Source: an uncultured Balneola sp.
Lineage (GTDB): Bacteria > Bacteroidota > Rhodothermia > Balneolales > Balneolaceae
Direction: 5' to 3'
Assembly (NCBI GenBank): GCA_913058495.1
Contig: CAJXQC010000004.1
Span: 1 to 64,000, forward strand
Length of the DNA stretch: 64,000 nt
Positions 1 to 64,000 of the stretch are shown one piece after another. The notes under the pieces are model-generated. The model did not search any database. It had not been told where the DNA came from and saw only the letters and a program-made list of their open reading frames with translations. Each line of letters opens with the position of its first letter. The stretch's first letter is position 1. The translations under genes were made by a program, and so were the position numbers.

Positions 1-23
1 CGCGCCAATAATTCTTGTCGGGA

Positions 24-61
24 GCTTTTGGTACTTTTGTCGGTACAAAAGTACAAAGAGC
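24..61. repeat. Imperfect inverted repeat with GTACTTTTG core
   Basis: GTACTTTTG at 31-39 is the reverse complement of CAAAAGTAC at 46-54, separated by six bases, and the pairing extends imperfectly outward to 24 and 61 (about 13 of 16 positions). The element lies in noncoding sequence downstream of queD. It looks like a dispersed REP-like hairpin. Only one copy is visible here, so its dispersion is inferred. Confidence 0.5.
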
Positions 62-149
62 CAACGAACTGCTTCGTAGCGGGGTGATGGAGGTTATAAC
101 AGCATTGATCCATGTGTTGGATATAACAACTAGAAATAAACCCCACAAA

Positions 150-172
150 GATCCTGAAACAAGTTCAGGATG
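150..172. repeat. Short palindromic repeat (ATCCTGAA/TTCAGGAT)
   Basis: ATCCTGAA at 151-158 pairs perfectly with TTCAGGAT at 164-171 around a five-base loop. This hairpin type is a familiar intergenic repeat in many bacterial genomes. It sits between the window edge and the 3' end of queD and lacks a clear T-tract, so it is not called a terminator. Apart from this and the preceding repeat, nothing recognisable was seen in 1-197. Confidence 0.5.
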
Positions 173-197
173 ACCCTAGATTGAGAAGACTTAAATA

Positions 198-587
198 CTA
201 CTCGTTCTTATCCGTGTATTCAACCCAGCAGGTGTCTGTTTCCCACACGATCACTTTAAGATCAATTCCTGCCGGAATTCTTTTCGTGGTTTCTGTATGG
301 ATAAACTCTGCAATTCGTTCTGCTGTGGTATTTGCTTCGATCAGATCGTTAAGGAAACCGTGATCAAGTCCGCCTTTATCCGCATCTTTTGCTGCCCATT
401 TAAGTTCTTTAAAATCGCAGACCATATCATCTGTGTTCAAATAAGCAGATGGATTCAATTTATTGGATTTCGCAGAGATCTTAACTTTATAGGAATGGCC
501 ATGCATTCTTCCACATTTTCCATTGTATCCTTCAATAAAGTGTGCTGCATCAAATTTAAATTCGGTATGTAGTGTCCACATTGGCAT
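198..587 (-). CDS. queD: 6-carboxy-5,6,7,8-tetrahydropterin synthase (QueD/PTPS family)
   Basis: This 129-residue cytosolic enzyme belongs to the 6-pyruvoyl-tetrahydropterin synthase fold. Bacterial members convert dihydroneopterin triphosphate to 6-carboxytetrahydropterin, the first committed precursor of 7-deazaguanine (queuosine) synthesis. The zinc ligands His16, His29 and His31 and the catalytic Cys25 sit in AAHFIEG and KCGRMHGHSY with the spacing of QueD. The downstream LDHGFLND motif and the VWET glutamate complete the active site. Length is normal for QueD. No other queuosine gene is adjacent. A terminator between it and the next upstream minus-strand gene suggests separate transcription. 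A PTPS role in another pterin pathway cannot be excluded from sequence alone. Confidence 0.9.
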   Translation of the reverse strand: MPMWTLHTEFKFDAAHFIEGYNGKCGRMHGHSYKVKISAKSNKLNPSAYLNTDDMVCDFKELKWAAKDADKGGLDHGFLNDLIEANTTAERIAEFIHTETTKRIPAGIDLKVIVWETDTCWVEYTDKNE

Positions 588-620
588 ATAATTCCGGCAA
601 CTGTTTTAAAATATTAGCAT

Positions 621-647
621 AAAAAAAGCTCATCATCGGATGAGCCC
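621..647 (-). terminator. Rho-independent terminator of the PRX/TlpA/Memo operon
   Basis: GCTCATC (628-634) pairs with GATGAGC (639-645) in a short GC-containing hairpin. A run of seven A at 621-627 reads as a T-tract on the minus strand, immediately after the stop of the 675-1283 gene. It separates that operon from queD. Confidence 0.75.
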
Positions 648-674
648 TTTAAAAATAAGAGATTTTTATAAGAA

Positions 675-1283
675 TTACTCGTTTCGCTTTATCGGACAAC
701 CTTTTGGAGCGCTTCTTTTAACTTCAATTTCTGTACCTGAAGCTAAAGCCTGAATAGCGTCTTCCACATAATGATTTTTAACAGCTGAAGCACTGTTTGC
801 ATTATCATCAATGCTGCCTTTATAAACCAATTTCAAAGATCCATCAAACAAAAATACCTCAGGAGTTCTGCTAGCGCCGAATGCATCCGCAATTTCATGA
901 TCTTTATCCGATGCATACAAAAAATTATAAGTTTGTTTGGTTGCTCTTCGCTTCATATCACTCAGTGATTCACCACGCTCTCTGATCCTCTCATTGGGAT
1001 TGAGTACAAGCATTCCGATATTATTGAGTCTGGCAGAGTTTGCGACGGCCTTCATTCTGTCTTCCCATCTTGAGACCATCGGACAGGTATTGCATGAGAA
1101 CACAACTAATAACCCGTTCTGTTGTGCTGTCTGTGAAAGAGTAATTGAACGACCGTTTATGTCTTCAACACTGTGATCGAGCATTGGGGCTTCACTTCCA
1201 ATACTCAATGATCTTTGTGCATTTACCTCCAATGAGGCAGCAGCTAAAAGTATAAACAGCGATATGAATTTCAGCGATTTCAT
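675..1283 (-). CDS. Thioredoxin-like (PRX_like1) secreted protein, paralog 1
   Basis: A 202-residue thioredoxin-fold protein of the peroxiredoxin-like PRX_like1/AhpC-TSA group. It begins with a signal peptide (cleavage likely after NAQ near residue 23), so it acts outside the cytoplasm. A CNTC redox motif lies at Cys64-Cys67, followed by RTPEVFLFD with the usual cis-proline, and there is a C-terminal KGCPIKR cysteine motif. The start was set at 1283 because it gives a proper signal peptide; the open frame continues upstream to 1454 but would then run through the end of the neighbouring alkyltransferase-like gene. It is about as long as, and clearly homologous to, the protein at 1689-2306. The substrate is unknown; a thiol-based redox role is inferred. 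Confidence 0.85.
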   Translation of the reverse strand: MKSLKFISLFILLAAASLEVNAQRSLSIGSEAPMLDHSVEDINGRSITLSQTAQQNGLLVVFSCNTCPMVSRWEDRMKAVANSARLNNIGMLVLNPNERIRERGESLSDMKRRATKQTYNFLYASDKDHEIADAFGASRTPEVFLFDGSLKLVYKGSIDDNANSASAVKNHYVEDAIQALASGTEIEVKRSAPKGCPIKRNE

Positions 1284-1317
1284 TTTTCTAATAATTTCTT
1301 GATCAGATGACAACAAG

Positions 1318-1656
1318 TTATAACTCATCAAACGGATTCCAAAAATGTTTATTGAAGTTAACGGTGTATTCTGAAGTGAATTCCACTCCTTCTTGTTCCA
1401 ATCTCTCACGCATTGAATCATCTTCAAAAAAAGCTCTGCCGGTAAGTTGTCCAAGACGGTTTAAAACTCTGTGAGCCGGGATATGATAACCAAGTTGTTC
1501 AGGATCGTAGTTATTAAGTGCGTATCCAACCATTCTGGCTCCGGACTCAACTCCGAGATATCCTGCAATCACACCGTAAGAAGTAACACGACCTTCCGGA
1601 ATTTGGGCTACCAATTCATAAACCCGCTGATAAAAATCTTTGGTAGATGGTTTCAA
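1318..1656 (-). CDS. Alkyltransferase-like protein (ATL, MGMT family without acceptor Cys)
   Basis: This 112-residue protein is the DNA-binding domain of the O6-methylguanine-DNA methyltransferase family. The fold signatures are present: Tyr27 in VTSYG and the arginine finger Arg41 in ARMVG. However, the alkyl-acceptor PCHRV is replaced by PAHRV (Ala61), so it cannot accept alkyl groups. Known ATL proteins of this type bind O6-alkylguanine lesions and hand them to nucleotide excision repair; that role is inferred here. It lies between the two thioredoxin-like paralogs on the same strand with gaps of about 33 bp, so it is probably cotranscribed with them. Confidence 0.88.
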   Translation of the reverse strand: MKPSTKDFYQRVYELVAQIPEGRVTSYGVIAGYLGVESGARMVGYALNNYDPEQLGYHIPAHRVLNRLGQLTGRAFFEDDSMRERLEQEGVEFTSEYTVNFNKHFWNPFDEL

Positions 1657-1688
1657 ATCTTACATTACTTTTAAGAAACAGATTGTAA

Positions 1689-2306
1689 TTAATCTACTCT
1701 TTTTATAGTACAACCCAGTGATTTTGTTTTTGATTGTGTGATCTTCTCTCCTGCAACCATTTGTTCGATCGCATCTTTCAGATAAAAGCTTTCAACAGCA
1801 TTTGCATCACGGGCATTGTCATCAATCGCTCCAACGTAAACCAATTTCATATCGGCATCGAATAAATAAACATGAGGAGTTCGGGTGGCTCCGAAAGCAT
1901 CTGCGATTTTATGATCTTTGTCGAGAGCATATGGAAACTCATATTCCATTTTCTTAGCCCTTAAAACCATGTCCTGCATTCCATCTCCTCTTTCACGGTA
2001 ATCTTCATTAGGATTCAATGCGATCATGCCAATTTTATTATTTTCAGTGATATCAAAAACCATCGGGTATCGGTCTTCCCAACGTTCTACCCACGGACAA
2101 GTATTACATGAAAAAATCACCACTAATCCGTTTTCATCTGCAGCTTGTTTAAGAGTGATTTCTTCACCGGAAACCGTTTGCATACTTAGATCTGTCATAG
2201 GTGCGTCTGAGCCAATCGGAAGTTCTTCCATTTGTTGCGACAATCCCGTGCCGACAATTAACAGACCAACCAAAAAACCAGACAACAGCATATTTATCTT
2301 TTTCAT
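1689..2306 (-). CDS. Thioredoxin-like (PRX_like1) secreted protein, paralog 2
   Basis: A 205-residue homolog of the 675-1283 protein. It has a signal peptide (hydrophobic run LLSGFLVGLLIV, cleavage near LSQQ), a CNTC redox motif at Cys67-Cys70, the conserved RTPHVYLFD segment and a C-terminal LGCTIKR motif. The region from CNTCP through LNPNE and RERG is closely shared with its paralog, pointing to local duplication. It ends 32 bp before the ATL gene and begins 4 bp after the stop of the TlpA-like gene, so translational coupling is likely. A periplasmic thiol oxidoreductase or peroxiredoxin-like function is inferred from the family. Confidence 0.85.
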   Translation of the reverse strand: MKKINMLLSGFLVGLLIVGTGLSQQMEELPIGSDAPMTDLSMQTVSGEEITLKQAADENGLVVIFSCNTCPWVERWEDRYPMVFDITENNKIGMIALNPNEDYRERGDGMQDMVLRAKKMEYEFPYALDKDHKIADAFGATRTPHVYLFDADMKLVYVGAIDDNARDANAVESFYLKDAIEQMVAGEKITQSKTKSLGCTIKRVD

Positions 2307-2310
2307 AATC

Positions 2311-2805
2311 TCAACCTTCCTTTATTACTTTTAATAATTCTTGTTCAAATTGTTCATACTCTGCTTTACCTTCCCATTCTGCTGAAATGCTACCATCTCT
2401 TGAATAAATTACAGTGTATGGCAACGCTCCTGACCAGGTTTCAGATACGGTTTGAATAAACTCATTGTCTTTACCTGTTTTATAATAAGTAGTAAAATCT
2501 ACATTCTGTTCCTTCAAAAACTCTTTAGCCTCTTCTTTAGCTTCTTCAAAATCTCCCGATACAAAGATCAGTTCAAATTCGTTGCTATAATTCTCTTTCA
2601 ATTTCATTATATACGGAAACTCTTCAATACAAGGCACGCACCATGTAGCCCAAAAATTTACCAAAACAGGCTTTTCTCCCTTGTAAGACTCGATCTGATC
2701 TACCAATTGAGTGGCGTTTGTATCAACAAGTATTTTCTTTTCTGTTTGATCTGTGCAGCCAATACACACACAAATAAGGACTAAATAAAGGTGTCTTATT
2801 TTCAT
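2311..2805 (-). CDS. TlpA-family thiol:disulfide oxidoreductase lipoprotein
   Basis: A 164-residue lipoprotein with a lipobox ending CIGC (lipidated Cys17), followed by a thioredoxin domain with the active site WATWCVPC (Cys56, Cys59) and a SGALPYTVIY cis-proline loop. Family members (TlpA/ResA) reduce or isomerise disulfides on periplasmic proteins, often during cytochrome maturation. No cytochrome gene is nearby, so the partner is unknown. It lies 4 bp upstream of a PRX_like1 gene and 15 bp downstream of the DUF2520 gene, forming a run of envelope redox genes. Confidence 0.88.
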   Translation of the reverse strand: MKIRHLYLVLICVCIGCTDQTEKKILVDTNATQLVDQIESYKGEKPVLVNFWATWCVPCIEEFPYIMKLKENYSNEFELIFVSGDFEEAKEEAKEFLKEQNVDFTTYYKTGKDNEFIQTVSETWSGALPYTVIYSRDGSISAEWEGKAEYEQFEQELLKVIKEG

Positions 2806-2820
2806 TTTTTATGATAAAAT

Positions 2821-3621
2821 TTATTCGAGCAGTTTTTTAAGCTTCTCTTTGGATACTGTGTCAAGTCGGGTCAGTTCAACGGTTAAATAACCCAATTTTT
2901 TATATATGCTCAAAAGGTCCGGGTGCTTTTTCAAAATTTTAACATGCGCCTTGATGGTTTCTTCATCTCCTCTGGCGATTGGTCCTGTTAATGCGTCCTG
3001 AAAACCCTTCTCTTTGATATTGGAAACCGATGATTCCGTTAAGGGTAATAAAGCTTTTAATGCAACTTCAGGATCTATATCTCCTGCTTTTGCCAGATCA
3101 GTTGCCAACTTCATAAGCGTAACAACATAATTAGCTGACACTACAGCAGCGGCATGTAAAAGTGGTTTTGCTTCCGGTTTCACTTTAAAGCTATTTGCCT
3201 TAAAATCCTTTGCTAGTTTTTCCAGAATCTTTAATGCATCGTCATCTCCGTCCATATCAAACCAGACATTCTCCAGAGAATCATCATTTAGAGTAATAGC
3301 CTTCAACGGATGAAAAGAAGCTATTTTAGCGCCTTTACTTCTGAAAGGCTCCAATACAGATGCATCCAGTGTTCCCGAACAATGAATAATGAATTTGCCT
3401 GAATAATCCGGAAAGGAAGTCGTCAATTTATTTACCAAACTTTCAATTTCCGAGTCTTGAACGGCAAGAAAAATCAAGTCGCCCAATTGATCTGCTGAAT
3501 CCGGAAATGTATCTCTTATGAATGCTGACTTGATCTGATAATCCGAATCAGATAGAGATTTTTGCAGAACACCCCCAACTCTTCCAAGACCAAATATTGA
3601 TATTGAGGGTTTTTTGATCAT
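2821..3621 (-). CDS. Rossmann-fold and DUF2520 domain protein
   Basis: A 266-residue cytosolic protein with an N-terminal NAD(P)-binding Rossmann motif (SIFGLGRVGGVL, residues about 8-19) and an all-helical C-terminal DUF2520 domain containing HAAAVVSANYVVTLM. The layout resembles 6-phosphogluconate or ketopantoate dehydrogenases, but DUF2520 proteins have no settled biochemical function that I know of. Its start overlaps the stop of the Memo-like gene by 4 bp, a strong sign of cotranslation. An oxidoreductase role is inferred from the fold. Confidence 0.85.
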   Translation of the reverse strand: MIKKPSISIFGLGRVGGVLQKSLSDSDYQIKSAFIRDTFPDSADQLGDLIFLAVQDSEIESLVNKLTTSFPDYSGKFIIHCSGTLDASVLEPFRSKGAKIASFHPLKAITLNDDSLENVWFDMDGDDDALKILEKLAKDFKANSFKVKPEAKPLLHAAAVVSANYVVTLMKLATDLAKAGDIDPEVALKALLPLTESSVSNIKEKGFQDALTGPIARGDEETIKAHVKILKKHPDLLSIYKKLGYLTVELTRLDTVSKEKLKKLLE

Positions 3622-4373
3622 ATAGCGTGCTGAGCTATTGGTGCATGTGCAAAGCCACCCGTATATGTTGTTTTTTCATTTACCGGTGTGAACCAAATGT
3701 CAAGATCCCAGTATTTAGAAACTAAAATACCGGTCATAAACGCGCGAGCTCCTTCTACTTCTTTCTCTTTACTGTTCAGGTAATGGTGCAAACCGGATTC
3801 GTTATTACTTTCTATCAAACCTTTTAGTTTTTCCAATTCTGAGGTATTCGAACTTGGCAGATCGCAGCAAAAAACCAATAATGCGTTTCGGTTTCGGAAT
3901 AGCTCATCCAGAGCAAAAGCCAACTCCTTTACAATAGCCGGATCATAATCTCCTATTTGAATACTTACCACATCAAAATCATCCTGGCATACCTGTAACA
4001 TCATTAATTGAGTATATAAACTCATTTTGTCACTCATTCCGCCATCATTAATATAAAAGTCGTCTTCTTCATCACATAGCTCATTTCTGAGTTTATCATT
4101 GACAGAAACTTCACCAAATGGAGTAGTAAAAGAATGATTTGAAGGAATACTTAATTTCTTCTCAAGCTCACCTTTGTAAGACTCAATAACTACAAGAGTT
4201 TCAAACTCTGAAGAACAAACATTCTTATATATGGATGTTAATTCTTCGGGATTATTTGGATCAATATGGGTCGGAACAAAAAGCATCTTTATGTTCTTCA
4301 GCCCGTTGGCAACCGGAACCGTTTTGTTCAGTGATGATTTTAGTTCCTCTCTGGAAATATTTGCAAAAGCCAT
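3618..4373 (-). CDS. Divergent Memo-like (AmmeMemoRadiSam protein B family) protein
   Basis: A 251-residue protein that follows the Memo/AmmeMemoRadiSam B fold: the TPFGEVSVND segment, the QIGDYDP strand, the long helix ELAFALDELFRNR, and a C-terminal GGFAHAPI close to the family's ending. The usual metal-site positions look altered. The SHSIEVQLP region reads GMSDKMSLYTQ, and the SSDxSHY region reads CCDLPSSN. Either the cofactor is lost or the site is rebuilt. It heads an apparent operon running to the terminator at 621-647 and overlaps the DUF2520 gene by 4 bp. The family assignment is by pattern and order of segments, without a profile search. Confidence 0.65.
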   Translation of the reverse strand: MAFANISREELKSSLNKTVPVANGLKNIKMLFVPTHIDPNNPEELTSIYKNVCSSEFETLVVIESYKGELEKKLSIPSNHSFTTPFGEVSVNDKLRNELCDEEDDFYINDGGMSDKMSLYTQLMMLQVCQDDFDVVSIQIGDYDPAIVKELAFALDELFRNRNALLVFCCDLPSSNTSELEKLKGLIESNNESGLHHYLNSKEKEVEGARAFMTGILVSKYWDLDIWFTPVNEKTTYTGGFAHAPIAQHAI

Positions 4374-4403
4374 GTGCTGATATTTTATTTAAATCTTAGG
4401 CAT

Positions 4404-4455
4404 AAAAAAACCTGAAGACACTAATCCCATTAGATGAGATTACGTCTCTTCAGGT
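4404..4455 (-). terminator. Rho-independent terminator downstream of the PPTase gene
   Basis: ACCTGAAGA (4410-4418) pairs with TCTTCAGGT (4447-4455), and the stem extends inward imperfectly (CACTAATCCC against GATTACG). Seven A at 4404-4410 give a T-tract on the minus strand. It separates the phosphopantetheinyl transferase from the Memo-like operon. Confidence 0.8.
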
Positions 4456-4485
4456 CTACATACTACAGAACCGTTTTTTAAAGCT

Positions 4486-5106
4486 TTAATAAGCAATAGA
4501 AATTTGGTGATTCAGTTCTTGGAAACTACAAATTTGAAATGTTTTTTCATCATTAATTCTTACTAAGAATTTAATATCGTTTTTTTTCTGTATTTCCAGT
4601 TCTTTTAAATTGGTTCTTAATCCTGTTCCCAAGCACTTTACTGCAGCTTCCTTGATCGTCCAAAGTAGTATGGGGTCTTCATCTGAAAAAACCTCCCACT
4701 CCGATTCCCCAAGTATCCTCTTCACAATTCTTTGGTCTACTTTTCTGTCCAGCCACTCAGTATCTAAACCAATGTCAACGGTTTCTGAGATCGCGCAAAA
4801 AACATGATTTTTGGAATGACTAAAACTCAGAAAAAGCTCTTTATTTCCATTTTGTGCGTATGGTTTACCCAGTGGGTGTTTAAATATTTCAAAATCTGAA
4901 CTTAATCCTGATACAGATAATATTTCTTTGAAGAGATGACGCGCTGAAAGGTATTCATCTTTTCTTTGCTGATTTGTGAAACCATCCCATTCCAATCGTT
5001 CTCTCTCTGAAAGCAGATCAATTGACAGATCAGTTTTTATTTCACTAAAGCCCAGTTTAACCTTCCCGGGAAAGTCAGTAATTAAAGAAGTATCCAGCAG
5101 TTCCAA
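4486..5106 (-). CDS. 4'-phosphopantetheinyl transferase (Sfp type)
   Basis: A 206-residue enzyme that transfers phosphopantetheine from CoA to a serine of carrier proteins. The family motifs are clear: LSFSHSKNHVFCAIS, then the magnesium-binding LDTE (Asp115, Glu117), then WTIKEAAVKCLGTGL with Glu153 and Lys157. Length fits compact Sfp-like enzymes. It is divergent from lysS and ends in its own terminator, so it is probably monocistronic. The carrier protein served (fatty acid ACP or a secondary-metabolism carrier) cannot be told here. Confidence 0.92.
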   Translation of the reverse strand: MELLDTSLITDFPGKVKLGFSEIKTDLSIDLLSERERLEWDGFTNQQRKDEYLSARHLFKEILSVSGLSSDFEIFKHPLGKPYAQNGNKELFLSFSHSKNHVFCAISETVDIGLDTEWLDRKVDQRIVKRILGESEWEVFSDEDPILLWTIKEAAVKCLGTGLRTNLKELEIQKKNDIKFLVRINDEKTFQICSFQELNHQISIAY

Positions 5107-5206
5107 AAGAATGAATAAAGATTAATGTTAATGTCACAATTATCCGCTTAATTCGGTATTTTCAGTGCTTCTGATTCGCAATACAACTTATTAATTAAAC
5201 GATTAC

Positions 5207-6745
5207 ATGTCGAACCAAGAACTTACACATTCTGAACAAGAAGAAATACGCCGCGAAAAACTTACTGAACTTAATAAACTGGGAGTAAATCCTTATCCAT
5301 ACTCCTTCGACGTAACCCATTCTAGTAAACAGATTTTGGCGGAAGAGAGTCTGATCAGAGATGAAGAATCAAATCCTGAATCAGAAGTAGTCTCCGTTGC
5401 GGGACGAGTAATGACTCGCCGTATTATGGGTAAAGCTGCCTTCTTCAATCTTCAGGATTCAGAAGGAACTATTCAGATCTATATTCGCCGTGATGATGTT
5501 GGTGTTGAAAACTACAATACGGTTTTCAAAAAGATGGTAGACATTGGAGATATTGTTGGTATTAAAGGTTTTGTTTTTAAAACGCGTACAGGTGAAACTA
5601 CCGTACATGCTGAAGAATTTGAGTTTCTGACCAAAACGCTCCGCCCTATTCCAATTCCAAAAGAAGTGGAAAATGAAGATGGTGAAAAAGTAGTATATGA
5701 TGCTTTTGCTGATAAAGAATTGCGTTACCGTCAGCGTTATGTTGACTTGATCGTAAATACTGAAGTGCGTGATACTTTCAGAAAACGTACACAGCTCGTA
5801 CAAACCATGAGAAATTTCATGAATGACCGTGGTTATATGGAAGTTGAAACTCCGATCCTTCAACCTGTTTATGGAGGTGCTTCCGCTAAGCCATTTGTTA
5901 CTCATCATAACTCTCTGGATATGGATCTGTATCTGAGAATTGCTAACGAATTGTATTTGAAACGACTTATTGTAGGTGGTTTTGATGGCGTTTATGAATT
6001 CTCTAAAGATTTCAGAAATGAAGGACTTTCCAGATTTCATAACCCGGAATTCACCCAGGTTGAGTTGTATGTTGCTTACAAAGACTACAACTGGATGATG
6101 GACTTCACTGAAAAAATGATCGAGCAAGTAGCTCTTGATCTTCATGGTTCCACAACGGTGACAGTTGGAGAGCATGACATTGATTTCAAAGCCCCGTGGC
6201 CTCGAATTCCACTACTGGAAGCTATTGAGAAAGAAACCGGCAAAGATCTTTCAGGCATGGAACTGGATGAAATGAAGAAAGTAGCAAAAGAACTTCATAT
6301 CGAAATTGATGAAAGCTTTGGTAAAGGAAAGATCATTGATGAGATCTTCGGCGAGTACGTAGAATCAAAATTGATCCAACCTACTTTTATTACTGATTAC
6401 CCGATCGAGATGAGTCCACTTACAAAAAAGCATCGATCCAAAGAAGGATTGGTTGAACGCTTTGAGTGTATCTGTAATGGAAAAGAGATCGCAAATGCAT
6501 ACACTGAGCTAAATGATCCTATCGATCAGAGAGAACGTCTTGAAGAACAAGCTTCGCTGCGTGCCGGTGGTGACGATGAAGCAATGACCATCGACGAAGA
6601 TTTTATTCGTGCATTGGAATACGGAATGCCTCCTACTGCAGGAATCGGGATTGGAATTGATCGTTTAGCTATGATCATGACGAATTCTGCTTCTATCAGA
6701 GATGTACTTTTCTTCCCACAAATGAAATCGGAAAAAACTACGTAA
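5207..6745 (+). CDS. lysS: Lysyl-tRNA synthetase, class II
   Basis: A 512-residue cytosolic enzyme that charges tRNA-Lys using ATP. It has an N-terminal OB-fold anticodon-binding domain (about 60-165, beginning [17 protein letters not shown]) and a class II catalytic core. Motif 2 includes [18 protein letters not shown] and motif 3 includes [12 protein letters not shown]. Length is standard. It starts at ATG 5207, about 100 bp from the divergent PPTase gene. The next gene encodes a permease and is separated by an inverted repeat. Confidence 0.97.
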
Positions 6746-6756
6746 ATGACAATAAC

Positions 6757-6805
6757 CAAATCTCAAATAACAAATATCCATTTAAAATTCGTTATTTGTG
6801 ATTTG
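6757..6805. repeat. Intergenic inverted repeat, 19-bp arms
   Basis: Arm 6757-6775 (CAAATCTCAAATAACAAAT) matches the reverse complement of 6787-6805 at 17 of 19 bases around an 11-base loop. It is AT-rich and lacks a terminal T-run, so it looks more like a dispersed palindromic element than a terminator. It lies between lysS and the LolC/E-type permease, where it could also affect readthrough. Confidence 0.6.
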
Positions 6806-6831
6806 AACATTGCAATTTGAAATTTAATTCT

Positions 6832-8067
6832 ATGAATTTTGAGTGGTATTTAGCGCTGCGTTATTTTAAAGGCAACCGAAAAGGTGCACGCTTTCTATCG
6901 TTCATTAAGATCATGTCCATAACCGGAGTAGCTATTGGTTCTGCTGGATTATTGATCGCACTTTCGGTGGTTCATGGATTTAAATCCACTATCAATAACA
7001 AAGTTCTTGGGTTTGCACCTCATTATACGATTGCAACACAGTCGTTCATTATGCCAACTATTGAACGTGCAGACACATTGATAACGTTTCTCGATAAAAA
7101 GCTTCCAGAGATCTCTGAAAAACAGCCTGTAATTCAAGGACAGGTTATGATTCAAACAAAGGATGAGATCAGCGGGACCATCCTAAAAGGTGTAAACCGA
7201 TCTGGTGGAGTTTCTAAGCTTTCTCAATATATAGCCGTTGGGAATTTCGACTTATCTGAACAGGAAAATGGCATGTTTGGAATAGTTATAGGCTCAAAGT
7301 TGGCCACACAACTAAGTGCCGAGACCAGAGATATTGTTACAACCTACACTGTAAGTGGAGTGCCATCTCTTATAAATTCTCCTGAAATCAAACAATTTCT
7401 TGTAACCGGAATCTACAGAACCGGAATTGATCAGTTTGATAATGTATTCGTGATCGTAGACCGAGATCAAGCCAGAGAGCTTTTTAAACTCAAACCGAAC
7501 GAAGCTCATGCAATCGAAATAAAGTTAGAGAATGAAAACTCCATTGAAGCCTTTGAAGAAAAATTAATAAATACTCTCTCCTTTCCATTTTTTACTGAAT
7601 CCATTCTTGAAAAATTTTATAGTATTTTCGCCTGGGTTGAACTTCAGGAACAAATGATCCCGTTGGTTATTGGTGTCATGATCATTGTTGCAGCTTTTAA
7701 TCTTATAGGTGCTGTACTTATGATGATCCTTGAACGCACCAGAGATATAGGAATTTTAAAAACTATTGGCACCAAATCTTCTATTGTTCGTCGGATATTT
7801 CTTTTTGAGGGATTGCTGGTATCATTTGTAGGGCTAGTTATTGGTATCGGAATATCTCTTCTTTTTGCTTATCTGCAACTGGAATTCCAGATTATTCCTC
7901 TTTCAGAAGAAAACTACTACATGAACTACGTGCCTGTTGAACCTCATCTCCTGGATTTCCTGATCGTAACTTTGGTTACAACGATATTATGTGCCTTAGC
8001 TTCTTGGATTCCGGCTCGTGTAGCGGCCAAAACTGATCCTCTGAAAGTAATTTCTTACGGCAGATAA
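6832..8067 (+). CDS. LolC/LolE-family ABC transporter permease
   Basis: A 411-residue inner-membrane protein of the FtsX-like/MacB permease family. It starts with the family sequence YLALRYFKGNRKGARFLSFI and a first membrane span (about 20-45). A large periplasmic MacB-PCD-like domain follows, then three C-terminal spans with GILKTIGTKSSIVRRIFLFEG and ASWIPARVAAKTDPL. In Bacteroidota such a protein serves as the lipoprotein-releasing LolCE permease, paired with a LolD ATPase, which is not adjacent here. I set the start at ATG 6832; an in-frame TTG at 6817 would add five residues from the repeat-rich spacer and is less likely. Confidence 0.88.
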   Translation: MNFEWYLALRYFKGNRKGARFLSFIKIMSITGVAIGSAGLLIALSVVHGFKSTINNKVLGFAPHYTIATQSFIMPTIERADTLITFLDKKLPEISEKQPVIQGQVMIQTKDEISGTILKGVNRSGGVSKLSQYIAVGNFDLSEQENGMFGIVIGSKLATQLSAETRDIVTTYTVSGVPSLINSPEIKQFLVTGIYRTGIDQFDNVFVIVDRDQARELFKLKPNEAHAIEIKLENENSIEAFEEKLINTLSFPFFTESILEKFYSIFAWVELQEQMIPLVIGVMIIVAAFNLIGAVLMMILERTRDIGILKTIGTKSSIVRRIFLFEGLLVSFVGLVIGIGISLLFAYLQLEFQIIPLSEENYYMNYVPVEPHLLDFLIVTLVTTILCALASWIPARVAAKTDPLKVISYGR

Positions 8068-8200
8068 TACTCCCGTCAGTTTTTCACTCATTTATCCTGT
8101 TGATTTAGAGTGTGTTAAAGGCTGTTTACTAATTTATATTTCCTTTTTTGATCGGTAAATATTTAATTACTCTGGTCATTAATACAAAAAACGGGGAGAT

Positions 8201-10804
8201 ATGAATACTAGAAAAGTTTTCAAAAGGGGATTTTTGGTATCACTTATAGCCGGAGCTTTGGTTATTGTGAATAACGATAAACTATTTGCTCAACAAGCAG
8301 GTAGTGCAAATACCATCCAAAACATTCAGGAACAGCCAAATCAGCAAAGGTTTTACAAAGGTGTATTCAACGCTGATGAAACCACATTTAACACAACAGT
8401 TTACACTTTTAATGATATCACCATTTTTTCTTATTTCAATGATACTGATATCACAATTACAAGCTCTGCGGGAGATACTGTTTTCTCAGATACCTTAGCT
8501 GCAAACGGGTTCACAACCTATAATGCTAACAACGGTATTTTTAGTATCAGCAGCGGCAAGTCATATACTGCATTGGTAGGTGATGCAATTTCTAACCTTG
8601 TACAAGGCTATTTTGCTATCGACCAAAGTGGACGTGGTACATCCACTCTTTTGAATACCTATATGGTTGGAAATTTTCAGAATGAAGAACGATTTATAGT
8701 TTTCGGATACCAGAATAATACAAGTTTCAGTATTAAAAACTTAGTAACCGGAGACGTACTGTTTGCTGGTGTTTTAAATAAAGGAGAACATTACACACTC
8801 CCTTCCACTCCACACAGAACATACTTACAAGTTTCAGCTAGTAAACCGGTTTCAGCTTTATCTTACGGAGATCAGGATTATTATGTACCGGCGGCAAACG
8901 GTAGGTTTTCAGGAAATACTTTTTACGGTTTTTCCTCTCATATTGGAAACTGGACCAACAGCATTACCATATCCTCATATCATGACAATAACATTGTGTA
9001 TGCTTTTGATTCCATGACAGGAGACACTTTAATTGCCGATACACTGGGACAAGGTCAAGTTGTAACACACCCTATTGTTGAGGAAACTTATTGGGAGGTT
9101 GAAGCTCAAAAAACGGTAACTGTTGCCAACATACCTTATGCGGGTTGGTCAGGTAATTATGCTTACATGACCAGAGCTATGGATGAAACCGGAATAGGTG
9201 CCGGTAAACTTTTTTATATACCGACTATTTCCTCCAGATTGGATGTTTTTTCCTTCGAAGATGATAACGATGTCAGAATAACGTATTTGGGTCACAATAC
9301 CTCCTACCCTTACGAAACAGCAACAATTGACACAGTTTTTGAAGGAGTGCTTAATGCAGGAGAAGGCTATAATTTCACTACTCTTTCAGGCAATAATGTC
9401 TACAAAGTGGAATCAACCGGAAATTCTTCTGTATTGCAAAGCAATTCCGGAGCCGGGGCTGATTTTATGCCACTGAGTTTCGCTCAGGAACTCCCGGATC
9501 TTGCCATTAGTGAAGATGGATTGTCTTTTACACCTCCTGATAGTGTTTTTGGTGAAGGAGATGAAGTAACGGTTTCTCTGGTAGTTAGAAATTTTGGGCC
9601 TGTTGATGCCGAAAATGTTGTGGTTGCTCTTTATGACGGAGATATTTCAAGTGAAGGAACGGCTCCTGTTATAGGATTTCAAGAGATTCCCCTTGTCGCA
9701 GCTCAAGACTCTGCCATCATAAGTGTTGATTTTGTAGTTCCACAGGATCCTGAATTCAGAACTCTTTCTTTACAAGTGGATCCGGAAGACAATATTCAGG
9801 AATCAAATAGTTCAAATAACACCATTATAAGACCTCTTGTACCAAATAGAGACTTACTCCCTCCGCTTCCGATTTCAGTTACAGCTCCAAGCGGTTTGGA
9901 AATTGAAGGTGACAGCCTTGCCGGAAATCCATTCAAGGTGCAGGCAAATATTTTCAATCAGGGAACCGTAGACGCTGAAAATGTTGTAGTCAGGTTAATA
10001 TTGTTTGATGGTTTAACTTTGGTTGGAGAAGATTCTGTTGTCAATGAAGCTTCGTTACCCGGTCAGGAATCACTTACCGTTGAATGGATGGTTACTGCAG
10101 ATAAAAATGTCTCCGGACCTAATAAATACAAAGTAGCAGTAGATGCAGATAATGCTGAAGCCAAAGAAGCAAACCGTTCTATAAGTATCCCTGATCTGGT
10201 TGCTCCGGCCGCTCCTTCCAGTTTAAGTTCAATGATCTCTGCTGAAAATGAGAGTAACATTACATTGAATTGGTCATTGAACTCTGAATCAGATATAGCA
10301 GGGTATCTGGTATATTATGGTTCTGAAAGTGGCGTTTATGATGGAGTTTCAGCTAACGAAGGAGAATCTCCTATTACTATATCCACCTTCAATGAATTCG
10401 AACTTTCAGGATTACCGGATGGTGGCTCTCAATACTTCTTTGTGATCAGAGCATTCGATCTGTCAGGAAATATCAGTGATCCATCTAATGAATCTACAAC
10501 AACTATTTTAACGGATATTTTTGACGAGTCAGAAGTGCCGGACAAATATTTAATGGAGCAAAATTATCCTAATCCATTTAACCCTTCAACCAGTATTTCA
10601 TATAAAGTACCTGAAGCTACAAATGTCCAAATCACACTTTATGACATGCTGGGCAGAAAGTTATCCACTTTGGTTAATGAACGAAAATCGGCAGGTACGT
10701 ATCAGCTAACACTTGATATGAGCTCTTACTCAAGTGGAATTTACTTATACAGAATGCAGGCGGGTAATTTTGTCCAAACAAGAAGGCTGACTCTCATCAA
10801 ATAA
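8201..10804 (+). CDS. Secreted surface protein with CARDB, FN3 and T9SS sorting domain
   Basis: An 867-residue exported protein. A signal peptide (1-31, ending LFAQ) is followed by a repetitive beta-rich region (about 40-430). Its TVYTFNDITIFSYFNDTD-like strands and repeated evaluation of short values resemble IgGFc-binding-type N-termini. Two CARDB-like domains follow (about 430-660, each with a VxNxGxVDAENVVV pattern), then a fibronectin type III domain (about 668-775) and a sorting domain with QNYPNPFNPSTSISY ending RRLTLIK. The sorting domain predicts export by type IX secretion and anchoring at the surface. A good Shine-Dalgarno sequence (GGGGAG) precedes the ATG. The ligand is unknown. 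A strong terminator follows, so it is probably a single-gene transcript. Confidence 0.85.
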   Translation: MNTRKVFKRGFLVSLIAGALVIVNNDKLFAQQAGSANTIQNIQEQPNQQRFYKGVFNADETTFNTTVYTFNDITIFSYFNDTDITITSSAGDTVFSDTLAANGFTTYNANNGIFSISSGKSYTALVGDAISNLVQGYFAIDQSGRGTSTLLNTYMVGNFQNEERFIVFGYQNNTSFSIKNLVTGDVLFAGVLNKGEHYTLPSTPHRTYLQVSASKPVSALSYGDQDYYVPAANGRFSGNTFYGFSSHIGNWTNSITISSYHDNNIVYAFDSMTGDTLIADTLGQGQVVTHPIVEETYWEVEAQKTVTVANIPYAGWSGNYAYMTRAMDETGIGAGKLFYIPTISSRLDVFSFEDDNDVRITYLGHNTSYPYETATIDTVFEGVLNAGEGYNFTTLSGNNVYKVESTGNSSVLQSNSGAGADFMPLSFAQELPDLAISEDGLSFTPPDSVFGEGDEVTVSLVVRNFGPVDAENVVVALYDGDISSEGTAPVIGFQEIPLVAAQDSAIISVDFVVPQDPEFRTLSLQVDPEDNIQESNSSNNTIIRPLVPNRDLLPPLPISVTAPSGLEIEGDSLAGNPFKVQANIFNQGTVDAENVVVRLILFDGLTLVGEDSVVNEASLPGQESLTVEWMVTADKNVSGPNKYKVAVDADNAEAKEANRSISIPDLVAPAAPSSLSSMISAENESNITLNWSLNSESDIAGYLVYYGSESGVYDGVSANEGESPITISTFNEFELSGLPDGGSQYFFVIRAFDLSGNISDPSNESTTTILTDIFDESEVPDKYLMEQNYPNPFNPSTSISYKVPEATNVQITLYDMLGRKLSTLVNERKSAGTYQLTLDMSSYSSGIYLYRMQAGNFVQTRRLTLIK

Positions 10805-10819
10805 CATATTCTTTATTTT

Positions 10820-10855
10820 AAAGCCGGATCTTTGTCAAAGATCCGGCTTTTTTTG
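10820..10855 (+). terminator. Strong rho-independent terminator
   Basis: A 14-bp perfect stem, AAAGCCGGATCTTT (10820-10833) against AAAGATCCGGCTTT (10837-10850), with a three-base loop and a following run of T. It ends the transcript of the 8201-10804 gene. Confidence 0.93.
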
Positions 10856-10885
10856 TTTTAAGATATATGAGTTATAATTTCAGAC

Positions 10886-11503
10886 ATGATTAACTTTCAA
10901 CCTCTGCGGATCACATCAGGATGGACTATAGAATGGAATACGTTTATGAAAACGGATCCTCATCCGGATGATATGACTGATTTTTCAGGAAGCAGCTTAC
11001 TCCATGCTTATAACAGAAATAAAAAAAGGGCTATAAACTTAGAATGGAGACCTGAAGAAGATTACGATGGTGAGTTTATCCTCCGAGTAATCAATCTGGA
11101 GGAGCATTATAACTCAAAAACTCAGGATTTTGATCTGGTTGGTGATTGGGAGAATCCTCATTATGAATTTTGTTCCCGAGATCGATTAAAAATTGTATCC
11201 GAAATTGAGGAACTGATGCTTCAACTTCTTCCTTACGAAGACCCCAGAATTCTTAAATCACGAGGTGTGGTGGATGATGAAGCGGAACGCATCAGAATAA
11301 AGTTACTCGAAACAAAGATCTCTGATGATGTCAGGTCTTATATTCTGAACTCTGATCACAAAAAACTACAGGATCTGTTATTAGATCACACAGATGTAAA
11401 AAGAGAAGATCTGCTTTTTTTATCCGAGCATGGTGCTGTAAAAGGAATAAGAAATAAAGCGAGTCAAAAACTAAACAGTAAACCATTTCGAAGTCAAAAC
11501 TGA
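10886..11503 (+). CDS. Conserved hypothetical protein
   Basis: A 205-residue soluble protein with no signal peptide or membrane span. The N-terminus (FQPLRITSGWTIEWNTF) and the later INLEWRPEEDYDG and SEIEELMLQLLPYED segments look like a conserved family of uncharacterised proteins of similar length, but I cannot give a function. The C-terminal third is helical and charged. It sits 6 bp upstream of an aldo/keto reductase gene and probably shares its transcript. Confidence 0.75.
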   Translation: MINFQPLRITSGWTIEWNTFMKTDPHPDDMTDFSGSSLLHAYNRNKKRAINLEWRPEEDYDGEFILRVINLEEHYNSKTQDFDLVGDWENPHYEFCSRDRLKIVSEIEELMLQLLPYEDPRILKSRGVVDDEAERIRIKLLETKISDDVRSYILNSDHKKLQDLLLDHTDVKREDLLFLSEHGAVKGIRNKASQKLNSKPFRSQN

Positions 11504-11509
11504 TACAAT

Positions 11510-12409
11510 ATGAGAATTAAATTATCTGAAGAATTAGAGCTTTCCCGAATCATTCATGGCCAAATGAGATTGTTGGAATGGAATTTATCTGATAAGGAAC
11601 TTCTAAATTTTATAGAACAATGCTTAGACTTAGGAGTAACATCCTTTGACCATGCCGATATATATGGAGACTATGGATGTGAAAAGAAATTTGGGAATGC
11701 TCTGAAATTAGATTCTTCTCTAAGAGATAAAATCGAAATAATTACCAAGTGCGGTATTATGAAGTTATCTGATAAATTTCCTCAGCGCTCAATTGGTTAT
11801 TATGATTATAGCTATGAACACATAATTCAGTCTGCAGAACTTTCTCTAAAAAATCTATCAACCGATCATATAGATGTTTTTCTGCTTCACCGCCCTGCCC
11901 CTTTCTTTGATCCCGCTGAAGCTGCAAAAGCATTTGATGATCTTCACAGATCCGGAAAAGTGAAGCACTTTGGAGTTTCAAATTTTACAACAATGCAATT
12001 CGAATCATTGCAATCACATTTGGATCAGAAGTTGGTTAACAATCAGGTTGAAATCTCACCTTATAATCTCGAACATTTTGATAATGGAAATATTGATTTC
12101 TTTTTGAAAGAAGGGATTAAGCCGATGGCTTGGTCGCCATTAGCCGGTGGAGCTATATTTGATCCAAAAGAAGAAAAAGGACATCGTTTAGCAAAAACTT
12201 TAAGAGAGGTGGCTGAAGAACTTGATCAGCAGCATATCGATTCTGTGATCTATGCCTGGCTATTAAATCATCCGACTCAAATTCTGCCCATTGTAGGTTC
12301 CGGTAAAATAGAACGGATTAAATCAGCTGTACAAGCTGAAAAAATAAAGATGAGTTTAGAGCAATGGTACAAGATATGGGTGGCTTCCAAAGGACATAGA
12401 GTTCCATAA
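11510..12409 (+). CDS. Aldo/keto reductase (YdhF-like)
   Basis: A 299-residue cytosolic NADPH-dependent oxidoreductase of the AKR superfamily. The catalytic tetrad is intact: Asp47 and Tyr52 in FDHADIYGDYG, Lys80 in IITKCGI, and His127 in LLHRP. The C-terminal phosphate-binding segment LPIVGSGKIERIKSA is present. The order and length resemble E. coli YdhF. The substrate is unknown. It is the second gene of a two-gene transcript with the hypothetical protein upstream and ends at a shared hairpin facing ald. Confidence 0.92.
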   Translation: MRIKLSEELELSRIIHGQMRLLEWNLSDKELLNFIEQCLDLGVTSFDHADIYGDYGCEKKFGNALKLDSSLRDKIEIITKCGIMKLSDKFPQRSIGYYDYSYEHIIQSAELSLKNLSTDHIDVFLLHRPAPFFDPAEAAKAFDDLHRSGKVKHFGVSNFTTMQFESLQSHLDQKLVNNQVEISPYNLEHFDNGNIDFFLKEGIKPMAWSPLAGGAIFDPKEEKGHRLAKTLREVAEELDQQHIDSVIYAWLLNHPTQILPIVGSGKIERIKSAVQAEKIKMSLEQWYKIWVASKGHRVP

Positions 12410-12447
12410 AAAAAAGCTCTGCCGAATAAACAACAGAGCTTTTAGAT
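12408..12447. terminator. Bidirectional terminator between convergent genes
   Basis: AAAAGCTCTG (12412-12421) pairs with CAGAGCTTTT (12434-12443). An A-tract precedes the stem and T-rich sequence follows it. It lies between the convergent aldo/keto reductase and alanine dehydrogenase genes and can serve both. Confidence 0.85.
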
Positions 12448-12464
12448 TTTCTAAGGTAGGATAA

Positions 12465-13580
12465 TTAATTCAATACAGAATCAACAGGTTCCCATTCCAT
12501 TCCAAATGCTTCGGCTACATCATCATAAACGATAGTACCATTTGCAATATTTAAACCCTGAAGCAACTCTTTATCATCTTTAAGAGCTTGCTTCCAGCCT
12601 TTGTTTGCAAGTGCAACCGCATACGGAAGCGTTACATTTGTTAAACCTAGCGTTGAAGTGTAAGGAACCGCTCCCGGCATATTAGCAACACAGTAGTGAA
12701 CTACATCCTCTACAAAATATACAGGATCAGTATGTGTAGTTGGTTTTGATGTTTCAAAACATCCACCCTGATCGATAGCAACATCAACAAGAACAGTTCC
12801 GGGACGCATTTCTTTTAACATTGCTCTGGTAATCAAATGGGGAGCTTTTGCACCCGGCTTTAACACAGCTCCGATGATCACATCAACGCTCGGTAACATT
12901 GCACGGATGTTTGCTTCTGAAGAAAAGAATGTGTGAATGTTTTTCGGCATTACATCATCCAGATAACGAAGTCTTGGCATATTGATATCCATGATCGTAG
13001 TATCAGCTCCCATACCGGCCGCGATCTTAGCAGCATTAACACCTACTATTCCACCACCTAATACCAGCACTTTAGCAGGCTGTACTCCGGGAATTCCTCC
13101 CATTAACATACCACGACCGCCTTTTGGTTTCTCCAGATAAACAGCTCCTTCCTGAGCAGCCATTCTTCCTGCAACTTCACTCATCGGAATTAACAAAGGA
13201 AGTGATCCGTCTGCTTTTTCCACTGTTTCGTATGCAATAGCAATACATTTTGAATCAACAACCGCTTTGGTCAAGGCTTCATCAGCAGCAAAATGGAAAT
13301 AAGTAAAAATAACCTGTCCTTCTCTCATTCGCGGATATTCTTCAGCGATAGGCTCTTTTACTTTCATGATCATATCAGCACGCTTCCAAACTTCTTCTAC
13401 ATCATCAACAATGGTTGCACCTGCTTCAATATAATCTTCATCAAAGAAACCACTTCCAATACCTGCCCCTTTTTGTATTAAAACCTCATGTCCATTGCGT
13501 TTCATTTGCAATGCGCCACCCGGTTGAAGAGCGATTCGGTTTTCGTGTGTTTTAATTTCTTTCGGTACACCAATAATCAT
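12465..13580 (-). CDS. ald: Alanine dehydrogenase
   Basis: A 371-residue NAD-dependent enzyme that interconverts L-alanine with pyruvate and ammonia. It starts with the family signature MIIGVPKEIKTHENRIA. Lys75 in KVKEP and His96 in YFHFAAD are the known substrate and catalytic residues. The NAD-binding glycine motif VLGGGIVGVNAAKIA is near residue 173, and VDVAIDQGGCFETS follows. Length is standard. It is transcribed alone, away from the GHL10 gene, and ends at the shared terminator. A link to nitrogen balance is known for the family and not specific to this context. Confidence 0.96.
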   Translation of the reverse strand: MIIGVPKEIKTHENRIALQPGGALQMKRNGHEVLIQKGAGIGSGFFDEDYIEAGATIVDDVEEVWKRADMIMKVKEPIAEEYPRMREGQVIFTYFHFAADEALTKAVVDSKCIAIAYETVEKADGSLPLLIPMSEVAGRMAAQEGAVYLEKPKGGRGMLMGGIPGVQPAKVLVLGGGIVGVNAAKIAAGMGADTTIMDINMPRLRYLDDVMPKNIHTFFSSEANIRAMLPSVDVIIGAVLKPGAKAPHLITRAMLKEMRPGTVLVDVAIDQGGCFETSKPTTHTDPVYFVEDVVHYCVANMPGAVPYTSTLGLTNVTLPYAVALANKGWKQALKDDKELLQGLNIANGTIVYDDVAEAFGMEWEPVDSVLN

Positions 13581-13756
13581 AACGTTGGGAATTTAGTTGC
13601 TTAAAATTTTGAAAGACTTAAAGGTAGGTATTTTTCATAAAAAAACGCTTCCATTTTTTTGTTAAATGTTTAATTTGGGAATCTTCAAACTTAATAATGC
13701 TCTTATCTCCGGTTTGTATAACCTTTACGGCTTCAAAAACCCTTTATAATTAGTTT

Positions 13757-15292
13757 ATGTATAGAAAATCCTTCTTTTTGCTGTGTTCTGTTTTATTGGT
13801 TCTGAATTGTCAATCTTTGAACAACACACAGAAAAGTACTCCTCATACGCACCCTGAAATACAAAGAGAATTCAGAGCTGCCTGGGTAGCTACTGTTGAT
13901 AACATTAACTGGCCCAGTTCTCCGGGCTTGCCCGTTACTGTTCAGCAAGAAGAAGCTTTAGAAATACTTGACCTGCTGGCTGATAATAACTTTAACGCTG
14001 TAATATTTCAGGTAAGACCTCAGGCTGATGCATTATACGAAAGTGAACTGGAACCATGGTCTTATTATCTTACAGGTGAACAAGGAGAATCTCCTTTTCC
14101 TTATTACGATCCGCTTGAATTTTGGATTGATGAAGCTCATAAACGGGGATTGGAACTCCACGTGTGGCTGAACCCGTACCGAGCGCACCATCCAAAAGGA
14201 GGAATAGTTTCAGATAACTCCCTTGTGAATACAAAAAGCCATCTTGTTGTAGAATTGAAAAATGGCTACTGGTGGTTCGATCCTTCTTTAAAAGAAACTC
14301 AGGATCATGGCATCGATGTAGTTATGGATATTGTTAAGCGCTACGATATAGACGGTGTTCATTTCGATGATTACTTTTACCCATATCCTTCATATAACAA
14401 TGATGAAGATTTTCCGGACGATAAAAGCTGGAATGAATATGTAGAAAATGGTGGAGATTTAAGTAGAGGAGATTGGCGCAGAAACTCAGTAAATCAATTT
14501 ATTGAAAATATTTACACCTCAATTAAAAAAGAAAAGCCATTCGTGAAGTTTGGTTTGAGTCCGTTTGGTATATGGCGTCCCGGACATCCTACATCTATTC
14601 AGGGATTTGATCAATATGACGTTTTATATGCCGATGCTAAATTATGGTTAAATGAAGGCTGGATAGATTATTTCTCCCCTCAGTTATACTGGCCTGTTAA
14701 TCAGGTTGAGCAAAGTTTTCCTGTACTTTTGGGTTGGTGGAATGAACAAAACTACAAAAACAGACATGTTTGGCCAGGAGTCAGTATTGGACGATTCCAA
14801 GGTGAAAAACAAGCTGATGAAGTACTCAACAATATAATGATAACCCGGGGAATGAATCCTGAAGCACCCGGTTTAGTTCACTGGAGTGTAGCTCCGCTAA
14901 TAGGAAACGACTCACTTCAAACTGAGTTAAAAACCAAGCCTTACAGAGAAAAAGCGGTTGTTCCGTCACTTTCCTGGCTTAAGCAAAAAACACCTGAATC
15001 ACCTGATGTAGAGTATGATTTTTCTGAAGAAGGCGTTGCTGTTTCAATAAATAAGGCTGAAGCGGAAATATCCAATTGGATAGTATATTATAAATATGAC
15101 GATACATGGTCTGAAAGAATTCTGAACAAGAAAAGAAAACAGCTTATCCTTCCTTATACCATTGAAGTTCAATCAGAAAGTGTTGATTCCCTGAATGCAC
15201 CTCAAATTTCACTTCTTCAGGAAATACAAGTTACTTATATAGACAGATTCGGATTTGAAAGTAAAGCTTCGATCCGAAATCTGGATAAATAA
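13757..15292 (+). CDS. GHL10-type glycoside-hydrolase-like lipoprotein (DUF187)
   Basis: A 511-residue lipoprotein (lipobox LVLNC near residue 18). It is followed by a TIM-barrel domain of the family 10 glycosyl-hydrolase-like group, beginning REFRAAWVATVDNINWP and containing NAVIFQVRPQADALY, HVWLNPYRAH, DGVHFDDYFYPYP and FSPQLYWPVN. Related proteins include YngK and enzymes that act on peptidoglycan or exopolysaccharide. The exact substrate here is unknown. The C-terminal 90 residues are a small beta domain. It is separated by about 70 bp from the metalloprotease gene on the same strand. Confidence 0.88.
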   Translation: MYRKSFFLLCSVLLVLNCQSLNNTQKSTPHTHPEIQREFRAAWVATVDNINWPSSPGLPVTVQQEEALEILDLLADNNFNAVIFQVRPQADALYESELEPWSYYLTGEQGESPFPYYDPLEFWIDEAHKRGLELHVWLNPYRAHHPKGGIVSDNSLVNTKSHLVVELKNGYWWFDPSLKETQDHGIDVVMDIVKRYDIDGVHFDDYFYPYPSYNNDEDFPDDKSWNEYVENGGDLSRGDWRRNSVNQFIENIYTSIKKEKPFVKFGLSPFGIWRPGHPTSIQGFDQYDVLYADAKLWLNEGWIDYFSPQLYWPVNQVEQSFPVLLGWWNEQNYKNRHVWPGVSIGRFQGEKQADEVLNNIMITRGMNPEAPGLVHWSVAPLIGNDSLQTELKTKPYREKAVVPSLSWLKQKTPESPDVEYDFSEEGVAVSINKAEAEISNWIVYYKYDDTWSERILNKKRKQLILPYTIEVQSESVDSLNAPQISLLQEIQVTYIDRFGFESKASIRNLDK

Positions 15293-15362
15293 AACCATTT
15301 TACGAATGCAGTTTCTTTTTTTACATACTTTCGTGCAATCAAATTACACTAACTATCTATAA

Positions 15363-17837
15363 ATGAAATATCGTAATCTCTTTTTGAGCCTGATCCTTGC
15401 TTCGGCACTTAGTTTTGCCGGTTGTACAGGAGCCAAGAAATCTACATCTAATAAAACAACTACTCCAAGCACTTCCCGACCTTCCGCTAAAGGAGGCATT
15501 AAATCTTTTGATAAAGTTATTAACAAAAATGCTACAAAAGATGAAGGTGTATTCACTGTTTATGAGCAAGAAGGAAAATACTTCTTTGAGATCAGCAACG
15601 ATCTTTTAAATAGAGAAATGTTAATGGTTAGCAGAATTGCGGGCGTTCCTCCCGGTTTCTCGGGTTTTAGTTCTGCGGGATCAAAATCAGCTGAACAGGT
15701 AGTTAGTTTTTCCAGAAATAAAGACAAGATCTTATTGAGAAAAAAATCATATGAAGCTATTGCAGATGAAGAACTTCCGGTATATGAATCAGTTCGCGCT
15801 AATAACTATGAACCTGTTATTGCTGCTTTTGATATCGAAGCTTTAAGTAAGGACTCTTCAGGAGTAGTTATTGATGTAACCGATCTTTTTACTAAAGATG
15901 TAGAAGCAATTAGTGGGATTCCGTCTTATTTGAGAAGAACCTATCAGGTACGCAGGTTAGATACCGACCGCAGTTTTGTGGAATCAGTAAAGAGCTTCCC
16001 TGAGAATATAGAAGTTCGTCAGGTTATGACATACGTTGCCGCCAATCCCCCAAGCGCCGGATACACTCAAACTCTTTCAGTTGAAGTAAGTCAATCTATT
16101 GTACTCTTGCCTGAAGAACCCATGCGAAAAAGATACGCAGATTACCGAGTTGGATATTTCAGCATCAGACAAATAGATTATGGTTCTGATGAACAAAAAG
16201 CAGCTCAGAAAGAATATATCAGAAGATGGAGATTAGAGCCTAAAGATCCTGCAGCTTATGCTCGTGGTGAATTGGTTGAGCCTGTAAAACCTATCGTTTA
16301 CTACCTGGATCCGGCTACTCCTGAAAAATATCGATCTTATATCATTGAAGGGATTTTAGACTGGAATGAAGCTTTTGAAGCAGCAGGATTTAAAAATGCG
16401 GTTCAAGCCAAAATTCCACCTACAAAAGAAGAAGATCCAGACTGGAGCGCAGAAGATATTCGCTATTCAACTGTGAGATGGGTTGCCAGCACTGTCCGTA
16501 ATGCTGTTGGACCAAGTGTTTCTGACCCAAGATCAGGTGAGATCATTGAAAGCGATATAGTATGGTTTCACAACCACATGAGATCCTACAGAAACCGGTT
16601 AATGATCGAAACAGGTGCAGCAAATCCGGACGCAAGAAAGCTTAAATTGGATGATGACCTGATCGGTGAAACTATGCGCCGTGTAATTTCTCATGAAGTA
16701 GGTCATGCAATCGGTTTGCCTCATAATATGCAATCAAGTTCTGCCTACCCTACTGATTCTTTAAGATCAGGTTCATTTACACAAAAGTGGGGAATCGCGA
16801 CAACCATCATGGAATATGCCCGTCAGAATTATATTGCACAACCGGGTGATGAGAACATTCGTTTTATCAGGCAGATCGGTCCTTACGACAAATATTCTGT
16901 TAACTGGGGTTACAGAGTAATTCCTGATGCAGAAACTCCCGAAGATGAATTGGAAACACTGGATAGCTGGATCGAGGCCAAAGCTGATGATCCTGTTTAC
17001 AGATTTGCATCTTCAACTGGTTATGATCCTTCTTCACAAACTGAAGATCTGGGAGACGATCCTGTTAAATCCAGTACTTATGGTTTAATGAACTTAAAAA
17101 GAGTTGTTCCAAACTTAATTGAATGGACTTCTACCGATGGCGAAGGTTACGATGATCTTGAAGAGATCTATGGTGAATTGATCGGACAATGGTCACGCTA
17201 TGCTCGCCACGTTGCTACCAATATCGGAGGAGTTTATCAGTCCAGAAAAGCTTCTGATCAGGAAGGATGGGTTTACACCCCTGTTTCCAAAGAATACCAG
17301 AAAAAGGCGATGACGTTTCTGAATGAGCATGCATTTACTACACCGGATTGGTTATTGGATGAAGATATTCTTTACAGAATCCAGGCTCAGGGTGTAACAA
17401 ACACTATCAAAAATCTTCAGTCAGGAATTTTGCGCTCCACTATGAATGCCGGAGCAATGATTCGTTTATCTGAACAAGCTGAATTTGACGAAGATTCTTA
17501 TCCGCTTCATGAAGCACTTGAAGATATCAGAAAAGGAATCTGGAGCGAAGTTTACAGTTCTGGTACTAATAATATTGATGCATTCAGAAGAAACCTACAA
17601 AGAGAATATCTGAGTTCGATATCTGCCATGTTTGAAGAAGATACACAAGGTGGCGGATTCAGAGGTCCTACTCTTGATATCAAAGATTCAGATATCAGAC
17701 CGGCTCTTCGATATGAATTAACAGAATTGAGAAAGGAAGTGGTAAGTAATATTTCCTCTCGAACAAATGCTGAAACCCGAGCTCATCTAAACGATGTACT
17801 TACCAGAATTGATGATATCTTGGAAGCAGAAAAATAA
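15363..17837 (+). CDS. Large zinc metalloprotease lipoprotein (DUF5117/DUF4953 type)
   Basis: An 824-residue protein with a lipoprotein signal (lipobox near SFAGC at residue 20), so it is probably anchored in the outer membrane. The zinc-binding HExxHxxxxxH motif is intact (His444, Glu445, His448, His454 in HEVGHAIGLPH), and a downstream TTIMEYAR gives the expected Met-turn. The preceding FSRNKDKILLRKKSYE region and the long C-terminal helical part match the Bacteroidota family annotated with DUF5117, DUF4953 and DUF5118. Natural substrates are not known. It is followed by a hairpin terminator shared with a small convergent gene. Confidence 0.92.
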   Translation: MKYRNLFLSLILASALSFAGCTGAKKSTSNKTTTPSTSRPSAKGGIKSFDKVINKNATKDEGVFTVYEQEGKYFFEISNDLLNREMLMVSRIAGVPPGFSGFSSAGSKSAEQVVSFSRNKDKILLRKKSYEAIADEELPVYESVRANNYEPVIAAFDIEALSKDSSGVVIDVTDLFTKDVEAISGIPSYLRRTYQVRRLDTDRSFVESVKSFPENIEVRQVMTYVAANPPSAGYTQTLSVEVSQSIVLLPEEPMRKRYADYRVGYFSIRQIDYGSDEQKAAQKEYIRRWRLEPKDPAAYARGELVEPVKPIVYYLDPATPEKYRSYIIEGILDWNEAFEAAGFKNAVQAKIPPTKEEDPDWSAEDIRYSTVRWVASTVRNAVGPSVSDPRSGEIIESDIVWFHNHMRSYRNRLMIETGAANPDARKLKLDDDLIGETMRRVISHEVGHAIGLPHNMQSSSAYPTDSLRSGSFTQKWGIATTIMEYARQNYIAQPGDENIRFIRQIGPYDKYSVNWGYRVIPDAETPEDELETLDSWIEAKADDPVYRFASSTGYDPSSQTEDLGDDPVKSSTYGLMNLKRVVPNLIEWTSTDGEGYDDLEEIYGELIGQWSRYARHVATNIGGVYQSRKASDQEGWVYTPVSKEYQKKAMTFLNEHAFTTPDWLLDEDILYRIQAQGVTNTIKNLQSGILRSTMNAGAMIRLSEQAEFDEDSYPLHEALEDIRKGIWSEVYSSGTNNIDAFRRNLQREYLSSISAMFEEDTQGGGFRGPTLDIKDSDIRPALRYELTELRKEVVSNISSRTNAETRAHLNDVLTRIDDILEAEK

Positions 17838-17860
17838 AGTTAGTATTTAGAATTTTTTTT

Positions 17861-17887
17861 AAAAGGCTCCGAATCGGGGCCTTTTTT
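17861..17887. terminator. Terminator between convergent genes
   Basis: AAAAGGCTCC (17861-17870) pairs with GGGGCCTTTT (17876-17885) with one mismatch and a five-base loop, followed by T-rich sequence and preceded by T/A-rich sequence. The minus-strand gene ends inside it, so it may work in both directions. Confidence 0.75.
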
Positions 17888-18143
17888 ATTTCTGAGATCG
17901 CGCCAATCCTTTTTTTGTAAGAGAAACATGTCCGTATAAATATTCCCCTCCTAACGTCTCGATCTTTAAACATCTCTTAGACTCCAGATATTCAAATAAA
18001 TTCCTGGCTTCCGTTTTATCAATACCAAGTTCTTCAGAAATAGCTTTAACAGAAACACGCACTCCCTCCTCTCCATCAGAGTCGATATACATCCTTTTAA
18101 GGATGCTTTTTGCCTTCGAATTAAAATCACTACCCAGAATCAA
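17886..18143 (-). CDS. Small winged-helix-like hypothetical protein
   Basis: An 85-residue cytosolic protein. The segment SVKAISEELGIDKTEARNLFEYLESKRCL has the spacing of a helix-turn-helix, and GGEYLYGHVSLTKKG could form the wing. This suggests a small DNA-binding protein, but the assignment rests on residue pattern only. It is oriented toward the metalloprotease gene, with its stop inside the shared terminator. Confidence 0.6.
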   Translation of the reverse strand: MILGSDFNSKAKSILKRMYIDSDGEEGVRVSVKAISEELGIDKTEARNLFEYLESKRCLKIETLGGEYLYGHVSLTKKGLARSQK

Positions 18144-18322
18144 AGTCTAACTTTTCGTTCAATGAAAAAATCTATTTTTCAGCTTAAACTTTTGTTAACT
18201 AAATATTATCCTTTCATTAACTCATTAATTTGGTGTAAAGCACCGTATTTTGAATTATGATATCTTTCTAATCGTATTTTTAAGTATAAAAGCAGACCTT
18301 TGGTCAGTTAACTAAATTGTAC

Positions 18323-20431
18323 ATGTTTCAAAAACTAACTCTCAGGGATCGAATTTTTTTGATTTCATCGCTTCTTATTATGGCAGCGATTACTTTGATA
18401 TGGGTTTTTATAAAACCTGAATATCAGGATAAGATCGTTAAAGAGAGAACCACTATTGTATCTCAGCTTCAGGAATATACTCTGCGACAAACAGATGGTA
18501 CGATAAGAAACTGGCTGAATTCCACTATCAGACTTGCACAGGATCTTTCTCAGGATCCGGGTAATGCTCCTGAATTAGCTAACAAAGCTATAAATTATAC
18601 TCCCGGCTTAATGAGAGTTATAATTGCTGACACTGAAAGTGACGAAGAAATAGATCTGATTCGCGGTATTTATAATTCAATTGATTTTACTATTGAACAG
18701 ATTGATTGGTATCCATCCCGAATTGATGAAACCACCAATACAGCGTTAGTAAATCACCCTGAACAAACTGTAGATTTCTTTATTACGGAAAGAGCTTTTC
18801 AGATAGGTTCTAATGTTTTCAAACTTCGGTTATACTTTAATGCTCAGAATTTGAATAACAGCCTTACCAACATTCCGCTTGGCGGCTCCTACTTTACCAG
18901 TATCTCGAATTCACTGGGAGAAAGTGTCACTCCATCTTCAACCTTTCAATTTCCAAATGACTTAATTGGTGAGACCAGTTTTTCAGATGAAAAGATGATA
19001 ACTATTGATTCAAAAAACTGGTATGTGCTTTCTTCGCGGTTTGAAACAATTCCTTTTTGGCATCTGGTAGCTGTAGATGATGCATTCATACTTGAACCGG
19101 TTAACAAACTTCTGCGTTTTTCTTACTACACTGCGGCATTTGTTCTGTTATTTATGTTCGGGTTTAGCTGGTATGTAAGCTTACGTGTAAACAAGCCTAT
19201 AAAGCTACTTTTAGAAGACGTGGAGTATTTAGGAAATCTGGATTTCGACCACCGCATTAAGCAGGTTTCGCTTCCTGAATTTCAGCCTATGCATGATACT
19301 CTGGAAAATATCAGAGCTACCTTAAGCCGCTATCAAAAACTGAATGTTGAAAAGATCATATTAGAAGAGTGGAAAAATAAATATATGGTTACCTATTCTG
19401 AAGATCTGATAGGTATAATTGGTGAAGAAGGAACTTTCACTTTTATCAACAATCAATTTATTTCATTTTTAGAAGACCTGAAACTGAATCCGAAAAACGC
19501 ATCGCTGGATAAGATACTTAATCATTCCAACATCAAAGTTTCAGAATCGAATCAAGCTTTACATTACCCTGATCCCTTTACCATAAAAGTAAACCAGTCT
19601 TCATTAACCCATTCAACCATTGAAGGCATAGAGTACTTCTATGACTTCCAATACCTGTCCATTCTGGATGAAAGTAATGAAGAGATCGGAGCCTACGTGA
19701 TTATTCATGATAAGACCGAAGATCGCTTGTTAGACATCAAACGTAATGATATGATCAATGTGATTGTTCATGAGCTGAAGAATCCTATTACAGGTGTTGT
19801 AGGTTTATCCAGGCTAATTATTGAAACTGATGATATGGAACCTGCAGAATCTAAAACCCTGATGCAGGAAGTACTTAACTCAGGGGAACGGATGAACGAG
19901 CTAGTAAATCGCTTTCTGGAAGTTCAAAAACTTGAGGCAGGAAATACTTCTCTAAATGTGTCAGAAATTGATGTTAAAGAAGTAATCGAAGACGTTACGA
20001 TGTTGTCTAAACCATTGCTTTCTTCCAAGAGTCTATCTCTTTCAGTTACAGAGACAGGAAAAAAGTTTAATATAGAGGCAGACAGAGATCTGGTGTTTGA
20101 TTCCATTCAAAACATTCTCAGTAACGCTGTAAAATATGGAGAACCTGAAAGAGTCATTGACATCGACCTTAAATCAACCCGTGAATCCGTTATAGTTTCA
20201 ATTACCGATTATGGCTACGGAATCAGTATTGAAGATCAGAGCAAAGTATTTGAGAAATTTTTCAGGGTAAAATCTAATATCAAAGCTGCTCGTGAAAAAG
20301 GAACAGGACTTGGATTGGCTTATGTAAAACAAATTATGCAACGTCATCATGGCGATATTGCATTGGAATCTTCAGCTAAGATCGGAAGTAGATTTATACT
20401 AACTTTCCCAAAAAAATATAAAGCCGGATAA
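18323..20431 (+). CDS. Membrane sensor histidine kinase with HAMP and PAS domains
   Basis: An inner-membrane sensor of about 702 residues. It has one membrane span near residues 11-32, a periplasmic sensor domain to about 265, and a second span (FVLLFMFGFSWYVSL). A HAMP-like linker and a PAS-like region (about 350-465) follow, then HisKA with the phospho-acceptor in VIVHELKNPITG (His483 from this start) and HATPase_c with NILSNAVKYG and GTGLGLAYVK. ATG 18323 is chosen over TTG 18317, two codons upstream. No response regulator is adjacent. Its stop overlaps the start of the FecR-domain gene (TAATG), so the two are coupled and may report on the same surface signal; this link is inferred. Confidence 0.9.
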   Translation: MFQKLTLRDRIFLISSLLIMAAITLIWVFIKPEYQDKIVKERTTIVSQLQEYTLRQTDGTIRNWLNSTIRLAQDLSQDPGNAPELANKAINYTPGLMRVIIADTESDEEIDLIRGIYNSIDFTIEQIDWYPSRIDETTNTALVNHPEQTVDFFITERAFQIGSNVFKLRLYFNAQNLNNSLTNIPLGGSYFTSISNSLGESVTPSSTFQFPNDLIGETSFSDEKMITIDSKNWYVLSSRFETIPFWHLVAVDDAFILEPVNKLLRFSYYTAAFVLLFMFGFSWYVSLRVNKPIKLLLEDVEYLGNLDFDHRIKQVSLPEFQPMHDTLENIRATLSRYQKLNVEKIILEEWKNKYMVTYSEDLIGIIGEEGTFTFINNQFISFLEDLKLNPKNASLDKILNHSNIKVSESNQALHYPDPFTIKVNQSSLTHSTIEGIEYFYDFQYLSILDESNEEIGAYVIIHDKTEDRLLDIKRNDMINVIVHELKNPITGVVGLSRLIIETDDMEPAESKTLMQEVLNSGERMNELVNRFLEVQKLEAGNTSLNVSEIDVKEVIEDVTMLSKPLLSSKSLSLSVTETGKKFNIEADRDLVFDSIQNILSNAVKYGEPERVIDIDLKSTRESVIVSITDYGYGISIEDQSKVFEKFFRVKSNIKAAREKGTGLGLAYVKQIMQRHHGDIALESSAKIGSRFILTFPKKYKAG

Positions 20432-22188
20432 TGAAATCACTGACAATAACTATCCTGATAAGTTTTATTTCTTTAGGTGTTCAAGCTCAGTCTCCTGTGT
20501 CTTTTTCAAGCGATAAGCTTCAACAAATATCACAAAGATATGCCGGTAGTTCTCTGAACTGGCCTGTTGTTGTTAGTCTTGCTGACCATAACATCACAAA
20601 TAATACTTTTACTCTTTCGAGTGGTGATCTGCTTAAACTGAGAAGCCTTACCAATTCCACACTCATTTTTGAAGATCAACAAAAAAGAACGAATAAGCTG
20701 ATTAGCGAGGGTGCTACTATCTTTGCTACTAATCAACTAAATGATACCAACAAGTTGTTCAGTGATTTTCTGGATGAGATCAGAAATGGAAACTTAGAAA
20801 ATGCTCTGTCTATAAGTGAACAACTAAAACCTTCCGTTGACGCTTTGGAGAGAACACTGAACAGTAACCGATTGGTGTCGATACAAGCTCAATTAATTAC
20901 CAAAAACGGACTTGTTGACAAAAGGTTAGGATTACTTGCCGGTTGGAATGAAGCTTTTGTGGGTGATCTGTTTGAAGAATCGCACGGCGTCAGAACCCAA
21001 GAGGAAAGTTATGCAACTTTAGCTTTTACTGATGGAAGTAATATCATAGTTAATCCAAGCACCACTGCAATTATCAGAAAGTCCAGAATAGATAAACTTG
21101 ACAAAAGTGCCGATGCTGAAATCACTTTGGTAGAAGGTGGTTTACTTTCTAAACTTTCCGCAGTTGGTAAAGAGAGAAGTAAATATATTTTGAATGCAGG
21201 AAGCTCAACTACAGAGTTGAATACACAAAATTTTCTGGCAGAAAATACAGGTGGAACTGATGTAAGGCTCTCCAACTACGATGGTGATGCTCAGGTTTCA
21301 GCAAATAACGTTGTTGTAACTATCCGAAAAGATGAAGGAACAATTATTCGTGGAAATGCAGCTCCCCTGCCTCCTGTAAAGCTTTTACCCTCACCCAAAT
21401 ACTTAACTTCAAAATTGGACACCATAATTTATCAAAGTGACTTTCTTCTGAATTTTTCCGGTGTTGATAATGCAGTAAAGTATAGAGTAGAATATAGTAC
21501 TGCTTATAATTTTGATGAAAATGTGATAGTTAAAGAAGTAAGCAATCCCAGAATCCTGATGGAAGACCTTTCTCTTGGCACAACCTATGTAAGAGTTCAA
21601 TCCGTAGATGATCTCGGACTTAAGGGACCTTTTACTGATAAATTTTTAGTGATAAGAAATCAGGACACCAAATCTCCTCCAATTTTTGGTGATCAGTTTA
21701 GCCAGAAGGTTCATTTTGTGCTATCAAATTCTGTTACAGTAACAGGTGTAACTGAACCTGACGCCATTGTAGTAGTAAATGGTAAAAATACTAAGGTATC
21801 AGGTTCCGGCACTTTCAGCAGTGTAGTTTCATTAGAATCTAATGATCAAATCATTAATGTCACTTCAACAGATGGCTCTCAGAATACCACTCGCAAAGAA
21901 CTTCGTGTTGTACATTTAACGGAAGCAGATCTTTTCAAAGTTAAACTTGATGGGTTGGATTTAAAAGAAGATATTTCTGCTACAAATTCTGCAAAAACAA
22001 TAACTGGACGTGCTTTTCCTGAAATGGAAGTAGAGCTTAAAAATGGTGAAACTATAAAAACTGTAAAAACAGATTCGCAAGGTAGATGGGGTGTAACAAT
22101 GAACGTGCAACAAGGCAAACTTTCCATTACATTTAAGGCGAATCAAACAGGCATAGAAACATTGTCCAAATCCTATACGGTTAAGTAA
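20431..22188 (+). CDS. FecR-domain secreted protein with FN3/Ig-like C-terminal domains
   Basis: A 585-residue exported protein with a signal peptide ending VQAQ (about residue 20). Residues 25-75 resemble a LysM-like segment. Residues about 165-310 form a FecR domain (AFVGDLFEESHGVRT, ATLAFTDGSNIIVNPS, EITLVEGGLLSKL). The rest is a fibronectin-like domain (VDNAVKYRVEYSTAYNF) and two Ig-like domains (VTVTGVTEPDAIVVVNG and KTITGRAFPEMEVEL). FecR proteins relay outer-membrane signals, but here the usual sigma factor and TonB receptor are absent. It is translationally coupled to the histidine kinase and is followed 16 bp later by the PKD protein. A structural peptidoglycan-linked role is an alternative. 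Confidence 0.82.
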   Translation: MKSLTITILISFISLGVQAQSPVSFSSDKLQQISQRYAGSSLNWPVVVSLADHNITNNTFTLSSGDLLKLRSLTNSTLIFEDQQKRTNKLISEGATIFATNQLNDTNKLFSDFLDEIRNGNLENALSISEQLKPSVDALERTLNSNRLVSIQAQLITKNGLVDKRLGLLAGWNEAFVGDLFEESHGVRTQEESYATLAFTDGSNIIVNPSTTAIIRKSRIDKLDKSADAEITLVEGGLLSKLSAVGKERSKYILNAGSSTTELNTQNFLAENTGGTDVRLSNYDGDAQVSANNVVVTIRKDEGTIIRGNAAPLPPVKLLPSPKYLTSKLDTIIYQSDFLLNFSGVDNAVKYRVEYSTAYNFDENVIVKEVSNPRILMEDLSLGTTYVRVQSVDDLGLKGPFTDKFLVIRNQDTKSPPIFGDQFSQKVHFVLSNSVTVTGVTEPDAIVVVNGKNTKVSGSGTFSSVVSLESNDQIINVTSTDGSQNTTRKELRVVHLTEADLFKVKLDGLDLKEDISATNSAKTITGRAFPEMEVELKNGETIKTVKTDSQGRWGVTMNVQQGKLSITFKANQTGIETLSKSYTVK

Positions 22189-22204
22189 ATTCGATCGGGT
22201 TATT

Positions 22205-25200
22205 ATGATAAAACGACTAACACTCGTTCTTACTTTATTATTTGTCTCGCACTCTATTTTTGCACAGGAAGTCTACCTTTCTATATCCGGCAAAAGTACT
22301 TCAATCATTAGTGGAGATAGCCGAAATCAGTATGATATTTGGATCAAACCTTCCAGTACTCCACAATCAGGTAAAATTGAGATCTTTGATGCAGGATTAG
22401 GTGGCGCGGTAGATATTGTTACTCAAAATGGCGCTAATACTTCTACCTCATTTTCATTATTCCCTTTTGATGAATTATATAATATTGAAAATGGAACATT
22501 ACGGTCTAAAGCTAATCCATCAAATAGAGTAGCACAGCTAACAACCCAAAGCGAAGAACGTTTTAAAAACAGATGGGTTGCTTTATCTGATATCGATAAT
22601 ACTTCGGCCAACGGTTATATAATCCGTGTCTCAACTGATAATGGAGATGATGTAAATAGTTTTAACTTCCGTGTTAGTTCGCCAACCGGACAGATTTTAT
22701 CCGGTCAAAACTGGCAAATTATTGGGGTCGATCTGTCAATCGGGCTTTTTAATTCACAAAGAAGTTCTGTATTTCAACTTAAACCTTATGTGTTGCAGGA
22801 AGCTTCTGATTCACCCCGCTTAGTTGCCAGCGGACAAGAAGATTCAAGAGTTCGTAAAATTGATTCTTTTGGAGAAATTTTTGACCTGTCCCGTTCCGGT
22901 ATCCCTGCCTCAAAATTCGGTTTAAAAAACAATTGGGGTTTGAATATTACAGGATCATCAGATCGAATTAATACATTGACAGTATATGGATTTGACGCAC
23001 CCGTTCTTTGGTTATTAGAGCCATTTGTTAGTGAGAATAACAGGAAACCCAATCTGGGCATTAATGAAGTTCCTACTCAACAATGTACTGAGAAAACATT
23101 TGAATTAGCCGGAAACGACTTTAATAACGCAGAAATCAGCAACTCCAGATGGATACTCGATAATCAACAAGTTGCTTCCGGTAAAACACCAACCATTTCG
23201 TCTGATACTCCCGGTGAGCTGCAGTATACAGTGCTAATTCCCAATCAAAGATCACTTTTTCCTGAATATTGGACATATACAAAATCAGTATTTATAAATT
23301 CTCCTCCCGTAGCAAGAGTATCTGTTCCAAAACGTGTGATATCGCCTACTGAAACTGTATTACTGTCAGGCTCAAATTCATATGATATTGAAGGCAAGCC
23401 TTTGACCTACCAATGGTATGTGAATGGCTCACCAAGAGGTAATTCAGAATCTTTCCGGTTTTCAAGTACAATTTCCGGTAATTATAATGTAACTCTCAGA
23501 GTTTCGGATGGTGGTTCCAATCCTACTTGCGCTACAGATGAAAGACAAATTCAGATGCGCGTTAACACACAGCCTTATGCTGAGTTAAATATTGCTTCAC
23601 TAATTGGAACAGGTGAAAATGTAACTGCTACCGTAAGTAATCAAACCGATGCAGACAATGATTCTTTAATCTATTCTTGGAGAGGTCTCGGTATAACGGG
23701 TTCATCAAATGGTGAAACAGTAACTGTAAATCACTCAGAGCCGGGTTCATACACCCTTAATCTTACTTTAGATGATGGATCCGGATCCACTAACGGCTTA
23801 TACTCAATTAATAAAAGATACGAAGTTAATGCACCCCCGGTGCCTCAGTTCACATTAAGAGAAAAAGCCGCTCCGGGAGATAATATCACTTTTGATGCTG
23901 GTAGTTCCACTGATGGGAATAATAATCCATTAACCTATAAATGGTTTGTGAATGACAATCTGATAGCTTCTGAAGCAGTATCAGATTTTCAATTTTCTGA
24001 TCCGGGTACTTATCGTGTAAAACTTATAGTTGATGATGGCAGAGGTGTTTCTAATTCGATTCAGGAACTTACTAAAACCGTTCGGATAAATACTCCTCCT
24101 CAACCGATAATAACTGCCGCAAAAGTAACTTCAAGTTCCAGAGTAACTTTTTCAGCAGAACAAAGTAGCGATTCAGAATCCACACTAAGTACATACAGAT
24201 GGGATTTCGGAGATGGAAATACAGGAACAGGACCTAGGGTTCAGCATACATATTCCAAAACAGGAGAATACAGAGTTACTCTTCAGGTAAACGATGGTGA
24301 AGGACTTTCAAACAGTTCCAGAACCACCGAGCATATCTTGTTGATCAACCAATATCCGATAGCAGATTTTATTTCACCTGTTGTCGTTGCTCCCGGGCAG
24401 GAATTTACATTAGACGGCTCCATAAGCACCGACAGCGATGGGTTGATAACCAGTTATGAGTGGTATAACGAAGGAGAATTAATTGGAACAGGCAGTACAA
24501 TTACCACCAGTTTAAGTAAAACAGGAAACGCAAATATCTCACTAAGGGTAAAAGACGATTCAGGTTATGAACTTGCTGAAGGAATTAAAACCAAAAAAGT
24601 ACGTGTAAACACACCGCCTACTCCTGTTTGGGTTACTGATGCGGGTTTCGTAGCTCCAAATAAAGAAATTAGGTTCTCTGCCGCAGAATCATACGACCTG
24701 GATGGAAGCATCGCACGATACAAGTGGGAATTTAATGACGGAGTAACACTCCGAGGCCGTGTAATTCAACGAACTTTCAGAGAAAGTGGAACCAAATCTT
24801 TTACACTAACAGTAACAGATAACGACGATTTATCGAACTCCAGCTCTACTGTATCGGGAGAACTGAAAGTAAATCACCAGCCTCTGATCGTTACAGAAAC
24901 CGTTTTAAGATCCAATGCTCTTTCAGTAAAACTTGATGCCACCTCAAGTTATGACCTTGATGAAAATCCATTGACTTTTGAATGGACTTTGCCGGATGGC
25001 ACAAAACGAAACGAATCTTCTTTTACATGGCAGGCAAGTGAACCTGGAGTACATTTCATTGGGCTTACTGTTGATGATGGTTTGGGGCTTGAAAATAGTA
25101 TTGCAGAGGAATCCATCAGAGTTTTAATAAACAGACCGGTTAAAGCAGTGGTTGCATCTGAAATTGCTTCCTGTACCGGACAAACGGTTTTATTTAACAG

Positions 25201-26923
25201 CTCACAGAGCTTTGATCCTGACGGAGATCCTTTCAGTGTAAACTGGAGTTTTGGAAATGGAGCGTCTTCTGATCAGGCTAATCCATCTTATGTATATGAA
25301 ACACCCGGAATTTATGAAGCCAAACTTACTTTGAATGATGGTTTTACTGAAGAACAAACTGTAGCCACTATCCCTGTTATCATTGAAGGTTCTCCGGTAG
25401 CTAAGCTAAATTTATCCGATACTACAATTTGCGTAAACAACAGCATCAGGTTTGACGGATCCTCGAGTACAGATCCTTCCGGCTCCCTCCCATCCTTTAG
25501 TTGGGATACAGGTGATGGAAAATCAAAAACCGGAGCTGTGATCGATCATATTTTTACTACCCCCGGAGTTTACACAGTTTCACTAACCGTTGAAGGTTCG
25601 GGATCAGGCCGTTGCAGTAACATCAGCCAAACAACTGCAACAGTAACTGTAGTTGAAGGACCTGAAGCAAGTTTTGAGCTTCCTGAATATACTGTTCCCG
25701 GAAAAGCAGTAACACTGGATGGATCCGCATCATCAGCTGATGGTGGTTTTAAATCTGCTAAATGGGTTATTGATTCTGAAAAAGGACAAGAAGTTGTTGA
25801 AGGACTTAATACAACCTATACCTTTGATGAACCCGGTGAATATCTTGTCAGCCTTGAACTGGAAACCAATTCAGAAACAAATTGTAATACCGTAAGCATC
25901 ACCAAAAGTATAAAGGTTAATGCACCTCCGGTTATAACCTGGAATTTACCTTCAAATATACCGGCCGGAACAGATCTTAAACTGGATGCTTTGAGTTCCA
26001 GAGATCCTGATGGCTTCGTTAAGTCTTATAAATGGTATATGGATGGGCAACTGATCAGTGAAAATGCTGCCGAAATCATAAAAGCGATTCAACCGGGAGA
26101 TCATACCGTTAAACTTGAGATCACCGACAATACAACAGCAACAAATAATACTGTTTCTGCCGAAAAAACATTCTTTGCCAATAGTAAGCCTTCTCCTTCC
26201 ATTATTGCTCCTGAAGCAGTGTATCTGAACGAGACTGTCAGTTTCAGAAATGCATCAACTCTGGACCGAGATGAAGATGTATTGACTTCTACATGGAAAC
26301 TTGATGGAAATATAATACCAAACCCAACTTTTGAAGTAACCAATCAACAAGGTCACAAGCTTGTTCTGATACAGAATGACAACAGAGGACTCTCCAACTC
26401 AGTAGACAGTGCTGTAATTCGGGTAACTCCAAAGCTGTTACCAGTGGCTGATCCTGACCTTCCAAACTTGATAGCTGTGGGCGGAGCTTTATCATTACCT
26501 GATATCAAAATAGAAAACCCGTGGAGATTTAAAAATCAGGGACAATTTTCCCTAACATGGACATCAACAACACCGGGTAATAAAACTCTTACTCTCGCAT
26601 ATGTTCAAAATGGTTCCGAGTTAGTATCACAGGAATTCTCTCTTCAGGTTGTTCCACGACTTAGTTTCACTGAAAGTCCTGAAACACAAACTATTGAATG
26701 GAATCCTGCAAACCCATCAATGATTCTCAGAGCTCCTTCTGTAAACAGAGAAGACTCTGATGTAATCTATACCTGGAAACAAAGAGGAAGCACACTTGGA
26801 ACGGGTAAACAAATTGGCGTTCAACTGGTTAAAGGTGAAAATAGATTTACAGTTCAGGTAACTGATCAACGGGTAGCAAGATCGAGCCCGGTAACTATTG
26901 ATGTGGTTATTATAACCGAATAA
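22205..26923 (+). CDS. Giant PKD-repeat exported protein
   Basis: A 1572-residue protein with a signal peptide ending IFAQ (about residue 20). A roughly 300-residue N-terminal region is followed by about a dozen PKD/Ig-like domains, recognisable by repeats of the RWDFGDGNTGTG and YKWEFNDG kind and by VTVDDGxGxxNS-type strands separated by NTPP or NAPP linkers. The protein ends VIITE without a type IX sorting domain, so it may remain periplasmic or be held at the outer membrane by a partner. Cysteines are few and sit in the first PKD domains after residue 970. It is the third gene of the kinase-FecR-PKD run, so a shared envelope-sensing or structural role is likely. Its function is unknown. 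Confidence 0.85.
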   Translation: MIKRLTLVLTLLFVSHSIFAQEVYLSISGKSTSIISGDSRNQYDIWIKPSSTPQSGKIEIFDAGLGGAVDIVTQNGANTSTSFSLFPFDELYNIENGTLRSKANPSNRVAQLTTQSEERFKNRWVALSDIDNTSANGYIIRVSTDNGDDVNSFNFRVSSPTGQILSGQNWQIIGVDLSIGLFNSQRSSVFQLKPYVLQEASDSPRLVASGQEDSRVRKIDSFGEIFDLSRSGIPASKFGLKNNWGLNITGSSDRINTLTVYGFDAPVLWLLEPFVSENNRKPNLGINEVPTQQCTEKTFELAGNDFNNAEISNSRWILDNQQVASGKTPTISSDTPGELQYTVLIPNQRSLFPEYWTYTKSVFINSPPVARVSVPKRVISPTETVLLSGSNSYDIEGKPLTYQWYVNGSPRGNSESFRFSSTISGNYNVTLRVSDGGSNPTCATDERQIQMRVNTQPYAELNIASLIGTGENVTATVSNQTDADNDSLIYSWRGLGITGSSNGETVTVNHSEPGSYTLNLTLDDGSGSTNGLYSINKRYEVNAPPVPQFTLREKAAPGDNITFDAGSSTDGNNNPLTYKWFVNDNLIASEAVSDFQFSDPGTYRVKLIVDDGRGVSNSIQELTKTVRINTPPQPIITAAKVTSSSRVTFSAEQSSDSESTLSTYRWDFGDGNTGTGPRVQHTYSKTGEYRVTLQVNDGEGLSNSSRTTEHILLINQYPIADFISPVVVAPGQEFTLDGSISTDSDGLITSYEWYNEGELIGTGSTITTSLSKTGNANISLRVKDDSGYELAEGIKTKKVRVNTPPTPVWVTDAGFVAPNKEIRFSAAESYDLDGSIARYKWEFNDGVTLRGRVIQRTFRESGTKSFTLTVTDNDDLSNSSSTVSGELKVNHQPLIVTETVLRSNALSVKLDATSSYDLDENPLTFEWTLPDGTKRNESSFTWQASEPGVHFIGLTVDDGLGLENSIAEESIRVLINRPVKAVVASEIASCTGQTVLFNSSQSFDPDGDPFSVNWSFGNGASSDQANPSYVYETPGIYEAKLTLNDGFTEEQTVATIPVIIEGSPVAKLNLSDTTICVNNSIRFDGSSSTDPSGSLPSFSWDTGDGKSKTGAVIDHIFTTPGVYTVSLTVEGSGSGRCSNISQTTATVTVVEGPEASFELPEYTVPGKAVTLDGSASSADGGFKSAKWVIDSEKGQEVVEGLNTTYTFDEPGEYLVSLELETNSETNCNTVSITKSIKVNAPPVITWNLPSNIPAGTDLKLDALSSRDPDGFVKSYKWYMDGQLISENAAEIIKAIQPGDHTVKLEITDNTTATNNTVSAEKTFFANSKPSPSIIAPEAVYLNETVSFRNASTLDRDEDVLTSTWKLDGNIIPNPTFEVTNQQGHKLVLIQNDNRGLSNSVDSAVIRVTPKLLPVADPDLPNLIAVGGALSLPDIKIENPWRFKNQGQFSLTWTSTTPGNKTLTLAYVQNGSELVSQEFSLQVVPRLSFTESPETQTIEWNPANPSMILRAPSVNREDSDVIYTWKQRGSTLGTGKQIGVQLVKGENRFTVQVTDQRVARSSPVTIDVVIITE

Positions 26924-27011
26924 CTATTCAGTTATACTGCTTCAAAATCTTTCATTTCACTCAAAAACACAGTAGTTTAATTCGTTAACAAATTACGAAA
27001 AAAGGCTCTTT

Positions 27012-28370
27012 TTGAAGATCATAATAATTGGTGCCGGAGAAATTGGGTACGACCTTGCTAGTGTACTCTCCAAGGAAAAGCACGATGTAATAATTTTAGA
27101 TCGCGACAAAGAATCGTTATCAAAAGCATCAGAAACTTTGGATGTACTATGTAAAGAAGGAAATGCTACATCAGCTAACGACCTGAACAAAGCAGGTGTT
27201 TCTGAAGCAGATATCGTGATCTCTGTAACCAGTGTGGATGAAGTAAATATGATCGCGTCCATGATCAGTAAAAAACTGGGTGCCAAAATGGTGATCGCCC
27301 GGGTCAGAAATGACGAATTTTCTCATCGCGACTCCCCTTTAAAAGCTACCGATCTGGGAATTGATGTAATGATCAACCCTGAACTCAGTGCCGCACAGGA
27401 AATAGCTCAGCTTTTAAAACGGTCTGCGGCCAGTGATGTGATCAATCTGGCTGATGACCTGATGCAACTTGTAGGAATCCGATTGGACAGAAATGCTCCT
27501 TTGATAGGAAAAACGCTGATCGAATATGCTTCAGAAAACGATGATATAACATTTCGTGTAGTCGCTATTGCTCGTCGTGGCAGAACATTAATGCCTCGTG
27601 GCCCAATGAAACTTCAGACTTTTGATCAGGTCTTTATCCTGGCAAAAACGGAAGACATTCCGGCTATCATAGCTACTACCGGTAAATCAGAAACAGATCT
27701 GAATAGAATAATGATTGCCGGAGGCTCCGGAATCGGTACAACTATTGCCCGTATTTTATGTGGAGATGAGAAAAAGGACTGGTCAGTAAAACTCATCGAG
27801 CCTAATTACGAAAGAGCAGAAGAACTCGCCATTGAATTAAAAAATGCAATGATCCTGAACGGAAATCCGACGGACCCTGATCTGTTAGCTTCAGAAGGAA
27901 TTACTGATATGGATGCTTTTATTGCGGTAACCGATGACGAGGAATCAAATATTATCTCCTGCTTGATGGCAAAGCATTTGGATGTTAAAAAGACAGTTGC
28001 ACTGGTTTCTAAGCCTGATTTCATTCCTCTTTCTCAAACAATAGGTCTTGATGCAGTCGTAAATAAAAAAGTAGCTGCTTCGAATGAAATTCACCGTTAT
28101 GTAAGAAGTGGTAATGTGATTTCTGTAACGGAACTCCGTGGAATTAAAGCAGAAGTAATTGAGCTTTTGGTTTCAGAGAAATCTAAAGTAGTAGATAAAC
28201 AAATTCAAAAGATCAAACTCCCGGATGGTTGTATAGTTGGTGGAGTTCTTTGTGACGGATCGGTTGAAATTGCAACCGGTAAAACGGTAATTCAGGCCGG
28301 AGACCGGGTGATGGTGTTCTGTTTGCCTGAAGCTATAGATAAAGTAACCAAGCTTTTCAGTAATGCCTAA
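27012..28370 (+). CDS. trkA: Trk potassium transport system regulatory subunit TrkA
   Basis: A 452-residue cytosolic NAD-binding regulator of potassium uptake. It has two RCK modules: an N-terminal Rossmann fold (IIIIGAGEIGYDLA) and a second one (IMIAGGSGIGTTIARIL near residue 235). Each is followed by a TrkA-C domain, the last beginning IKAEVIELLVSEKSKVVDKQ. The start is TTG at 27012; no ATG fits, and the family N-terminus begins exactly there. The gene overlaps trkH by 8 bp. It lies 88 bp after the PKD gene on the same strand. Confidence 0.95.
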   Translation: MKIIIIGAGEIGYDLASVLSKEKHDVIILDRDKESLSKASETLDVLCKEGNATSANDLNKAGVSEADIVISVTSVDEVNMIASMISKKLGAKMVIARVRNDEFSHRDSPLKATDLGIDVMINPELSAAQEIAQLLKRSAASDVINLADDLMQLVGIRLDRNAPLIGKTLIEYASENDDITFRVVAIARRGRTLMPRGPMKLQTFDQVFILAKTEDIPAIIATTGKSETDLNRIMIAGGSGIGTTIARILCGDEKKDWSVKLIEPNYERAEELAIELKNAMILNGNPTDPDLLASEGITDMDAFIAVTDDEESNIISCLMAKHLDVKKTVALVSKPDFIPLSQTIGLDAVVNKKVAASNEIHRYVRSGNVISVTELRGIKAEVIELLVSEKSKVVDKQIQKIKLPDGCIVGGVLCDGSVEIATGKTVIQAGDRVMVFCLPEAIDKVTKLFSNA

Positions 28371-29883
28371 TAGTAAAAGTGTAATAAGCGCTTTTAACCG
28401 CCCTACCATTGATTTTCTGGTTGTATTGGGAATTCTGGGTGCGTTCATCTTTTTTATGGGGTTCGCACTTCTGTTACCCGCCGGAATTGATCTGATCTAC
28501 GGACAAGATACCTGGTATACTTTTGTGGTGTCTGCAGGAATTGCATTTGGGTTAGGTGGATTGCTTTGGTTTTTCTTTAAACCTAAAGAAGAACTCAGGA
28601 TACGTGAAGGTTTTTTGGTAGTAAGTTTAACCTGGCTCGCGCTTTCTTTGGTAGGCGCATTACCCTTCACTATTTCTGGAATTCTACCTAATTACACCGA
28701 TGCCGTTTTTGAAACCATGAGCGGTTTATCAACTACGGGTTCTACCATTTTGGGCGGAACAACCAGTACCGGAATTGTAAATCCTGCTATCGAAGATCTA
28801 CCCAAAAGTTTCTTATTCTGGCGATCGCTTGCTCATTGGTTGGGAGGAATGGGAATCATTGTGCTTTCTTTGGCAATTCTCCCACTTCTGGGAATTGGTG
28901 GTATGCAGCTTTTTCAGGCAGAATCACCGGGGCCAACTGCTGATAAATTAACGCCAAGAGTTCAGGAAACAGCAAAATTGCTATGGGTGGTATATGTTGC
29001 TTTTACCGGAGCTGAGTTTTTACTTCTGTGGCTCCATCCTTCCATGGATTGGTTTGAAGCCATTAATCACGCTTTTGCAACTCTTGCAACAGGAGGTTTC
29101 TCTACTAAAAACACAAGTATTGCTGCATTCGATTCAGCTTATATAGATACCATTATCACCATATTTATGTTTTTGGCAGGAATTAACTTCGCTATGCACT
29201 TTCGTTTACTGCGTGGTGAATTCCAGCCATTTTTTGCGAATCGGGAAACCAGATTCTATACCCTCATTACCATGATAGGAATCCTCGGGATATCTTTCTC
29301 TCTTTGGTTTTTTGATGGATATACTATTCTGGAAGCAATTCGCTCAGGAGCTTTTCAGGCAGTAGCTATTATTACAACTACAGGATTTGGAACCGATGAT
29401 TACGAATTATGGTACTCTTTCGGAGCCTTTCTCCTTCTTCTCTTTTTCTTTACAGGCGGAAGTGCGGGTTCTACAGGCGGTGGAATTAAAATGATCCGCT
29501 GGATGATCCTGATCCGAAATACAGGTCGTGAAATTAAGCAGATCATTCACCCTAAAGCCATACTTCCGGTAAGGATCGGAGATCAGGCCATCAATCAAAA
29601 TATTCAACGTACAGTACTGAGTTTTTTCATCCTGTATATGTTCATATTCGGATTGGGGGCGTTTGTAATTTCACTATTCGGATATGATATCATGTCTTCA
29701 GCCGGAGCAAGTATAGCCGCACTTGGTAACATTGGTCCCGGTTGGGGAGAATTCGGTCCCACCGACAGTTTTGCCAAAATGCCTTATCTCGGAAAATGGG
29801 TAATGATCATGCTGATGATGATCGGCCGTCTGGAGATCTTTACCGTTCTTATCATCTTTTCTCCTGCTTTTTGGAAACAGTAG
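28363..29883 (+). CDS. trkH: Trk potassium transporter membrane subunit TrkH
   Basis: A 506-residue inner-membrane channel-like protein of the SKT family. It has about ten hydrophobic spans and four P-loop signatures around glycine: GLSTTGSTI, TLATGGFST, TTTGFGT and GNIGPGW. The last two helices include GRLEIFTVLIIF. It forms the potassium pore gated by TrkA, whose gene overlaps it by 8 bp. Length is normal. Confidence 0.95.
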   Translation: MPNSKSVISAFNRPTIDFLVVLGILGAFIFFMGFALLLPAGIDLIYGQDTWYTFVVSAGIAFGLGGLLWFFFKPKEELRIREGFLVVSLTWLALSLVGALPFTISGILPNYTDAVFETMSGLSTTGSTILGGTTSTGIVNPAIEDLPKSFLFWRSLAHWLGGMGIIVLSLAILPLLGIGGMQLFQAESPGPTADKLTPRVQETAKLLWVVYVAFTGAEFLLLWLHPSMDWFEAINHAFATLATGGFSTKNTSIAAFDSAYIDTIITIFMFLAGINFAMHFRLLRGEFQPFFANRETRFYTLITMIGILGISFSLWFFDGYTILEAIRSGAFQAVAIITTTGFGTDDYELWYSFGAFLLLLFFFTGGSAGSTGGGIKMIRWMILIRNTGREIKQIIHPKAILPVRIGDQAINQNIQRTVLSFFILYMFIFGLGAFVISLFGYDIMSSAGASIAALGNIGPGWGEFGPTDSFAKMPYLGKWVMIMLMMIGRLEIFTVLIIFSPAFWKQ

Positions 29884-29992
29884 GTTTCTAATCTCGCAAT
29901 AAATTAAGAAGAATGTAACACGCTCTTCCAGTATTGAATTCAATTTGATATTTTATATCTCAGAGTATAATTAAATATCTAAAACTCTTGTA

Positions 29993-30514
29993 ATGAAAGT
30001 ATTAAAATACTTTTTCTTATTAGTTTTATTACTAACTCTAAAAAGCTGTGATAAACAAGCTAGTGATGAGGTATTTGTTCTGGATGTCGAAACTTATGTT
30101 GAGTTACTAAAGTCCAATCAATACGAATATTTGGATCTTCCTGATTTTGATTTTGAAGACATTTCTGAATTGCTTCAATACCGAAATGAAGATCAAATAA
30201 TAACAAACTTCCCATACAATCCGTCATCCTCTTTTTATGATCCGGAGTCTAAATTAGGGATGTATATTTTATGGACAATTGAATCGATCCGGGTAGCTTC
30301 AGCAACAAGCCAGCAAATGAATAAGAGATTTCCTTCTCAGAACCCGGTTTTGGAACTTAGAGATTCTGAAAAATTCACTTTAGTATCTGATAGCCTTTCT
30401 CATAATGTTGCTGCGAGTGCTTATTATGATTGGTGGATCAATAATAATCAAAAAGATTTTGATGAATTTAAATCAATTGATCCTCTGGAAAAGACTAACT
30501 ATAAGTGGCACTGA
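29993..30514 (+). CDS. Hypothetical lipoprotein
   Basis: A 173-residue lipoprotein with a clear signal and lipobox (LKSC, Cys19). The mature part is soluble and acidic at the start. It contains a tryptophan-bearing stretch SKLGMYILWTIESIR and a C-terminal SAYYDWWINN. It resembles small uncharacterised lipoproteins of Bacteroidota, but I do not recognise a function. It stands alone between trkH and a convergent EVE-domain gene. Confidence 0.75.
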   Translation: MKVLKYFFLLVLLLTLKSCDKQASDEVFVLDVETYVELLKSNQYEYLDLPDFDFEDISELLQYRNEDQIITNFPYNPSSSFYDPESKLGMYILWTIESIRVASATSQQMNKRFPSQNPVLELRDSEKFTLVSDSLSHNVAASAYYDWWINNNQKDFDEFKSIDPLEKTNYKWH

Positions 30515-30538
30515 AAAGCCAGTCTTAAACTAACAGCA

Positions 30539-31003
30539 TTATCCCTCTGCCATTTCCATAATTTTATTCCATTCAGCTTCTCTAACCGGAGTAATGGATA
30601 ATCGGGAAAGCCTGAACAGTTCCATATCATCTAGAGCCGATTCTTTTTTCATAGCTTCCCTGTCCACAGGTTTATCGAATTTTTGGACAAACTTCACATC
30701 CACTAATATCCATGTTGGGTCTTCTTCACTGCTTTTCGCATCAAAATATTTTGAATCAGGATCGAATTGGGTCGGATCAGGATATGGTTCGCTGGCTACT
30801 TCCATCGTTCCTACAATTTCAGGTGGAGAAATTTGGGAATGATAAAACAATACTTTGTCCCCTACCTTCATTTCATCCCGCATGTAGTTTCGGGCAGCAT
30901 AGTTTCTTATTCCGTCCCAAGGCTCAACCTGATCTCGTTCCAGGTCATCTATGCTATAGGCATCAGGTTCAGATTTCATTAACCAATAATTTCTGTCGCT
31001 CAT
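30539..31003 (-). CDS. EVE-domain protein
   Basis: A 154-residue protein consisting of one EVE (PUA-like) domain, close in form to thymocyte nuclear protein 1. The conserved segments YWLMKSEPDAYSIDDL, WDGIRNYAARNYMR and GDKVLFYHSQ line the modified-base pocket. EVE domains bind modified nucleobases in DNA or RNA; the ligand here is unknown. The gene is convergent with the preceding lipoprotein gene and separated from rfbB by an inverted repeat. Confidence 0.93.
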   Translation of the reverse strand: MSDRNYWLMKSEPDAYSIDDLERDQVEPWDGIRNYAARNYMRDEMKVGDKVLFYHSQISPPEIVGTMEVASEPYPDPTQFDPDSKYFDAKSSEEDPTWILVDVKFVQKFDKPVDREAMKKESALDDMELFRLSRLSITPVREAEWNKIMEMAEG

Positions 31004-31014
31004 TTCATTCGCTC

Positions 31015-31070
31015 CAATTAAGAATTATTCAATTAAGAATTAAAAATTGATCATTCTTAATTCTTAATTG
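31015..31070. repeat. Composite direct and inverted repeat (CAATTAAGAATTA)
   Basis: CAATTAAGAATTA occurs at 31015-31027 and 31030-31042 as a direct repeat. Its reverse complement lies at 31057-31070 (14 bp pairing with the second copy). The third copy runs into the rfbB coding end, so the last four sense codons (SIKN) and the stop of rfbB are part of the repeat. It may act as a hairpin between the EVE gene and the end of the rfb operon. It resembles small dispersed AT-rich palindromes. Confidence 0.65.
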
Positions 31071-32073
31071 ATGCATTGTATTTCTTTACATACCACAAAA
31101 CTGTGTCTCTCAGCATTCCATCAAAATCAGTGGACGGCTCCCAGCCCAATTCGTTCTTAATCTTTGATGCATCAATTGCATATCGGAAATCATGCCCAAG
31201 TCGATCAGTTACGAAACTGATGAGGTTTTTATAATCACCGTCAGGCCCATTTCCTACTTCCTCATTCAGTAAATCACAAAGCTTGTGAACCAGTTCAATA
31301 TTCTTCCATTCGTTGTTTCCTCCGATGTTGTATACTTCTCCGGCTGTTCCTTTCAAGAAAGCTGTTTCCAGCGCCGAACAGTGGTCGATCACATTCAACC
31401 AATCACGAACATTTTCACCTTTGCCATACACCGGTATCGGATTGTGATTGATCGCGTTTCGGATTACAGTAGGAATCAACTTTTCATCATGCTGATGTGG
31501 TCCGTAGTTGTTAGAACAATTGGTTGTAACCACATTCATTCCGTAAGTATGAAAATATGCTCTTACGATCATATCACTACTGGCTTTGGAAGCGCTATAT
31601 GGAGAATTTGGAGCATATGGGGTTTGTTCGGTAAAAAATCCATCGTCTTCAAGTTCGCCATAAACTTCATCCGTGGAAACATGCACAAAGCGATTATTTT
31701 TCCAGCTTTCTTCATTATCTTGCCATAGTTGACGACACTCTTCCAGAATATTAAACGTTCCAACAACATTCGAAAGAATAAATGGTTCTGGTCCCGAAAT
31801 GGAATTATCTACATGGGATTCGGCTGCCAAATGGAAAACCCCGTCGGGCTTGAAATTCTTTACTATATCTTGCACTTCTTCACGATTGACCAAGTCGATC
31901 TTTTTAAAATAGTATCTTTCCGAGTCCTTTAATGGTTTTAAATAAGAAGTATCTGATGCATAGGTCAGCTTATCAATATTCATGATAGTCCAGTCAGGAT
32001 TATCCTTGAATAATTTCAGTATCAAATTTGAACCAATAAAACCGGCACCTCCGGTAACAATGATCTTCTTCAA
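31057..32073 (-). CDS. rfbB: dTDP-glucose 4,6-dehydratase
   Basis: A 338-residue short-chain dehydrogenase family enzyme that converts dTDP-glucose to dTDP-4-keto-6-deoxyglucose, the second step of dTDP-rhamnose synthesis. The NAD-binding GGAGFIGSN is at residue 8, HLAAESHVD and VSTDEVYGE follow, and the catalytic YSASK is present. Length is normal. It is the last gene of the rfbADCB operon and overlaps rfbC by 4 bp. Confidence 0.96.
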   Translation of the reverse strand: MKKIIVTGGAGFIGSNLILKLFKDNPDWTIMNIDKLTYASDTSYLKPLKDSERYYFKKIDLVNREEVQDIVKNFKPDGVFHLAAESHVDNSISGPEPFILSNVVGTFNILEECRQLWQDNEESWKNNRFVHVSTDEVYGELEDDGFFTEQTPYAPNSPYSASKASSDMIVRAYFHTYGMNVVTTNCSNNYGPHQHDEKLIPTVIRNAINHNPIPVYGKGENVRDWLNVIDHCSALETAFLKGTAGEVYNIGGNNEWKNIELVHKLCDLLNEEVGNGPDGDYKNLISFVTDRLGHDFRYAIDASKIKNELGWEPSTDFDGMLRDTVLWYVKKYNASIKN

Positions 32074-32615
32074 AATGTATCCTCTTCTTTAAGTGATGAA
32101 AATAGTGGGAGTTTTCTGTCTTTTTCGGAAAGAATTGGTTTACTGACATCCCAGTTGATTCTTATCAACGGGTCGTCCCAACGTACTCCTCTCTCTCCCT
32201 CTTTGTTATAATAATCTGAACATTTATATGAAATAATCGCCTCTTCACTTAATACTGAAAAACCATGAGCAAATCCTTTAGGGACCAATAAAGACCGGTG
32301 ATTCTTCTCTGATAACTTGTATGCAACATAGTTTCCAAAGGTGGGAGAGTCCTTTCTTACATCTACAGCCACATCCAGCACTTCTCCTTTTAAACAACTA
32401 ATGAGTTTGTCTTGTGGACTTGTAATTTGATAATGCAAACCTCTGATCGTTCCTTCATAAGATTTCGATACGTTATCCTGTACAAATTCTAAATCAAATC
32501 CTATTTCTTCTAAATGAGATTTTCTGAATGATTCAAAAAAGTATCCTCTTTCATCTTCAAAAACATTGGGTTCAAAAACGAACACTCCTTTTATTCTGCT
32601 TTCTGAAATTTTCAT
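32070..32615 (-). CDS. rfbC: dTDP-4-dehydrorhamnose 3,5-epimerase
   Basis: A 181-residue cupin-fold epimerase of dTDP-rhamnose synthesis. It begins KISESRIKGVFVFEPNVFED and contains the active-site histidine segment TIRGLHYQ and the KGFAHGFSVL region. The ATG at 32615 is two bases after the rfbD stop and gives the family N-terminus; an upstream start at 32657 would add 14 residues that lie over the end of rfbD and is not needed. Confidence 0.95.
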   Translation of the reverse strand: MKISESRIKGVFVFEPNVFEDERGYFFESFRKSHLEEIGFDLEFVQDNVSKSYEGTIRGLHYQITSPQDKLISCLKGEVLDVAVDVRKDSPTFGNYVAYKLSEKNHRSLLVPKGFAHGFSVLSEEAIISYKCSDYYNKEGERGVRWDDPLIRINWDVSKPILSEKDRKLPLFSSLKEEDTF

Positions 32616-32617
32616 TC

Positions 32618-33475
32618 TTATAACTGTTTTAACAATCTTTGTAAACCTGCTTTCCAATCCAGGATCGGGACGCCGTCAACATTACTAATTTTTTGAGTAC
32701 TTAACTTGGAAAAAAATGGTCTTTTAGCTTTAGTTGGGAACTCAGCCGAACTTACCGGATTTACGTTTACATTTATTCCCTTCTGTTTGAAAATCTCCTT
32801 GGAAAAATGATGCCAGGTTGTAATTCCCTCAGAGCTTAAATGATATAACCCGGTTTTGTTTTGTTGAAGTAATTCAAAGGTTTGTTCCACAACCTGATCC
32901 GCAAAAGTCGGACTACCAAACTGATCGTTTACTACATTCAATTCATCTCTTTCTGACCCGAGTTTCAGCATCGTTTTAATAAAATTGTGTCCGTACTGCC
33001 CGCATAACCATGAAACTCGCAGTATCAGAAATTCGCACCCGGAGTTCTTGATCGCTTCTTCTCCTTTCAATTTAGAATATCCATAAGCATTTACCGGATC
33101 TGTAGAGTCTTCTTCTTTATATCCTTCGGGATTATTTTCTTTGTCTGATATTGATCCTGAAAATACATAATCCGTAGAATAATGAACCAGTTTAACATTA
33201 TGTCTTTTACAAACATCCGCCAACTCTTTTACGGATTCCGCATTGATCTTTAGCGCAGTCTGTTTGTTTTCTTCAGCGTCATCTACTTTTGTATAAGCCG
33301 CGCAGTTTATCAATACATCCGGAGCTACATCAGCTATTATTTTATCAACTTTATCATCGTCGGTAATATCCAATTCAGTTGATGAAAAGCTATTGTAACT
33401 GACACCATGATCTTGGCAGAAATCAACCCATTCCCTTCCAAGCTGACCTCCGGCTCCGGTGATCAAAAGCTTCAT
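32618..33475 (-). CDS. rfbD: dTDP-4-dehydrorhamnose reductase
   Basis: A 285-residue NAD(P)H-dependent reductase performing the last step of dTDP-L-rhamnose synthesis. The motifs are ITGAGGQLGREW at the N-terminus, INCAAYTKVDDAE, the catalytic YSTDYVFSG, and YGYSKLKGE with the Tyr-Lys pair. Its neighbours are rfbA (3 bp upstream) and rfbC (2 bp downstream). Rhamnose probably enters the cell-surface polysaccharide. Confidence 0.95.
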   Translation of the reverse strand: MKLLITGAGGQLGREWVDFCQDHGVSYNSFSSTELDITDDDKVDKIIADVAPDVLINCAAYTKVDDAEENKQTALKINAESVKELADVCKRHNVKLVHYSTDYVFSGSISDKENNPEGYKEEDSTDPVNAYGYSKLKGEEAIKNSGCEFLILRVSWLCGQYGHNFIKTMLKLGSERDELNVVNDQFGSPTFADQVVEQTFELLQQNKTGLYHLSSEGITTWHHFSKEIFKQKGINVNVNPVSSAEFPTKAKRPFFSKLSTQKISNVDGVPILDWKAGLQRLLKQL

Positions 33476-33478
33476 AAA

Positions 33479-34180
33479 TTAACCCTGCACCAGTTTGTTT
33501 GCATGTTTATAAGAATCAGGAGTTCCGGCATCAGTCCACCAACCTTCCAGTACCGAACTTTTCATTTGTCCCTGTTTTATATAAAAATTATTTACGTCTG
33601 TAATTTCTAATTCTCCCCGACCCGATGGTTTGAGCGTTTTAATACATTCAAATACATTATTGTCATAAAAGTAAATGCCTGTTACTGCAAAATTAGATTT
33701 TGGTTCTTGCGGCTTTTCATCTATCGAAATTACATTATCTCCATCCAATTCTGCCACACCATAGCGCTCAGGGTCTTCTACTTCCTGAATAAGAATTTGA
33801 GCACCTGAACCATCATAGTTTTTGACAGCTTTATCAAGAGAGTGTTCGAATATATTATCTCCTAAAATAACAACAACGGGATCATTACCGGCAAAATTTT
33901 CTGCAAGTCCCAAAGCCTGAGCGATTCCACCCGCTTCATCCTGAACTTTGTAGGTAAATCTGCAATTAAAATCTTTTCCTGACCCAAGTAAGTTTACCAC
34001 ATCACCCATATGGTCTGTTCCGGTAACTATCAAGATCTCTTGTATTCCTACTTCGATCAATTTTTCAATGGGGTGATAAATCATTGGTTTTTCACCAACC
34101 GGGAGTAAATGTTTATTCGTAACTTTGGTTAAAGGATAGAGTCTGGATCCCGTACCACCTGCCAAAATAATGCCTTTCAT
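33479..34180 (-). CDS. rfbA: Glucose-1-phosphate thymidylyltransferase-like nucleotidyltransferase (short form)
   Basis: A 233-residue sugar nucleotidyltransferase that should make dTDP-glucose from dTTP and glucose-1-phosphate. The pyrophosphorylase motif ILAGGTGSRLYPLT and VTNKHLLPVGEKPMIYHPI are intact, as are VVILGDNIF and GWWTDAGTP. It is about 55 residues shorter than the classic RmlA, lacking most of the C-terminal oligomerisation part, as in the short RfbA-like group. It heads the operon with rfbD, rfbC and rfbB, which supports the dTDP substrate. Confidence 0.9.
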   Translation of the reverse strand: MKGIILAGGTGSRLYPLTKVTNKHLLPVGEKPMIYHPIEKLIEVGIQEILIVTGTDHMGDVVNLLGSGKDFNCRFTYKVQDEAGGIAQALGLAENFAGNDPVVVILGDNIFEHSLDKAVKNYDGSGAQILIQEVEDPERYGVAELDGDNVISIDEKPQEPKSNFAVTGIYFYDNNVFECIKTLKPSGRGELEITDVNNFYIKQGQMKSSVLEGWWTDAGTPDSYKHANKLVQG

Positions 34181-34215
34181 AATGTGGATCTGATGTCAAT
34201 AATTTTACTTGTAGC

Positions 34216-34249
34216 TAAAGGTACAAATAGAATTGAAATTTGGCTAAAA
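34216..34249 (-). promoter_or_regulatory. Candidate Bacteroidota-type promoter of the rfb operon
   Basis: On the minus strand TACCTTTA (34216-34223) resembles the -7 consensus TAnnTTTG. A TTTTAG element (34244-34249) stands 20 bases upstream, near the usual -33 position. The start codon of rfbA is about 36 bases downstream. The last base of the -7 box differs from consensus, so this is tentative. Confidence 0.4.
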
Positions 34250-34378
34250 CTTCTCTTTCTAAACTTAATTATAATTTAATATTAGAGTTGGTTAATCCTT
34301 ATCAAATTTAATTAAATAATTCTCATATAGCCGTTTAGTGTATTTAATGGATAGTTCTTTCAGTATATTTACTAATGC

Positions 34379-37300
34379 ATGAAAGCTAAAGTTACATATT
34401 TGCTTTTAGTCGTTTTTGCTTTTATCTCTGTTGAACAGAGTAAAGCTCAGGACAAGGTATGGACTGGAGCAGTTGATTCTTCATGGCATGTGGCAGGTAA
34501 CTGGAATCCCTCTGGAATTCCGTCTTCTAATCAAACAGTTGCTTTACGAAATAATATAACTCCGAGACCCGTAATCACATCTAATGTTACGGTAAAGTCA
34601 GTTATCATCAATCAGTACTATTCTAATCCCGGCGATCAGCTTAAAATTCGTAATAATGCTACTCTAACAATTACAGATGATCTCGATATTTTTGGAAGCG
34701 GCAAATTAAATATCATAAACGGTCATTTGTTAATGAATGCAAGTTCAGGTGGGAAGAATGAACTCACCATGAATGGTACTCCGGAAATAAATATTACTAA
34801 TGGTAGTTTTACAGCAGGTACAGCTTCAGAAGATATTGATGTTGAAATTATTGGTTCAGTTAATCTTGGAAATGGAGATTTTACTGTGTTTGGAAAACTT
34901 GATATTCCGAACGGAGGCACCTTTAACGCTGAAAGTGGTACCGTTTTAATAGATGGAAATACAGAAATAAACGGGGTTTTTAATGGAGATGATGCCGACA
35001 TCACATTTGATGGTGATATGAAGGTAAATAGTGGCGGAGTGTTAAATCTTGATTCAGGTTCTATTGTTTTAAATAAAAATACAATTGTTGAAAACAATGG
35101 AACGGTTAATTTTGGATCCGGCGATGTAACCATAAATGGAAATTTAGACGCTAAAAGCGATGGTAACGTAAACATTCAAAATGCTACTGTAACTGTAACA
35201 GGTGATACTGAATTTAAAAACGATGGTAACCTAAGTATAGATTCAGGCACACTAAACATAACAGGTAAAACAGAACTGAAAAGTGGCGGAACTTTTGATC
35301 TGAATTCTGGGAATTTGAATATAGGTGGAGATGCAAAATTTTCTAACGGAGGTACTGTTGATGCAGGTTCTGCAAATGTTACTTTTGAGGGTGATTTAGA
35401 ATTTAAAAATGGAAGTACTTTTAATGCCGATTCGAGTACAGTGACTTTCAGTGGAGATGGAGATCAAGAAGTAAAACTAGATAGTGACATTACCTTCTAC
35501 AATGTAAAAGTAGATTCAGGATCAGTAGTTAATACTGATGGAGGTGGTAATACGATTACAGTTGAAAACGATTTAGTAGTAGAAAGTGGCGGAAATATTG
35601 ATGTTGACGAAAACGATCAAATAGATGTTCAGGGGGATATAGAAGGTGACGAAGACGCTATTGCCAGCCCAAACCCTTTTGCTGTATCAGCTGTTTCACC
35701 TAATCTCACCACCGTAGTTATTATTTTCAATAAAGCGATGAAAGAAGCGCAAGCTGAAACTATTGGGAATTACAGTATTCGAAGGGTAAGTAATTCTGCT
35801 TCTGTGTCTATCAGTAACGCTGAACTAAATACCACGGGAAATAGCAAGCAAGTAACTTTAACAATTTCAACTATTATTGAAAATATAGAATATGAAGTTA
35901 CTATGAATAACCTTGAAAGTACTGACAACGGGAGTATATCATCTAATCATAAGAAGCGTTTTAAAAAAGAGAGTTTGGTTTATTACAGTCGTCAGTCAGG
36001 AAACTGGTCTACCAACAGTACCTGGTCAACTACCGGGCATGGAGGTTCTGCTGCAAGCTCGAATCCCGGAAATACTAACAACGCTACTATAATTGTTGGT
36101 GATGGAGATGTGGTTACTATTGCAAGCCCAACTTCTATAGTGAATCAAACTTCTGTTCAGGTGAATATTAGTTCTACTTTAAGAGTTGGAAACGGAGGGA
36201 TTTTAACCACCGGATCAAAATCTATATCCGGATCCGGAATTTTTCAGGTCACTTCAGGAACACTTCAAATTGGCTCCCCGGCCGGAATTGCTTCATCAGG
36301 TTCTACCGGGAGTATTCGAACCAATACCCGTTCTTTTTCAACTTCAGGATCTTATACATATAATGGATCTACTGCCCAGGTAGCAGGTACAGGTCTTCCT
36401 TCATCTGTAAATAATCTTACCATCAATAATTCTTCGGGTGTAACTCTCGATAATAATGTTGAAGTAAATGGGACGCTAAGTTTGACATCCGGTGTTCTGA
36501 TTATTGAATCCGGAAATAATTTAATTGCCAATACTAAATCTATCGGCTCAGGTAAACTTAGGATGAAGCAAACTATTTCCGGTTCAAATGGTTGGAGATT
36601 GCTCTCCTCCCCACTTTCTTCAGATTATGGTGATTTATTTGATGCTATAACTACACAAGGATATGCAGGATCTTCTTTAGGAAATGCACCTGTTGACAGT
36701 CTTCAGCCTAACGTACTTTATTATGTTGAATCTTATCCCGGAACCGACAATCAAAGATGGAGAGCTCCTTCAAATGCATCTGCTTCTATTCAGGAAGGTC
36801 TTGGTTTATATACTTATATATTTGGAAATATTGCAGCCGACTCCCGTTATAATAACCCTCTTCCTGCAGATCTTACCGTTGAGGGTCAGGAACCTTCAGG
36901 TGCAGTAGATTTCGATGTTACATATACCATTGCTGCCGATTCCGGCTGGAATCTTGTTGGAAACCCTTACACAGCCACTATTGACTGGGATGATTCAGGA
37001 AACTGGACGAAAACAAATATTGACAACACCATTTATATATGGGATTACACCTCCAGCCAATATAAAACCTGGAATGGGACAACCGGAGATTTAGGGAACG
37101 GATTGATTTCTCCTTTTCAGGGATTTTGGGTCAAAGCTAATGATACAAGTCCTGTATTAATTGTTGACGAAGACGCAAAAACTACTAATGGTAATTTTGT
37201 AGGTAAAATAGTTTCGGAGAACAACAACCCGGAACCAAAATTCTCTATAGAACTTTCTGACGATGTAAACAGAATCTCCACTCACTTTATGTTTTCAAAG

Positions 37301-38014
37301 TCAGCAAAACTTAACAAAGATTCCAAAGATGCCTACCGGTTAGTCCCCCCACCCGGAATTTCTTCCTACTTGGATTTAGCTTCGGTTTCAGAGAATAAAA
37401 ACCGGTTTTCTATTAATAACCTTCCCAGAGATTTTGGTATTCCAATTGAAATCCCATTGTCGATAAATGCCTATGAAAAAGGATATTCAGCTGATAAACC
37501 TCTTCATTTTGTATTCAAAAACTTTAAAAATATACCGGTTGGTTGGTCAATTTATCTTGTAGATACTAAATCAAATACAGAGATAAATATACTTACTGAA
37601 CGTACTTATTTATTCAACCATACAGGAGAGCACAGAAAAGAAGCTCCAAACAATGTTTTAGGAAGTAAACCTAAAATTACTGTTAAAGCTTCTTCAAAAA
37701 ACAGATTCTATTTAAGAATTGATCCGGGTTCTGATGCTAATGATCTACCCGATGAATTTATACTCAGTCAAAATTATCCAAATCCGTTTAATCCCTCTAC
37801 CAAAATCAAGTTCACACTTCCGGTACAAAGTAATGCCGTGCTCGAAGTATTCGATATTCTAGGCAGAAAAATTACCACCTTAGCATCTGAAGAATTACCG
37901 GTCGGTCAACACATTTATGAGTGGGATGCAAGCAGACAATCAAGCGGAGTTTATTTATACCGTTTGGTAATTTCTCAGGGGATACAGATTAAAAGAATGA
38001 CTTTACTCAAGTAA
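34379..38014 (+). CDS. Large secreted protein with beta-solenoid repeats and T9SS sorting domain
   Basis: A 1211-residue exported protein. A signal peptide (1-24) is followed by a VWTGAVDSSWHVAGNW segment seen in G8-like domains. A beta-solenoid-like tract of 21-residue repeats spans about 180-370, then a small Ig-like domain (about 435-530) and a second SGNWSTNSTWSTTG region. A module shared with the two following proteins begins at GWRLLSSPLSS (about 738) and includes SLQPNVLYYVES, GWNLVGNPYTATIDWDD and SPFQGFWVKAN. The last 80 residues form the sorting domain with QNYPNPFNPSTKIKF, ending IKRMTLLK. It is divergent from the rfb operon. Surface display is inferred; the ligand is unknown. Confidence 0.88.
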   Translation: MKAKVTYLLLVVFAFISVEQSKAQDKVWTGAVDSSWHVAGNWNPSGIPSSNQTVALRNNITPRPVITSNVTVKSVIINQYYSNPGDQLKIRNNATLTITDDLDIFGSGKLNIINGHLLMNASSGGKNELTMNGTPEINITNGSFTAGTASEDIDVEIIGSVNLGNGDFTVFGKLDIPNGGTFNAESGTVLIDGNTEINGVFNGDDADITFDGDMKVNSGGVLNLDSGSIVLNKNTIVENNGTVNFGSGDVTINGNLDAKSDGNVNIQNATVTVTGDTEFKNDGNLSIDSGTLNITGKTELKSGGTFDLNSGNLNIGGDAKFSNGGTVDAGSANVTFEGDLEFKNGSTFNADSSTVTFSGDGDQEVKLDSDITFYNVKVDSGSVVNTDGGGNTITVENDLVVESGGNIDVDENDQIDVQGDIEGDEDAIASPNPFAVSAVSPNLTTVVIIFNKAMKEAQAETIGNYSIRRVSNSASVSISNAELNTTGNSKQVTLTISTIIENIEYEVTMNNLESTDNGSISSNHKKRFKKESLVYYSRQSGNWSTNSTWSTTGHGGSAASSNPGNTNNATIIVGDGDVVTIASPTSIVNQTSVQVNISSTLRVGNGGILTTGSKSISGSGIFQVTSGTLQIGSPAGIASSGSTGSIRTNTRSFSTSGSYTYNGSTAQVAGTGLPSSVNNLTINNSSGVTLDNNVEVNGTLSLTSGVLIIESGNNLIANTKSIGSGKLRMKQTISGSNGWRLLSSPLSSDYGDLFDAITTQGYAGSSLGNAPVDSLQPNVLYYVESYPGTDNQRWRAPSNASASIQEGLGLYTYIFGNIAADSRYNNPLPADLTVEGQEPSGAVDFDVTYTIAADSGWNLVGNPYTATIDWDDSGNWTKTNIDNTIYIWDYTSSQYKTWNGTTGDLGNGLISPFQGFWVKANDTSPVLIVDEDAKTTNGNFVGKIVSENNNPEPKFSIELSDDVNRISTHFMFSKSAKLNKDSKDAYRLVPPPGISSYLDLASVSENKNRFSINNLPRDFGIPIEIPLSINAYEKGYSADKPLHFVFKNFKNIPVGWSIYLVDTKSNTEINILTERTYLFNHTGEHRKEAPNNVLGSKPKITVKASSKNRFYLRIDPGSDANDLPDEFILSQNYPNPFNPSTKIKFTLPVQSNAVLEVFDILGRKITTLASEELPVGQHIYEWDASRQSSGVYLYRLVISQGIQIKRMTLLK
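34916..35464 (+). repeat. Tandem 63-bp / 21-residue beta-solenoid repeat array
   Basis: About nine consecutive units inside the 34379-38014 protein begin with G-x-[FVL]-[ND] and contain a [ND]-x-[TI]-[FIV] strand, for example GTVNFGSGDVTINGNLDAKS and GNLSIDSGTLNITGKTEL. Seven of them are exactly 21 residues. The regularity predicts a right-handed beta-helix with one coil per repeat. DNA identity between units is low, so the array is old. Confidence 0.8.
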
Positions 38015-38114
38015 TTTACCCTCTTTAAATTCAGTAGTTAGAATTGTTTAATGAAACCAATTAAGTATTAATAATTGGTATATTTAATCAACTTCATCTG
38101 CAAAAAGAGCTTTT

Positions 38115-41100
38115 TTGAATTCACACAAGAGAAACATACTTCGAGTCTTATCAGCATTAGCACTGATTGTGATTTCCTCAGAAATCGCTTTATCTCAAAT
38201 AACCGGTTACACAAACCGATTAAAAGGTCAAATAAATAGTTCTCAGGTAAGTGGGTCTTCGGATTTAAGTAATTTCCCTGTTTTAATGAGTTTTCCTCTT
38301 GATGCTTTAAGATCTACTGGAAATGGCGGGCAAGTACAAAATATAAATGGGTATGATATACTTTTTACTTCAGCCAATGGTACTTCCATTCTCTCCCATC
38401 AGATTGAGACATATGACCCTACAACCGGTCAAATAGACATTTGGGTTCGGTTTCCCACACTTTCAGCAACTTCCGATACTGAGTTCTATATGTATTATGG
38501 AAAATCGGGGATATCAACAGATCCCTCCTCTCCAAATGTTTGGGATTCGAACTACAAAATGGTTCTTCACATGAATGGTGATACTGATGACGCAGCAGGT
38601 GAAGGTACAGATGCTACAGATTCAGGAACTTCAGATGCAGCAGGACAAATCGGAAGAGCTCGTAATTATGGAACTAATCAAGGAGATTTAATTCAGGTTC
38701 CGGATCCCGGTTCTTCTCCTTTGGATATTACAGGAAATATTACAATCTCATTCTGGATAAATATTTCAAATCTCAATGATGGGCCCGACCTTGTTACAAA
38801 AGGAACTTATACCGACGGTTATTCAATCTGGATTACCAACAATGGAAATTTAAGATTCCAGATTAACAATAATGCTTTAAACGGGTCATCCAATAATCAA
38901 ATCAGCAACGGAACCTGGAGCTTTCTGACTTTTACAAGATCTGCATCCGGAAGGAATATATACGTTAATGGGTCATTAGATGCCTCCGATGGTTCTGGTG
39001 TATCTTTCAATACTAACAACGACCCACTTTATATCTCTACTACTGCTTTCGATTTTGAAGGTAGTATGGATGAAGTTCGAATTTCCAATACAACCCGAAG
39101 TGCTGATTGGATTGCCACAGAATACAACAACCAAAATTCACCACTGTTTTTTGTTTCTCAATTGAATGCGGAACCTGTTCTGCAAACCATTGAAGGTTCA
39201 ACCATTACTTTTAATTCAGGTGACTCGCCCAAAAATATTACATCTACAATTGATGTCTCCGATGGTGATGATGTTAACCTTGAAAGTGCTGAAATATCTA
39301 TTTCTAACAATTTTGCGCTAACTGAAGACGAACTGCTTTTCACAGATCAACTGGGCATTACGGGCAGTTATGCTTCGGGTACAGGAGTTCTGACCCTTAC
39401 CGGCACAACTACAAGCGCTAATTATGAAACAGCGATTCGGAGCATCACTTACAGAAATGCTGATACTTCTCCTACAGAAAATACCAGAACTATAAGCATC
39501 ACCGTAAGTGATGGAACGGACGATAGTAATACGCTAACGAGAAATATCAATGTTGTAAAAGTTAACAACGATCCTGTTCTCTCAAATATTGAATCTTCTT
39601 CATTATTCTTTTTCTCAGGCAGCTCAGCAAAACAAGTTAGTAATACCATCGAAATTTCTGATATTGATGATACAAATATGGAAAGTGCCAGTCTTCAGAT
39701 AACAGGAAATTATCTTAGCTCTGAGGACACTCTGGAATTTGTATCTCAAAATGGAATTACATCTTCATGGAATGATATTTCTGGTACGTTGACCCTGACG
39801 GGTTCTGCTACTAAAACAAATTATGAAAATGCTATCCGAAGTGTCAGCTATTTGAATTCTAATCCGACTCCTGATATGTCCGTAAGGACACTCAGCTTCA
39901 CAGTCAGCGATGGAAGCGATAACAGTTCTACCCTTACCCGGGATATTGAAATACCGGATTCAATATCTGACCCCTCTACTGACCTTTCGAATACGGTTTT
40001 TCATTTTGATGCTTTTGATGTGGACGGAGACTTACTAACCAATGACCAACCCGGGGATGGCACCGGTGTTTCTACCTGGGGTGACAGATCCGATAACACG
40101 GGAGGAAGCTCAGTAGATCTTTCAGGTACAACAAGTCCCGCCAGTGATGAGCCTATCTTTGATTCTGATTATTTCGGAGAAAGAGGTGGATTACTTTTCG
40201 ATGGTACAGATGACAAGTTTGATGTTCCGGATAACGCTATAAATAATACAGGGACATATACTGAAAAATCTTACGCAGTAGTTTTTAGGACAGGATCAAG
40301 CACCGCAGGATTGCAGATAATTTATGAACAAGGTGGTGGAACCAGAGGTTATCAAATAAGCATTAAAGATGGTACTGCTTATGCCTTTGTTTGGAACAAT
40401 AGTGAGTGGGGATCAGGCAATCAATATAAATCAATTAATCTTGGTGCTGTTTCAACTAATACCAACTACATTCTGATTGCAAGCCATGATGCAACATCTG
40501 GAACTCTAGCTGCAAAAACCTGGTCTGCAAACATAAACGGAGGTAGCATTATTACACAAGCTAATGTCGATTTTCAAAGAGCTCACAGTGGTGATGCCGT
40601 TATTGGTGAAGAAGACGGGACAAGAGACCCTGCCACAACAGGAAATAATCCGGCAGGAACTAATAATTTCAATGGTATCATTGGTGAATTTATTTCCTTG
40701 AATGACGCTTTATCAGCTGGTGATTTCACAAACTTATATGCCTATTTAAGTGATAAGTGGTTCAATAAAGCTCCATTATTATCCTCAATAGAAGGTTCAG
40801 CACTTTCTTATTCCGAAGGCGATCCTGCAACAACAATATCTTCCTCTTTAGTAGTTTCAGATTCAGATAACTCTGTTTTGGAAAGCGCGGAAGTAAGTAT
40901 ATCAGAAGGCTTTAATAATTCTGAAGATGTTCTTGCCTTCACTAATCAGTTAGGAATTACAGGAAACTGGAATTCAACCACAGGGATTCTAACTCTATCA
41001 GGTTCTTCATCTGTTGCAAATTATCAAACCGCACTTCGTTCTGTAACTTATGAAAACACGAATGGATTAAATCCGTCAACCGTGACGAGAGAAATTTCTT

Positions 41101-44100
41101 TTCAGGTTTCTGATTTTGAAGATGCAAGCGGGTTAATATCCAGAGAGATTGATATAGTACCCTCCAACGCCACTCCTGTTTTAGCAGCCATTGAAGGTGC
41201 TACTATTTCGTTTACTGAAGGTGACGGTCCTACTTCTTTAACTTCAACTATTACAATTTCCGATTCCGACGATACAAATCTGGAAGAAGCAACCATTCAG
41301 ATCACAAACAATTACTTTTTAGGAGAGGATGTACTTGATTTTGTTAATGCAAATGGAATAACATCCAATTTTAATTCGGGTACCGGCACATTAACTCTTT
41401 CAGGAACAGCAACAGTTGCAAATTATCAGGCAGCCCTCAGATCAGTTACTTTTGAGAATATCAGTACAGACCCTGTCACCGGTTTAGACCGCACTGTAAC
41501 CATTTCTGTGAATGACGGCTTAGATGACAGTAATACTCAAACCAGAGACATTTCAGTTTCAAGTGTAAACACTCCTCCTGTTCTTGATGATATTGAGCAG
41601 GATGCGATTCTGTACACAACTGGAGACTCTCTAGAAGTTTCAGATGATATTACTGTTTCTGATTCTGATGATACAAATATAGAGACCGTTACTTTTCAAA
41701 TAACCGGAAACTATGACAGCTCTGAAGATACTCTTGTTTTCGCTGATATCTTCGGAGTTACAGATTCCTGGATAGATGGAACAGGAACACTGACATTAAC
41801 TGGTCCTGCAACAAAAAACGACTTTCAAAGTGCTCTCAGAACGGTACGATATGCCAATACTTCTTCCAACCCATCCGATCAGCAGAGAACTATTTCGGTT
41901 ACAGCAAATGATGGTGATGATAACAGTAATATTGTTACTCGAAATGTGACCGTGAGCGTTCCTGCAACCATCAATGACCTTACGGTTTGGTTAAAAGGCG
42001 ATGATGGAACATTCAATGCCACATCAGGTGGAAGTGCAAGCACTAACGGTGGAAATGTAAGACGATGGGAAGACCAAAGCGGGAATAATCATCATTTCAT
42101 AACATCGGGAACTGCACCAACCTTTCGAACTGGTGTAGGAAGTATAAATTCACAAAACGCCATTGAATTTCCTGGCGGCGGAACTGTTGTTCGTTTAGAA
42201 GATGCTGACGCAGAAACTCAGTATTTGAATGGTCTGGATGAGTTTACCATATTTTTTGTAATTGAATCTGATATTACAAACACTGATAGAGGTTTTTGGA
42301 CAACATACCAACCGGATGGAACCGGAGACGATAAATTCTTCAATATCAGATATGATGCAACAGGAACAAGTGGTACAAACATTATTACGGCTGGATTAAG
42401 GGAAGGGGAATCTTCTGATTTTTTACTACAAAGTTTCTCTGATGCGCAAACTACATCTGGTCAAATAATTGCTTTAAAGTGGCAATCTGAAGAATCATTC
42501 GATATGTATGTGGATGGTGTTCTGAACAACCCTTCCGCATCAGGTAATATCCCTACAGGTTTACTTACCAACTTAACTACTGCAATACTTGGGCAAAGCA
42601 GTAAAGATCAAAACAACAGCTGGGATGGCTTGATCGCTGAAATGCTGTTCTATTCTCGAGAACTTTCTATTTCCGAACAGCAAAATATAGAAGATTACCT
42701 CTCCTTAAAATATAGTATTCCTATAAGAAATCTTACTGCTGCTACCGGTGGAGAAGCAATATCTGCAGACGATGCTTCAACAACCTACACTACTTTATCA
42801 GGGCCAAGAGTTCAGGAAAGTTTTATAGGTGAATACACTTCGAGCGGCACTTTTGTATTTAAAGCTCCAGCAGGTTTTGAATGGGATACCGGCGGTGCTA
42901 ATCCCTCTGCTTCAGTAGCTCCTGCTTTCGGGGGAAGTACAAATCTGGCGATTTCCTTTACAAGCAGGTCTTCAACTGAGATAGCATTTACTGTCACTAC
43001 CGCTTCCTCTACTAATCCTGCTGAAATCACTTTCAATGGATTCAGAGTAAGGCCAACAACTGGAACTCTCCCAAATGATGGAAATATCAGGAACATTGGA
43101 ACTACAGGCTCCGGAGGTACAACCAATTATGGTACATTGACAATGGTTGCCGGAACTCAAATCGCAATGGCTTACTCACAACAACCGGGAACATCAACTG
43201 TAAATTCACCTATTTCTCCATCAGTAAGGATACAGCTTGTTGATCAATTTGGTAATTCTGTGGAAGAAGGTGGCGTAGATATTGATGTAGCTTTGAATGT
43301 AGTTAGTGGTTCAGGAGTTTTTACCGGGGGCTCAACTACTACTATCAGGACAAATTCACTTGGAATTGCTGACTTCACAAATCTTCTTATTGACGATACA
43401 GGTTCATACACTCTTACCGCTACCTCTTCAGGGTTAGCTTCAGAACTTAGCAACGAATTTGATGTAGTAGTGCTAGGACAACTTACAGAGTTTAAAATAG
43501 AAAGAGTTCCTTCCGGAAATATTTCCAATAAACTGGCAGGACAAAGTTTCAACATAAAAATTTCAGCTGTTGACGGAACTGATGCAGTAGTTACAGACTT
43601 TTCAGGAACAGTTGATATTTCTTCTTCCTGTACATTAGATGCCGGACAAGGTACCTCCCCTGCATTCACATCCGGAGTGTTATCCTCACTTACTGTTAGT
43701 ATTAGCAGTGTTGGATCCTGTTCCATCATAGCCACTAATTCTGCAGGCTCCGAGACCGGTGAAAGTAATAGTTTTAATGTTACACCCGGTGCAGCATCCG
43801 CAACCACTACTCAAATTACTGCAAGCCCAACTGTGATCTTTAATGATGGATTTTCTACCTCTACTATAACAGTACAAGCACGGGATGCATCCGGAAATAA
43901 CGTAACTGTTGGAGGTGCAACTATTGCTCTTTCAGCAACTGATGGTTCTCTGGGAAGTGTAACAGATAACTCTGACGGTACATACACAGCAACGCTTACT
44001 TCTTCTATTATAGAAGGAACTGCAACCATTACAGGAACTTTAAACGGTAATTCCATTTCTGATAATGCTCAGGTTGAATTTGCAGCTTTTAATAAAATAT

Positions 44101-46100
44101 GGAGATCTCAGGTGGGTTCAGTTCCAGATGCACGAAATTGGGACGATCCCGTAAACTGGTCTTCCGGAAGTGTGCCACTTTCAACTGATAAAGTTCTTAT
44201 ACCTGCAAACCCATCTGTAGGTAACCAACAGCCTGTTGTGGATGTTACCAATACTACTGTTGCCCAAATATCGATTGAAAGCAGCGCTACAGTTACCGTT
44301 TCCGGAGGAGTCAACTTTGTCGTAACCGGTGAAGCATCCGGAGGTGGTAAAATACTTGGGAGTAATGCCGATTCTTTGACTGTGGGTGGAAATCTGGATT
44401 TGCTTGATATTACTCTGGGAAATGTAATTCTGAACGGTTCCTCTAAACAGATCGTAACCAGCCCCAATGATTTCGTGGATCTTGAACTAGACAACTCCGC
44501 TGGCACTGATTTTTCCTCTGATCTTACCGTTACCGGAGATCTAAACCTTACAGATGGTACTTTGTTTATACCAACCGGAAAAAACCTGATTGCAAATTCC
44601 AAAACCTATGGCCCCGGTGGTTCACTAAGGTTTCAAAGAAGAATTTCAGGAGTAAAAGGTTGGAGAATGGTTTCATCTCCTGTTAATACAACTTATGGCG
44701 ATTTCCTGGATGGAACTTTAACTCAGGGTTATACCGGTTCGACATTAGGAAATACAGCTCTGGATAGTCTGCAACCCAATGTATTAACATATCTGGAAAC
44801 TGTTGTTGGTACTGATAATCAAAGATATCGTGCTCCTTCTAATGCCACACAATCTGTGTCTCAAGGGCAAGGAGTTTTTGTGTTCGTCTTTGGTAACATT
44901 GCTGCAGATTCCCGTTACAATGATCCGCTTCCTGATACACTTGATGTTGAAGGTCAGGAATGGGAAGGCGACGGTACAGAAGTCGATTTTGGGATCACTT
45001 ATACAGCTGCTGCTGATACAGGTTGGAACCTGATCGGAAACCCATTTGCTGCCACTATCGATTGGGATGACAATACCAATTGGACAAAAACTAATGTTGA
45101 AAATACTATCTATGTTTGGGATCCTTCGGCAAACGGTGGCAATGGTGAATACTTGACATGGAATGGCACAACCGGAACTCTTGGCGGAGGCCTGATCTCC
45201 CCTTTTCAGGGATTTTGGGTAAAAGCCAACGCTGCAGCTCCTGTTCTTAAGGTAAATAAAGAAGTTAAAACAACAGGTGGTAGTTTTCTCCGGAAAGAGA
45301 ATACAGAAGGACAAAACGATCCTCAATTAGAGCTTTCTTTAAAAGCAGACGGACTGAACAAGAAAACAAATATTATGTTTTCTAATAGCGCCAGAAAGTC
45401 AAAAGACAACAGCGATGGTTATCGTCTTCTTCCATTTTCATTAACACATCTGGAGCTTCATACTTTTCTGGAAGATGGTACAGAACTAGCCATTAATAAC
45501 TTACCGCTTGACTTCAATTCCAGATATAAGATTCCGTTACATGTAGCGGCTTATAGAGACGGAGTTCCTGTTTCAGGCGAAATGGAGCTGGTTTGGAGTG
45601 GGCTTAGAAATATACCGGATGATTGGATAATTACCATAATAGATAATGACACTCAGGAAGAAATCAACATAAAGGAACAAGATTCCTATACTTTTAATCA
45701 TTCAACAAAAGCCAAAATCTCTAAAACAGATCCATTTTCTCCAAGTTTTAAGTTGAAATCAAAAGGCAGAAGTACTTCTGAGAGTGCCCGTTTCACTTTA
45801 AAAATAAGTACAGAACAAATTGAGCTCGAAGTTCCTGAAGAGGTGTTTTTGGCTCAAAACTATCCAAACCCATTTAATCCCAGAACTACTATCCCATTTG
45901 GCATTGACAAAGATGCTGATGTAAGTATTATTATATATGATATACTTGGAAGAAAAGTGCATACTTTGGTTAACAGAAGGCTTACGGCAGGCACCTACGA
46001 TGTAACTTTCCATGCCAATCACCTTGCCAGCGGGGTATACTTTTATCGTTTGATTACTGATTCAAAAGTACTTGTGGAAAAATTTACTTTGATTAAGTAG
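38115..46100 (+). CDS. Giant multidomain surface protein with T9SS sorting domain, paralog A
   Basis: A 2661-residue protein starting at TTG. Order: signal peptide (1-28); DUF2341 (about 47-135); LamG/ConA-like domain (about 150-345); two cadherin-like repeats of about 133 residues (nt 39174-39960); second LamG-like domain (HFDAFDVDGD); three more cadherin-like repeats (nt 40774-41960); third LamG-like domain (VWLKGDDGTFNA); a beta domain beginning LTAATGGEAISADDAS; three Ig-like/invasin-like domains (VDQFGNSVEEGG, VPSGNISNKLAGQSF, DGSLGSVTDNSDGTYTATL); a WDDPVNWSSGSVP segment; the shared GWRMVSSPV module; and the sorting domain QNYPNPFNPRTTIPF. It is likely an adhesin. It is a tandem paralog of the next gene. 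Confidence 0.88.
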   Translation: MNSHKRNILRVLSALALIVISSEIALSQITGYTNRLKGQINSSQVSGSSDLSNFPVLMSFPLDALRSTGNGGQVQNINGYDILFTSANGTSILSHQIETYDPTTGQIDIWVRFPTLSATSDTEFYMYYGKSGISTDPSSPNVWDSNYKMVLHMNGDTDDAAGEGTDATDSGTSDAAGQIGRARNYGTNQGDLIQVPDPGSSPLDITGNITISFWINISNLNDGPDLVTKGTYTDGYSIWITNNGNLRFQINNNALNGSSNNQISNGTWSFLTFTRSASGRNIYVNGSLDASDGSGVSFNTNNDPLYISTTAFDFEGSMDEVRISNTTRSADWIATEYNNQNSPLFFVSQLNAEPVLQTIEGSTITFNSGDSPKNITSTIDVSDGDDVNLESAEISISNNFALTEDELLFTDQLGITGSYASGTGVLTLTGTTTSANYETAIRSITYRNADTSPTENTRTISITVSDGTDDSNTLTRNINVVKVNNDPVLSNIESSSLFFFSGSSAKQVSNTIEISDIDDTNMESASLQITGNYLSSEDTLEFVSQNGITSSWNDISGTLTLTGSATKTNYENAIRSVSYLNSNPTPDMSVRTLSFTVSDGSDNSSTLTRDIEIPDSISDPSTDLSNTVFHFDAFDVDGDLLTNDQPGDGTGVSTWGDRSDNTGGSSVDLSGTTSPASDEPIFDSDYFGERGGLLFDGTDDKFDVPDNAINNTGTYTEKSYAVVFRTGSSTAGLQIIYEQGGGTRGYQISIKDGTAYAFVWNNSEWGSGNQYKSINLGAVSTNTNYILIASHDATSGTLAAKTWSANINGGSIITQANVDFQRAHSGDAVIGEEDGTRDPATTGNNPAGTNNFNGIIGEFISLNDALSAGDFTNLYAYLSDKWFNKAPLLSSIEGSALSYSEGDPATTISSSLVVSDSDNSVLESAEVSISEGFNNSEDVLAFTNQLGITGNWNSTTGILTLSGSSSVANYQTALRSVTYENTNGLNPSTVTREISFQVSDFEDASGLISREIDIVPSNATPVLAAIEGATISFTEGDGPTSLTSTITISDSDDTNLEEATIQITNNYFLGEDVLDFVNANGITSNFNSGTGTLTLSGTATVANYQAALRSVTFENISTDPVTGLDRTVTISVNDGLDDSNTQTRDISVSSVNTPPVLDDIEQDAILYTTGDSLEVSDDITVSDSDDTNIETVTFQITGNYDSSEDTLVFADIFGVTDSWIDGTGTLTLTGPATKNDFQSALRTVRYANTSSNPSDQQRTISVTANDGDDNSNIVTRNVTVSVPATINDLTVWLKGDDGTFNATSGGSASTNGGNVRRWEDQSGNNHHFITSGTAPTFRTGVGSINSQNAIEFPGGGTVVRLEDADAETQYLNGLDEFTIFFVIESDITNTDRGFWTTYQPDGTGDDKFFNIRYDATGTSGTNIITAGLREGESSDFLLQSFSDAQTTSGQIIALKWQSEESFDMYVDGVLNNPSASGNIPTGLLTNLTTAILGQSSKDQNNSWDGLIAEMLFYSRELSISEQQNIEDYLSLKYSIPIRNLTAATGGEAISADDASTTYTTLSGPRVQESFIGEYTSSGTFVFKAPAGFEWDTGGANPSASVAPAFGGSTNLAISFTSRSSTEIAFTVTTASSTNPAEITFNGFRVRPTTGTLPNDGNIRNIGTTGSGGTTNYGTLTMVAGTQIAMAYSQQPGTSTVNSPISPSVRIQLVDQFGNSVEEGGVDIDVALNVVSGSGVFTGGSTTTIRTNSLGIADFTNLLIDDTGSYTLTATSSGLASELSNEFDVVVLGQLTEFKIERVPSGNISNKLAGQSFNIKISAVDGTDAVVTDFSGTVDISSSCTLDAGQGTSPAFTSGVLSSLTVSISSVGSCSIIATNSAGSETGESNSFNVTPGAASATTTQITASPTVIFNDGFSTSTITVQARDASGNNVTVGGATIALSATDGSLGSVTDNSDGTYTATLTSSIIEGTATITGTLNGNSISDNAQVEFAAFNKIWRSQVGSVPDARNWDDPVNWSSGSVPLSTDKVLIPANPSVGNQQPVVDVTNTTVAQISIESSATVTVSGGVNFVVTGEASGGGKILGSNADSLTVGGNLDLLDITLGNVILNGSSKQIVTSPNDFVDLELDNSAGTDFSSDLTVTGDLNLTDGTLFIPTGKNLIANSKTYGPGGSLRFQRRISGVKGWRMVSSPVNTTYGDFLDGTLTQGYTGSTLGNTALDSLQPNVLTYLETVVGTDNQRYRAPSNATQSVSQGQGVFVFVFGNIAADSRYNDPLPDTLDVEGQEWEGDGTEVDFGITYTAAADTGWNLIGNPFAATIDWDDNTNWTKTNVENTIYVWDPSANGGNGEYLTWNGTTGTLGGGLISPFQGFWVKANAAAPVLKVNKEVKTTGGSFLRKENTEGQNDPQLELSLKADGLNKKTNIMFSNSARKSKDNSDGYRLLPFSLTHLELHTFLEDGTELAINNLPLDFNSRYKIPLHVAAYRDGVPVSGEMELVWSGLRNIPDDWIITIIDNDTQEEINIKEQDSYTFNHSTKAKISKTDPFSPSFKLKSKGRSTSESARFTLKISTEQIELEVPEEVFLAQNYPNPFNPRTTIPFGIDKDADVSIIIYDILGRKVHTLVNRRLTAGTYDVTFHANHLASGVYFYRLITDSKVLVEKFTLIK
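39174..41960 (+). repeat. Five cadherin-like repeats (about 400 bp each) in paralog A
   Basis: Units start near 39174, 39571, 40774, 41177 and 41577. Each has an opening IEGSxIxFxxGD, a strand SDSDDTNxExA, then GITGxxxxxTGxLTLxGxxxxANYxxALRSVTYxN and an ending SDGxDDSNTxTR. A LamG-like domain (39960-40770) interrupts the array. The repeats resemble bacterial cadherin-like modules of large adhesins and may bind calcium, which is inferred. Confidence 0.8.
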
Positions 46101-46215
46101 TATTTTTGTCCCATTTAAAACGAGTTAGAATTACCTAATCCTGGTTTACTCATTATCGTTTAGTAGTATATTAGTCTATCTGTGACAAGCAGTTAATCTG
46201 GCTTTATAAGTAGAT

Positions 46216-49200
46216 ATGACAAATTTTTTTACCAAATACCTCTTCATATCTGTAGCACTTTTTTTCGGGCTTAGTGAGATAGCAAATGCTCAACTTGGGT
46301 CATTTGCTGAAAGAAAGAAGTTTAATATAGAAAGTGATAGTATCAGTGGCGCTTCTGATCTAATAAATTTTCCGGTTCTGGTAAACGTAACTTTGCCATC
46401 GGGAGATGGGGAAAATGCAAACGGATTTGATATTGCTTTTACAGCTGGTGACGGTACTACACAACTGGACCATGACCTCGAATCTTATGATTCCGGTACG
46501 GGTGAGCTTGTAGCATGGGTCAGGTTCCCTTCTTTAAGTGCTACAACTGATACCCAATTTTTTATCTATTACGGTGACTCAGGGATTACCACCGATCAAA
46601 GCACAACTGATACTTGGAACTCGGATTATCAACTGGTAATGCATATGGACGGTGGCGCTACCGAAGATGATGCAACTTCTAATGCCAATGATGGCACAGA
46701 AAACGGAACGGGTGGAATTCCAACCACTTCAGGGAGAATCGGTGATGGTCGTGATTTTGAGCGGGGTGATTCAGACTTCATCTCTGTAGCAGATGATAAT
46801 AGTCTGGATATTACAGACGAAATCACAATTTCTTTCTGGTATAATCCGGAGTCAAACGCTGCACCTGATATGGTTACAAAGGGAACCAACACTTCATATG
46901 AGGCTACAATAAGGGGTGGTCCCCGAATGCAGTTCAAAAAAGAAGGTGGATCAAATCTTACTGCTGATGCTTCCTTTTCGCTCAGCAACTCAACATGGTA
47001 CTATTTAACCTATGTACAAGGAGCTTCAGGAAGGTCAATTTATCAAAATGGAGTTTCAATAAACACCGATGGCAATACGACTGCTTTTTCTACAAATGGA
47101 GATGCTTTACAAATTTCCAGATCAGGTGATGCCGCTGACGGCATTATTGATGAAGTCAGAATTTCTGATATAGAATTAAGCGAAGATTGGATAGCTACTG
47201 AATATGCTAACCAATTAAATCCCTCAACTTTTATAACAGAACTGGATGACCTGCCCAGCTTACAAAATATTGAATCAACTGCTGCAACATATACGGCAGG
47301 TGGTTCAGCAATATTTATTACATCCGATTTAACTATTGGAAGCCACCCCACTGTTACAACATTAGATAGTGCCGTAATTCAAATATCTAACAATCTAGAT
47401 AATCCTGATGATCAACTTGGCTTTTCTGATCAATTGGGAATTACCGGAACATATACCGCTGCAACCGGAAAACTTTTACTTTCGGGAACTACTTCTTTAG
47501 CCAACTACCAAACAGCGCTTAGAGCAGTTACTTTCAGTAGCCTTGTCGGGACTCCAAGCCAGCTCACAAGAACGGTTTCTATTACGGGGTACAATGGCTC
47601 TTCAGCTACCAACACTCCAGTTAGAGATATTGATATTATCTGCACATTAACTGATTTAACTACTGACATTTCAAATATCGTTTTCCATTTTGATGCACAA
47701 GATCTGGATGGAGACGGTACTGCAAATTCTGCGGAAGGTTCCCCTCCAACCAATAACTCTTCAGTTACTTTATGGGGAGATCTCAGCACAAACAATTTTG
47801 ATTTCGCTACAGGTACTGCAGCATTATTTGACTCCTCAGGCTTTGGTGAACGTGGTGCTGTTACCTTTGATGGAACGAACGATGAATTAATAAAAGGTGG
47901 AGAAGCGCTGATTAACAACGATGATTTCAGCCAAAAATCTTTTGCTATTACAATCCGTACAGGAACATCTACAGACGGATTTCAGGTAATATATGAGCAA
48001 TCCAGTGGCGGACTAGGTTATAATTTCAGTATCGTTGATGGAAATTTATACGCTCATGCTTACAACAGAAGCAGCGCAAATTGGGGTGCATCCAACTCCT
48101 TGAGACATCGAGTTATAAATCTTGGTACTGTGCAATCAAATCAATCCTACATAATCATAGCATATCATGATTCTAATGTTTGGGCTGCTGAGTTAAACAA
48201 CGGTTTACTAGAATCTTTTTCCGATGCCGCTGATATGAATTCTAATAACAATAGCATAGGCTTGGGTGGTAATGATGGCTCGCAGACCCGAAATCCAATT
48301 ACACTTTCGAATGAAAACGGAAATTTTAATGGACAAATTGTAGAATTTGCTTCTTGGAACACATCGCTAAACGGTGGGCAAAGAGCCAGTATATATAATT
48401 ATTTTAACGACAAATGGGGGAACGTTCCTCCTGTCTTATCTTCCATTGAAGGTACAAATTTAGATTTTACAGAAGGCGATCCGGATACTCAAATCACCAA
48501 TACTATTACTGTTTCAGACAGCGATTCTCATAACAATATGGATAGCGCAAAGGTATCTATAACTACAAACTTTATAACCGGTCAAGACTCTCTCATCTTT
48601 GCTAATACTGCAAATATTACCAGGACTTATAATGGAACTACGGGCGTGTTACTACTTTCGGGAAGTGATACAAAAACAAATTATCAAACTGCATTGCGAT
48701 CTGTCAATTATCGTAATACCCAATTTAATCCTTCAACGAATACTCGAACAGTTGAATTTGAAATTTATGACTGGGATGATGTAAGTAACACTGTGAGCAG
48801 AAACATAAATATCAACAATCCTGATGCAACACCTGTGCTTGCAAATATTGATAGTGGAGATTTAGCTTATACAGAAGGTAATGGTGCAGTAGCAATTACT
48901 TCTGCTATTACAGTATCTGACGTCGATGACACAAACATAGAAAGTGCAACTATTTCCATTACCGCTAACTACTTTATTGGTGAAGATTTTCTCGACTTTA
49001 CAGACACCGGAAATATTTCAGGCAGCTTTGCTTCAGGAAGTGGGATATTAACTTTAACCGGAAGCGATACTAAAGCGAATTACCAAACAGCGCTTAGAGC
49101 TGTAACTTATCAGAATACCAGCTCAGACCCGGTGACCCTTGACCGAACTATTTCTTTTGTCGTCAATGATGGAGATAATAACAGTAACACACAAAGCAGA

Positions 49201-52200
49201 GATGTGACAGTAGCTACAGTAAACTCGAAGCCTGTTCTTAGCTCTATTGAATCATCAAATATTCCTTATCCTGATGCTGCTGTTCAGATTACAAATACTA
49301 TTGTAGCTTCTGATCCTGATGATACCAGACTTGACAGCGCATTTGTAATAATTTCTGAAAATCTGAAACCTGCAGAAGATTCTCTTATTTATTCCACCCT
49401 TTTCGGAATTACGGGAAGCTGGAATCCAAATACAGGAATTCTCAAACTTACAGGGAATAATTTATTAAGCGATTATGAAGCAGCATTAAGATCTGTGGAT
49501 TATATAAATACTGCCACCATAGCGTCAGGCCCCGAACGAGTAGTTAGTTTTATCGTTAGTGACGGTGATCTCAAAAGTGATACTCTAAAACGTACCATCG
49601 ATGTAAGTCCGGTAGAAACCATTCCTGATCTTGAAGTTTGGCTTAGGGCAGATGCCGGAATTTCTGAAGGAAACGGAGTTTCTATTACGACCTGGGAAGA
49701 TCAAAGTGGGAATGGAAATGATTATACAGGTGCAGCTGGTTCAGGTACAACTCCGACTTTTGTAGCAAGTTCTGCAACTTTAAACAGTAAGCCATCGGTA
49801 AACTTTATAGGAAACGGAGATCACTTTCTCGATAGTGACGGACAAACAAATTACATCAACGGAAACAATGAGTTCAGTATGTTTATTGTTTATAAATCTG
49901 ATGTTACAAATACTGATAAAGGACTTTTTATAGCTGATTCTCCTTCAGGAGCTGATGAGATTCTGACTATTAGATACGACGCTTCAGGAGCAAATGGTGG
50001 TGGATCATTTAATGATGTAGTAAAAACCGGAATTCTGGGTAATGGTGCCGACAACCAGTTAGAAAGCTTTTCTGATATTCAAACATCCGGAGCACAAATA
50101 ATTAGCTTGCAATGGGAAAGCGGTACAACATACGATCTATATGTAGATGGAATTTTGAATAATCCGAGTTCTGCGGCTGACCCTCCCCCATCAGGAACAA
50201 TTACAACTGCAACTACTGCTTTGCTGGGAAAAGGAGGAAAAGATACCGGAAATAGCAGTTGGGATGGCGAAATAGCAGAATTCATTTTCTATAGTCGTAG
50301 TATTTCCCAAACGGAACGGGAAAGTATAGAGGATTATCTTGCAGACAAATATGATCAGGCAATTCGTAAAATTACTCCGGCGATTGGAGGAGAATCGATC
50401 TCAGCTGATGACGCAAATACTACTTACACTTCGTTAACTGGTCCATTTATTCAGGAAGGATTTATTGGTGAGTTTACATCTAGTGGAACAGTTATTCTTA
50501 ATGCTCCTTCAGGTTATCAATGGAATACAAGCGGAACAATTGGAGTAACTGAATCTCCTGCTTTTGGTGGATCAACAGAATTAGACGCTTCTTTCACCAG
50601 CATCACTTCAACTACAGCAACTTTTACCATAGATGTAGTTTCATCAACCAATCCTGGACAACTACAATTTACCGGCCTGGAAATTCGTCCAACAACAGGA
50701 ACTATGCCAAACACAGAAAATATTATCAATTCCGGAACAACCGGACAAGGTGGAGCAACCAATTACGGAACAATAACCATGGTTCCGGGATTGAAAGACA
50801 GTTTGGTGTTTGTTCAGCAACCAACAACTACATCAAAAGACTCGATCATTACTCCAGAAGTTCGGGTACAACTGGTAGATCAACACGGAAACAGTGTTGA
50901 AGAAGCAGGCATATCAGTTGGTATTAATCTTTTCGGTGGAGCAGGAATTTTATCAGGCACAACTTCCACAAATACAAATGCTTTAGGAATTGCTGAATTT
51001 GAAGACTTAAGCATTGATGATGTTGGTACTGATACATTACAAGCTACAAGTTCAGGATTAACTTCGTCCTTAAGCTCCTCTTTTAACATAGTGAATGATG
51101 GGGTTTTAACCGGATTTATCGTAGAAAGAGTACCCTCAGGAAATATCAGCTCTAAAACTGCAGGTCAAAGTTTCAATATCAAGATCACAGCCGTTGATGG
51201 CTCCTCTACTACTGTAACTTCGTTTAACGGAACTGTAGTAATTTCATCGAATTGCACAATGGACTCCGGGCAAGGAACTTCCTCCGTTTTTTCTTCCGGT
51301 GAACTTGCATCCACAACTGTAAGCATTACCAGTACAGGCTCTTGTACAATAACTGCTACCAATTCAGCCGGCTCTGAATTTGGAAACAGTAATTCATTTA
51401 GTGTAAGCGCAGGGGCTGCGTCTGAAGTAACATCGCTAATTTCTGCATCGCCAACAGTTATTTTGAATAACGGATCGAGTACTTCTGTAATAACAGTAGA
51501 TGTAAAAGACGAATTTGGTAATAATATAACTATTGGTGGAGATGCGATTACCTTATCAACCACCGCGGGCACCTTAGCCAGTACAAGCGGTTCAATTATT
51601 GATAACAGTGATGGAACATACTCTGATACTCTTACATCAACAATGGTTGAAGAAATTGCTACTATTTCAGGAACTGTAAATTCGACAACTATTACAGATA
51701 ATGCACTGGTAGAATTTGCCGCGTTCACTCATATTTGGGAGAGCCAACTTGGTTCTGCAAGCCTCGCATCAGACTGGGAAGAAACAGGAAATTGGAATGT
51801 CGGCAATGTACCCGGAACCAATTCTGTTGTTTTTATTCCTTTAAATCCTGCAGTAGGTAATGAACAACCTGTGATTGATGTTACAGGAAGTACAGTAGCT
51901 TCAGTTACCATGGAAACCGGAGCTTCACTATCCATTTCCGGAGGAATAAATTTCACAATCACGGGCAACCTTTCCGGAGGCAGCGTACTTGGAACCAATG
52001 CTGACAGCATCACTGTTGGAGGTGATATTCTGGATGTAAGTGCAATAAATGTTGGTACGGTTGTTATGAATGGAACTTCCGCCCAAAGTATTACTAACCC
52101 TCATGCATACACAAATCTTGTGATTGATAATGCTAACGGTGTAACAGTAGAAGAAAATCTCGCCATCAATGACAGTCTTATCATGACATCCGGCGAATTG

Positions 52201-53727
52201 CTTATACCAAGTGGAAAAAATCTTGTTGTTGATGGTATCAGATATGGAACCGGAACTTTACGTTTTCAAAGAAAAATATCTGGTGTAAGAGGGTGGCGCA
52301 TTCTCTCCTCTCCTGTTTCTTCTACATTTGGTGATTTTTTGGATGGCACATTAACCCAAGGATTCACGGGATCAACACTTGGCAATGCAACTCTTGATAG
52401 CTTACAACCCAATGTCCTTACTTATTTAGAAAGTTTTGAAGGCACTGACAATCAACGATACAGAAGTCCCGGAAACGCCACAGATCCATTAGTACAAGGT
52501 CAGGGTATTTTTGTGTTCTTTTTTGGAGACATAGCAGCAGATGCTCGCTATAATAATCCGCTTCCGGATACACTAGATGTTAGTGGACAAGAATTTAATG
52601 GTGCAGCCGGTGAAGTGGATTTTGGAGTCACTTATACCGCAAACGCTGATACAGGTTGGAATTTAGTGGGCAATCCTTTTGGCGCCACAATTAATTGGGA
52701 CGACTCACCAAACTGGACCAAAACCAATATCGAGAACACTATCTATATTTGGGACCCGGCTGCCAATGGTGGTAATGGTGAATATCTAACTTGGAATGGT
52801 ACCACAGGAACACTCGGTAGTGGTTTAATTCCACCATTTCAGGGATTCTGGATTAAAGCAAATGGTTCAACTCCTGTTCTAAAAGTTACTACTGACTCCA
52901 AAACAACCGGAGGATCGTTCCTAAGAAAAGAAATTAGGACGGAACAAACCAATGATGTCCCTTTGCTAACATTGGAACTTACCTCCAATGGATTAAAAAA
53001 AGATGCGAGCTTTATGTTTACTGATAATGCTTCAGAATCAAAAGATAATTTTGATGCATTTGAACTACTCCCTTTTACTGAAAACCGTTTAGAAATATTC
53101 AGTTTGCTAGATGATGGAACACCACTTGTCATAAACAACCTTCCGCTTGAGTTTACAAACAGATACTTACTTCCTGTAAATATAAATGGGTATAAAGAAG
53201 GCATTCCGATTTCGGGCGATTTCAAAATTAGAGGGAAAAATCTTGATAACATCCCAGATGAGTGGCTGATTTCGTTGATCGATAATGAAACAGGTGAGGA
53301 AATAGATCTTATAAATCAAGAAGAATACACGTTCTTTCACTCTACCAAAAGCAAAGCTAAAGTAGCCAACCCGAATACTAAACAAAAAGTAATTCGAAAA
53401 AAAGCCGGAGACGCACGATTCACTTTGAAAATTACAACTGAGGAAATCGAACTTAATATCCCGGAACAGCCTTTTTTATCACAGAACTATCCAAATCCTT
53501 TCAACCCAACTACCACCATTCCATTTGGCTTAGATGTAGATTCACAAGTTAGTTTGATTGTATATGATATTCTTGGCAGAAAAGTAGCTACTCTAATCGA
53601 CGGAAAACGACCGGCTGGTGTATATTATGAAATATTCATCGGATCACACTTAGCAAGTGGGGTTTACTTTTATCGTCTTTCTACAGATTCTCAAATTTAT
53701 ACTAAGCGATTCACTCTTATCAAATAG
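46216..53727 (+). CDS. Giant multidomain surface protein with T9SS sorting domain, paralog B
   Basis: A 2503-residue protein built like paralog A: signal peptide ending NAQ (about 26), DUF2341 (FPVLVNVTLPSGDGENANG), LamG-like domain, one cadherin-like repeat, second LamG-like domain (HFDAQDLDGDG), three cadherin-like repeats (nt 48430-49610), third LamG-like domain (VWLRADAGISEGNG), the ITPAIGGESISADDANTTYT domain, three Ig-like domains, the GWRILSSPVSS module and a sorting domain with QNYPNPFNPTTTIPF. It has one cadherin-like repeat fewer than paralog A before the second LamG. It starts at ATG 116 bp after paralog A and is followed by the fimbria-motor locus on the same strand. A role as adhesin is inferred. 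Confidence 0.88.
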   Translation: MTNFFTKYLFISVALFFGLSEIANAQLGSFAERKKFNIESDSISGASDLINFPVLVNVTLPSGDGENANGFDIAFTAGDGTTQLDHDLESYDSGTGELVAWVRFPSLSATTDTQFFIYYGDSGITTDQSTTDTWNSDYQLVMHMDGGATEDDATSNANDGTENGTGGIPTTSGRIGDGRDFERGDSDFISVADDNSLDITDEITISFWYNPESNAAPDMVTKGTNTSYEATIRGGPRMQFKKEGGSNLTADASFSLSNSTWYYLTYVQGASGRSIYQNGVSINTDGNTTAFSTNGDALQISRSGDAADGIIDEVRISDIELSEDWIATEYANQLNPSTFITELDDLPSLQNIESTAATYTAGGSAIFITSDLTIGSHPTVTTLDSAVIQISNNLDNPDDQLGFSDQLGITGTYTAATGKLLLSGTTSLANYQTALRAVTFSSLVGTPSQLTRTVSITGYNGSSATNTPVRDIDIICTLTDLTTDISNIVFHFDAQDLDGDGTANSAEGSPPTNNSSVTLWGDLSTNNFDFATGTAALFDSSGFGERGAVTFDGTNDELIKGGEALINNDDFSQKSFAITIRTGTSTDGFQVIYEQSSGGLGYNFSIVDGNLYAHAYNRSSANWGASNSLRHRVINLGTVQSNQSYIIIAYHDSNVWAAELNNGLLESFSDAADMNSNNNSIGLGGNDGSQTRNPITLSNENGNFNGQIVEFASWNTSLNGGQRASIYNYFNDKWGNVPPVLSSIEGTNLDFTEGDPDTQITNTITVSDSDSHNNMDSAKVSITTNFITGQDSLIFANTANITRTYNGTTGVLLLSGSDTKTNYQTALRSVNYRNTQFNPSTNTRTVEFEIYDWDDVSNTVSRNININNPDATPVLANIDSGDLAYTEGNGAVAITSAITVSDVDDTNIESATISITANYFIGEDFLDFTDTGNISGSFASGSGILTLTGSDTKANYQTALRAVTYQNTSSDPVTLDRTISFVVNDGDNNSNTQSRDVTVATVNSKPVLSSIESSNIPYPDAAVQITNTIVASDPDDTRLDSAFVIISENLKPAEDSLIYSTLFGITGSWNPNTGILKLTGNNLLSDYEAALRSVDYINTATIASGPERVVSFIVSDGDLKSDTLKRTIDVSPVETIPDLEVWLRADAGISEGNGVSITTWEDQSGNGNDYTGAAGSGTTPTFVASSATLNSKPSVNFIGNGDHFLDSDGQTNYINGNNEFSMFIVYKSDVTNTDKGLFIADSPSGADEILTIRYDASGANGGGSFNDVVKTGILGNGADNQLESFSDIQTSGAQIISLQWESGTTYDLYVDGILNNPSSAADPPPSGTITTATTALLGKGGKDTGNSSWDGEIAEFIFYSRSISQTERESIEDYLADKYDQAIRKITPAIGGESISADDANTTYTSLTGPFIQEGFIGEFTSSGTVILNAPSGYQWNTSGTIGVTESPAFGGSTELDASFTSITSTTATFTIDVVSSTNPGQLQFTGLEIRPTTGTMPNTENIINSGTTGQGGATNYGTITMVPGLKDSLVFVQQPTTTSKDSIITPEVRVQLVDQHGNSVEEAGISVGINLFGGAGILSGTTSTNTNALGIAEFEDLSIDDVGTDTLQATSSGLTSSLSSSFNIVNDGVLTGFIVERVPSGNISSKTAGQSFNIKITAVDGSSTTVTSFNGTVVISSNCTMDSGQGTSSVFSSGELASTTVSITSTGSCTITATNSAGSEFGNSNSFSVSAGAASEVTSLISASPTVILNNGSSTSVITVDVKDEFGNNITIGGDAITLSTTAGTLASTSGSIIDNSDGTYSDTLTSTMVEEIATISGTVNSTTITDNALVEFAAFTHIWESQLGSASLASDWEETGNWNVGNVPGTNSVVFIPLNPAVGNEQPVIDVTGSTVASVTMETGASLSISGGINFTITGNLSGGSVLGTNADSITVGGDILDVSAINVGTVVMNGTSAQSITNPHAYTNLVIDNANGVTVEENLAINDSLIMTSGELLIPSGKNLVVDGIRYGTGTLRFQRKISGVRGWRILSSPVSSTFGDFLDGTLTQGFTGSTLGNATLDSLQPNVLTYLESFEGTDNQRYRSPGNATDPLVQGQGIFVFFFGDIAADARYNNPLPDTLDVSGQEFNGAAGEVDFGVTYTANADTGWNLVGNPFGATINWDDSPNWTKTNIENTIYIWDPAANGGNGEYLTWNGTTGTLGSGLIPPFQGFWIKANGSTPVLKVTTDSKTTGGSFLRKEIRTEQTNDVPLLTLELTSNGLKKDASFMFTDNASESKDNFDAFELLPFTENRLEIFSLLDDGTPLVINNLPLEFTNRYLLPVNINGYKEGIPISGDFKIRGKNLDNIPDEWLISLIDNETGEEIDLINQEEYTFFHSTKSKAKVANPNTKQKVIRKKAGDARFTLKITTEEIELNIPEQPFLSQNYPNPFNPTTTIPFGLDVDSQVSLIVYDILGRKVATLIDGKRPAGVYYEIFIGSHLASGVYFYRLSTDSQIYTKRFTLIK
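48430..49610 (+). repeat. Three cadherin-like repeats in paralog B
   Basis: Units begin near 48430, 48832 and 49231 with PVLSSIEGTNLDF, PVLANIDSGDLAY and PVLSSIESSNIPY and follow the same pattern as in paralog A. A further, more degenerate unit lies at about 47262-47640, before the second LamG-like domain. Confidence 0.75.
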
Positions 53728-53844
53728 CTTAGATTTTTGAATAAATCTAGAAATTATTCTCAGTATTAGAACGTTCTTATTAAAAAGAATTAACTGGTAA
53801 TAGTGTCAACAAAGTAAGATTTTGAATCAATTCAAATCACTTTC

Positions 53845-54360
53845 ATGAAGATTGTATCCAAAGCGTTATTTATAGTTTTACCTATTCTCCTGGGACTTAC
53901 TACTGGTGGATTTGCTCAAAAATCATCTCAAACTGCTAAAACCAATATAGAGATCACAACAACCATTGTAAGTTCTATAGAGCTTATTACCGTCAAAAGT
54001 ATCACTGTTGGAAACCTTCAACCTGGTCAGGAGGAAGTGTACATTAACTCCATAAATGACGCTAATGCGGGGTATATGATAGCTGTTGGCGCTCCTGGTG
54101 CTGATTTCAGGTTGAATTTTGAAAGAACAAGGACGCTTACTCAGGTAAATGGTGATGGAAGTTTAATTTTTGAATACGAACTTTCCGGAAATAATCTAGA
54201 AGATCAAAATAGTGCTGAATACATTGATGAAGATTTTAGAAGTCTTAAATTTAATTCTGAAGGTCAATTTCATATATGGGTTGGAGGGAAAATTGATTTA
54301 AGGAACGCGCGTCCCGGAAACTACGATGGAGATTTTACTATTGAAATTGAGTACATATAA
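53845..54360 (+). CDS. DUF4402-like pilin candidate 1
   Basis: A 171-residue exported protein with a signal peptide ending GFAQ (about 25). The mature protein is a single beta-rich domain whose C-terminal strand pair HIWVGGKIDLRNARPGNYDG is characteristic of DUF4402-type fimbrial subunits. It is the first of four such genes placed before a chaperone and an usher-like gene. Its stop overlaps the start of the next gene (TAATG). By analogy with chaperone-usher fimbriae it should be exported and assembled at the outer membrane; whether it is the shaft or a tip is not known. Confidence 0.75.
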   Translation: MKIVSKALFIVLPILLGLTTGGFAQKSSQTAKTNIEITTTIVSSIELITVKSITVGNLQPGQEEVYINSINDANAGYMIAVGAPGADFRLNFERTRTLTQVNGDGSLIFEYELSGNNLEDQNSAEYIDEDFRSLKFNSEGQFHIWVGGKIDLRNARPGNYDGDFTIEIEYI

Positions 54361-54968
54361 TGAGGTTTCTACAAACTTACATATCTGCTTGTTTATTAAA
54401 TGCCATTTTGGTTTTCTGCTTCACAGAAAATTCGACTGCTCAGGAAATTGATTTCGGTTCTTATAGTTCTGTTTACTCAGTTACGTTATCTGAGTTAAAC
54501 ATTGGGGAAGAATTAGATTTCGGATTACTGATACAAAACGAGGGATTGGTTTCAATACCAATAGCTGAATCCAAAGTTCTATCAATTTTGGGAGTTAAGT
54601 ACCTGGATGTAATTGTTGATATTACTGCAGATAATTATCTTCTGCTTAACGGCAACTTATCCTGCTCTACAGATCCTAGTTGCAGGATTCCATTCACTTT
54701 ACAAGCCTCCTATGCCAATAATGGATCCAATACTTTCAGCCAAGCTGTAAATTTCACAGTTGTTTCAAATGTAGCTAGTGCACAATTTCCGATAAAGCGC
54801 AGAGCCGGCGGACCGCCAAGCCCCCCGCCTACTCCGGTTTACGAAGGCTATAACCCTAATCTTTTTCAGGAAACAGCTTATCTTTATATATATGGTTCTT
54901 TAAATGTAGGCAACATAAATGCCGGCAGTTACACTGCTGATATAATAATTACTATTAGCTATGATTAA
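54360..54968 (+). CDS. Divergent pilin-like secreted protein 2
   Basis: A 202-residue exported protein (signal peptide ending STAQ, about 28). It is a more distant relative of the neighbouring pilin candidates: its end LYIYGSLNVGNINAGSYTAD aligns with the GGxID...GxYxGD ending of the other three. It carries two cysteines (CSTDPSC) that could form a small disulfide loop, and a proline-rich stretch GGPPSPPPTPV before the last strands. It overlaps both neighbours (1 bp upstream, 8 bp downstream). It may be a minor or adaptor subunit; this is inferred. Confidence 0.65.
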   Translation: MRFLQTYISACLLNAILVFCFTENSTAQEIDFGSYSSVYSVTLSELNIGEELDFGLLIQNEGLVSIPIAESKVLSILGVKYLDVIVDITADNYLLLNGNLSCSTDPSCRIPFTLQASYANNGSNTFSQAVNFTVVSNVASAQFPIKRRAGGPPSPPPTPVYEGYNPNLFQETAYLYIYGSLNVGNINAGSYTADIIITISYD

Positions 54969-55479
54969 TAACCTTGCTAAGATATTATTTTTATTATTTC
55001 TAGTGGTTTCACACAAACCTCTTTCCGCACAATTTATAAACCTTCAAATCACCATCGAACCTGAATTAAGTGCACAGGTAGAGCAAGTACTGGACTTTGG
55101 ACAGGTTGTTTCTAACTCAGGTGTTATGCAAATCGAACTTGGTGATTTGAATACAGGAATATTCAGCATTCGTGCTATAAGGTCCCAGTCTCTATATATA
55201 GAACTTAATCATCCTGATTTTTTGACTCGTGAAAATAATCCATCTGATCAGATTCCTTTAGAATTAAATGTGTCGTATAACAATTCGGGAAATGATAACA
55301 TCTCTAAATCACAAATACTTGCAGATCGCTCCGGTACCATAACAATTGGTGGTTCTGAAAACAATTCAGAGAATTTTTGGCGCAAACTTTATTTATATGT
55401 ATACGGATCTATTGATGTAGGTAACATTCCAAATGGACTATATAAAGGAGACGTTACACTCTTTGTAAGCTATGATTGA
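54961..55479 (+). CDS. Divergent pilin-like secreted protein 3
   Basis: A 172-residue exported protein with a signal peptide ending LSAQ (about 21). It shares the pattern of the preceding protein: a VLDFGQVVSNSGVMQIELGD beta segment and a C-terminal YLYVYGSIDVGNIPNGLYKGD. It starts 8 bp inside the previous gene, so their translation is coupled. It probably belongs to the same surface structure as the other pilin candidates. I cannot assign a specific role. Confidence 0.65.
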   Translation: MINNLAKILFLLFLVVSHKPLSAQFINLQITIEPELSAQVEQVLDFGQVVSNSGVMQIELGDLNTGIFSIRAIRSQSLYIELNHPDFLTRENNPSDQIPLELNVSYNNSGNDNISKSQILADRSGTITIGGSENNSENFWRKLYLYVYGSIDVGNIPNGLYKGDVTLFVSYD

Positions 55480-55598
55480 TTCTATAACCAATTATTAAAA
55501 GCTTCTAATTAAGAAAACCTAACTTTTTATTCGAGGATATTCTAAATAGCTTGTGAATGGAATTTTAAAATCAATCTTTATTTCTAAATAATAAAATT

Positions 55599-56138
55599 AT
55601 GAAAACTCTATTGAAATCTACTTTAGTTGTTTTGGCTGCTCTTTTGGTCTCTGGAACTTCTTTTGCACAAGGTTCATCAGATGATGCTACTGTATCTGCA
55701 AATGCCAATGTTGTAGCTGCTCTTACAGTTACTAATGTTTCTGACTTAAGCTTTGGAGACATCCTTACATCAGAAACTCCAACCATTAGTGCTACTACTA
55801 CAGGAGCTGGTTCTGTTTCAGTTTCCGGTGCAACAAGTGGTCAAACACTTAACGTAACAATAGATTTCCCTTCTGTTCTTACGGACGGAACTCCTGCTAA
55901 CGATTTATCATTTGATACTTACAGTGCAGCTGTTACAGCTTCTGGAAACGATTCTGATCCTACAAACGGTGTTGCATTAACTGGTGCTGCTACAGCAGGA
56001 ACTCAAATCACAGGAACTTTCGTTGCAGGAGCAACTGCAGCCCATATTTTCGTGGGTGGTCAAATTGATGACGCTTCAAGTGGTGTTGCTGGTAATTCAT
56101 ATGCAAACAATATTACAGTAACTGTAGACTATAACTAA
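55599..56138 (+). CDS. DUF4402-family pilin, probable major subunit
   Basis: A 179-residue exported protein with a signal peptide ending SFAQ (about 24) and a low-complexity, Ala/Thr/Ser-rich mature part without cysteine. It contains DLSFGDILTSETPTIS and ends AHIFVGGQIDDASSGVAGNS followed by a Tyr-containing beta strand, the DUF4402 pattern. It has its own upstream gap of 120 bp and a strong terminator right behind it, unlike the other three subunits. That would allow much higher expression than the rest of the locus, as expected for a fibre shaft protein. Confidence 0.8.
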   Translation: MKTLLKSTLVVLAALLVSGTSFAQGSSDDATVSANANVVAALTVTNVSDLSFGDILTSETPTISATTTGAGSVSVSGATSGQTLNVTIDFPSVLTDGTPANDLSFDTYSAAVTASGNDSDPTNGVALTGAATAGTQITGTFVAGATAAHIFVGGQIDDASSGVAGNSYANNITVTVDYN

Positions 56139-56156
56139 TTAATGATAGTTTAGTTT

Positions 56157-56193
56157 AAAAAAGTCTTATTTGAATAAAATAAGACTTTTTTTT
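56157..56193 (+). terminator. Rho-independent terminator after the probable major pilin
   Basis: AAGTCTTATTT (56161-56171) pairs perfectly with AAATAAGACTT (56177-56187), a five-base loop between, followed by a run of eight T overlapping the arm. Leaky readthrough could set the level of the downstream chaperone, usher and motor genes. Confidence 0.88.
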
Positions 56194-56266
56194 GTAGGTT
56201 AAGAGAAGCTGAAATACTTTTATTCAGCATTTTTGCTTATGTTTTACAAAACCAATTAAAAAGCAT

Positions 56267-57097
56267 ATGAATAAATCTCTATACGCTATTACACTCCTTA
56301 TTTTATCTTTAAGCAGTATTACTGCTTTTGCACAGGTTACTATTGCTCCTACCAACTTATTTATTGATGACAATTCTAAGTTTGGTACTTATATGGTAAT
56401 TAACGGGTCCAATGAAACACAAGAAATTTCTATTGATTTTTTCTTTTCCTATGCAAATTTAGATAAAAACGGCAACCGTTCTTTAATCAAAGACGATATT
56501 GAAAAAGCTGAACAGCATTCTATTGTTGAATATGTACAAGCTTTTCCAAAAAACTTTAAACTTGCCCCGGATCAGCGACAAATTGTTCGATTGAGAGTTT
56601 CTGCTCCAAATGATCTTTCTGACGGCACTTATTGGTCTAGGATCAGAACATCTTCTACTCCAGAATCCCCACCGATAGAGCTGCAAACGGATCAAGCAGT
56701 TACAGCTCAGGTTGGCATTATAGTGGAACAAGTAACAGGGCTTTTTTATAAAATTGGGAACGTTAATACCGGTATAGAAATTAATACGATTCGCTCTGAA
56801 AGAGACGGGTCAAAATTGACTGTGCTTACTGACTTTTTGAAAACAGGTAACTCTCCTTTTTTAGGTTCGATATATACTTCCTTATTGGATCAATCAGGCA
56901 GAGAAGTAAAGACAGGATTCATTTCTACATCTATCTACTTTGATGGAACTCACAAACAGGAATTGGATATATCTGATTTAGCTAATGGTACTTATACAAT
57001 AAAAGTAACTTTTGAAACTAATCGCTCCGATATCTCTGAAAGAGACATTGTTGGTATGGAACCTGTAAACCAAACAACTTCTTTTGAAATCAATTAA
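56267..57097 (+). CDS. PapD-like periplasmic fimbrial chaperone
   Basis: A 276-residue exported protein with a signal peptide ending AFAQ (about 23). The N-terminal Ig-like domain begins VTIAPTNLFIDDNSKFGTYMV and includes NFKLAPDQRQIVRLRV, where the family motif for donor-strand pairing lies. The second domain has IRSERDGSKLTVLTDFLKTG. It is somewhat longer than classical PapD (about 240). Chaperones of this kind hold pilin subunits in the periplasm until delivery to the usher. It is 2 bp ahead of the usher-like gene, consistent with that role. Confidence 0.85.
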   Translation: MNKSLYAITLLILSLSSITAFAQVTIAPTNLFIDDNSKFGTYMVINGSNETQEISIDFFFSYANLDKNGNRSLIKDDIEKAEQHSIVEYVQAFPKNFKLAPDQRQIVRLRVSAPNDLSDGTYWSRIRTSSTPESPPIELQTDQAVTAQVGIIVEQVTGLFYKIGNVNTGIEINTIRSERDGSKLTVLTDFLKTGNSPFLGSIYTSLLDQSGREVKTGFISTSIYFDGTHKQELDISDLANGTYTIKVTFETNRSDISERDIVGMEPVNQTTSFEIN

Positions 57098-57099
57098 CC

Positions 57100-60081
57100 T
57101 TGAAGTGCAAAACTTCTTTTTTATATACAATTCTTACAGTTCTATTGTGCTTAAGTTCTGCAAAAGGACTGTCCGCTCAGGATACAACTGAAGAAACAGA
57201 AGTTTATTTAGACTTTCAATATCAAGGTGTGGTTAAAACAGTAGTAATAAGCTACTATAAAAATGATATTTTCTTTCTTCCGGTAACAGAACTATTCTCT
57301 CTTTTCAAAGTTCAGAATTCAAGAGAGGGAAATATAATTACCGGTAAATTTTCTGCAGATCAAACTCCTTTCAGAATTGATCTTGCTAAGCAAACAATTA
57401 AATTCGGTAATAAACAATTTTCTTTATCTACAGATGATTTCATTATACAGGAATTAGATGATTACCTCTCCCCCGGTATTTTTTCTGAAATATTTAAACT
57501 GAATTTCTCGGTTGACTTCAACAAGCTGATATTAAACCTTGAAACAGAAGTAACTTTACCCGTCGTTGAGGAAGCTTTAAGAAACCGACGGCGAAAAGTT
57601 GTAGAGGCTAATACCTATCAAAAAAATTATTATGACTTAGCTCTTGACAGAAATAAATCATTCTTGAATGGAGGTTTTGTTGATTACTCTTTAACAAGCT
57701 TTGTAACCAACAATGAAAACAGCTATTCCTATAGTACATCTTTAGGTTTACAGCTGGCCGGAGGAGACCTTCAGGGAAATGTATTTGGCAATTATACGAA
57801 CAACTTTAATATTTCCAGCAACAATCTTCGATGGAGATATGTAATTCGGAATAATCCCGCAATTACACAAGTTTATGTTGGGCAATCAACACTAGATGGG
57901 GTTTTAAGTTCGAATTTTACAGGCCTAAAAATTTCCAATCAACCCATAGAACCCAGAAGATACTTTGATGAATACGTTGTTCAAGGTTCTACAATTCCTG
58001 AATCAGAAGTTGAACTTTATTTAAATAATGCTTTGATCGGATATGAAAAATCTGATGAACTTGGCAATTATCGCTTTACAACACCTCTTTATTACGGAAC
58101 CTCTGATCTCGATTTGAAAATTTATGGTCCGACCGGACAAACTATTGACAAATCCACGAAAATTCAGGTTCCTTTCAGTTTCTCACCTCAGGGAGAATTT
58201 AATTACAACTTAAATGCCGGGGTTCTTGATAATCCATTATTAGGTTCAACAGAGCGTCCTTTGGTTGTTAATGCCAAAGCAACTTACGGTATAAAAAGTT
58301 GGCTTTCAGGCTCTCTTGGTACTGAATATTTTGAAGGAGCAATGGAAAATTCAACTCCAGCCCTTACAGGTGCCCTCTCAACTCGGTTTCTAACAAGTTA
58401 TATCCTTACTCTTGAAGGTGTTTCTCAAGGTTATTACAGATCAAATCTAAATGCATTTTTTGCGAACTCGGCAAACTTCAGTATAGATTTCACCAAATTT
58501 ACATCTGAATCAATCCTGTATAATTCTTCCGGAAGGGATAAGCAACTAAATACATCCTTTTTTTATCCTTTCACTGTAGGTAATCTGCCTTTAATTTCCA
58601 GAGTATCTACTTTCACTGTGTTCAGAGATGATGTTCAGTCTACTTCATTACGTTTAGATTTAAGTACAAGAATAAATAAATTTAATTTCAGGTTTGGATA
58701 CTCTGACCGTGTTCTTAATTCTTATAACTTTCTGGATCCAAGTTTTTCTTCTACTCTTGATAATTCCATTACTTATAACATTTCCAGAAACCCCAACATC
58801 CCAAAAATACTCCGGGGAACTTTTTTAAGAGCACAAATGCGGTTTTTACCAAAATTATCTAAAATTGAAACTGCTCAATTTGTTATCTCCAGAAATCTGT
58901 TTAATAGCGGGCGATTACAATTATCATATGGCCGAAACTTTATTAATAATTTTAATAACGTAAGAGCGAGTTTTGTAATTGACTTCAACAAAGCCAGATC
59001 AAACTCTACCTTTTCTTCAATCCGTTCAGATTATAGTGTTTCTCAAAATATTCGGGGCTCTTTGGGTTACGATACGAACTATAATAACTTTATTGTTACA
59101 AGCAGAAATCAGGTAGGAAGATCCGGAGCCGCTATCAAACTTTTTGTAGACAATAACAATAATGAAAGGTATGATGAGGATATCGACCAGCCAATTGACG
59201 CCGGCTCTATTAGAATAGACCGAACCTCAGCTTCTTCATTCCGTAAAAATGGAATTTTGTATTACTCACAAATGCAGCCTTATTTCCGCTATAATATGCA
59301 GGTTAATAAAGGCTCTATTGAAAACCCCTTATTAGTACCTGAACTTAATGAGTTTTCGATTATCACGGATCCGAATACCTTCAAAAAAATTGAAATTCCT
59401 TTTTATATGTCTGGAGTTATTGAGGGTAATGTCAATAAATATTTTGATGAACAAAACAATAGCGGGATAGGTGGCGTGAGAGTTCTTATCTCAGGTATTG
59501 ATAGCGACTTTTTCAAGGAATTGAGATCGTTTTCTGACGGTAGTTTCTACTCCTATGAAGTCCCACCCGGAAAGTATAAAATGAGCATTGATCAGAATCA
59601 GCTTAGTGTACTGGATTCCAGATCTGAGCCCGGTGAAATTGAATTTGAGGTACAAGCTTTGTCAGAAGGAGATTTTGTTGAAGGCTTATCGTTTCTTATC
59701 GTACCAAATGATTACAATCCTGATCAAAAAGAAGTAAGACCTACAGATGTTATTATAGCTGATATTAGTGAAACTACTGAGATCCTTGAACTAGAGGCAG
59801 AACTAGATGATAATATCACTAAAACTTTAAGGCTTATTATACAGGCGCAAACTGCTTTTTACAACAGAGATATTGAACGGGCTCTGACATTAGTCAACCA
59901 GTCATTAAGCTTATTTGAAACTGCACAAGGTTACGCTTTGAAAGGAAGTCTTAATTATTTGAAAGGTAATAAAGACGAAGCTCAACAGAACTGGGATCGG
60001 GCAGTAGAATTCAATCCGGATATCTTTATTCCGGATATAGAAATATTAGACCAATTAATTAGAACTCAACCAGGTAACTAG
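57100..60081 (+). CDS. Usher-like outer-membrane protein with regulatory-type and TPR-like C-terminal extension
   Basis: A 993-residue exported protein starting at TTG, 2 bp after the chaperone stop. After the signal peptide (about 1-26) come an N-terminal domain, a beta-barrel-like region of alternating strands, and the usher middle-domain signature FDEYVVQGSTIPESEVELYL with NALIGYEKSDELGNYRF. A long second barrel half follows. Residues about 685-870 hold FVDNNNNERYDEDID and a carboxypeptidase-regulatory-like domain (GVRVLISGIDSDF, EVPPGKYKMSID). The last 90 residues are TPR-like (AFYNRDIERALTLVNQSLSL, ALKGSLNYLKGNKDEAQ). Classical ushers lack this TPR tail. A similar segment closes the lipoprotein at 61963-62439. 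It is predicted to secrete and anchor the pilins. Confidence 0.78.
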   Translation: MKCKTSFLYTILTVLLCLSSAKGLSAQDTTEETEVYLDFQYQGVVKTVVISYYKNDIFFLPVTELFSLFKVQNSREGNIITGKFSADQTPFRIDLAKQTIKFGNKQFSLSTDDFIIQELDDYLSPGIFSEIFKLNFSVDFNKLILNLETEVTLPVVEEALRNRRRKVVEANTYQKNYYDLALDRNKSFLNGGFVDYSLTSFVTNNENSYSYSTSLGLQLAGGDLQGNVFGNYTNNFNISSNNLRWRYVIRNNPAITQVYVGQSTLDGVLSSNFTGLKISNQPIEPRRYFDEYVVQGSTIPESEVELYLNNALIGYEKSDELGNYRFTTPLYYGTSDLDLKIYGPTGQTIDKSTKIQVPFSFSPQGEFNYNLNAGVLDNPLLGSTERPLVVNAKATYGIKSWLSGSLGTEYFEGAMENSTPALTGALSTRFLTSYILTLEGVSQGYYRSNLNAFFANSANFSIDFTKFTSESILYNSSGRDKQLNTSFFYPFTVGNLPLISRVSTFTVFRDDVQSTSLRLDLSTRINKFNFRFGYSDRVLNSYNFLDPSFSSTLDNSITYNISRNPNIPKILRGTFLRAQMRFLPKLSKIETAQFVISRNLFNSGRLQLSYGRNFINNFNNVRASFVIDFNKARSNSTFSSIRSDYSVSQNIRGSLGYDTNYNNFIVTSRNQVGRSGAAIKLFVDNNNNERYDEDIDQPIDAGSIRIDRTSASSFRKNGILYYSQMQPYFRYNMQVNKGSIENPLLVPELNEFSIITDPNTFKKIEIPFYMSGVIEGNVNKYFDEQNNSGIGGVRVLISGIDSDFFKELRSFSDGSFYSYEVPPGKYKMSIDQNQLSVLDSRSEPGEIEFEVQALSEGDFVEGLSFLIVPNDYNPDQKEVRPTDVIIADISETTEILELEAELDDNITKTLRLIIQAQTAFYNRDIERALTLVNQSLSLFETAQGYALKGSLNYLKGNKDEAQQNWDRAVEFNPDIFIPDIEILDQLIRTQPGN

Positions 60082-60098
60082 GAGTATAAAAAGTTCCT

Positions 60099-61925
60099 AT
60101 GACAATCAGAATGTATACGTTGGTTAAAGAATATTTGAGTAATTATTTGATATTGAGATCTCTGTTTTCTCTTTTGATGATCTTATTTATTTCAAATTTA
60201 TCAGTTAAGGCACAAGCTTCCCGTGTCACTTCGCAATCAGGAGAACTTCAAATCGCTTCTCTTGAACAGGCATACGATTCACAAGTTATTTTGATACTTT
60301 CTAATCATTTTGATAGAAAGAAATTTTTCGTGGACGTGAATATTGACGCTGAATTTATCGAGGAAACTATTCAAACACCCGGCACTCAAACTATAGAGAG
60401 AAACCCTCAAAGCTTTTTACCAGGTCTGCCTTTTCTCCCCGATGAAAATCTGCAAAGCTCACAAACTTCACAAGCCACCCCTCAAACTACTACAAACCAA
60501 ACAACTTATAAGACTTTACAGTTAAACAGCCTTGCTATTAATATATATGCCGATACCTCACTTTCTGATAGTGATTTAGATTTTATGAGGCGTGTGACCG
60601 GCTTTGCCGCTAAAGTAGACTTTACAAGAGGCGATTTAATAAATATTACTCAACTAGCCATCCCTAATCCTGATTTTGAACCAGCTGTAGTTATAACAAA
60701 TACTCAAGAACCCGAGCCTAAATCTCTCTTAAGTTCTTTCAAAGACTATCTGGTTGAAATAATTTTGCTTGCTGTATTCCTACTTGGACTATTTGGTTAT
60801 GGCATGTTCAGAAACTCAAAAGATAAATCTGATTTTCAAGCTCAAAGACAAAACCTTAAAAGTGATATAACTTTAGAGGGAAGTTTAAACCCGGATAGTA
60901 ATGTTTCTTTTTTCGGAAGTTCAAAAGAACAGTCCCGGAATATTGTTTCTGAATTTGAATTAGTGTCTGAAAACTTCTTTAAATATCCACAAGAAGTTTC
61001 TTTGGTTTTTGAATTTTGGATTGACAGTGATGAAAAAAATGGCCCTTCAAATGTAGCTGAAGTTGTTTCTTCTATAGATTCAAGTTCTCTTAAATTACTG
61101 CAAAATCATATTGACGAAGAAAAACTGGAGACTATCAAAGCAGCAATCAGAGATTTACCTCCAATGTCTATCGATGAAAAGTATAGAGCTGCAAAGTATT
61201 TTAACTCTGTTATTGAAGACGAAAACACCGATGAAAAATCAACCAAAAAGCATGCTAAGCTAGGGCTATTTAAATTTCTTACACACTTATCTGATGAGTT
61301 GTTAACTGAACTCATAAAAACTGAAAATAATGTAAGTGCTGCACTCATAATTGATTATTTACCGGAGGATAAAGCAGCTTCTATCCTAAACACATTTGAA
61401 AGATCCCGAGCTGCTGAAATCATGCTTAAAATGTCTACCCTGCATACGCTCTCCTATAAAGAACAAAGTAAAATTTCCAGCGGATTGTTTGAAAAAGCAA
61501 TCTTGGTGAGAGATAATGTACATGAGCAAGATTTTGGTGTGGAGAACATTTTACCGATTCTTGAAAACCTTCCTGTGAACGAGCAGAAAAGATATATTGA
61601 GCAATTGAAATCAACAGGTTCACCGGTTGGCACAATATTAGAAAAAGAATTCTTTACCATAGACCAGATCCCGGAATTGGAAGACGAAGTTGTCAAAAAT
61701 GGTGTTGAAGAAATTGACACTTCAACATTGCTGGAAGCGCTGGTTGGTCTTGAACCTGAATCTATTGATAAAATACTGACCGGAAGACCTAAACGAGAAC
61801 AACAATTGATTCGACTTGAGCTTGAATCTATAAACGGTGAGCATCAAACCAATAATGATGCAAAAAAGAAACTTGTCAGCTCACTTAGGAAATCTTTAAA
61901 ATCTAGTAAAGCAGATCAGCAATAA
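60099..61925 (+). CDS. FliF-like / FliG-like fusion protein (motor rotor component)
   Basis: A 608-residue inner-membrane protein. Residues 1-38 are a signal peptide. Residues 45-190 match the FliF RBM3 domain (FVDVNIDAEF, then LNSLAINIYADTSLSDSDL, then GFAAKVDFTRGDLI), with a Gln/Thr/Pro-rich insertion at about 95-137 where FliF has its beta-collar. A membrane span lies at 217-236. The cytoplasmic part aligns with FliG: armadillo M-domain (about 398-470, LIIDYLPEDKAASILNTFE), ARM-C (about 479-515, GVENILPILENLPVNEQKRY), a degenerate MFxF hinge (FFTI, 518-521) and the C1-6 torque-helix domain (522-600). The FliF YscJ-like RBM1/RBM2 part is absent. The EHPQR motif reads ENNVS. It lies 17 bp after the usher and precedes the lipoprotein and MotA. 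Confidence 0.82.
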   Translation: MTIRMYTLVKEYLSNYLILRSLFSLLMILFISNLSVKAQASRVTSQSGELQIASLEQAYDSQVILILSNHFDRKKFFVDVNIDAEFIEETIQTPGTQTIERNPQSFLPGLPFLPDENLQSSQTSQATPQTTTNQTTYKTLQLNSLAINIYADTSLSDSDLDFMRRVTGFAAKVDFTRGDLINITQLAIPNPDFEPAVVITNTQEPEPKSLLSSFKDYLVEIILLAVFLLGLFGYGMFRNSKDKSDFQAQRQNLKSDITLEGSLNPDSNVSFFGSSKEQSRNIVSEFELVSENFFKYPQEVSLVFEFWIDSDEKNGPSNVAEVVSSIDSSSLKLLQNHIDEEKLETIKAAIRDLPPMSIDEKYRAAKYFNSVIEDENTDEKSTKKHAKLGLFKFLTHLSDELLTELIKTENNVSAALIIDYLPEDKAASILNTFERSRAAEIMLKMSTLHTLSYKEQSKISSGLFEKAILVRDNVHEQDFGVENILPILENLPVNEQKRYIEQLKSTGSPVGTILEKEFFTIDQIPELEDEVVKNGVEEIDTSTLLEALVGLEPESIDKILTGRPKREQQLIRLELESINGEHQTNNDAKKKLVSSLRKSLKSSKADQQ

Positions 61926-61962
61926 ACAGTACATATCGAATGCTATCATTCTCGGTATCTGC

Positions 61963-62439
61963 TTGATGTCGACATCACTGCTATTTTCTTGCGGAAGTTC
62001 TAAAGATATGCCTGTTAATGAACCTGTAAATGCAGATCAAAATGAAGAAACTTTAGCTCAAACTGATAGTTCTGAGACAATTAGCCCCGACATTGATCTC
62101 GAAAAACAAAGAAGGGATTCGCTCACTCAAGTTTATAAAGATGAGCTTTACAAAGACTATCAGACGAAAGCCAACAGAATTACTACACTTTATATTCTTG
62201 CTCAGCAAAAATTTTATAGTGCTGAGTATCAGGACGCTCTATTTTTAATAAACCGTGCTTTACAGGTAAAGGAAACTGCTGATCTGTTAGCTTTGAAAGG
62301 AAGTATTTATTTGGGATTGGGTTCTGTTGAAAACTTCGTGGCTTTTTGGAGAAGGGCTCTCGAAATGGATGCAAACTTACCCATTCCTCCTTCTCCAGCC
62401 ATTGTTGAAGAATTAAAGAGGCAAGGCTTAATAGAATGA
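61963..62439 (+). CDS. TPR-like lipoprotein of the fimbria-motor locus
   Basis: A lipoprotein of about 158 residues with lipobox LLFSC. The first canonical start (TTG 61963, then ATG 61966) leaves only about eight residues before the cysteine. However, the frame is open upstream to 61900 and encodes a proper signal (NKQYISNAIILGICLMSTS), so translation may begin earlier at a rare start codon such as ATC 61915 or ATT 61948. The mature part has a charged linker and a TPR-like C-terminal region (AQQKFYSAEYQDALFLINRA, LALKGSIYLGLGSVENF) that resembles the tail of the usher-like protein. It probably sits on an envelope leaflet and bridges usher and motor; this is inferred. Confidence 0.7.
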   Translation: MMSTSLLFSCGSSKDMPVNEPVNADQNEETLAQTDSSETISPDIDLEKQRRDSLTQVYKDELYKDYQTKANRITTLYILAQQKFYSAEYQDALFLINRALQVKETADLLALKGSIYLGLGSVENFVAFWRRALEMDANLPIPPSPAIVEELKRQGLIE

Positions 62440-62474
62440 AAACACTTAAAAATTTATTAAACCATAACTAAGAC

Positions 62475-63272
62475 ATGCGCACATCATTTTTAAACATTTT
62501 TTGTTTCTTAGTTTCATTATCCATTTTAATATGGGGAGCCCTTCTTGTGGTTGGGTTTGCTCAATACAATATGATTCCATCTAAATATGAATTTCTGAAC
62601 CTTCCCAGCCTAGCCATTGTATTTGGAGGTATATCAGCAAGCGTATTTATCAGTTATCCATTTAAAAAAGTCATAGTAGCATTACGCGAAAGCACTCGAC
62701 TTTTTTCTCAAAGCAATATAGATGATCAATTACTTGAAAAGGATATTGAAAAAGTTTTAGAATGGCAGAAAAGAATACGGATCGATAAAATTAAAGCCGT
62801 TTCTGAATTAAGTGAAGAGTATGGAAATCGTTTTGAGGGGTATCTTTTTTCAATTTTAGATACTAATTATTCAACTGAAGATCTTCGTGAGTTAGCAGAA
62901 ATAAATATTCAGGAAACATTCACACGGCAACATCAGATCAATCAAATAATAGCGAGTATGGGTAAAACAGCTCCTGTCTTCGGTATGCTGGGTACACTAT
63001 TTGGACTTATTGTTATTCTATCCGGTTTTAATGAGATGGATTCACTGTTAACAGGACTTGCTGCTGCATTGATGACTACACTCTATGGAATAGTAATTGG
63101 GAACTTCATCTTTATTCCAATGGCAAAAAAGATGAATAATATTGCTTCTCTTCAATTTTTCAGAGAAAAACTGATATTGGAAGGTATTCTGTTGATTCAA
63201 CAACAAAAATCTTCACTTCAGATCTACGACAAACTCAAAGCTCATATGCATAGAACGAGCCAACAATTTTAG
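62475..63272 (+). CDS. MotA-like stator subunit
   Basis: A 265-residue inner-membrane protein of the MotA/TolQ/ExbB group, closest to MotA by its length, its four spans and its large cytoplasmic loop. Spans lie at about 9-29, 45-62, 165-185 and 195-216. The MotA-type signatures GKTAPVFGMLGTLFGLIVIL (Pro167) and GLAAALMTTLYGIVIGNFIF with Pro215 line the ion path. The loop region (about 70-155) carries basic and acidic residues (LEWQKRIRIDK, AVSELSEEYGNRF) as in MotA surfaces that contact FliG. It is 35 bp after the lipoprotein gene and followed 11 bp later by a MotB-like gene. It most likely forms an ion-driven stator acting on the FliG-like fusion. Confidence 0.88.
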   Translation: MRTSFLNIFCFLVSLSILIWGALLVVGFAQYNMIPSKYEFLNLPSLAIVFGGISASVFISYPFKKVIVALRESTRLFSQSNIDDQLLEKDIEKVLEWQKRIRIDKIKAVSELSEEYGNRFEGYLFSILDTNYSTEDLRELAEINIQETFTRQHQINQIIASMGKTAPVFGMLGTLFGLIVILSGFNEMDSLLTGLAAALMTTLYGIVIGNFIFIPMAKKMNNIASLQFFREKLILEGILLIQQQKSSLQIYDKLKAHMHRTSQQF

Positions 63273-63283
63273 GGTAGCGGAAA

Positions 63284-64000
63284 TTGAGTTTAGACCAGAC
63301 AAATAACACTAAAAATTCACTGTATCCTAAGCAGGAAATTGAAAATGAAGATGACGACAGTTGGCAAGTAAGTTATCTTGATATTATAACCATTCTCCTT
63401 GGTTTTTTGATCATTTTACTTTCTTTCTCAGACTTAAATGATGGTGAGCCCTTTTCTGTTTCTGAATTGTTCAAATCTTCTTTGAATGAAACCGAGTTTA
63501 TCACTACACCCATTGAAAACATTAAAGAAGAACTTGAAGGATTGCTGGCTCCTGAAATTGAACAAGGTAAACTTGAAATATTCAGAGAACTAAATGATGT
63601 CCGAATCAGATTTAAAAGCGACGATCTTTACAGTTCCGGAAGTGCAACTCTGGAAAACGAAGCATCAGAAATACTTAACCGTGTTTTAGCAGCTTTCAGG
63701 ATTATATCTTATGACGATTTTGAAATAGACGTTGAAGGCCACACAGATAACGTCCCTATTTCTTCTGCTAACTTTGATTCGAATTGGGAGTTATCTACCT
63801 CAAGAGCATCCAATATTGTAAAATATTTCAGTGAAATGGGGATTGCACAGGAACGTTTAAAAGCATCCGGTTATGCTGACTCCAGACCTTTGGTTGAATT
63901 TGATGAACAAGGCAATCCTTATCCTGCAAGCAAGGACAGAAACCGAAGAGTTGTTCTCCGGTTATTCTATTCAAGTCCGGAACAAATGGCAAAAGCAGAT
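63284..64000 (+). CDS. MotB-like stator subunit (3' end beyond window)
   Basis: An open frame of at least 239 residues starting at TTG 63284 and running off the window. It has a single membrane span near the N-terminus in which WQVSYLDIITILLGFLIILL carries the ion-binding Asp33 at the MotB position. A linker follows, then an OmpA/MotB peptidoglycan-binding domain with EGHTDNVPI, WELSTSRASNIVKYF, RLKASGYADSRP and KDRNRRVVLRL. Together with MotA it should form a peptidoglycan-anchored stator. Being incomplete here, its length and any extra C-terminal domain cannot be judged. Confidence 0.88.
   Translation, partial: MSLDQTNNTKNSLYPKQEIENEDDDSWQVSYLDIITILLGFLIILLSFSDLNDGEPFSVSELFKSSLNETEFITTPIENIKEELEGLLAPEIEQGKLEIFRELNDVRIRFKSDDLYSSGSATLENEASEILNRVLAAFRIISYDDFEIDVEGHTDNVPISSANFDSNWELSTSRASNIVKYFSEMGIAQERLKASGYADSRPLVEFDEQGNPYPASKDRNRRVVLRLFYSSPEQMAKAD

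Follow-up and report, generated by a model that had tools for sequence, protein, structure and literature searches.

A chaperone-usher fimbria locus joined to a flagellar-type motor module in Balneola

Can a fimbria be linked to an ion-driven motor? Chaperone-usher pili are textbook examples of fibres that are assembled and held at the outer membrane without an energy source, and FliG counts as a flagellar hallmark. The window analysed here (the whole stretch of 64,000 nucleotides) belongs to contig C4 of the 3.40-Mb genome of a marine bacterium of the genus Balneola (Balneolaceae), which is 99% complete, and it contains genes of both kinds next to each other. From position 53845 onwards, the + strand carries four small secreted pilin candidates, a candidate chaperone, an usher, a FliF-FliG fusion (FliFG), a TPR lipoprotein, MotA and MotB. 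The preliminary description had read these as one same-strand run, and indeed all ten genes are open and tightly packed, with intergenic gaps of -8 to +129 bases. The last of them crosses the end of the window and extends to contig position 65008; 3' of it, on the opposite strand, lie pdhC, pdhB, pdhA and alaS.

The identity of the usher was settled by its fold. The usher sequence matches none of the Pfam usher models, and sequence-profile searches of usher and chaperone against the PDB returned nothing useful. When an AlphaFold model of the usher (pLDDT 77) was compared with the PDB by Foldseek, the best 19 matches were all FimD/PapC structures (E 1e-9 to 1e-29). The outer-membrane protein first described as usher-like accordingly has the FimD/PapC fold, a barrel with plug and periplasmic domains. 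Its plug-bearing body (residues about 1-890; 57100..59769, + strand) continues into a TPR tail (residues about 891-993; 59770..60081, + strand), which is delimited by a step in sequence identity and by profile matches (see below). The gene in front of it (56267..57097, + strand) encodes a periplasmic chaperone candidate. Its constant position directly before the usher favours the PapD-like assignment made at the outset, but PapD_N is matched by 2 of 17 homologues only (best E 7e-4), and this is the least secure assignment of the locus.

Three of the four small genes at the start of the run, PilA (53845..54360; DUF4402 at 4.8e-5), PilB (54360..54968) and PilC (54961..55479), all on the + strand, are DUF4402-type pilin candidates according to Pfam and their homologues; their own matches are marginal, and among the pilin homologues 15 of 25 hit DUF4402 (best 2e-6). 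The fourth, PilD (55599..56138, + strand), had been counted as DUF4402-like as well but has no significant Pfam match when searched alone. It is called a variable pilin candidate from its position and sequence style, has homologues in loci L044 and L117, and is possibly the main shaft subunit. Profile tests with E. coli EcpA, EcpB and EcpC, used as single-sequence targets, gave no signal.

For FliFG (60099..61925, + strand), Pfam, PDB profile and model alignment all agree with the fusion of FliF and FliG proposed earlier. Pfam detects FliG_C (9e-10) and FliG_M (1e-8), both above the cut-off, and FliF_C weakly for the single sequence, and a FliFG profile matches solved FliG at 1.9e-29 and FliF at 8.8e-5. 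In the structural model, residues 44-189 align with Salmonella FliF 230-438 (RBM3/collar) and residues 314-604 with FliG 5-322 (N, M and C domains). Judged by the model, FliFG is a natural fusion that keeps the putative ring-building RBM3 and collar, followed by a membrane helix and the whole of FliG. Its periplasmic part spans only about 170 residues, with RBM1 and RBM2 absent. In flagellar FliF these two domains surround the export apparatus, and their absence here fits a genome without FlhA. At the site of the FliM-binding EHPQ motif, the FliG part of FliFG has ENNV, in keeping with the lack of FliM and FliN. The stator contact is carried by FliG alone, and its charges are present: FliFG R566 and E574 correspond to FliG R281 and D289, with Arg281 kept in 22 of 24 sequences and an acidic residue at 289 likewise in 22 of 24.

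The stator assignments proved sound, both in their Pfam matches and in their channel residues. MotA (62475..63272, + strand) matches MotA_ExbB at 2e-18, and MotB (63284..64000 within the window, + strand; 574 aa in full) matches MotB_plug at 3e-7 and OmpA at 6e-15 and carries a SPOR-type module in addition. The equivalents of MotB Asp32 and of both channel prolines of MotA, Pro173 and Pro222, are kept in 24 of 24 sequences. The contact charges of MotA are less well kept, Arg90 being K or R in 21 of 24 sequences and Glu98 mostly Ser, at a place where the alignment is unsure. Because the other two MotA-family genes of the genome are ExbB genes beside ExbD, the MotAB of the locus is the only one that the genome has. 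Between FliFG and MotA lies the TPR lipoprotein (61963..62439, + strand), which presumably sits in the outer membrane, given its lipobox-like FSC followed by GSS.

Does this motor belong to a flagellum? The absence of flagellar export and flagellin genes, initially stated for the window, holds genome-wide for FlhA, FliM/FliN and flagellin, and no full flagellar gene set that could use this FliFG was found elsewhere in the genome. FlhA was absent from all eight Balneola genomes examined (the source genome and seven others). Balneola vulgaris is listed as flagellated (PMC5167729), and a genome study found no flagellar assembly pathway in Balneola (PMC9909488). The conserved cluster is present in genomes with or without a flagellum, and in four genomes (G017, G028, G032 and G041) the cluster or its FliFG coexists with a flagellum that has a separate FliG. 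It follows that the cluster does not depend on flagella.

Fourteen loci of Balneolaceae (the window, L036-L046, L112 and L114) have the complete order pilins-chaperone-usher-FliFG-TPR-MotA-MotB, which excludes a chance neighbourhood. Divergent forms can be made out in further families of the same taxonomic order (L057, L060, L061, L062 and L115), some of these loci being cut by contig ends. The concern that the two halves might not be linked in relatives has thus fallen away, as the linkage is kept across genera and can still be traced beyond the family. Scanning the genome contigs with patterns specific to the Balneolaceae type yielded 10 loci. The motor genes also occur in other company. In a second arrangement, here termed system B, FliFG, protein X, the TPR lipoprotein, MotA and MotB form a cluster without fimbrial genes, protein X being about 360 aa long with a weak match to outer-membrane barrels; a third form, TPR-MotA-MotB-FliFG, is found in another class of the phylum. 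FliFG, TPR, MotA and MotB are the core common to these forms. Two ring-only loci (L058 and L059) combine a TPR usher with a FliF-like protein and lack both FliG_C and MotAB, and L064 has usher-TPR and a FliF-like protein without FliG_C.

The C-terminus of the usher suggests how the two halves may be joined. When an usher profile was run on 79 relatives, ushers were found in many genomes without FliFG, where the match ends at about residue 885 although the protein is longer. In pilins, chaperone and usher body these motorless loci match the motor loci, and many of them occupy the same site beside pdhCBA-alaS, including those of two Balneola genomes (L116 and L117 of G002 and G005). Whereas the usher ends in TPR in the motor loci of Balneolaceae, motorless ushers end in SPOR domains, which bind peptidoglycan. 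A module of this type is found on the stator: about 250 residues at the C-terminus of MotB share homology, along the entire module, with the SPOR tails of motorless ushers (profile scores of 78-111 bits against the nearest tails, nearly full length). This suggests that a motorless usher is tied to the wall and that, where the usher is driven, the wall tie would lie on the stator instead. The TPR tail, for its part, points to the motor. A profile that includes the usher tail, searched in the 79 genomes at E <= 1e-10, retrieves TPR proteins that lie beside FliFG wherever the neighbourhood was checked, and it matches the TPR lipoprotein of the window at 2.3e-14; by this comparison the usher tail is homologous to the lipoprotein of the motor.

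Pairwise identities place the boundary between the halves within the usher gene. Compared with G007, the window shows an identity of 97-99% in the pdh genes, 97% in MotA, 89% in FliFG and 84% in the usher tail, in contrast to 46-65% (about 55%) in the usher body, 52% in the chaperone and 46-61% in the pilins. As the step falls at about residue 870-900, within the usher gene, the tail has been inherited with the motor and not with the usher body. The motorless G005 is more distant by its pdh genes (86-92%), yet its pilins and chaperone are 54-68% identical to those of the window, above the values for G007. Fimbrial halves are accordingly exchanged, or diverge, as a unit, while the tail stays with the motor. 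Together with the SPOR anchor, which is on MotB where a motor is present and on the usher where it is not, the motor-inherited TPR tail supports the coupling of fimbria and motor that had at first been proposed from gene order and homology.

To what extent have tail and motor changed together? The usher-body tree has at least eight changes of tail type, and leaving out L127, which a contig end truncates, along with two further unclear rows leaves the count at eight. Across seven independent pairs differing in tail, the motor follows the tail in 6.5 on average and runs opposite to it in none (sign test over the seven pairs, p about 0.03), the exceptions being the ring-only loci L058 and L059. 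Since the genes are neighbours and a single recombination moves both, this co-change cannot be taken as fully independent support for a function, and it points to a functional unit only when combined with the domain arrangement, that is the TPR tail and the placement of SPOR. Trees of each usher-body segment and of the upstream genes intermix the tail types (5-7 changes), whereas the tree of SPOR modules shows a single split by host protein (98/99). The SPOR tree rules out that motorless loci arose by repeated in-frame deletion from usher body to the SPOR module of MotB: the modules split once by host while usher bodies intermix, and whole 3' cassettes must therefore have been swapped. The likeliest history, as read from these trees, is one ancestral rearrangement, possibly a fusion or fission, after which two 3' cassettes replaced each other repeatedly at this one locus.

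The coupling of motor and fibre is well supported, with rotation as an inference. The reading that we hold to be rather probable is an envelope-spanning machine in which an ion-driven FliFG/MotAB rotor is docked to the usher and exerts torque on the chaperone-usher fibre. MotAB, fixed to the wall by the OmpA domain and the SPOR-type module, would push the FliG half of FliFG; FliFG would form an inner-membrane ring from the RBM3/collar part of FliF alone, and this ring would turn. The collar side of the ring would engage a TPR adaptor layer under the outer membrane, with the lipoprotein as the obvious candidate to span the gap from the collar at the inner membrane to the tail of the usher. Its own TPR tail would make the usher part of this layer, so that usher and fibre would be turned or twisted. 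Ion flow would in this way move the fibre; rotated, twisted or dragged, an adhesive fibre of this kind might help the cell to attach to surfaces or to move. Ring formation, TPR docking across the periplasm, and the direction and use of torque on the fibre are predictions of this model. As FliM and FliN are absent, no switching is expected, and the C-ring would differ from known ones. The periplasm is wide, and further parts may be needed for the usher tail (a short linker and about 90 aa of TPR) to reach the FliF collar; no rod or bushing protein was seen. Given L058 and L059, a FliF-like ring may also serve as a static platform.

Other readings of the same genes have to be weighed against this one. 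The motor might drive fibre biogenesis, FliFG/MotAB pulling or gating the usher for subunit export, growth or retraction, comparable to ExbBD acting for TonB-dependent transporters. Such a role would agree with a motor joined to the usher itself rather than to a fibre subunit, and gating of the usher plug would be a natural target for force. However, the same set of pilins, chaperone and usher body recurs in sister loci that lack the motor, so that assembly needs none, and a full ring rotor with a FliG torque domain exceeds what a TonB-like puller needs; we give biogenesis a small but real chance. It is unlikely that the locus encodes a gliding engine, with several ushers per FliFG ring or with travelling motors, in which the fibres would be moving adhesins as in Myxococcus Agl-Glt or Flavobacterium SprB. 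A many-fold ring would indeed offer many docking sites, a T9SS (SprA) is present in the genome and the neighbouring gene encodes a large surface protein, but the OmpA domain and SPOR-type module of MotB argue for wall-fixed stators, and no gliding is reported for Balneolaeota (PMC5167729).

The ring-only loci L058, L059 and L064, in which FliG_C is missing but usher-TPR and a FliF-like protein are kept, raise the question of whether ring and stator act as a mechanosensor or static platform that puts no useful torque on the fibre. FliG_C and MotAB are nevertheless kept in 14 of 14 full loci with conserved channel and contact residues, all needless for a platform, which makes this quite improbable. 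That the halves are accidental neighbours, or FliFG/MotAB the relics of a lost flagellum, is hardly credible: flagellated relatives do exist in the family, but the conserved order, the genomes with both this set and a true flagellar FliG, the RBM3-only FliF and the exchange of tails all speak against it. The relic reading was rejected.

A motor-driven chaperone-usher fibre would share parts with several known systems. Its usher barrel with plug and periplasmic domains is that of FimD/PapC pili, and its candidate chaperone and several small pilin candidates would correspond to theirs; it departs from them in an usher too remote for Pfam, in the C-terminal TPR or SPOR tail and in the linked ion-driven motor. 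With the flagellar motor it has in common an RBM3/collar ring protein, a whole FliG, and MotAB with channel and contact residues, but FliF and FliG are here one protein without RBM1/RBM2, MotB bears a SPOR-type module, and export gate, FliM/FliN and flagellin are missing from this genome. To our knowledge, the Agl-Glt system has no FliF/FliG rotor. In Myxococcus Agl-Glt gliding and Nfs, a MotA-family motor moves a surface component without a flagellum (PMC3858216), and AglRS groups with non-flagellar generic transporters (PMC12505986); the present locus differs in its MotB with plug and OmpA domain and in its FliFG ring protein. The T9SS/GldLM rotary gliding motor consists of different parts, and the T9SS is encoded separately in this genome. 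System B has the same motor module and TPR lipoprotein and differs by protein X and by the lack of chaperone, usher and pilins.

A search of the open literature, with subscription journals and preprints mostly outside its scope, found no description of a fimbria-MotAB, FliF-FliG or usher-SPOR system, in line with the initial impression that nothing of this kind had been described. A broad survey of stators mentions neither ushers nor Balneolota (PMC12505986), and rotor proteins in non-motile species have been posed as an open question (PMC12199754), to which this locus offers a concrete, testable answer, namely half a flagellar motor attached to another fibre. We see an about even chance that a chaperone-usher fibre rotated by a flagellar-type motor constitutes a new class of ion-powered rotary surface appendage, with the FliFG/TPR/MotAB module plugged into exchangeable fimbriae via the usher tail and, in system B, into a different outer-membrane protein. 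If so, it would be a new kind of rotary machine, the FliF/FliG/MotAB core would be a portable module needing no export apparatus, and the finding would bear on the origin of the flagellum by combination of parts.

The closest relatives of FliFG (78-90% identity) include Balneola MAGs and Balneola sp. EhC07, a named relative whose record is not marked as a metagenome assembly. Upstream of the pilins, the window encodes a secreted surface protein of 2503 aa (46216..53727, + strand) with LamG and invasin D3 domains and a T9SS sorting tail, which is possibly an associated adhesin; a relative of it precedes the pilins in many loci, whether or not these have a motor.

Besides the fimbrial motor cluster, the relatives harbour a motor module devoid of fimbrial genes (system B; loci L047-L056, L065 and L113), in which FliFG, the fusion of the FliF RBM3/collar to whole FliG, is accompanied by protein X, a TPR lipoprotein, MotA and MotB. 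Protein X comprises ~360 aa and matches an outer-membrane barrel weakly. System B is another motor without a flagellum, and often shares one genome with the fimbrial motor cluster. In another class of the phylum (L108-L111), a FliF-FliG fusion adjoins TPR, MotA and MotB, but these genes are arranged differently and there is no usher near the fusion. Ring-only variants (L058, L059 and L064) combine a TPR usher with a FliF-like protein that lacks FliG_C and next to which MotAB were not found; the FliF-like protein of L058 carries LysM, and in L064 a SPOR-like stretch forms the C-terminal end of the TPR lipoprotein itself.

Flagella are listed for Balneola vulgaris (PMC5167729), yet flagellar assembly genes have been reported absent from Balneola (PMC9909488), and FlhA, the flagellar type III export gate, was found in none of eight genomes of the genus (g1). 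The appendage reported for B. vulgaris deserves re-examination.

The fimbrial half of the window (pilins, chaperone and usher body; 53845-59769) shares 38-65% identity with L036-L039 of close Balneola relatives, whereas the flanking pdh genes share 92-100%. Because the fimbrial half diverges far beyond its flanks, sequence comparison suggests modular exchange of, or diversifying selection on, the surface fibre.

Directly upstream of the pilin genes, the window encodes a T9SS-type secreted protein of 2503 aa with LamG and invasin-D3 domains (46216-53727), relatives of which precede the pilins in many loci, motor present or absent. Several relatives, but not the window, also have a DUF4900 protein upstream of the pilins, between these and the large surface protein (L117:3856-5136 and L042:3185-4639; the latter weakly matches bactofilin).

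Follow-up and report, generated by a model that had tools for sequence, protein, structure and literature searches.

The chaperone-usher pathway and a flagellar-type motor: one operon

Why should an outer-membrane usher carry an additional C-terminal tail when the genes directly downstream of it encode relatives of the flagellar rotor and stator? The question is raised by a stretch of 64,000 nucleotides (the window) from an uncultured Balneola sp., which is part of contig C4 of a 3.4 Mb genome (G000) whose closest named relatives in our genome collection are Balneola and other Balneolaceae. All genes concerned lie on the plus strand, in the order four pilin-like genes, presumed chaperone, usher, FliF-FliG fusion, TPR lipoprotein, MotA and MotB; pyruvate dehydrogenase genes follow MotB on the opposite strand. 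The pilus genes upstream of the usher are:

53845..54360, +, pilin-like subunit 1, DUF4402-like (Pfam DUF4402 E 4.8e-5, just under the cut-off; position conserved 5' of chaperone and usher)
54360..54968, +, pilin-like subunit 2, DUF4402-like (Pfam DUF4402 E 0.005, under the cut-off; position conserved)
54961..55479, +, pilin-like subunit 3 (DUF4402 weak; kin of subunit 2)
55599..56138, +, pilin-like subunit 4 (no Pfam match; signal peptide by sequence; position conserved)
56267..57097, +, presumed periplasmic chaperone (position conserved 5' of the usher)

The presumed chaperone gene abuts the usher core on its 5' side in nearly all relatives whose contig reaches that far. Pfam and PDB sequence searches gave no convincing PapD match for its product, and we infer the partnership with the usher from this conserved gene order. 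Two further weak PDB matches of the protein were set aside as chance-like.

Further upstream, positions 34379-53727 of the window encode three giant secreted proteins of 1211, 2661 and 2503 amino acids. Two of them were scanned and both end in T9SS-type sorting domains; the 2503-residue protein carries laminin-G-like and Invasin_D3 domains. C-terminal regions like theirs stand 5' of pilus loci with a motor and of those without one (static loci).

Structure of the usher

The usher ORF (57100-60081, plus strand, TTG start, 993 amino acids) encodes an N terminus that resembles a signal peptide; it is conserved throughout the order. Pfam Usher (PF00577) does not match the window protein and matches 2 of 53 relatives (best 2.9e-5), and a sequence search of the PDB with the usher profile found no usher, so that a structure was needed for identification. 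We built an AlphaFold2 model on a 53-sequence alignment (mean pLDDT 87.7). Foldseek retrieved FimD at E 4e-31, and VIA-align placed model residues 171-866 onto FimD 123-833 (9fw9; Z 23.3, 622 aligned residues, rmsd 8.5). FimD and PapC rank on top with both programs (Z 19-23), and the alignments extend to the end of FimD (833) and of PapC (808). The fold predicted for the full chain is that of an usher, bearing out the usher-type barrel that a first-pass annotation had read from the sequence; the DSSP list contains 24 barrel strands, strand 6 being followed by a plug-like insert (288-357). The chain is divided as follows:

57100..57177, +, signal peptide, residues 1-26 (sequence; helix 2-19 in the model)
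57196..57546, +, N-terminal domain, residues 33-149 (beta-rich in the model; outside the FimD/PapC structural alignments)
57658..59079, +, 24-strand barrel, residues about 187-660 (strand list; FimD/PapC Z 22-23)
57961..58170, +, plug-like beta sandwich inserted behind strand 6, residues 288-357 (model; placed as in FimD/PapC)
59080..59406, +, C-terminal domain 1 (CTD1), SdrD_B-like, residues about 661-769 (Pfam in relatives, model, structural alignment)
59407..59709, +, C-terminal domain 2 (CTD2), the 'carboxypeptidase-regulatory-like' domain, residues about 770-870 (Pfam in relatives, model, structural alignment)
59770..60069, +, TPR adaptor tail, residues about 891-990 (model, Pfam, likeness to the lipoprotein, co-inheritance)

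The carboxypeptidase-regulatory-like domain is present (CarboxypepD_reg match in 36 of the 53 relatives, best E 7.8e-7), but it is not the extra domain that the first-pass annotation had taken it for. Since FimD aligns through to its own last residues, this domain occupies the place of the second C-terminal domain, and in the model residues 1-870 appear to be a complete usher with both C-terminal domains. Only the part beyond about residue 890 is additional. Its TPR-like character, also proposed earlier, was confirmed by helices in the model (893-921, 925-938, 942-954 and 958-971) and by a Pfam TPR_2 match that lies under the curated cut-off in the window usher (E 2.9e-4); 13 of 53 family members match TPR_2. 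The tail follows domains that are periplasmic in FimD and PapC, which argues for a periplasmic rather than a surface-exposed position.

Motor genes and the TPR lipoprotein

Downstream of the usher the operon continues with four genes:

60099..61925, +, FliF-FliG fusion, 608 aa, with RBM3 and collar (45-189), a transmembrane helix (210-238) and a FliG-like region (about 313-604) (Pfam, profile search, model, structural alignment)
61963..62439, +, TPR lipoprotein, lipobox LFSC (Pfam; paralogous to the usher tail)
62475..63272, +, MotA, flagellar class (Pfam, profile and PDB sequence search, conserved residues)
63284..64000 in the window, the ORF running on to contig position 65008, +, MotB with plug and OmpA domain, 574 aa (Pfam)

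In the fusion protein residues 45-189 match RBM3 and collar of FliF (Z 13.8), the transmembrane helix follows, and the FliG-like region of the same chain aligns with Z 13.3; the mean pLDDT of this model is only 68.8, and its domain arrangement is unreliable. Profile searches retrieved FliG (1lkv, 6e-22) and MS-ring FliF (5e-5), and the FliG middle and C-terminal domains score above the Pfam cut-offs. According to model and structural alignment a single periplasmic domain precedes the transmembrane helix, RBM1 and RBM2 being absent. The FliM-binding EHPQR motif is likewise absent from the FliG region, where ENNV and similar sequences are found instead. The torque residues of FliG are R281, D288 and D289 in E. 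coli numbering (PMC12505986); the torque helix of related loci keeps the Arg and one acid, and the other acidic position is mostly Leu or Met.

A PDB sequence search with MotA matched flagellar MotA structures at 1e-23 and TolQ at just 1e-3, and in this test, which is one of sequence only, no GldL chain was among the matches. An assignment to TolQ/ExbB or GldL was rejected, as flagellar MotA structures score far better. Two MotA prolines are conserved in all related loci, as is the MotB Asp in every locus where the motif was located. MotB ends in a SPOR region, which Pfam recognises in the close orthologue of locus L034.

To our knowledge no motility of Balneola has been published. FlhA (FHIPEP) is absent from the source genome (99% complete) and from all seven same-genus genomes searched; it occurs in 19 of 58 relatives, some of which also have the FliFG-MotAB motor. 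The source genome contains one FliG_C match. Balneola has been described as lacking flagellar assembly genes, unlike some of its neighbours (PMC9909488). The motor parts are relatives of the flagellar rotor and stator, not a flagellum.

The usher tail and the TPR lipoprotein proved to be homologous in the pairwise alignment that the first-pass annotation had suggested (39% identity over 67 aa, E 8e-12). In a genome-wide search with the usher as query, the usher itself and the TPR lipoprotein were the only matches at E <= 1e-3; the likeness therefore exceeds that of generic TPRs.

Tail types among relatives

Relatives were gathered from whole genomes and from named contigs, two collections that overlap. 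A single-sequence scan of the genome contigs found no usher relatives, but an alignment query did; in viral contigs none were found. The tails of the relatives fall into three states: TPR, SPOR (Pfam SPOR E 2e-14) and absent. A FliF-like gene lies directly 3' of the usher in 34 of 34 TPR-tailed rows, which owing to the overlap correspond to about 25 distinct loci. Such a neighbour is present in 0 of 35 SPOR-tailed rows and beside none of the intact tailless ushers; the sole row classed as tailless beside FliF, L052, consists of the N-terminal part of a TPR usher that is split. On the usher-core tree the TPR label changes at least eight times, each change being forced by well-supported branches. 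Tail and motor have thus switched jointly and repeatedly, and relatedness alone does not explain their association.

Three Balneolales-like ushers (L096, L098 and L099) are found on contigs labelled Thioalkalivibrio, Methanofastidiosia archaeon and Nitriliruptoraceae. These contigs are probably wrongly binned metagenome sequence.

Identity patterns within the usher gene

Pairwise identities were correlated over 13 motor loci. The identity of the tail follows that of FliG (r 0.95) and FliF (0.93) and less so that of the chaperone (0.54), and the usher core follows the chaperone (r 0.86). With the core held constant in a partial Mantel test, the correlation between tail and FliG persisted (r 0.91, p 0.0005) and that between tail and chaperone was r 0.005. 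A scan in 50-residue blocks (12 loci) located the switch of signal between usher residues about 850 and 875, i.e. at the border of CTD2 and TPR. The same pattern is seen in the comparison of the window with Balneola sp. EhC07, where chaperone and usher core are near 50% identical, the TPR block 82%, most of FliFG 82-100% and the dehydrogenase genes 97-99%. As the core tracks the chaperone and the tail tracks FliG, pilus modules have been exchanged on a conserved motor. The end of the usher gene that encodes the tail adjoins the FliFG gene, and linkage could cause part of the co-inheritance; the position of the switch at a domain edge inside a gene makes pure linkage less likely.

Static and motor forms at one chromosomal site

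The pilus genes upstream and the pyruvate dehydrogenase operon downstream are the same in static loci (e.g. L038, L047, L053 and L072) and in motor loci. In static loci the usher core continues straight into a SPOR module; at the same place motor loci have the TPR tail, FliFG, the lipoprotein, MotA and MotB, and here it is MotB that carries the SPOR module, which is homologous to the SPOR tails of static ushers. When the MotB SPOR module was used as query, 11 motor-less genomes gave any match, and in 10 of them it was the usher tail; in the eleventh, G021, it was a separate ORF near a SPOR-tailed usher. This ORF (L176, 9215-10861, minus strand) encodes a 548-aa protein with a similar SPOR module on the strand opposite the nearby usher. 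The distribution suggests that motor forms carry the peptidoglycan anchor on the stator and an adaptor on the usher, and motor-less forms the anchor on the usher itself, which, ending in SPOR domains, is probably tied to peptidoglycan. In some of the more distant motor loci MotB has only about 220 residues, which leaves no room for a SPOR module, so the placement of SPOR on the stator is not universal.

Partial loci and motors without an usher

Four tailed loci lack the torque-generating parts. L050, L052 and L077 have kept the usher tail, the FliF-like gene and the TPR lipoprotein, and FliG and MotAB are absent (in L077 the contig leaves only 3.5 kb of room); L049 has kept these three as well and, of FliG, only a FliG_M-like part, FliG_C and MotAB being absent. 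FliG_C and MotAB are thus missing together, with tail, FliF and TPR lipoprotein staying. The remaining loci with long enough contigs have kept FliG_C, MotA and MotB, including the ion-path residues. Rotation is therefore not required in every version. Because the tail stays with both FliF and the TPR lipoprotein where the torque parts are missing, the comparison points to one of these two as its partner, and the genomic data would fit the lipoprotein and the motor ring equally well. The earlier proposal of a periplasmic tail linking the usher to the lipoprotein or the ring is strongly supported by genomics; the correction concerns the domain in front of the tail, which is CTD2 and not an extra regulatory domain.

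A second type of FliFG-MotAB motor locus, without an usher, was observed in L054-L059 and L169 (G007, G006, G030, G020, G029, G011 and G328). Such a locus comprises FliFG, a secreted protein of 357-370 aa, a TPR protein, MotA and MotB, the secreted protein possibly ending in a barrel (a reading from L054, L057 and L169). L169 differs in gene order and lies outside the order. The source genome, with its one FliG_C match, has no such locus.

A proposed role of the tail and its alternatives

The explanation that we favour, and that we hold to be somewhat more probable than its negation, is that the usher ends in ~100 residues that are part of a different machine, a tail by which exchangeable pilus modules dock onto a flagellar-type motor powered by ions. 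Its parts differ in strength. Physical coupling of tail and motor is well supported by comparative genomics and highly probable, and there is a good likelihood that the motor is a working, ion-driven one. Movement or rotation of the pilus as the output is a more tentative proposal, for which we see slightly less than even chances, and the same reserve applies to the complete picture, in which an ion-driven motor of flagellar type moves or rotates a chaperone-usher pilus and a TPR socket allows one conserved motor to serve interchangeable pilus modules. In this mechanism residues 1-870 would be the part that swaps partners along with the pilus module's chaperone and pilins, and residues ~890-990 the TPR adaptor of the downstream motor module, made up of the FliF(RBM3)-FliG ring, the TPR lipoprotein and the MotA/MotB stator. 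OmpA and SPOR domains would anchor MotA/MotB to peptidoglycan, and ion flow through this stator would turn the FliF-FliG ring via FliG_C. The RBM3/collar ring would bear two kinds of TPR adaptor, namely the lipoprotein and its paralogue, the usher tail; these would extend to the outer membrane, and torque or a stroke would pass through them to usher and pilus. Binding of the tail to ring or lipoprotein, rotation and transmission to the pilus are steps that we infer. The FliF ring of flagella is made of about 34 subunits, an usher of one or two, which counts against a simple coupling geometry; a single docking site for both paralogous TPRs would ease this mismatch in copy number, as many lipoproteins and one usher could then share a ring. 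The FliG region without the EHPQR site and with one torque-helix acid also counts against the favoured explanation.

The motor might instead power pilus assembly, subunit release or retraction via the usher rather than move the finished pilus, with the TPR tail giving the ring access to the usher plug or the CTDs. The tail is joined right behind CTD2, and these domains handle subunits in FimD; the genetic association of tail and motor speaks for this role just as much as for the favoured one. Yet chaperone-usher assembly is known to require no outside energy, and the same usher core occurs in motor-less relatives from many taxa, so that we consider a role in assembly unlikely. Less probable still is a static or sensing scaffold, in which ring and lipoprotein form a tether for the usher that spans the periplasm, with MotAB/FliG either dispensable or serving as load sensors. 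The four tailed loci without torque parts would fit such a scaffold, but the retention of FliG_C, MotA, MotB and the ion-path residues in the other sufficiently long loci would not, and the torque parts were lost jointly, as expected of parts in use.

Co-inheritance by linkage would be enough if the motor drove another envelope process and the tail merely targeted the usher or aided its insertion. The tail and FliFG genes are adjacent, and related motors do exist without an usher; against this, the signal switches inside the usher gene, at a domain border, rather than where the gene ends, and no SPOR-tailed or intact tailless usher was found beside a motor. We regard this possibility as very improbable. 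That the parts, being relatives of FliF, FliG, MotA and MotB, are remnants of a decaying flagellum that chance to sit in a pilus operon has a negligible likelihood: the RBM3-only FliF-FliG fusion is conserved across genera with intact reading frames, fusion and flagellum coexist in some genomes (G017, G028 and G032), and FlhA is absent from Balneola. On the intact, conserved frames of the fusion and the distribution of FlhA this origin was rejected.

Comparison with known systems

We know of no chaperone-usher pilus with an inner-membrane engine, and those bacterial rotary surface machines that we know of comprise the flagellum and the T9SS gliding motor, along with related systems driven by stators. 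A literature search, with bioRxiv preprints and most subscription papers outside its reach, found no description of an usher with a FliG/MotAB motor. If the favoured explanation is true, the locus encodes a further kind of bacterial rotary surface machine, and the flagellar motor core is a separable module capable of driving structures besides the flagellum, a point that matters for the origin of flagella. Forms with and without the motor at one chromosomal site in one genus make this directly testable.

With FimD and PapC the window usher shares the 24-strand barrel, the plug-like insert and two C-terminal beta domains, with a presumed chaperone and pilins encoded upstream. It differs from them in sequence (about 12% identity, no Pfam Usher match), in the extra TPR tail and in an operon that runs on into a rotary motor. 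RBM3 and collar of FliF, a FliG-like region, a flagellar-class MotA and a MotB with plug and OmpA domain are common to the flagellar rotor and stator and the window motor; in the latter, however, FliF and FliG form one chain that lacks RBM1/RBM2 and the FliM site, the source genome has no export gate, and the partner of the motor is an usher. The T9SS/gliding motor of Bacteroidota (GldLM-GldKN) bears a general resemblance, as it combines an ion-driven inner-membrane motor with an outer-membrane translocon and a periplasmic lipoprotein partner (PMC13104615). The window motor, in contrast, consists of MotAB, FliF and FliG relatives, with no GldL according to the MotA search, and its outer-membrane part is an usher. 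As far as we know, the Agl-Glt gliding motor of Myxococcus has neither a FliF/FliG ring nor an usher. What it has in common with the window is a MotA/TolQ-class stator in a non-flagellar envelope machine (PMC13104615). We rate the usher alone as a variant of known ushers and the pilus-motor machine as a whole as a new kind.

Follow-up and report, generated by a model that had tools for sequence, protein, structure and literature searches.

The window, i.e., the whole stretch of 64,000 nucleotides that was analysed, ends in a MotA/MotB pair that is real and intact. Judged by its sequence, MotA is a stator subunit of the MotA/PomA type and not a TolQ/ExbB protein. The pair belongs to a conserved operon together with a fusion of FliF and FliG and with genes of a putative surface apparatus (Table 1). 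We presume, with somewhat more confidence than doubt, that an ion-driven rotary motor made of flagellar parts turns or energises this outer-membrane apparatus; the rotation, the ion and the output are inferred. What was computed is the family membership of MotA, MotB, the FliF part and the FliG part, the absence of FlhA and of FliM/FliN in a search of the genome, the conservation of the operon, and the joint loss of the torque domain and the stator.

Table 1. Genes of the operon in the window, with the basis of each assignment
Feature	Position	Strand	Basis and remarks
pilA (name used here), small secreted subunit-like protein	53845..54360	+	DUF4402 24.5 bits, below the 25.2 cut-off; 14/14 type A loci
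pilB, second small secreted protein	54360..54968	+	weak DUF4402, E 0.005; 14/14 type A loci
pilC, third small secreted protein	54961..55479	+	weak DUF4402, E 0.036; 14/14 type A loci
pilD, fourth small secreted protein	55599..56138	+	no family match; by position; model matches of 24 to 112 bits in L042-L049
Chaperone-like periplasmic protein	56267..57097	+	place and pattern only
Usher-like outer-membrane protein, C-terminal TPR	57100..60081	+	TPR_2 E 2.9e-4; homologues match Usher
FliF-FliG fusion, 608 aa	60099..61925	+	signal/TM, then C-terminal half of FliF (periplasm), one TM segment and FliG (cytoplasm)
TPR lipoprotein	61963..62439	+	TPR_8 E 0.0043; lipobox read from sequence
MotA, 265 aa	62475..63272	+	Pfam, NCBIfam, PDB search, tree, residue alignment
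MotB	63284..64000, truncated by the window; full length 574 aa, reaching contig position 65008	+	OmpA and three SPOR repeats

The operon and its surface genes

The gene order of the window, referred to as type A, is the same in 14 of 14 loci (the window, L004-L008 and L042-L049; relatives were taken from contigs of Balneola): three to four small secreted proteins, the chaperone-like protein, the usher-like protein, the fusion, the TPR lipoprotein, MotA, and a MotB with a SPOR-length tail (501-627 aa). Type B has no usher; all 11 of its loci (L050-L060) contain the fusion, a protein of 357-397 aa, the TPR lipoprotein, MotA, and a MotB of 220-230 aa. The third arrangement is found in f42, a family outside the class but in the same phylum, where the three loci with a full neighbourhood agree on a protein of approximately 370-383 aa, a TPR protein, MotA, MotB and the fusion; the fourth f42 locus, L141, is cut by the contig end. 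The TPR lipoprotein and the C-terminal TPR part of the usher-like protein are related, since the models of each cross-match.

Only weak similarity underlies the assignments of the usher and the chaperone. The Pfam Usher cut-off (27.1 bits) is passed by two of the 18 aligned usher-like proteins (L106 with 32.2 and L107 with 32.3 bits), and three of the 18 homologues reach this family at E 0.1 or better; the window protein itself has no significant match to the Usher family in Pfam. Comparison with the K-12 ushers FimD/SfmD/ElfC was not significant (probability 4.6), nor was that of the chaperone-like protein with the K-12 chaperones FimC/SfmC/ElfD (probability 1.0). The PapD family was not matched by the chaperone-like protein in Pfam, among the K-12 chaperones or in the PDB, and profile searches of the PDB with both proteins returned no usher and no chaperone. 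As the family matches are weak or missing, both proteins are named only "-like". For the fusion and the usher-like protein, structures were predicted from six-row alignments, and the models (mean pLDDT 47.6 and 47.2, respectively) are too poor to use.

The genes preceding the operon can be described as follows. Two giant proteins, related to each other, are encoded directly upstream in the window (38115-53727); they contain Laminin_G_3, Invasin_D3 and DUF2341 and have secretion tails. A DUF2341 extension is mentioned for some stator A subunits (PMC12505986). Small membrane proteins of pilin-like look precede type A operons outside Balneola (L043:255-2742, L047:54-1792), and a 485-aa protein among those preceding such operons matches DUF4900 and, weakly, Bactofilin. 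One type B operon is preceded by a bacterial alpha-2-macroglobulin-like protein of 1843 aa (L055:688-6219); L056 has a protein of 1841 aa at the equivalent place (no domain scan). In L008 the upstream genes are unreadable, approximately positions 1-3100 being a masked run (N).

The upstream proteins allow one to think of a gliding machine, in which the motor would drag adhesins along or around the cell, the giant lectin-like proteins being the adhesins and the usher-like protein their track or anchor. Proteins of 1211, 2661 and 2503 aa upstream, the domains and secretion tails of the two giants that were scanned, and the long secreted proteins that precede type B operons too are all in line with it. 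However, the upstream proteins vary between operon types, and gliding is, according to PMC5167729, unreported in Balneolaeota. We consider a gliding machine unlikely.

The stator and its putative rotor partner

The MotA frame matches MotA_ExbB of Pfam with E 2.4e-18. MotP, MotA and PomA are its top NCBIfam models (the four highest scores are 115 to 101 bits, that of TolQ is 22 bits), although none of the best models reaches its curated cut-off; among solved structures, ten MotA/PomA sequences (E 1.4e-23 to 8e-11) are followed by two of TolQ (E 0.0015 and 0.002). The window genome contains three proteins of the MotA/TolQ/ExbB family, this MotA being one of them. The original prediction stated that the channel prolines in APVFGMLG and FIPMA are kept, which the alignment bears out: P167 and P215 correspond to E. 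coli P173 and P222, and both are invariant in 31 of 31 MotAs of the system. PomA binds Na+ through three threonines (PMC6677748), whose counterparts here are T174, T201 and T202; each of them is also found in at least 13 of 15 flagellar MotAs, whose ion use is mixed or unknown, and thus the MotA sequence does not decide the ion.

MotB starts with TTG at 63284, and its frame is still open at the window end. A disruption past this end would have refuted the prediction; the 574-aa protein is intact there, up to its end at contig position 65008. The membrane Asp33 and the OmpA-type domain ascribed to MotB were both recovered: Asp33 is in the column of E. coli D32, which is invariant in 32 of 32 aligned MotBs of the system, and the Pfam matches are OmpA (E 6.4e-15) and MotB_plug (E 2.9e-7). 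The three SPOR stretches were identified with the next stretch of the contig included. SPOR domains bind peptidoglycan, so the stator may be doubly anchored, by OmpA and by SPOR.

Between the window and L004, dN and dS are 0.015 and 0.49 for motA, 0.068 and 0.46 for motB, and 0.054 and 0.92 for the fusion; the surface genes change at a higher rate, their dN being about 0.4. This is a single unsaturated comparison; in more distant pairs dS was about 2 or could not be computed, and these saturated comparisons remained unused. A fast outer part on a slow motor would fit a machine that meets the outside world. The stator had been predicted to be active and anchored, not a relic. The latter point holds, considering the low dN relative to dS and the invariant prolines and Asp; activity is only inferred.

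The pair was also said to follow directly after its FliG-like partner. The partner is real, but the TPR lipoprotein gene intervenes, so that the partner gene is two genes upstream of motA; moreover, it is not FliG alone but a FliF-FliG fusion in a larger surface-apparatus operon, which extends beyond the positions given with the prediction. Pfam detects FliG_C (9.1e-10) and FliG_M (9.6e-9) in the window fusion. With hhalign, its last part matches the whole FliG (E 1.7e-28, probability 99.8), and residues 40-245 match FliF columns 227-414 (E 8.5e-10, probability 96.5), the RGD motif included; hence the fusion retains the outer FliF domain, a single TM segment and the complete FliG. FliG_N, FliG_M and FliG_C are matched by each of the 18 aligned fusions (best 1.4e-21), YscJ_FliF_C by nine of them (best 1.9e-4). 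Among 394 genomes searched, the fusion model picks up seven FliF-sized flagellar frames of 541-553 aa (E 1.4e-6 to 3.3e-4), and in four of the seven (G502, G021, G013, G017; also G075) a FliG match lies beside the FliF-sized frame on the same contig. The fusion satisfies our criterion for FliG (N, M and C domains and a torque helix with equivalents of R281 and D/E289); it does not satisfy that for a full FliF (ring-building motifs 1, 2 and 3 and two TM segments), since the first two ring motifs are absent.

In the flagellar motor MotA R90 contacts FliG D289 and MotA E98 contacts FliG R281, E98 being held most important for torque (PMC7564593). R566 and E574 of the window fusion are equivalent to E. 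coli FliG R281 and D289. Across 37 fusions, the former position is occupied by R in 32, K in four and N in one, and the latter is E in 32; the D288, K264 and R297 positions are mostly replaced. Mapping of the MotA loop, proposed as a check of the prediction, gave a divided result: the window MotA retains R90, as R102, but not E98, where it has S110. A basic residue (R or K) occupies the R90 position in 13 of the 17 type A rows and in all 11 type B rows. The f42 loci (L140-L143) have Q, S or N at the MotA R90 position and R or H at FliG 289; there E98 is retained as E (3/3) and FliG 281 is K (4/4). Types A and B keep the R90-289 side and f42 keeps the E98-281 side, so that each lineage retains at least one of the two contact pairs. 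Both sides of one pair, MotA R90 and FliG 289, seem to have changed together in f42. These residue comparisons involve few independent events, and the cytoplasmic loop of MotA aligns at low identity.

The FliG C domain is found in 32 of 32 loci bearing MotA and MotB. Three loci with a full neighbourhood and no FliG C domain (L106, L107 and L109) all lack adjacent MotA/MotB, while they still have the FliF part and both the usher-like and the chaperone-like protein, i.e., a motor-less form of the operon; the partial-contig loci L099, L100, L102, L104, L105 and L108 were left out of this count. What is jointly absent connects the stator with the torque domain, and what is retained connects the usher-like protein with the FliF part. 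The genomes of L106 and L107 (G125 and G109) each have one MotA match, which is flagellar-type, 26% identical and located on a contig carrying FlhA; G092, which holds L109, has another copy that is complete.

A tree was built from 53 rows; the seven that are TolQ/ExbB-like are grouped on one side (98/99), and no MotA row is among them. Placement within TolQ/TolR or ExbB/ExbD, the other outcome that would have refuted the prediction, is not seen for MotA, and a TolQ/ExbB placement of it is rejected. The 15 flagellar MotAs group together (96/93), as do types A and B (91/98), and three f42 rows are near the base of the tree. In this sample, the stators of the system are outside the flagellar group. 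Sampling beyond the phylum amounts to four sequences, and long branches lead to E. coli MotA and to several of the TolQ/ExbB rows. The AU test did not reject an origin of the stator in the flagella of the class itself (p 0.135 when the system was grouped with the ten Rhodothermia-side flagellar MotAs and 0.099 with the seven nearest); a single clade uniting A, B and f42 can be neither asserted nor ruled out (p 0.318).

The system MotAs occupy the stem between TolQ/ExbB and flagellar MotAs, which lends some support to a Tol/Ton-like energiser: MotA/MotB would pull or shake the usher-like assembly for secretion, and the FliF-FliG ring would be a static scaffold. The loss of E98 in types A and B, the disappearance of the third and fourth FliG contact charges, and a partner that is an outer-membrane protein could be read in the same way. 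Nevertheless, the torque helix retains R281 and an acidic 289, the window MotA resembles MotA/PomA with much higher scores than TolQ, and loss of the stator is accompanied by loss of the FliG C domain, which is not required of a mere scaffold. We hold this explanation to be improbable, although it keeps some weight.

The proposed machine and known systems

The explanation that we prefer, a motor of flagellar parts acting on an outer-membrane apparatus, would include the following steps. Ions would pass MotA/MotB while MotB is held to the wall through its OmpA and SPOR domains, as follows from the families. The fusion would constitute an inner-membrane ring, with the FliG part in the cytoplasm against MotA and the FliF part in the periplasm. 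MotA would work on the FliG domain and turn the fusion ring; this step is inferred, as are ring formation and torque. The periplasmic FliF part is inferred to hand the motion to the usher-like protein, with the related TPR domains of this protein and of the lipoprotein as the probable link, so the ring would work on the usher-like protein in place of rod, hook and filament. In this manner the ion flow would turn or energise an outer-membrane apparatus displaying the small secreted subunits, again an inference, and its output could be surface motility, movement of fibres or adhesins, or driven assembly. The link to the usher-like protein, the ion and the rotation likewise have the status of inferences.

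Some observations speak against this explanation. The MotA E98 position is non-acidic in all 17 type A rows and in ten of the 11 type B rows (27/28 together), and D288, K264 and R297 of FliG are mostly not kept. The usher and chaperone are weakly supported, the structure predictions are poor, and no rotation, motility or fibre has been observed. In the absence of FliM/FliN, ring assembly and switching are unexplained.

With the core of the flagellar motor the system shares the protein families, FliG R281 with an acidic 289, the MotA prolines, and the MotB Asp with an OmpA domain. Unlike that core, it has FliF and FliG in one protein, FliF only as its C-terminal half, no FlhA and no FliM/FliN, SPOR repeats on MotB, and usher-like genes in the operon. 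The order of small subunits, chaperone-like and usher-like proteins resembles chaperone-usher pili of the FimC/FimD class, and two homologues pass the Usher cut-off; however, the chaperone family is undetectable, the usher-like protein is too remote from the K-12 ushers, and the TPR part and the motor in the operon are extra. GldLM of type 9 secretion and gliding is an ion-driven rotary envelope motor, as is proposed here, from the same broad phylum, and the upstream proteins here have T9SS-type tails; the stator here is, in contrast, MotA/MotB. A search for GldL gave no match, but the controls also remained unmatched, so its absence is not shown.

Stators have been divided into flagellar and generic kinds, TolQR, ExbBD, AglRS and Zorya being generic ion transporters (PMC12505986). 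The five-to-two stator fold in a non-flagellar use is common to these and to our system. The B subunits of the generic kind are described in that paper as lacking an OmpA-type domain, whereas MotB here has OmpA and a FliG-type rotor partner. An OmpA domain on MotB and a stator that faces FliG count, in the same source, as hallmarks of flagellar stators; in our system both are present although there is no flagellum. Whether rotor proteins exist without filaments has been raised as a question (PMC12199754).

We are unaware of a description of such a system: none was found in a literature search, which did not cover preprints and most subscription journals. It is possible, and we propose it only tentatively, that this is an undescribed class of envelope-spanning rotary machine, in which a flagellar torque generator (MotA/MotB and FliG on a half FliF ring) drives an usher-type or other outer-membrane apparatus. 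Such a class would have at least two architectures in two distant families of the phylum, and its stator lineage would stand beside, not inside, the flagellar stators, and so may keep pre-flagellum features. The apparent presence of a functional flagellar-type engine, linked to genes of another surface structure, in a marine bacterium without a flagellum suggests that the engine can drive non-flagellar machines. The operon is a testable candidate, considering that rotor and stator are together, under selection, attached to other surface genes, and present in a genome with no export gate. Should rotation be shown, the flagellar torque unit would be a portable module.

Occurrence with and without a flagellum

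The source genome of the window comprises 3.40 Mb and is 99.4% complete. Neither FlhA nor FliM/FliN was found in it (for both, controls matched in 4 of 14 genomes), and its sole FliG-like protein is the fusion; taken together, this means no flagellum. FlhA was not found in any of the eight Balneola genomes searched, and the fusion is missing from two of the eight (G003 and G007). The literature is not uniform here: the genus is described as having no flagellar assembly genes (PMC9909488), whereas flagella are reported for Balneola vulgaris (PMC5167729).

At E 0.001 the fusion model matches in 98 of 244 genomes of the class, ordinary FliG included. By the stricter cut, which demands at least 100 bits to the A2 model and an open frame of at least 500 aa, the fusion is present in 31 of the 244; G076 (a 228-aa frame with internal stops), G232 (75.7 bits), G125 and G109 remain outside this number. 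FlhA was found in 85 of the 244. Fourteen of the fusion-bearing genomes have FlhA and 17 do not, 12 of these 17 being at least 95% complete; the system thus exists both with and without a flagellum.

Chance retention of a relic of a lost flagellum, which might be argued from the incomplete flagellar gene sets in Balneolaceae that were read as gradual loss (PMC9909488) and from FlhA being absent in Balneola and present in many relatives, deserves hardly any credit and is rejected: every ion-path residue is intact, purifying selection is strong, the order is conserved in two operon types, and 14 of the 31 genomes bearing the fusion also have a complete flagellar FlhA, which indicates a separate system and not leftovers.

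Extra MotA-like proteins, 29% identical to the window MotA, were also observed at L148 and L149 (genomes G123 and G110); they are distinct from the flagellar-type matches of the same genomes.
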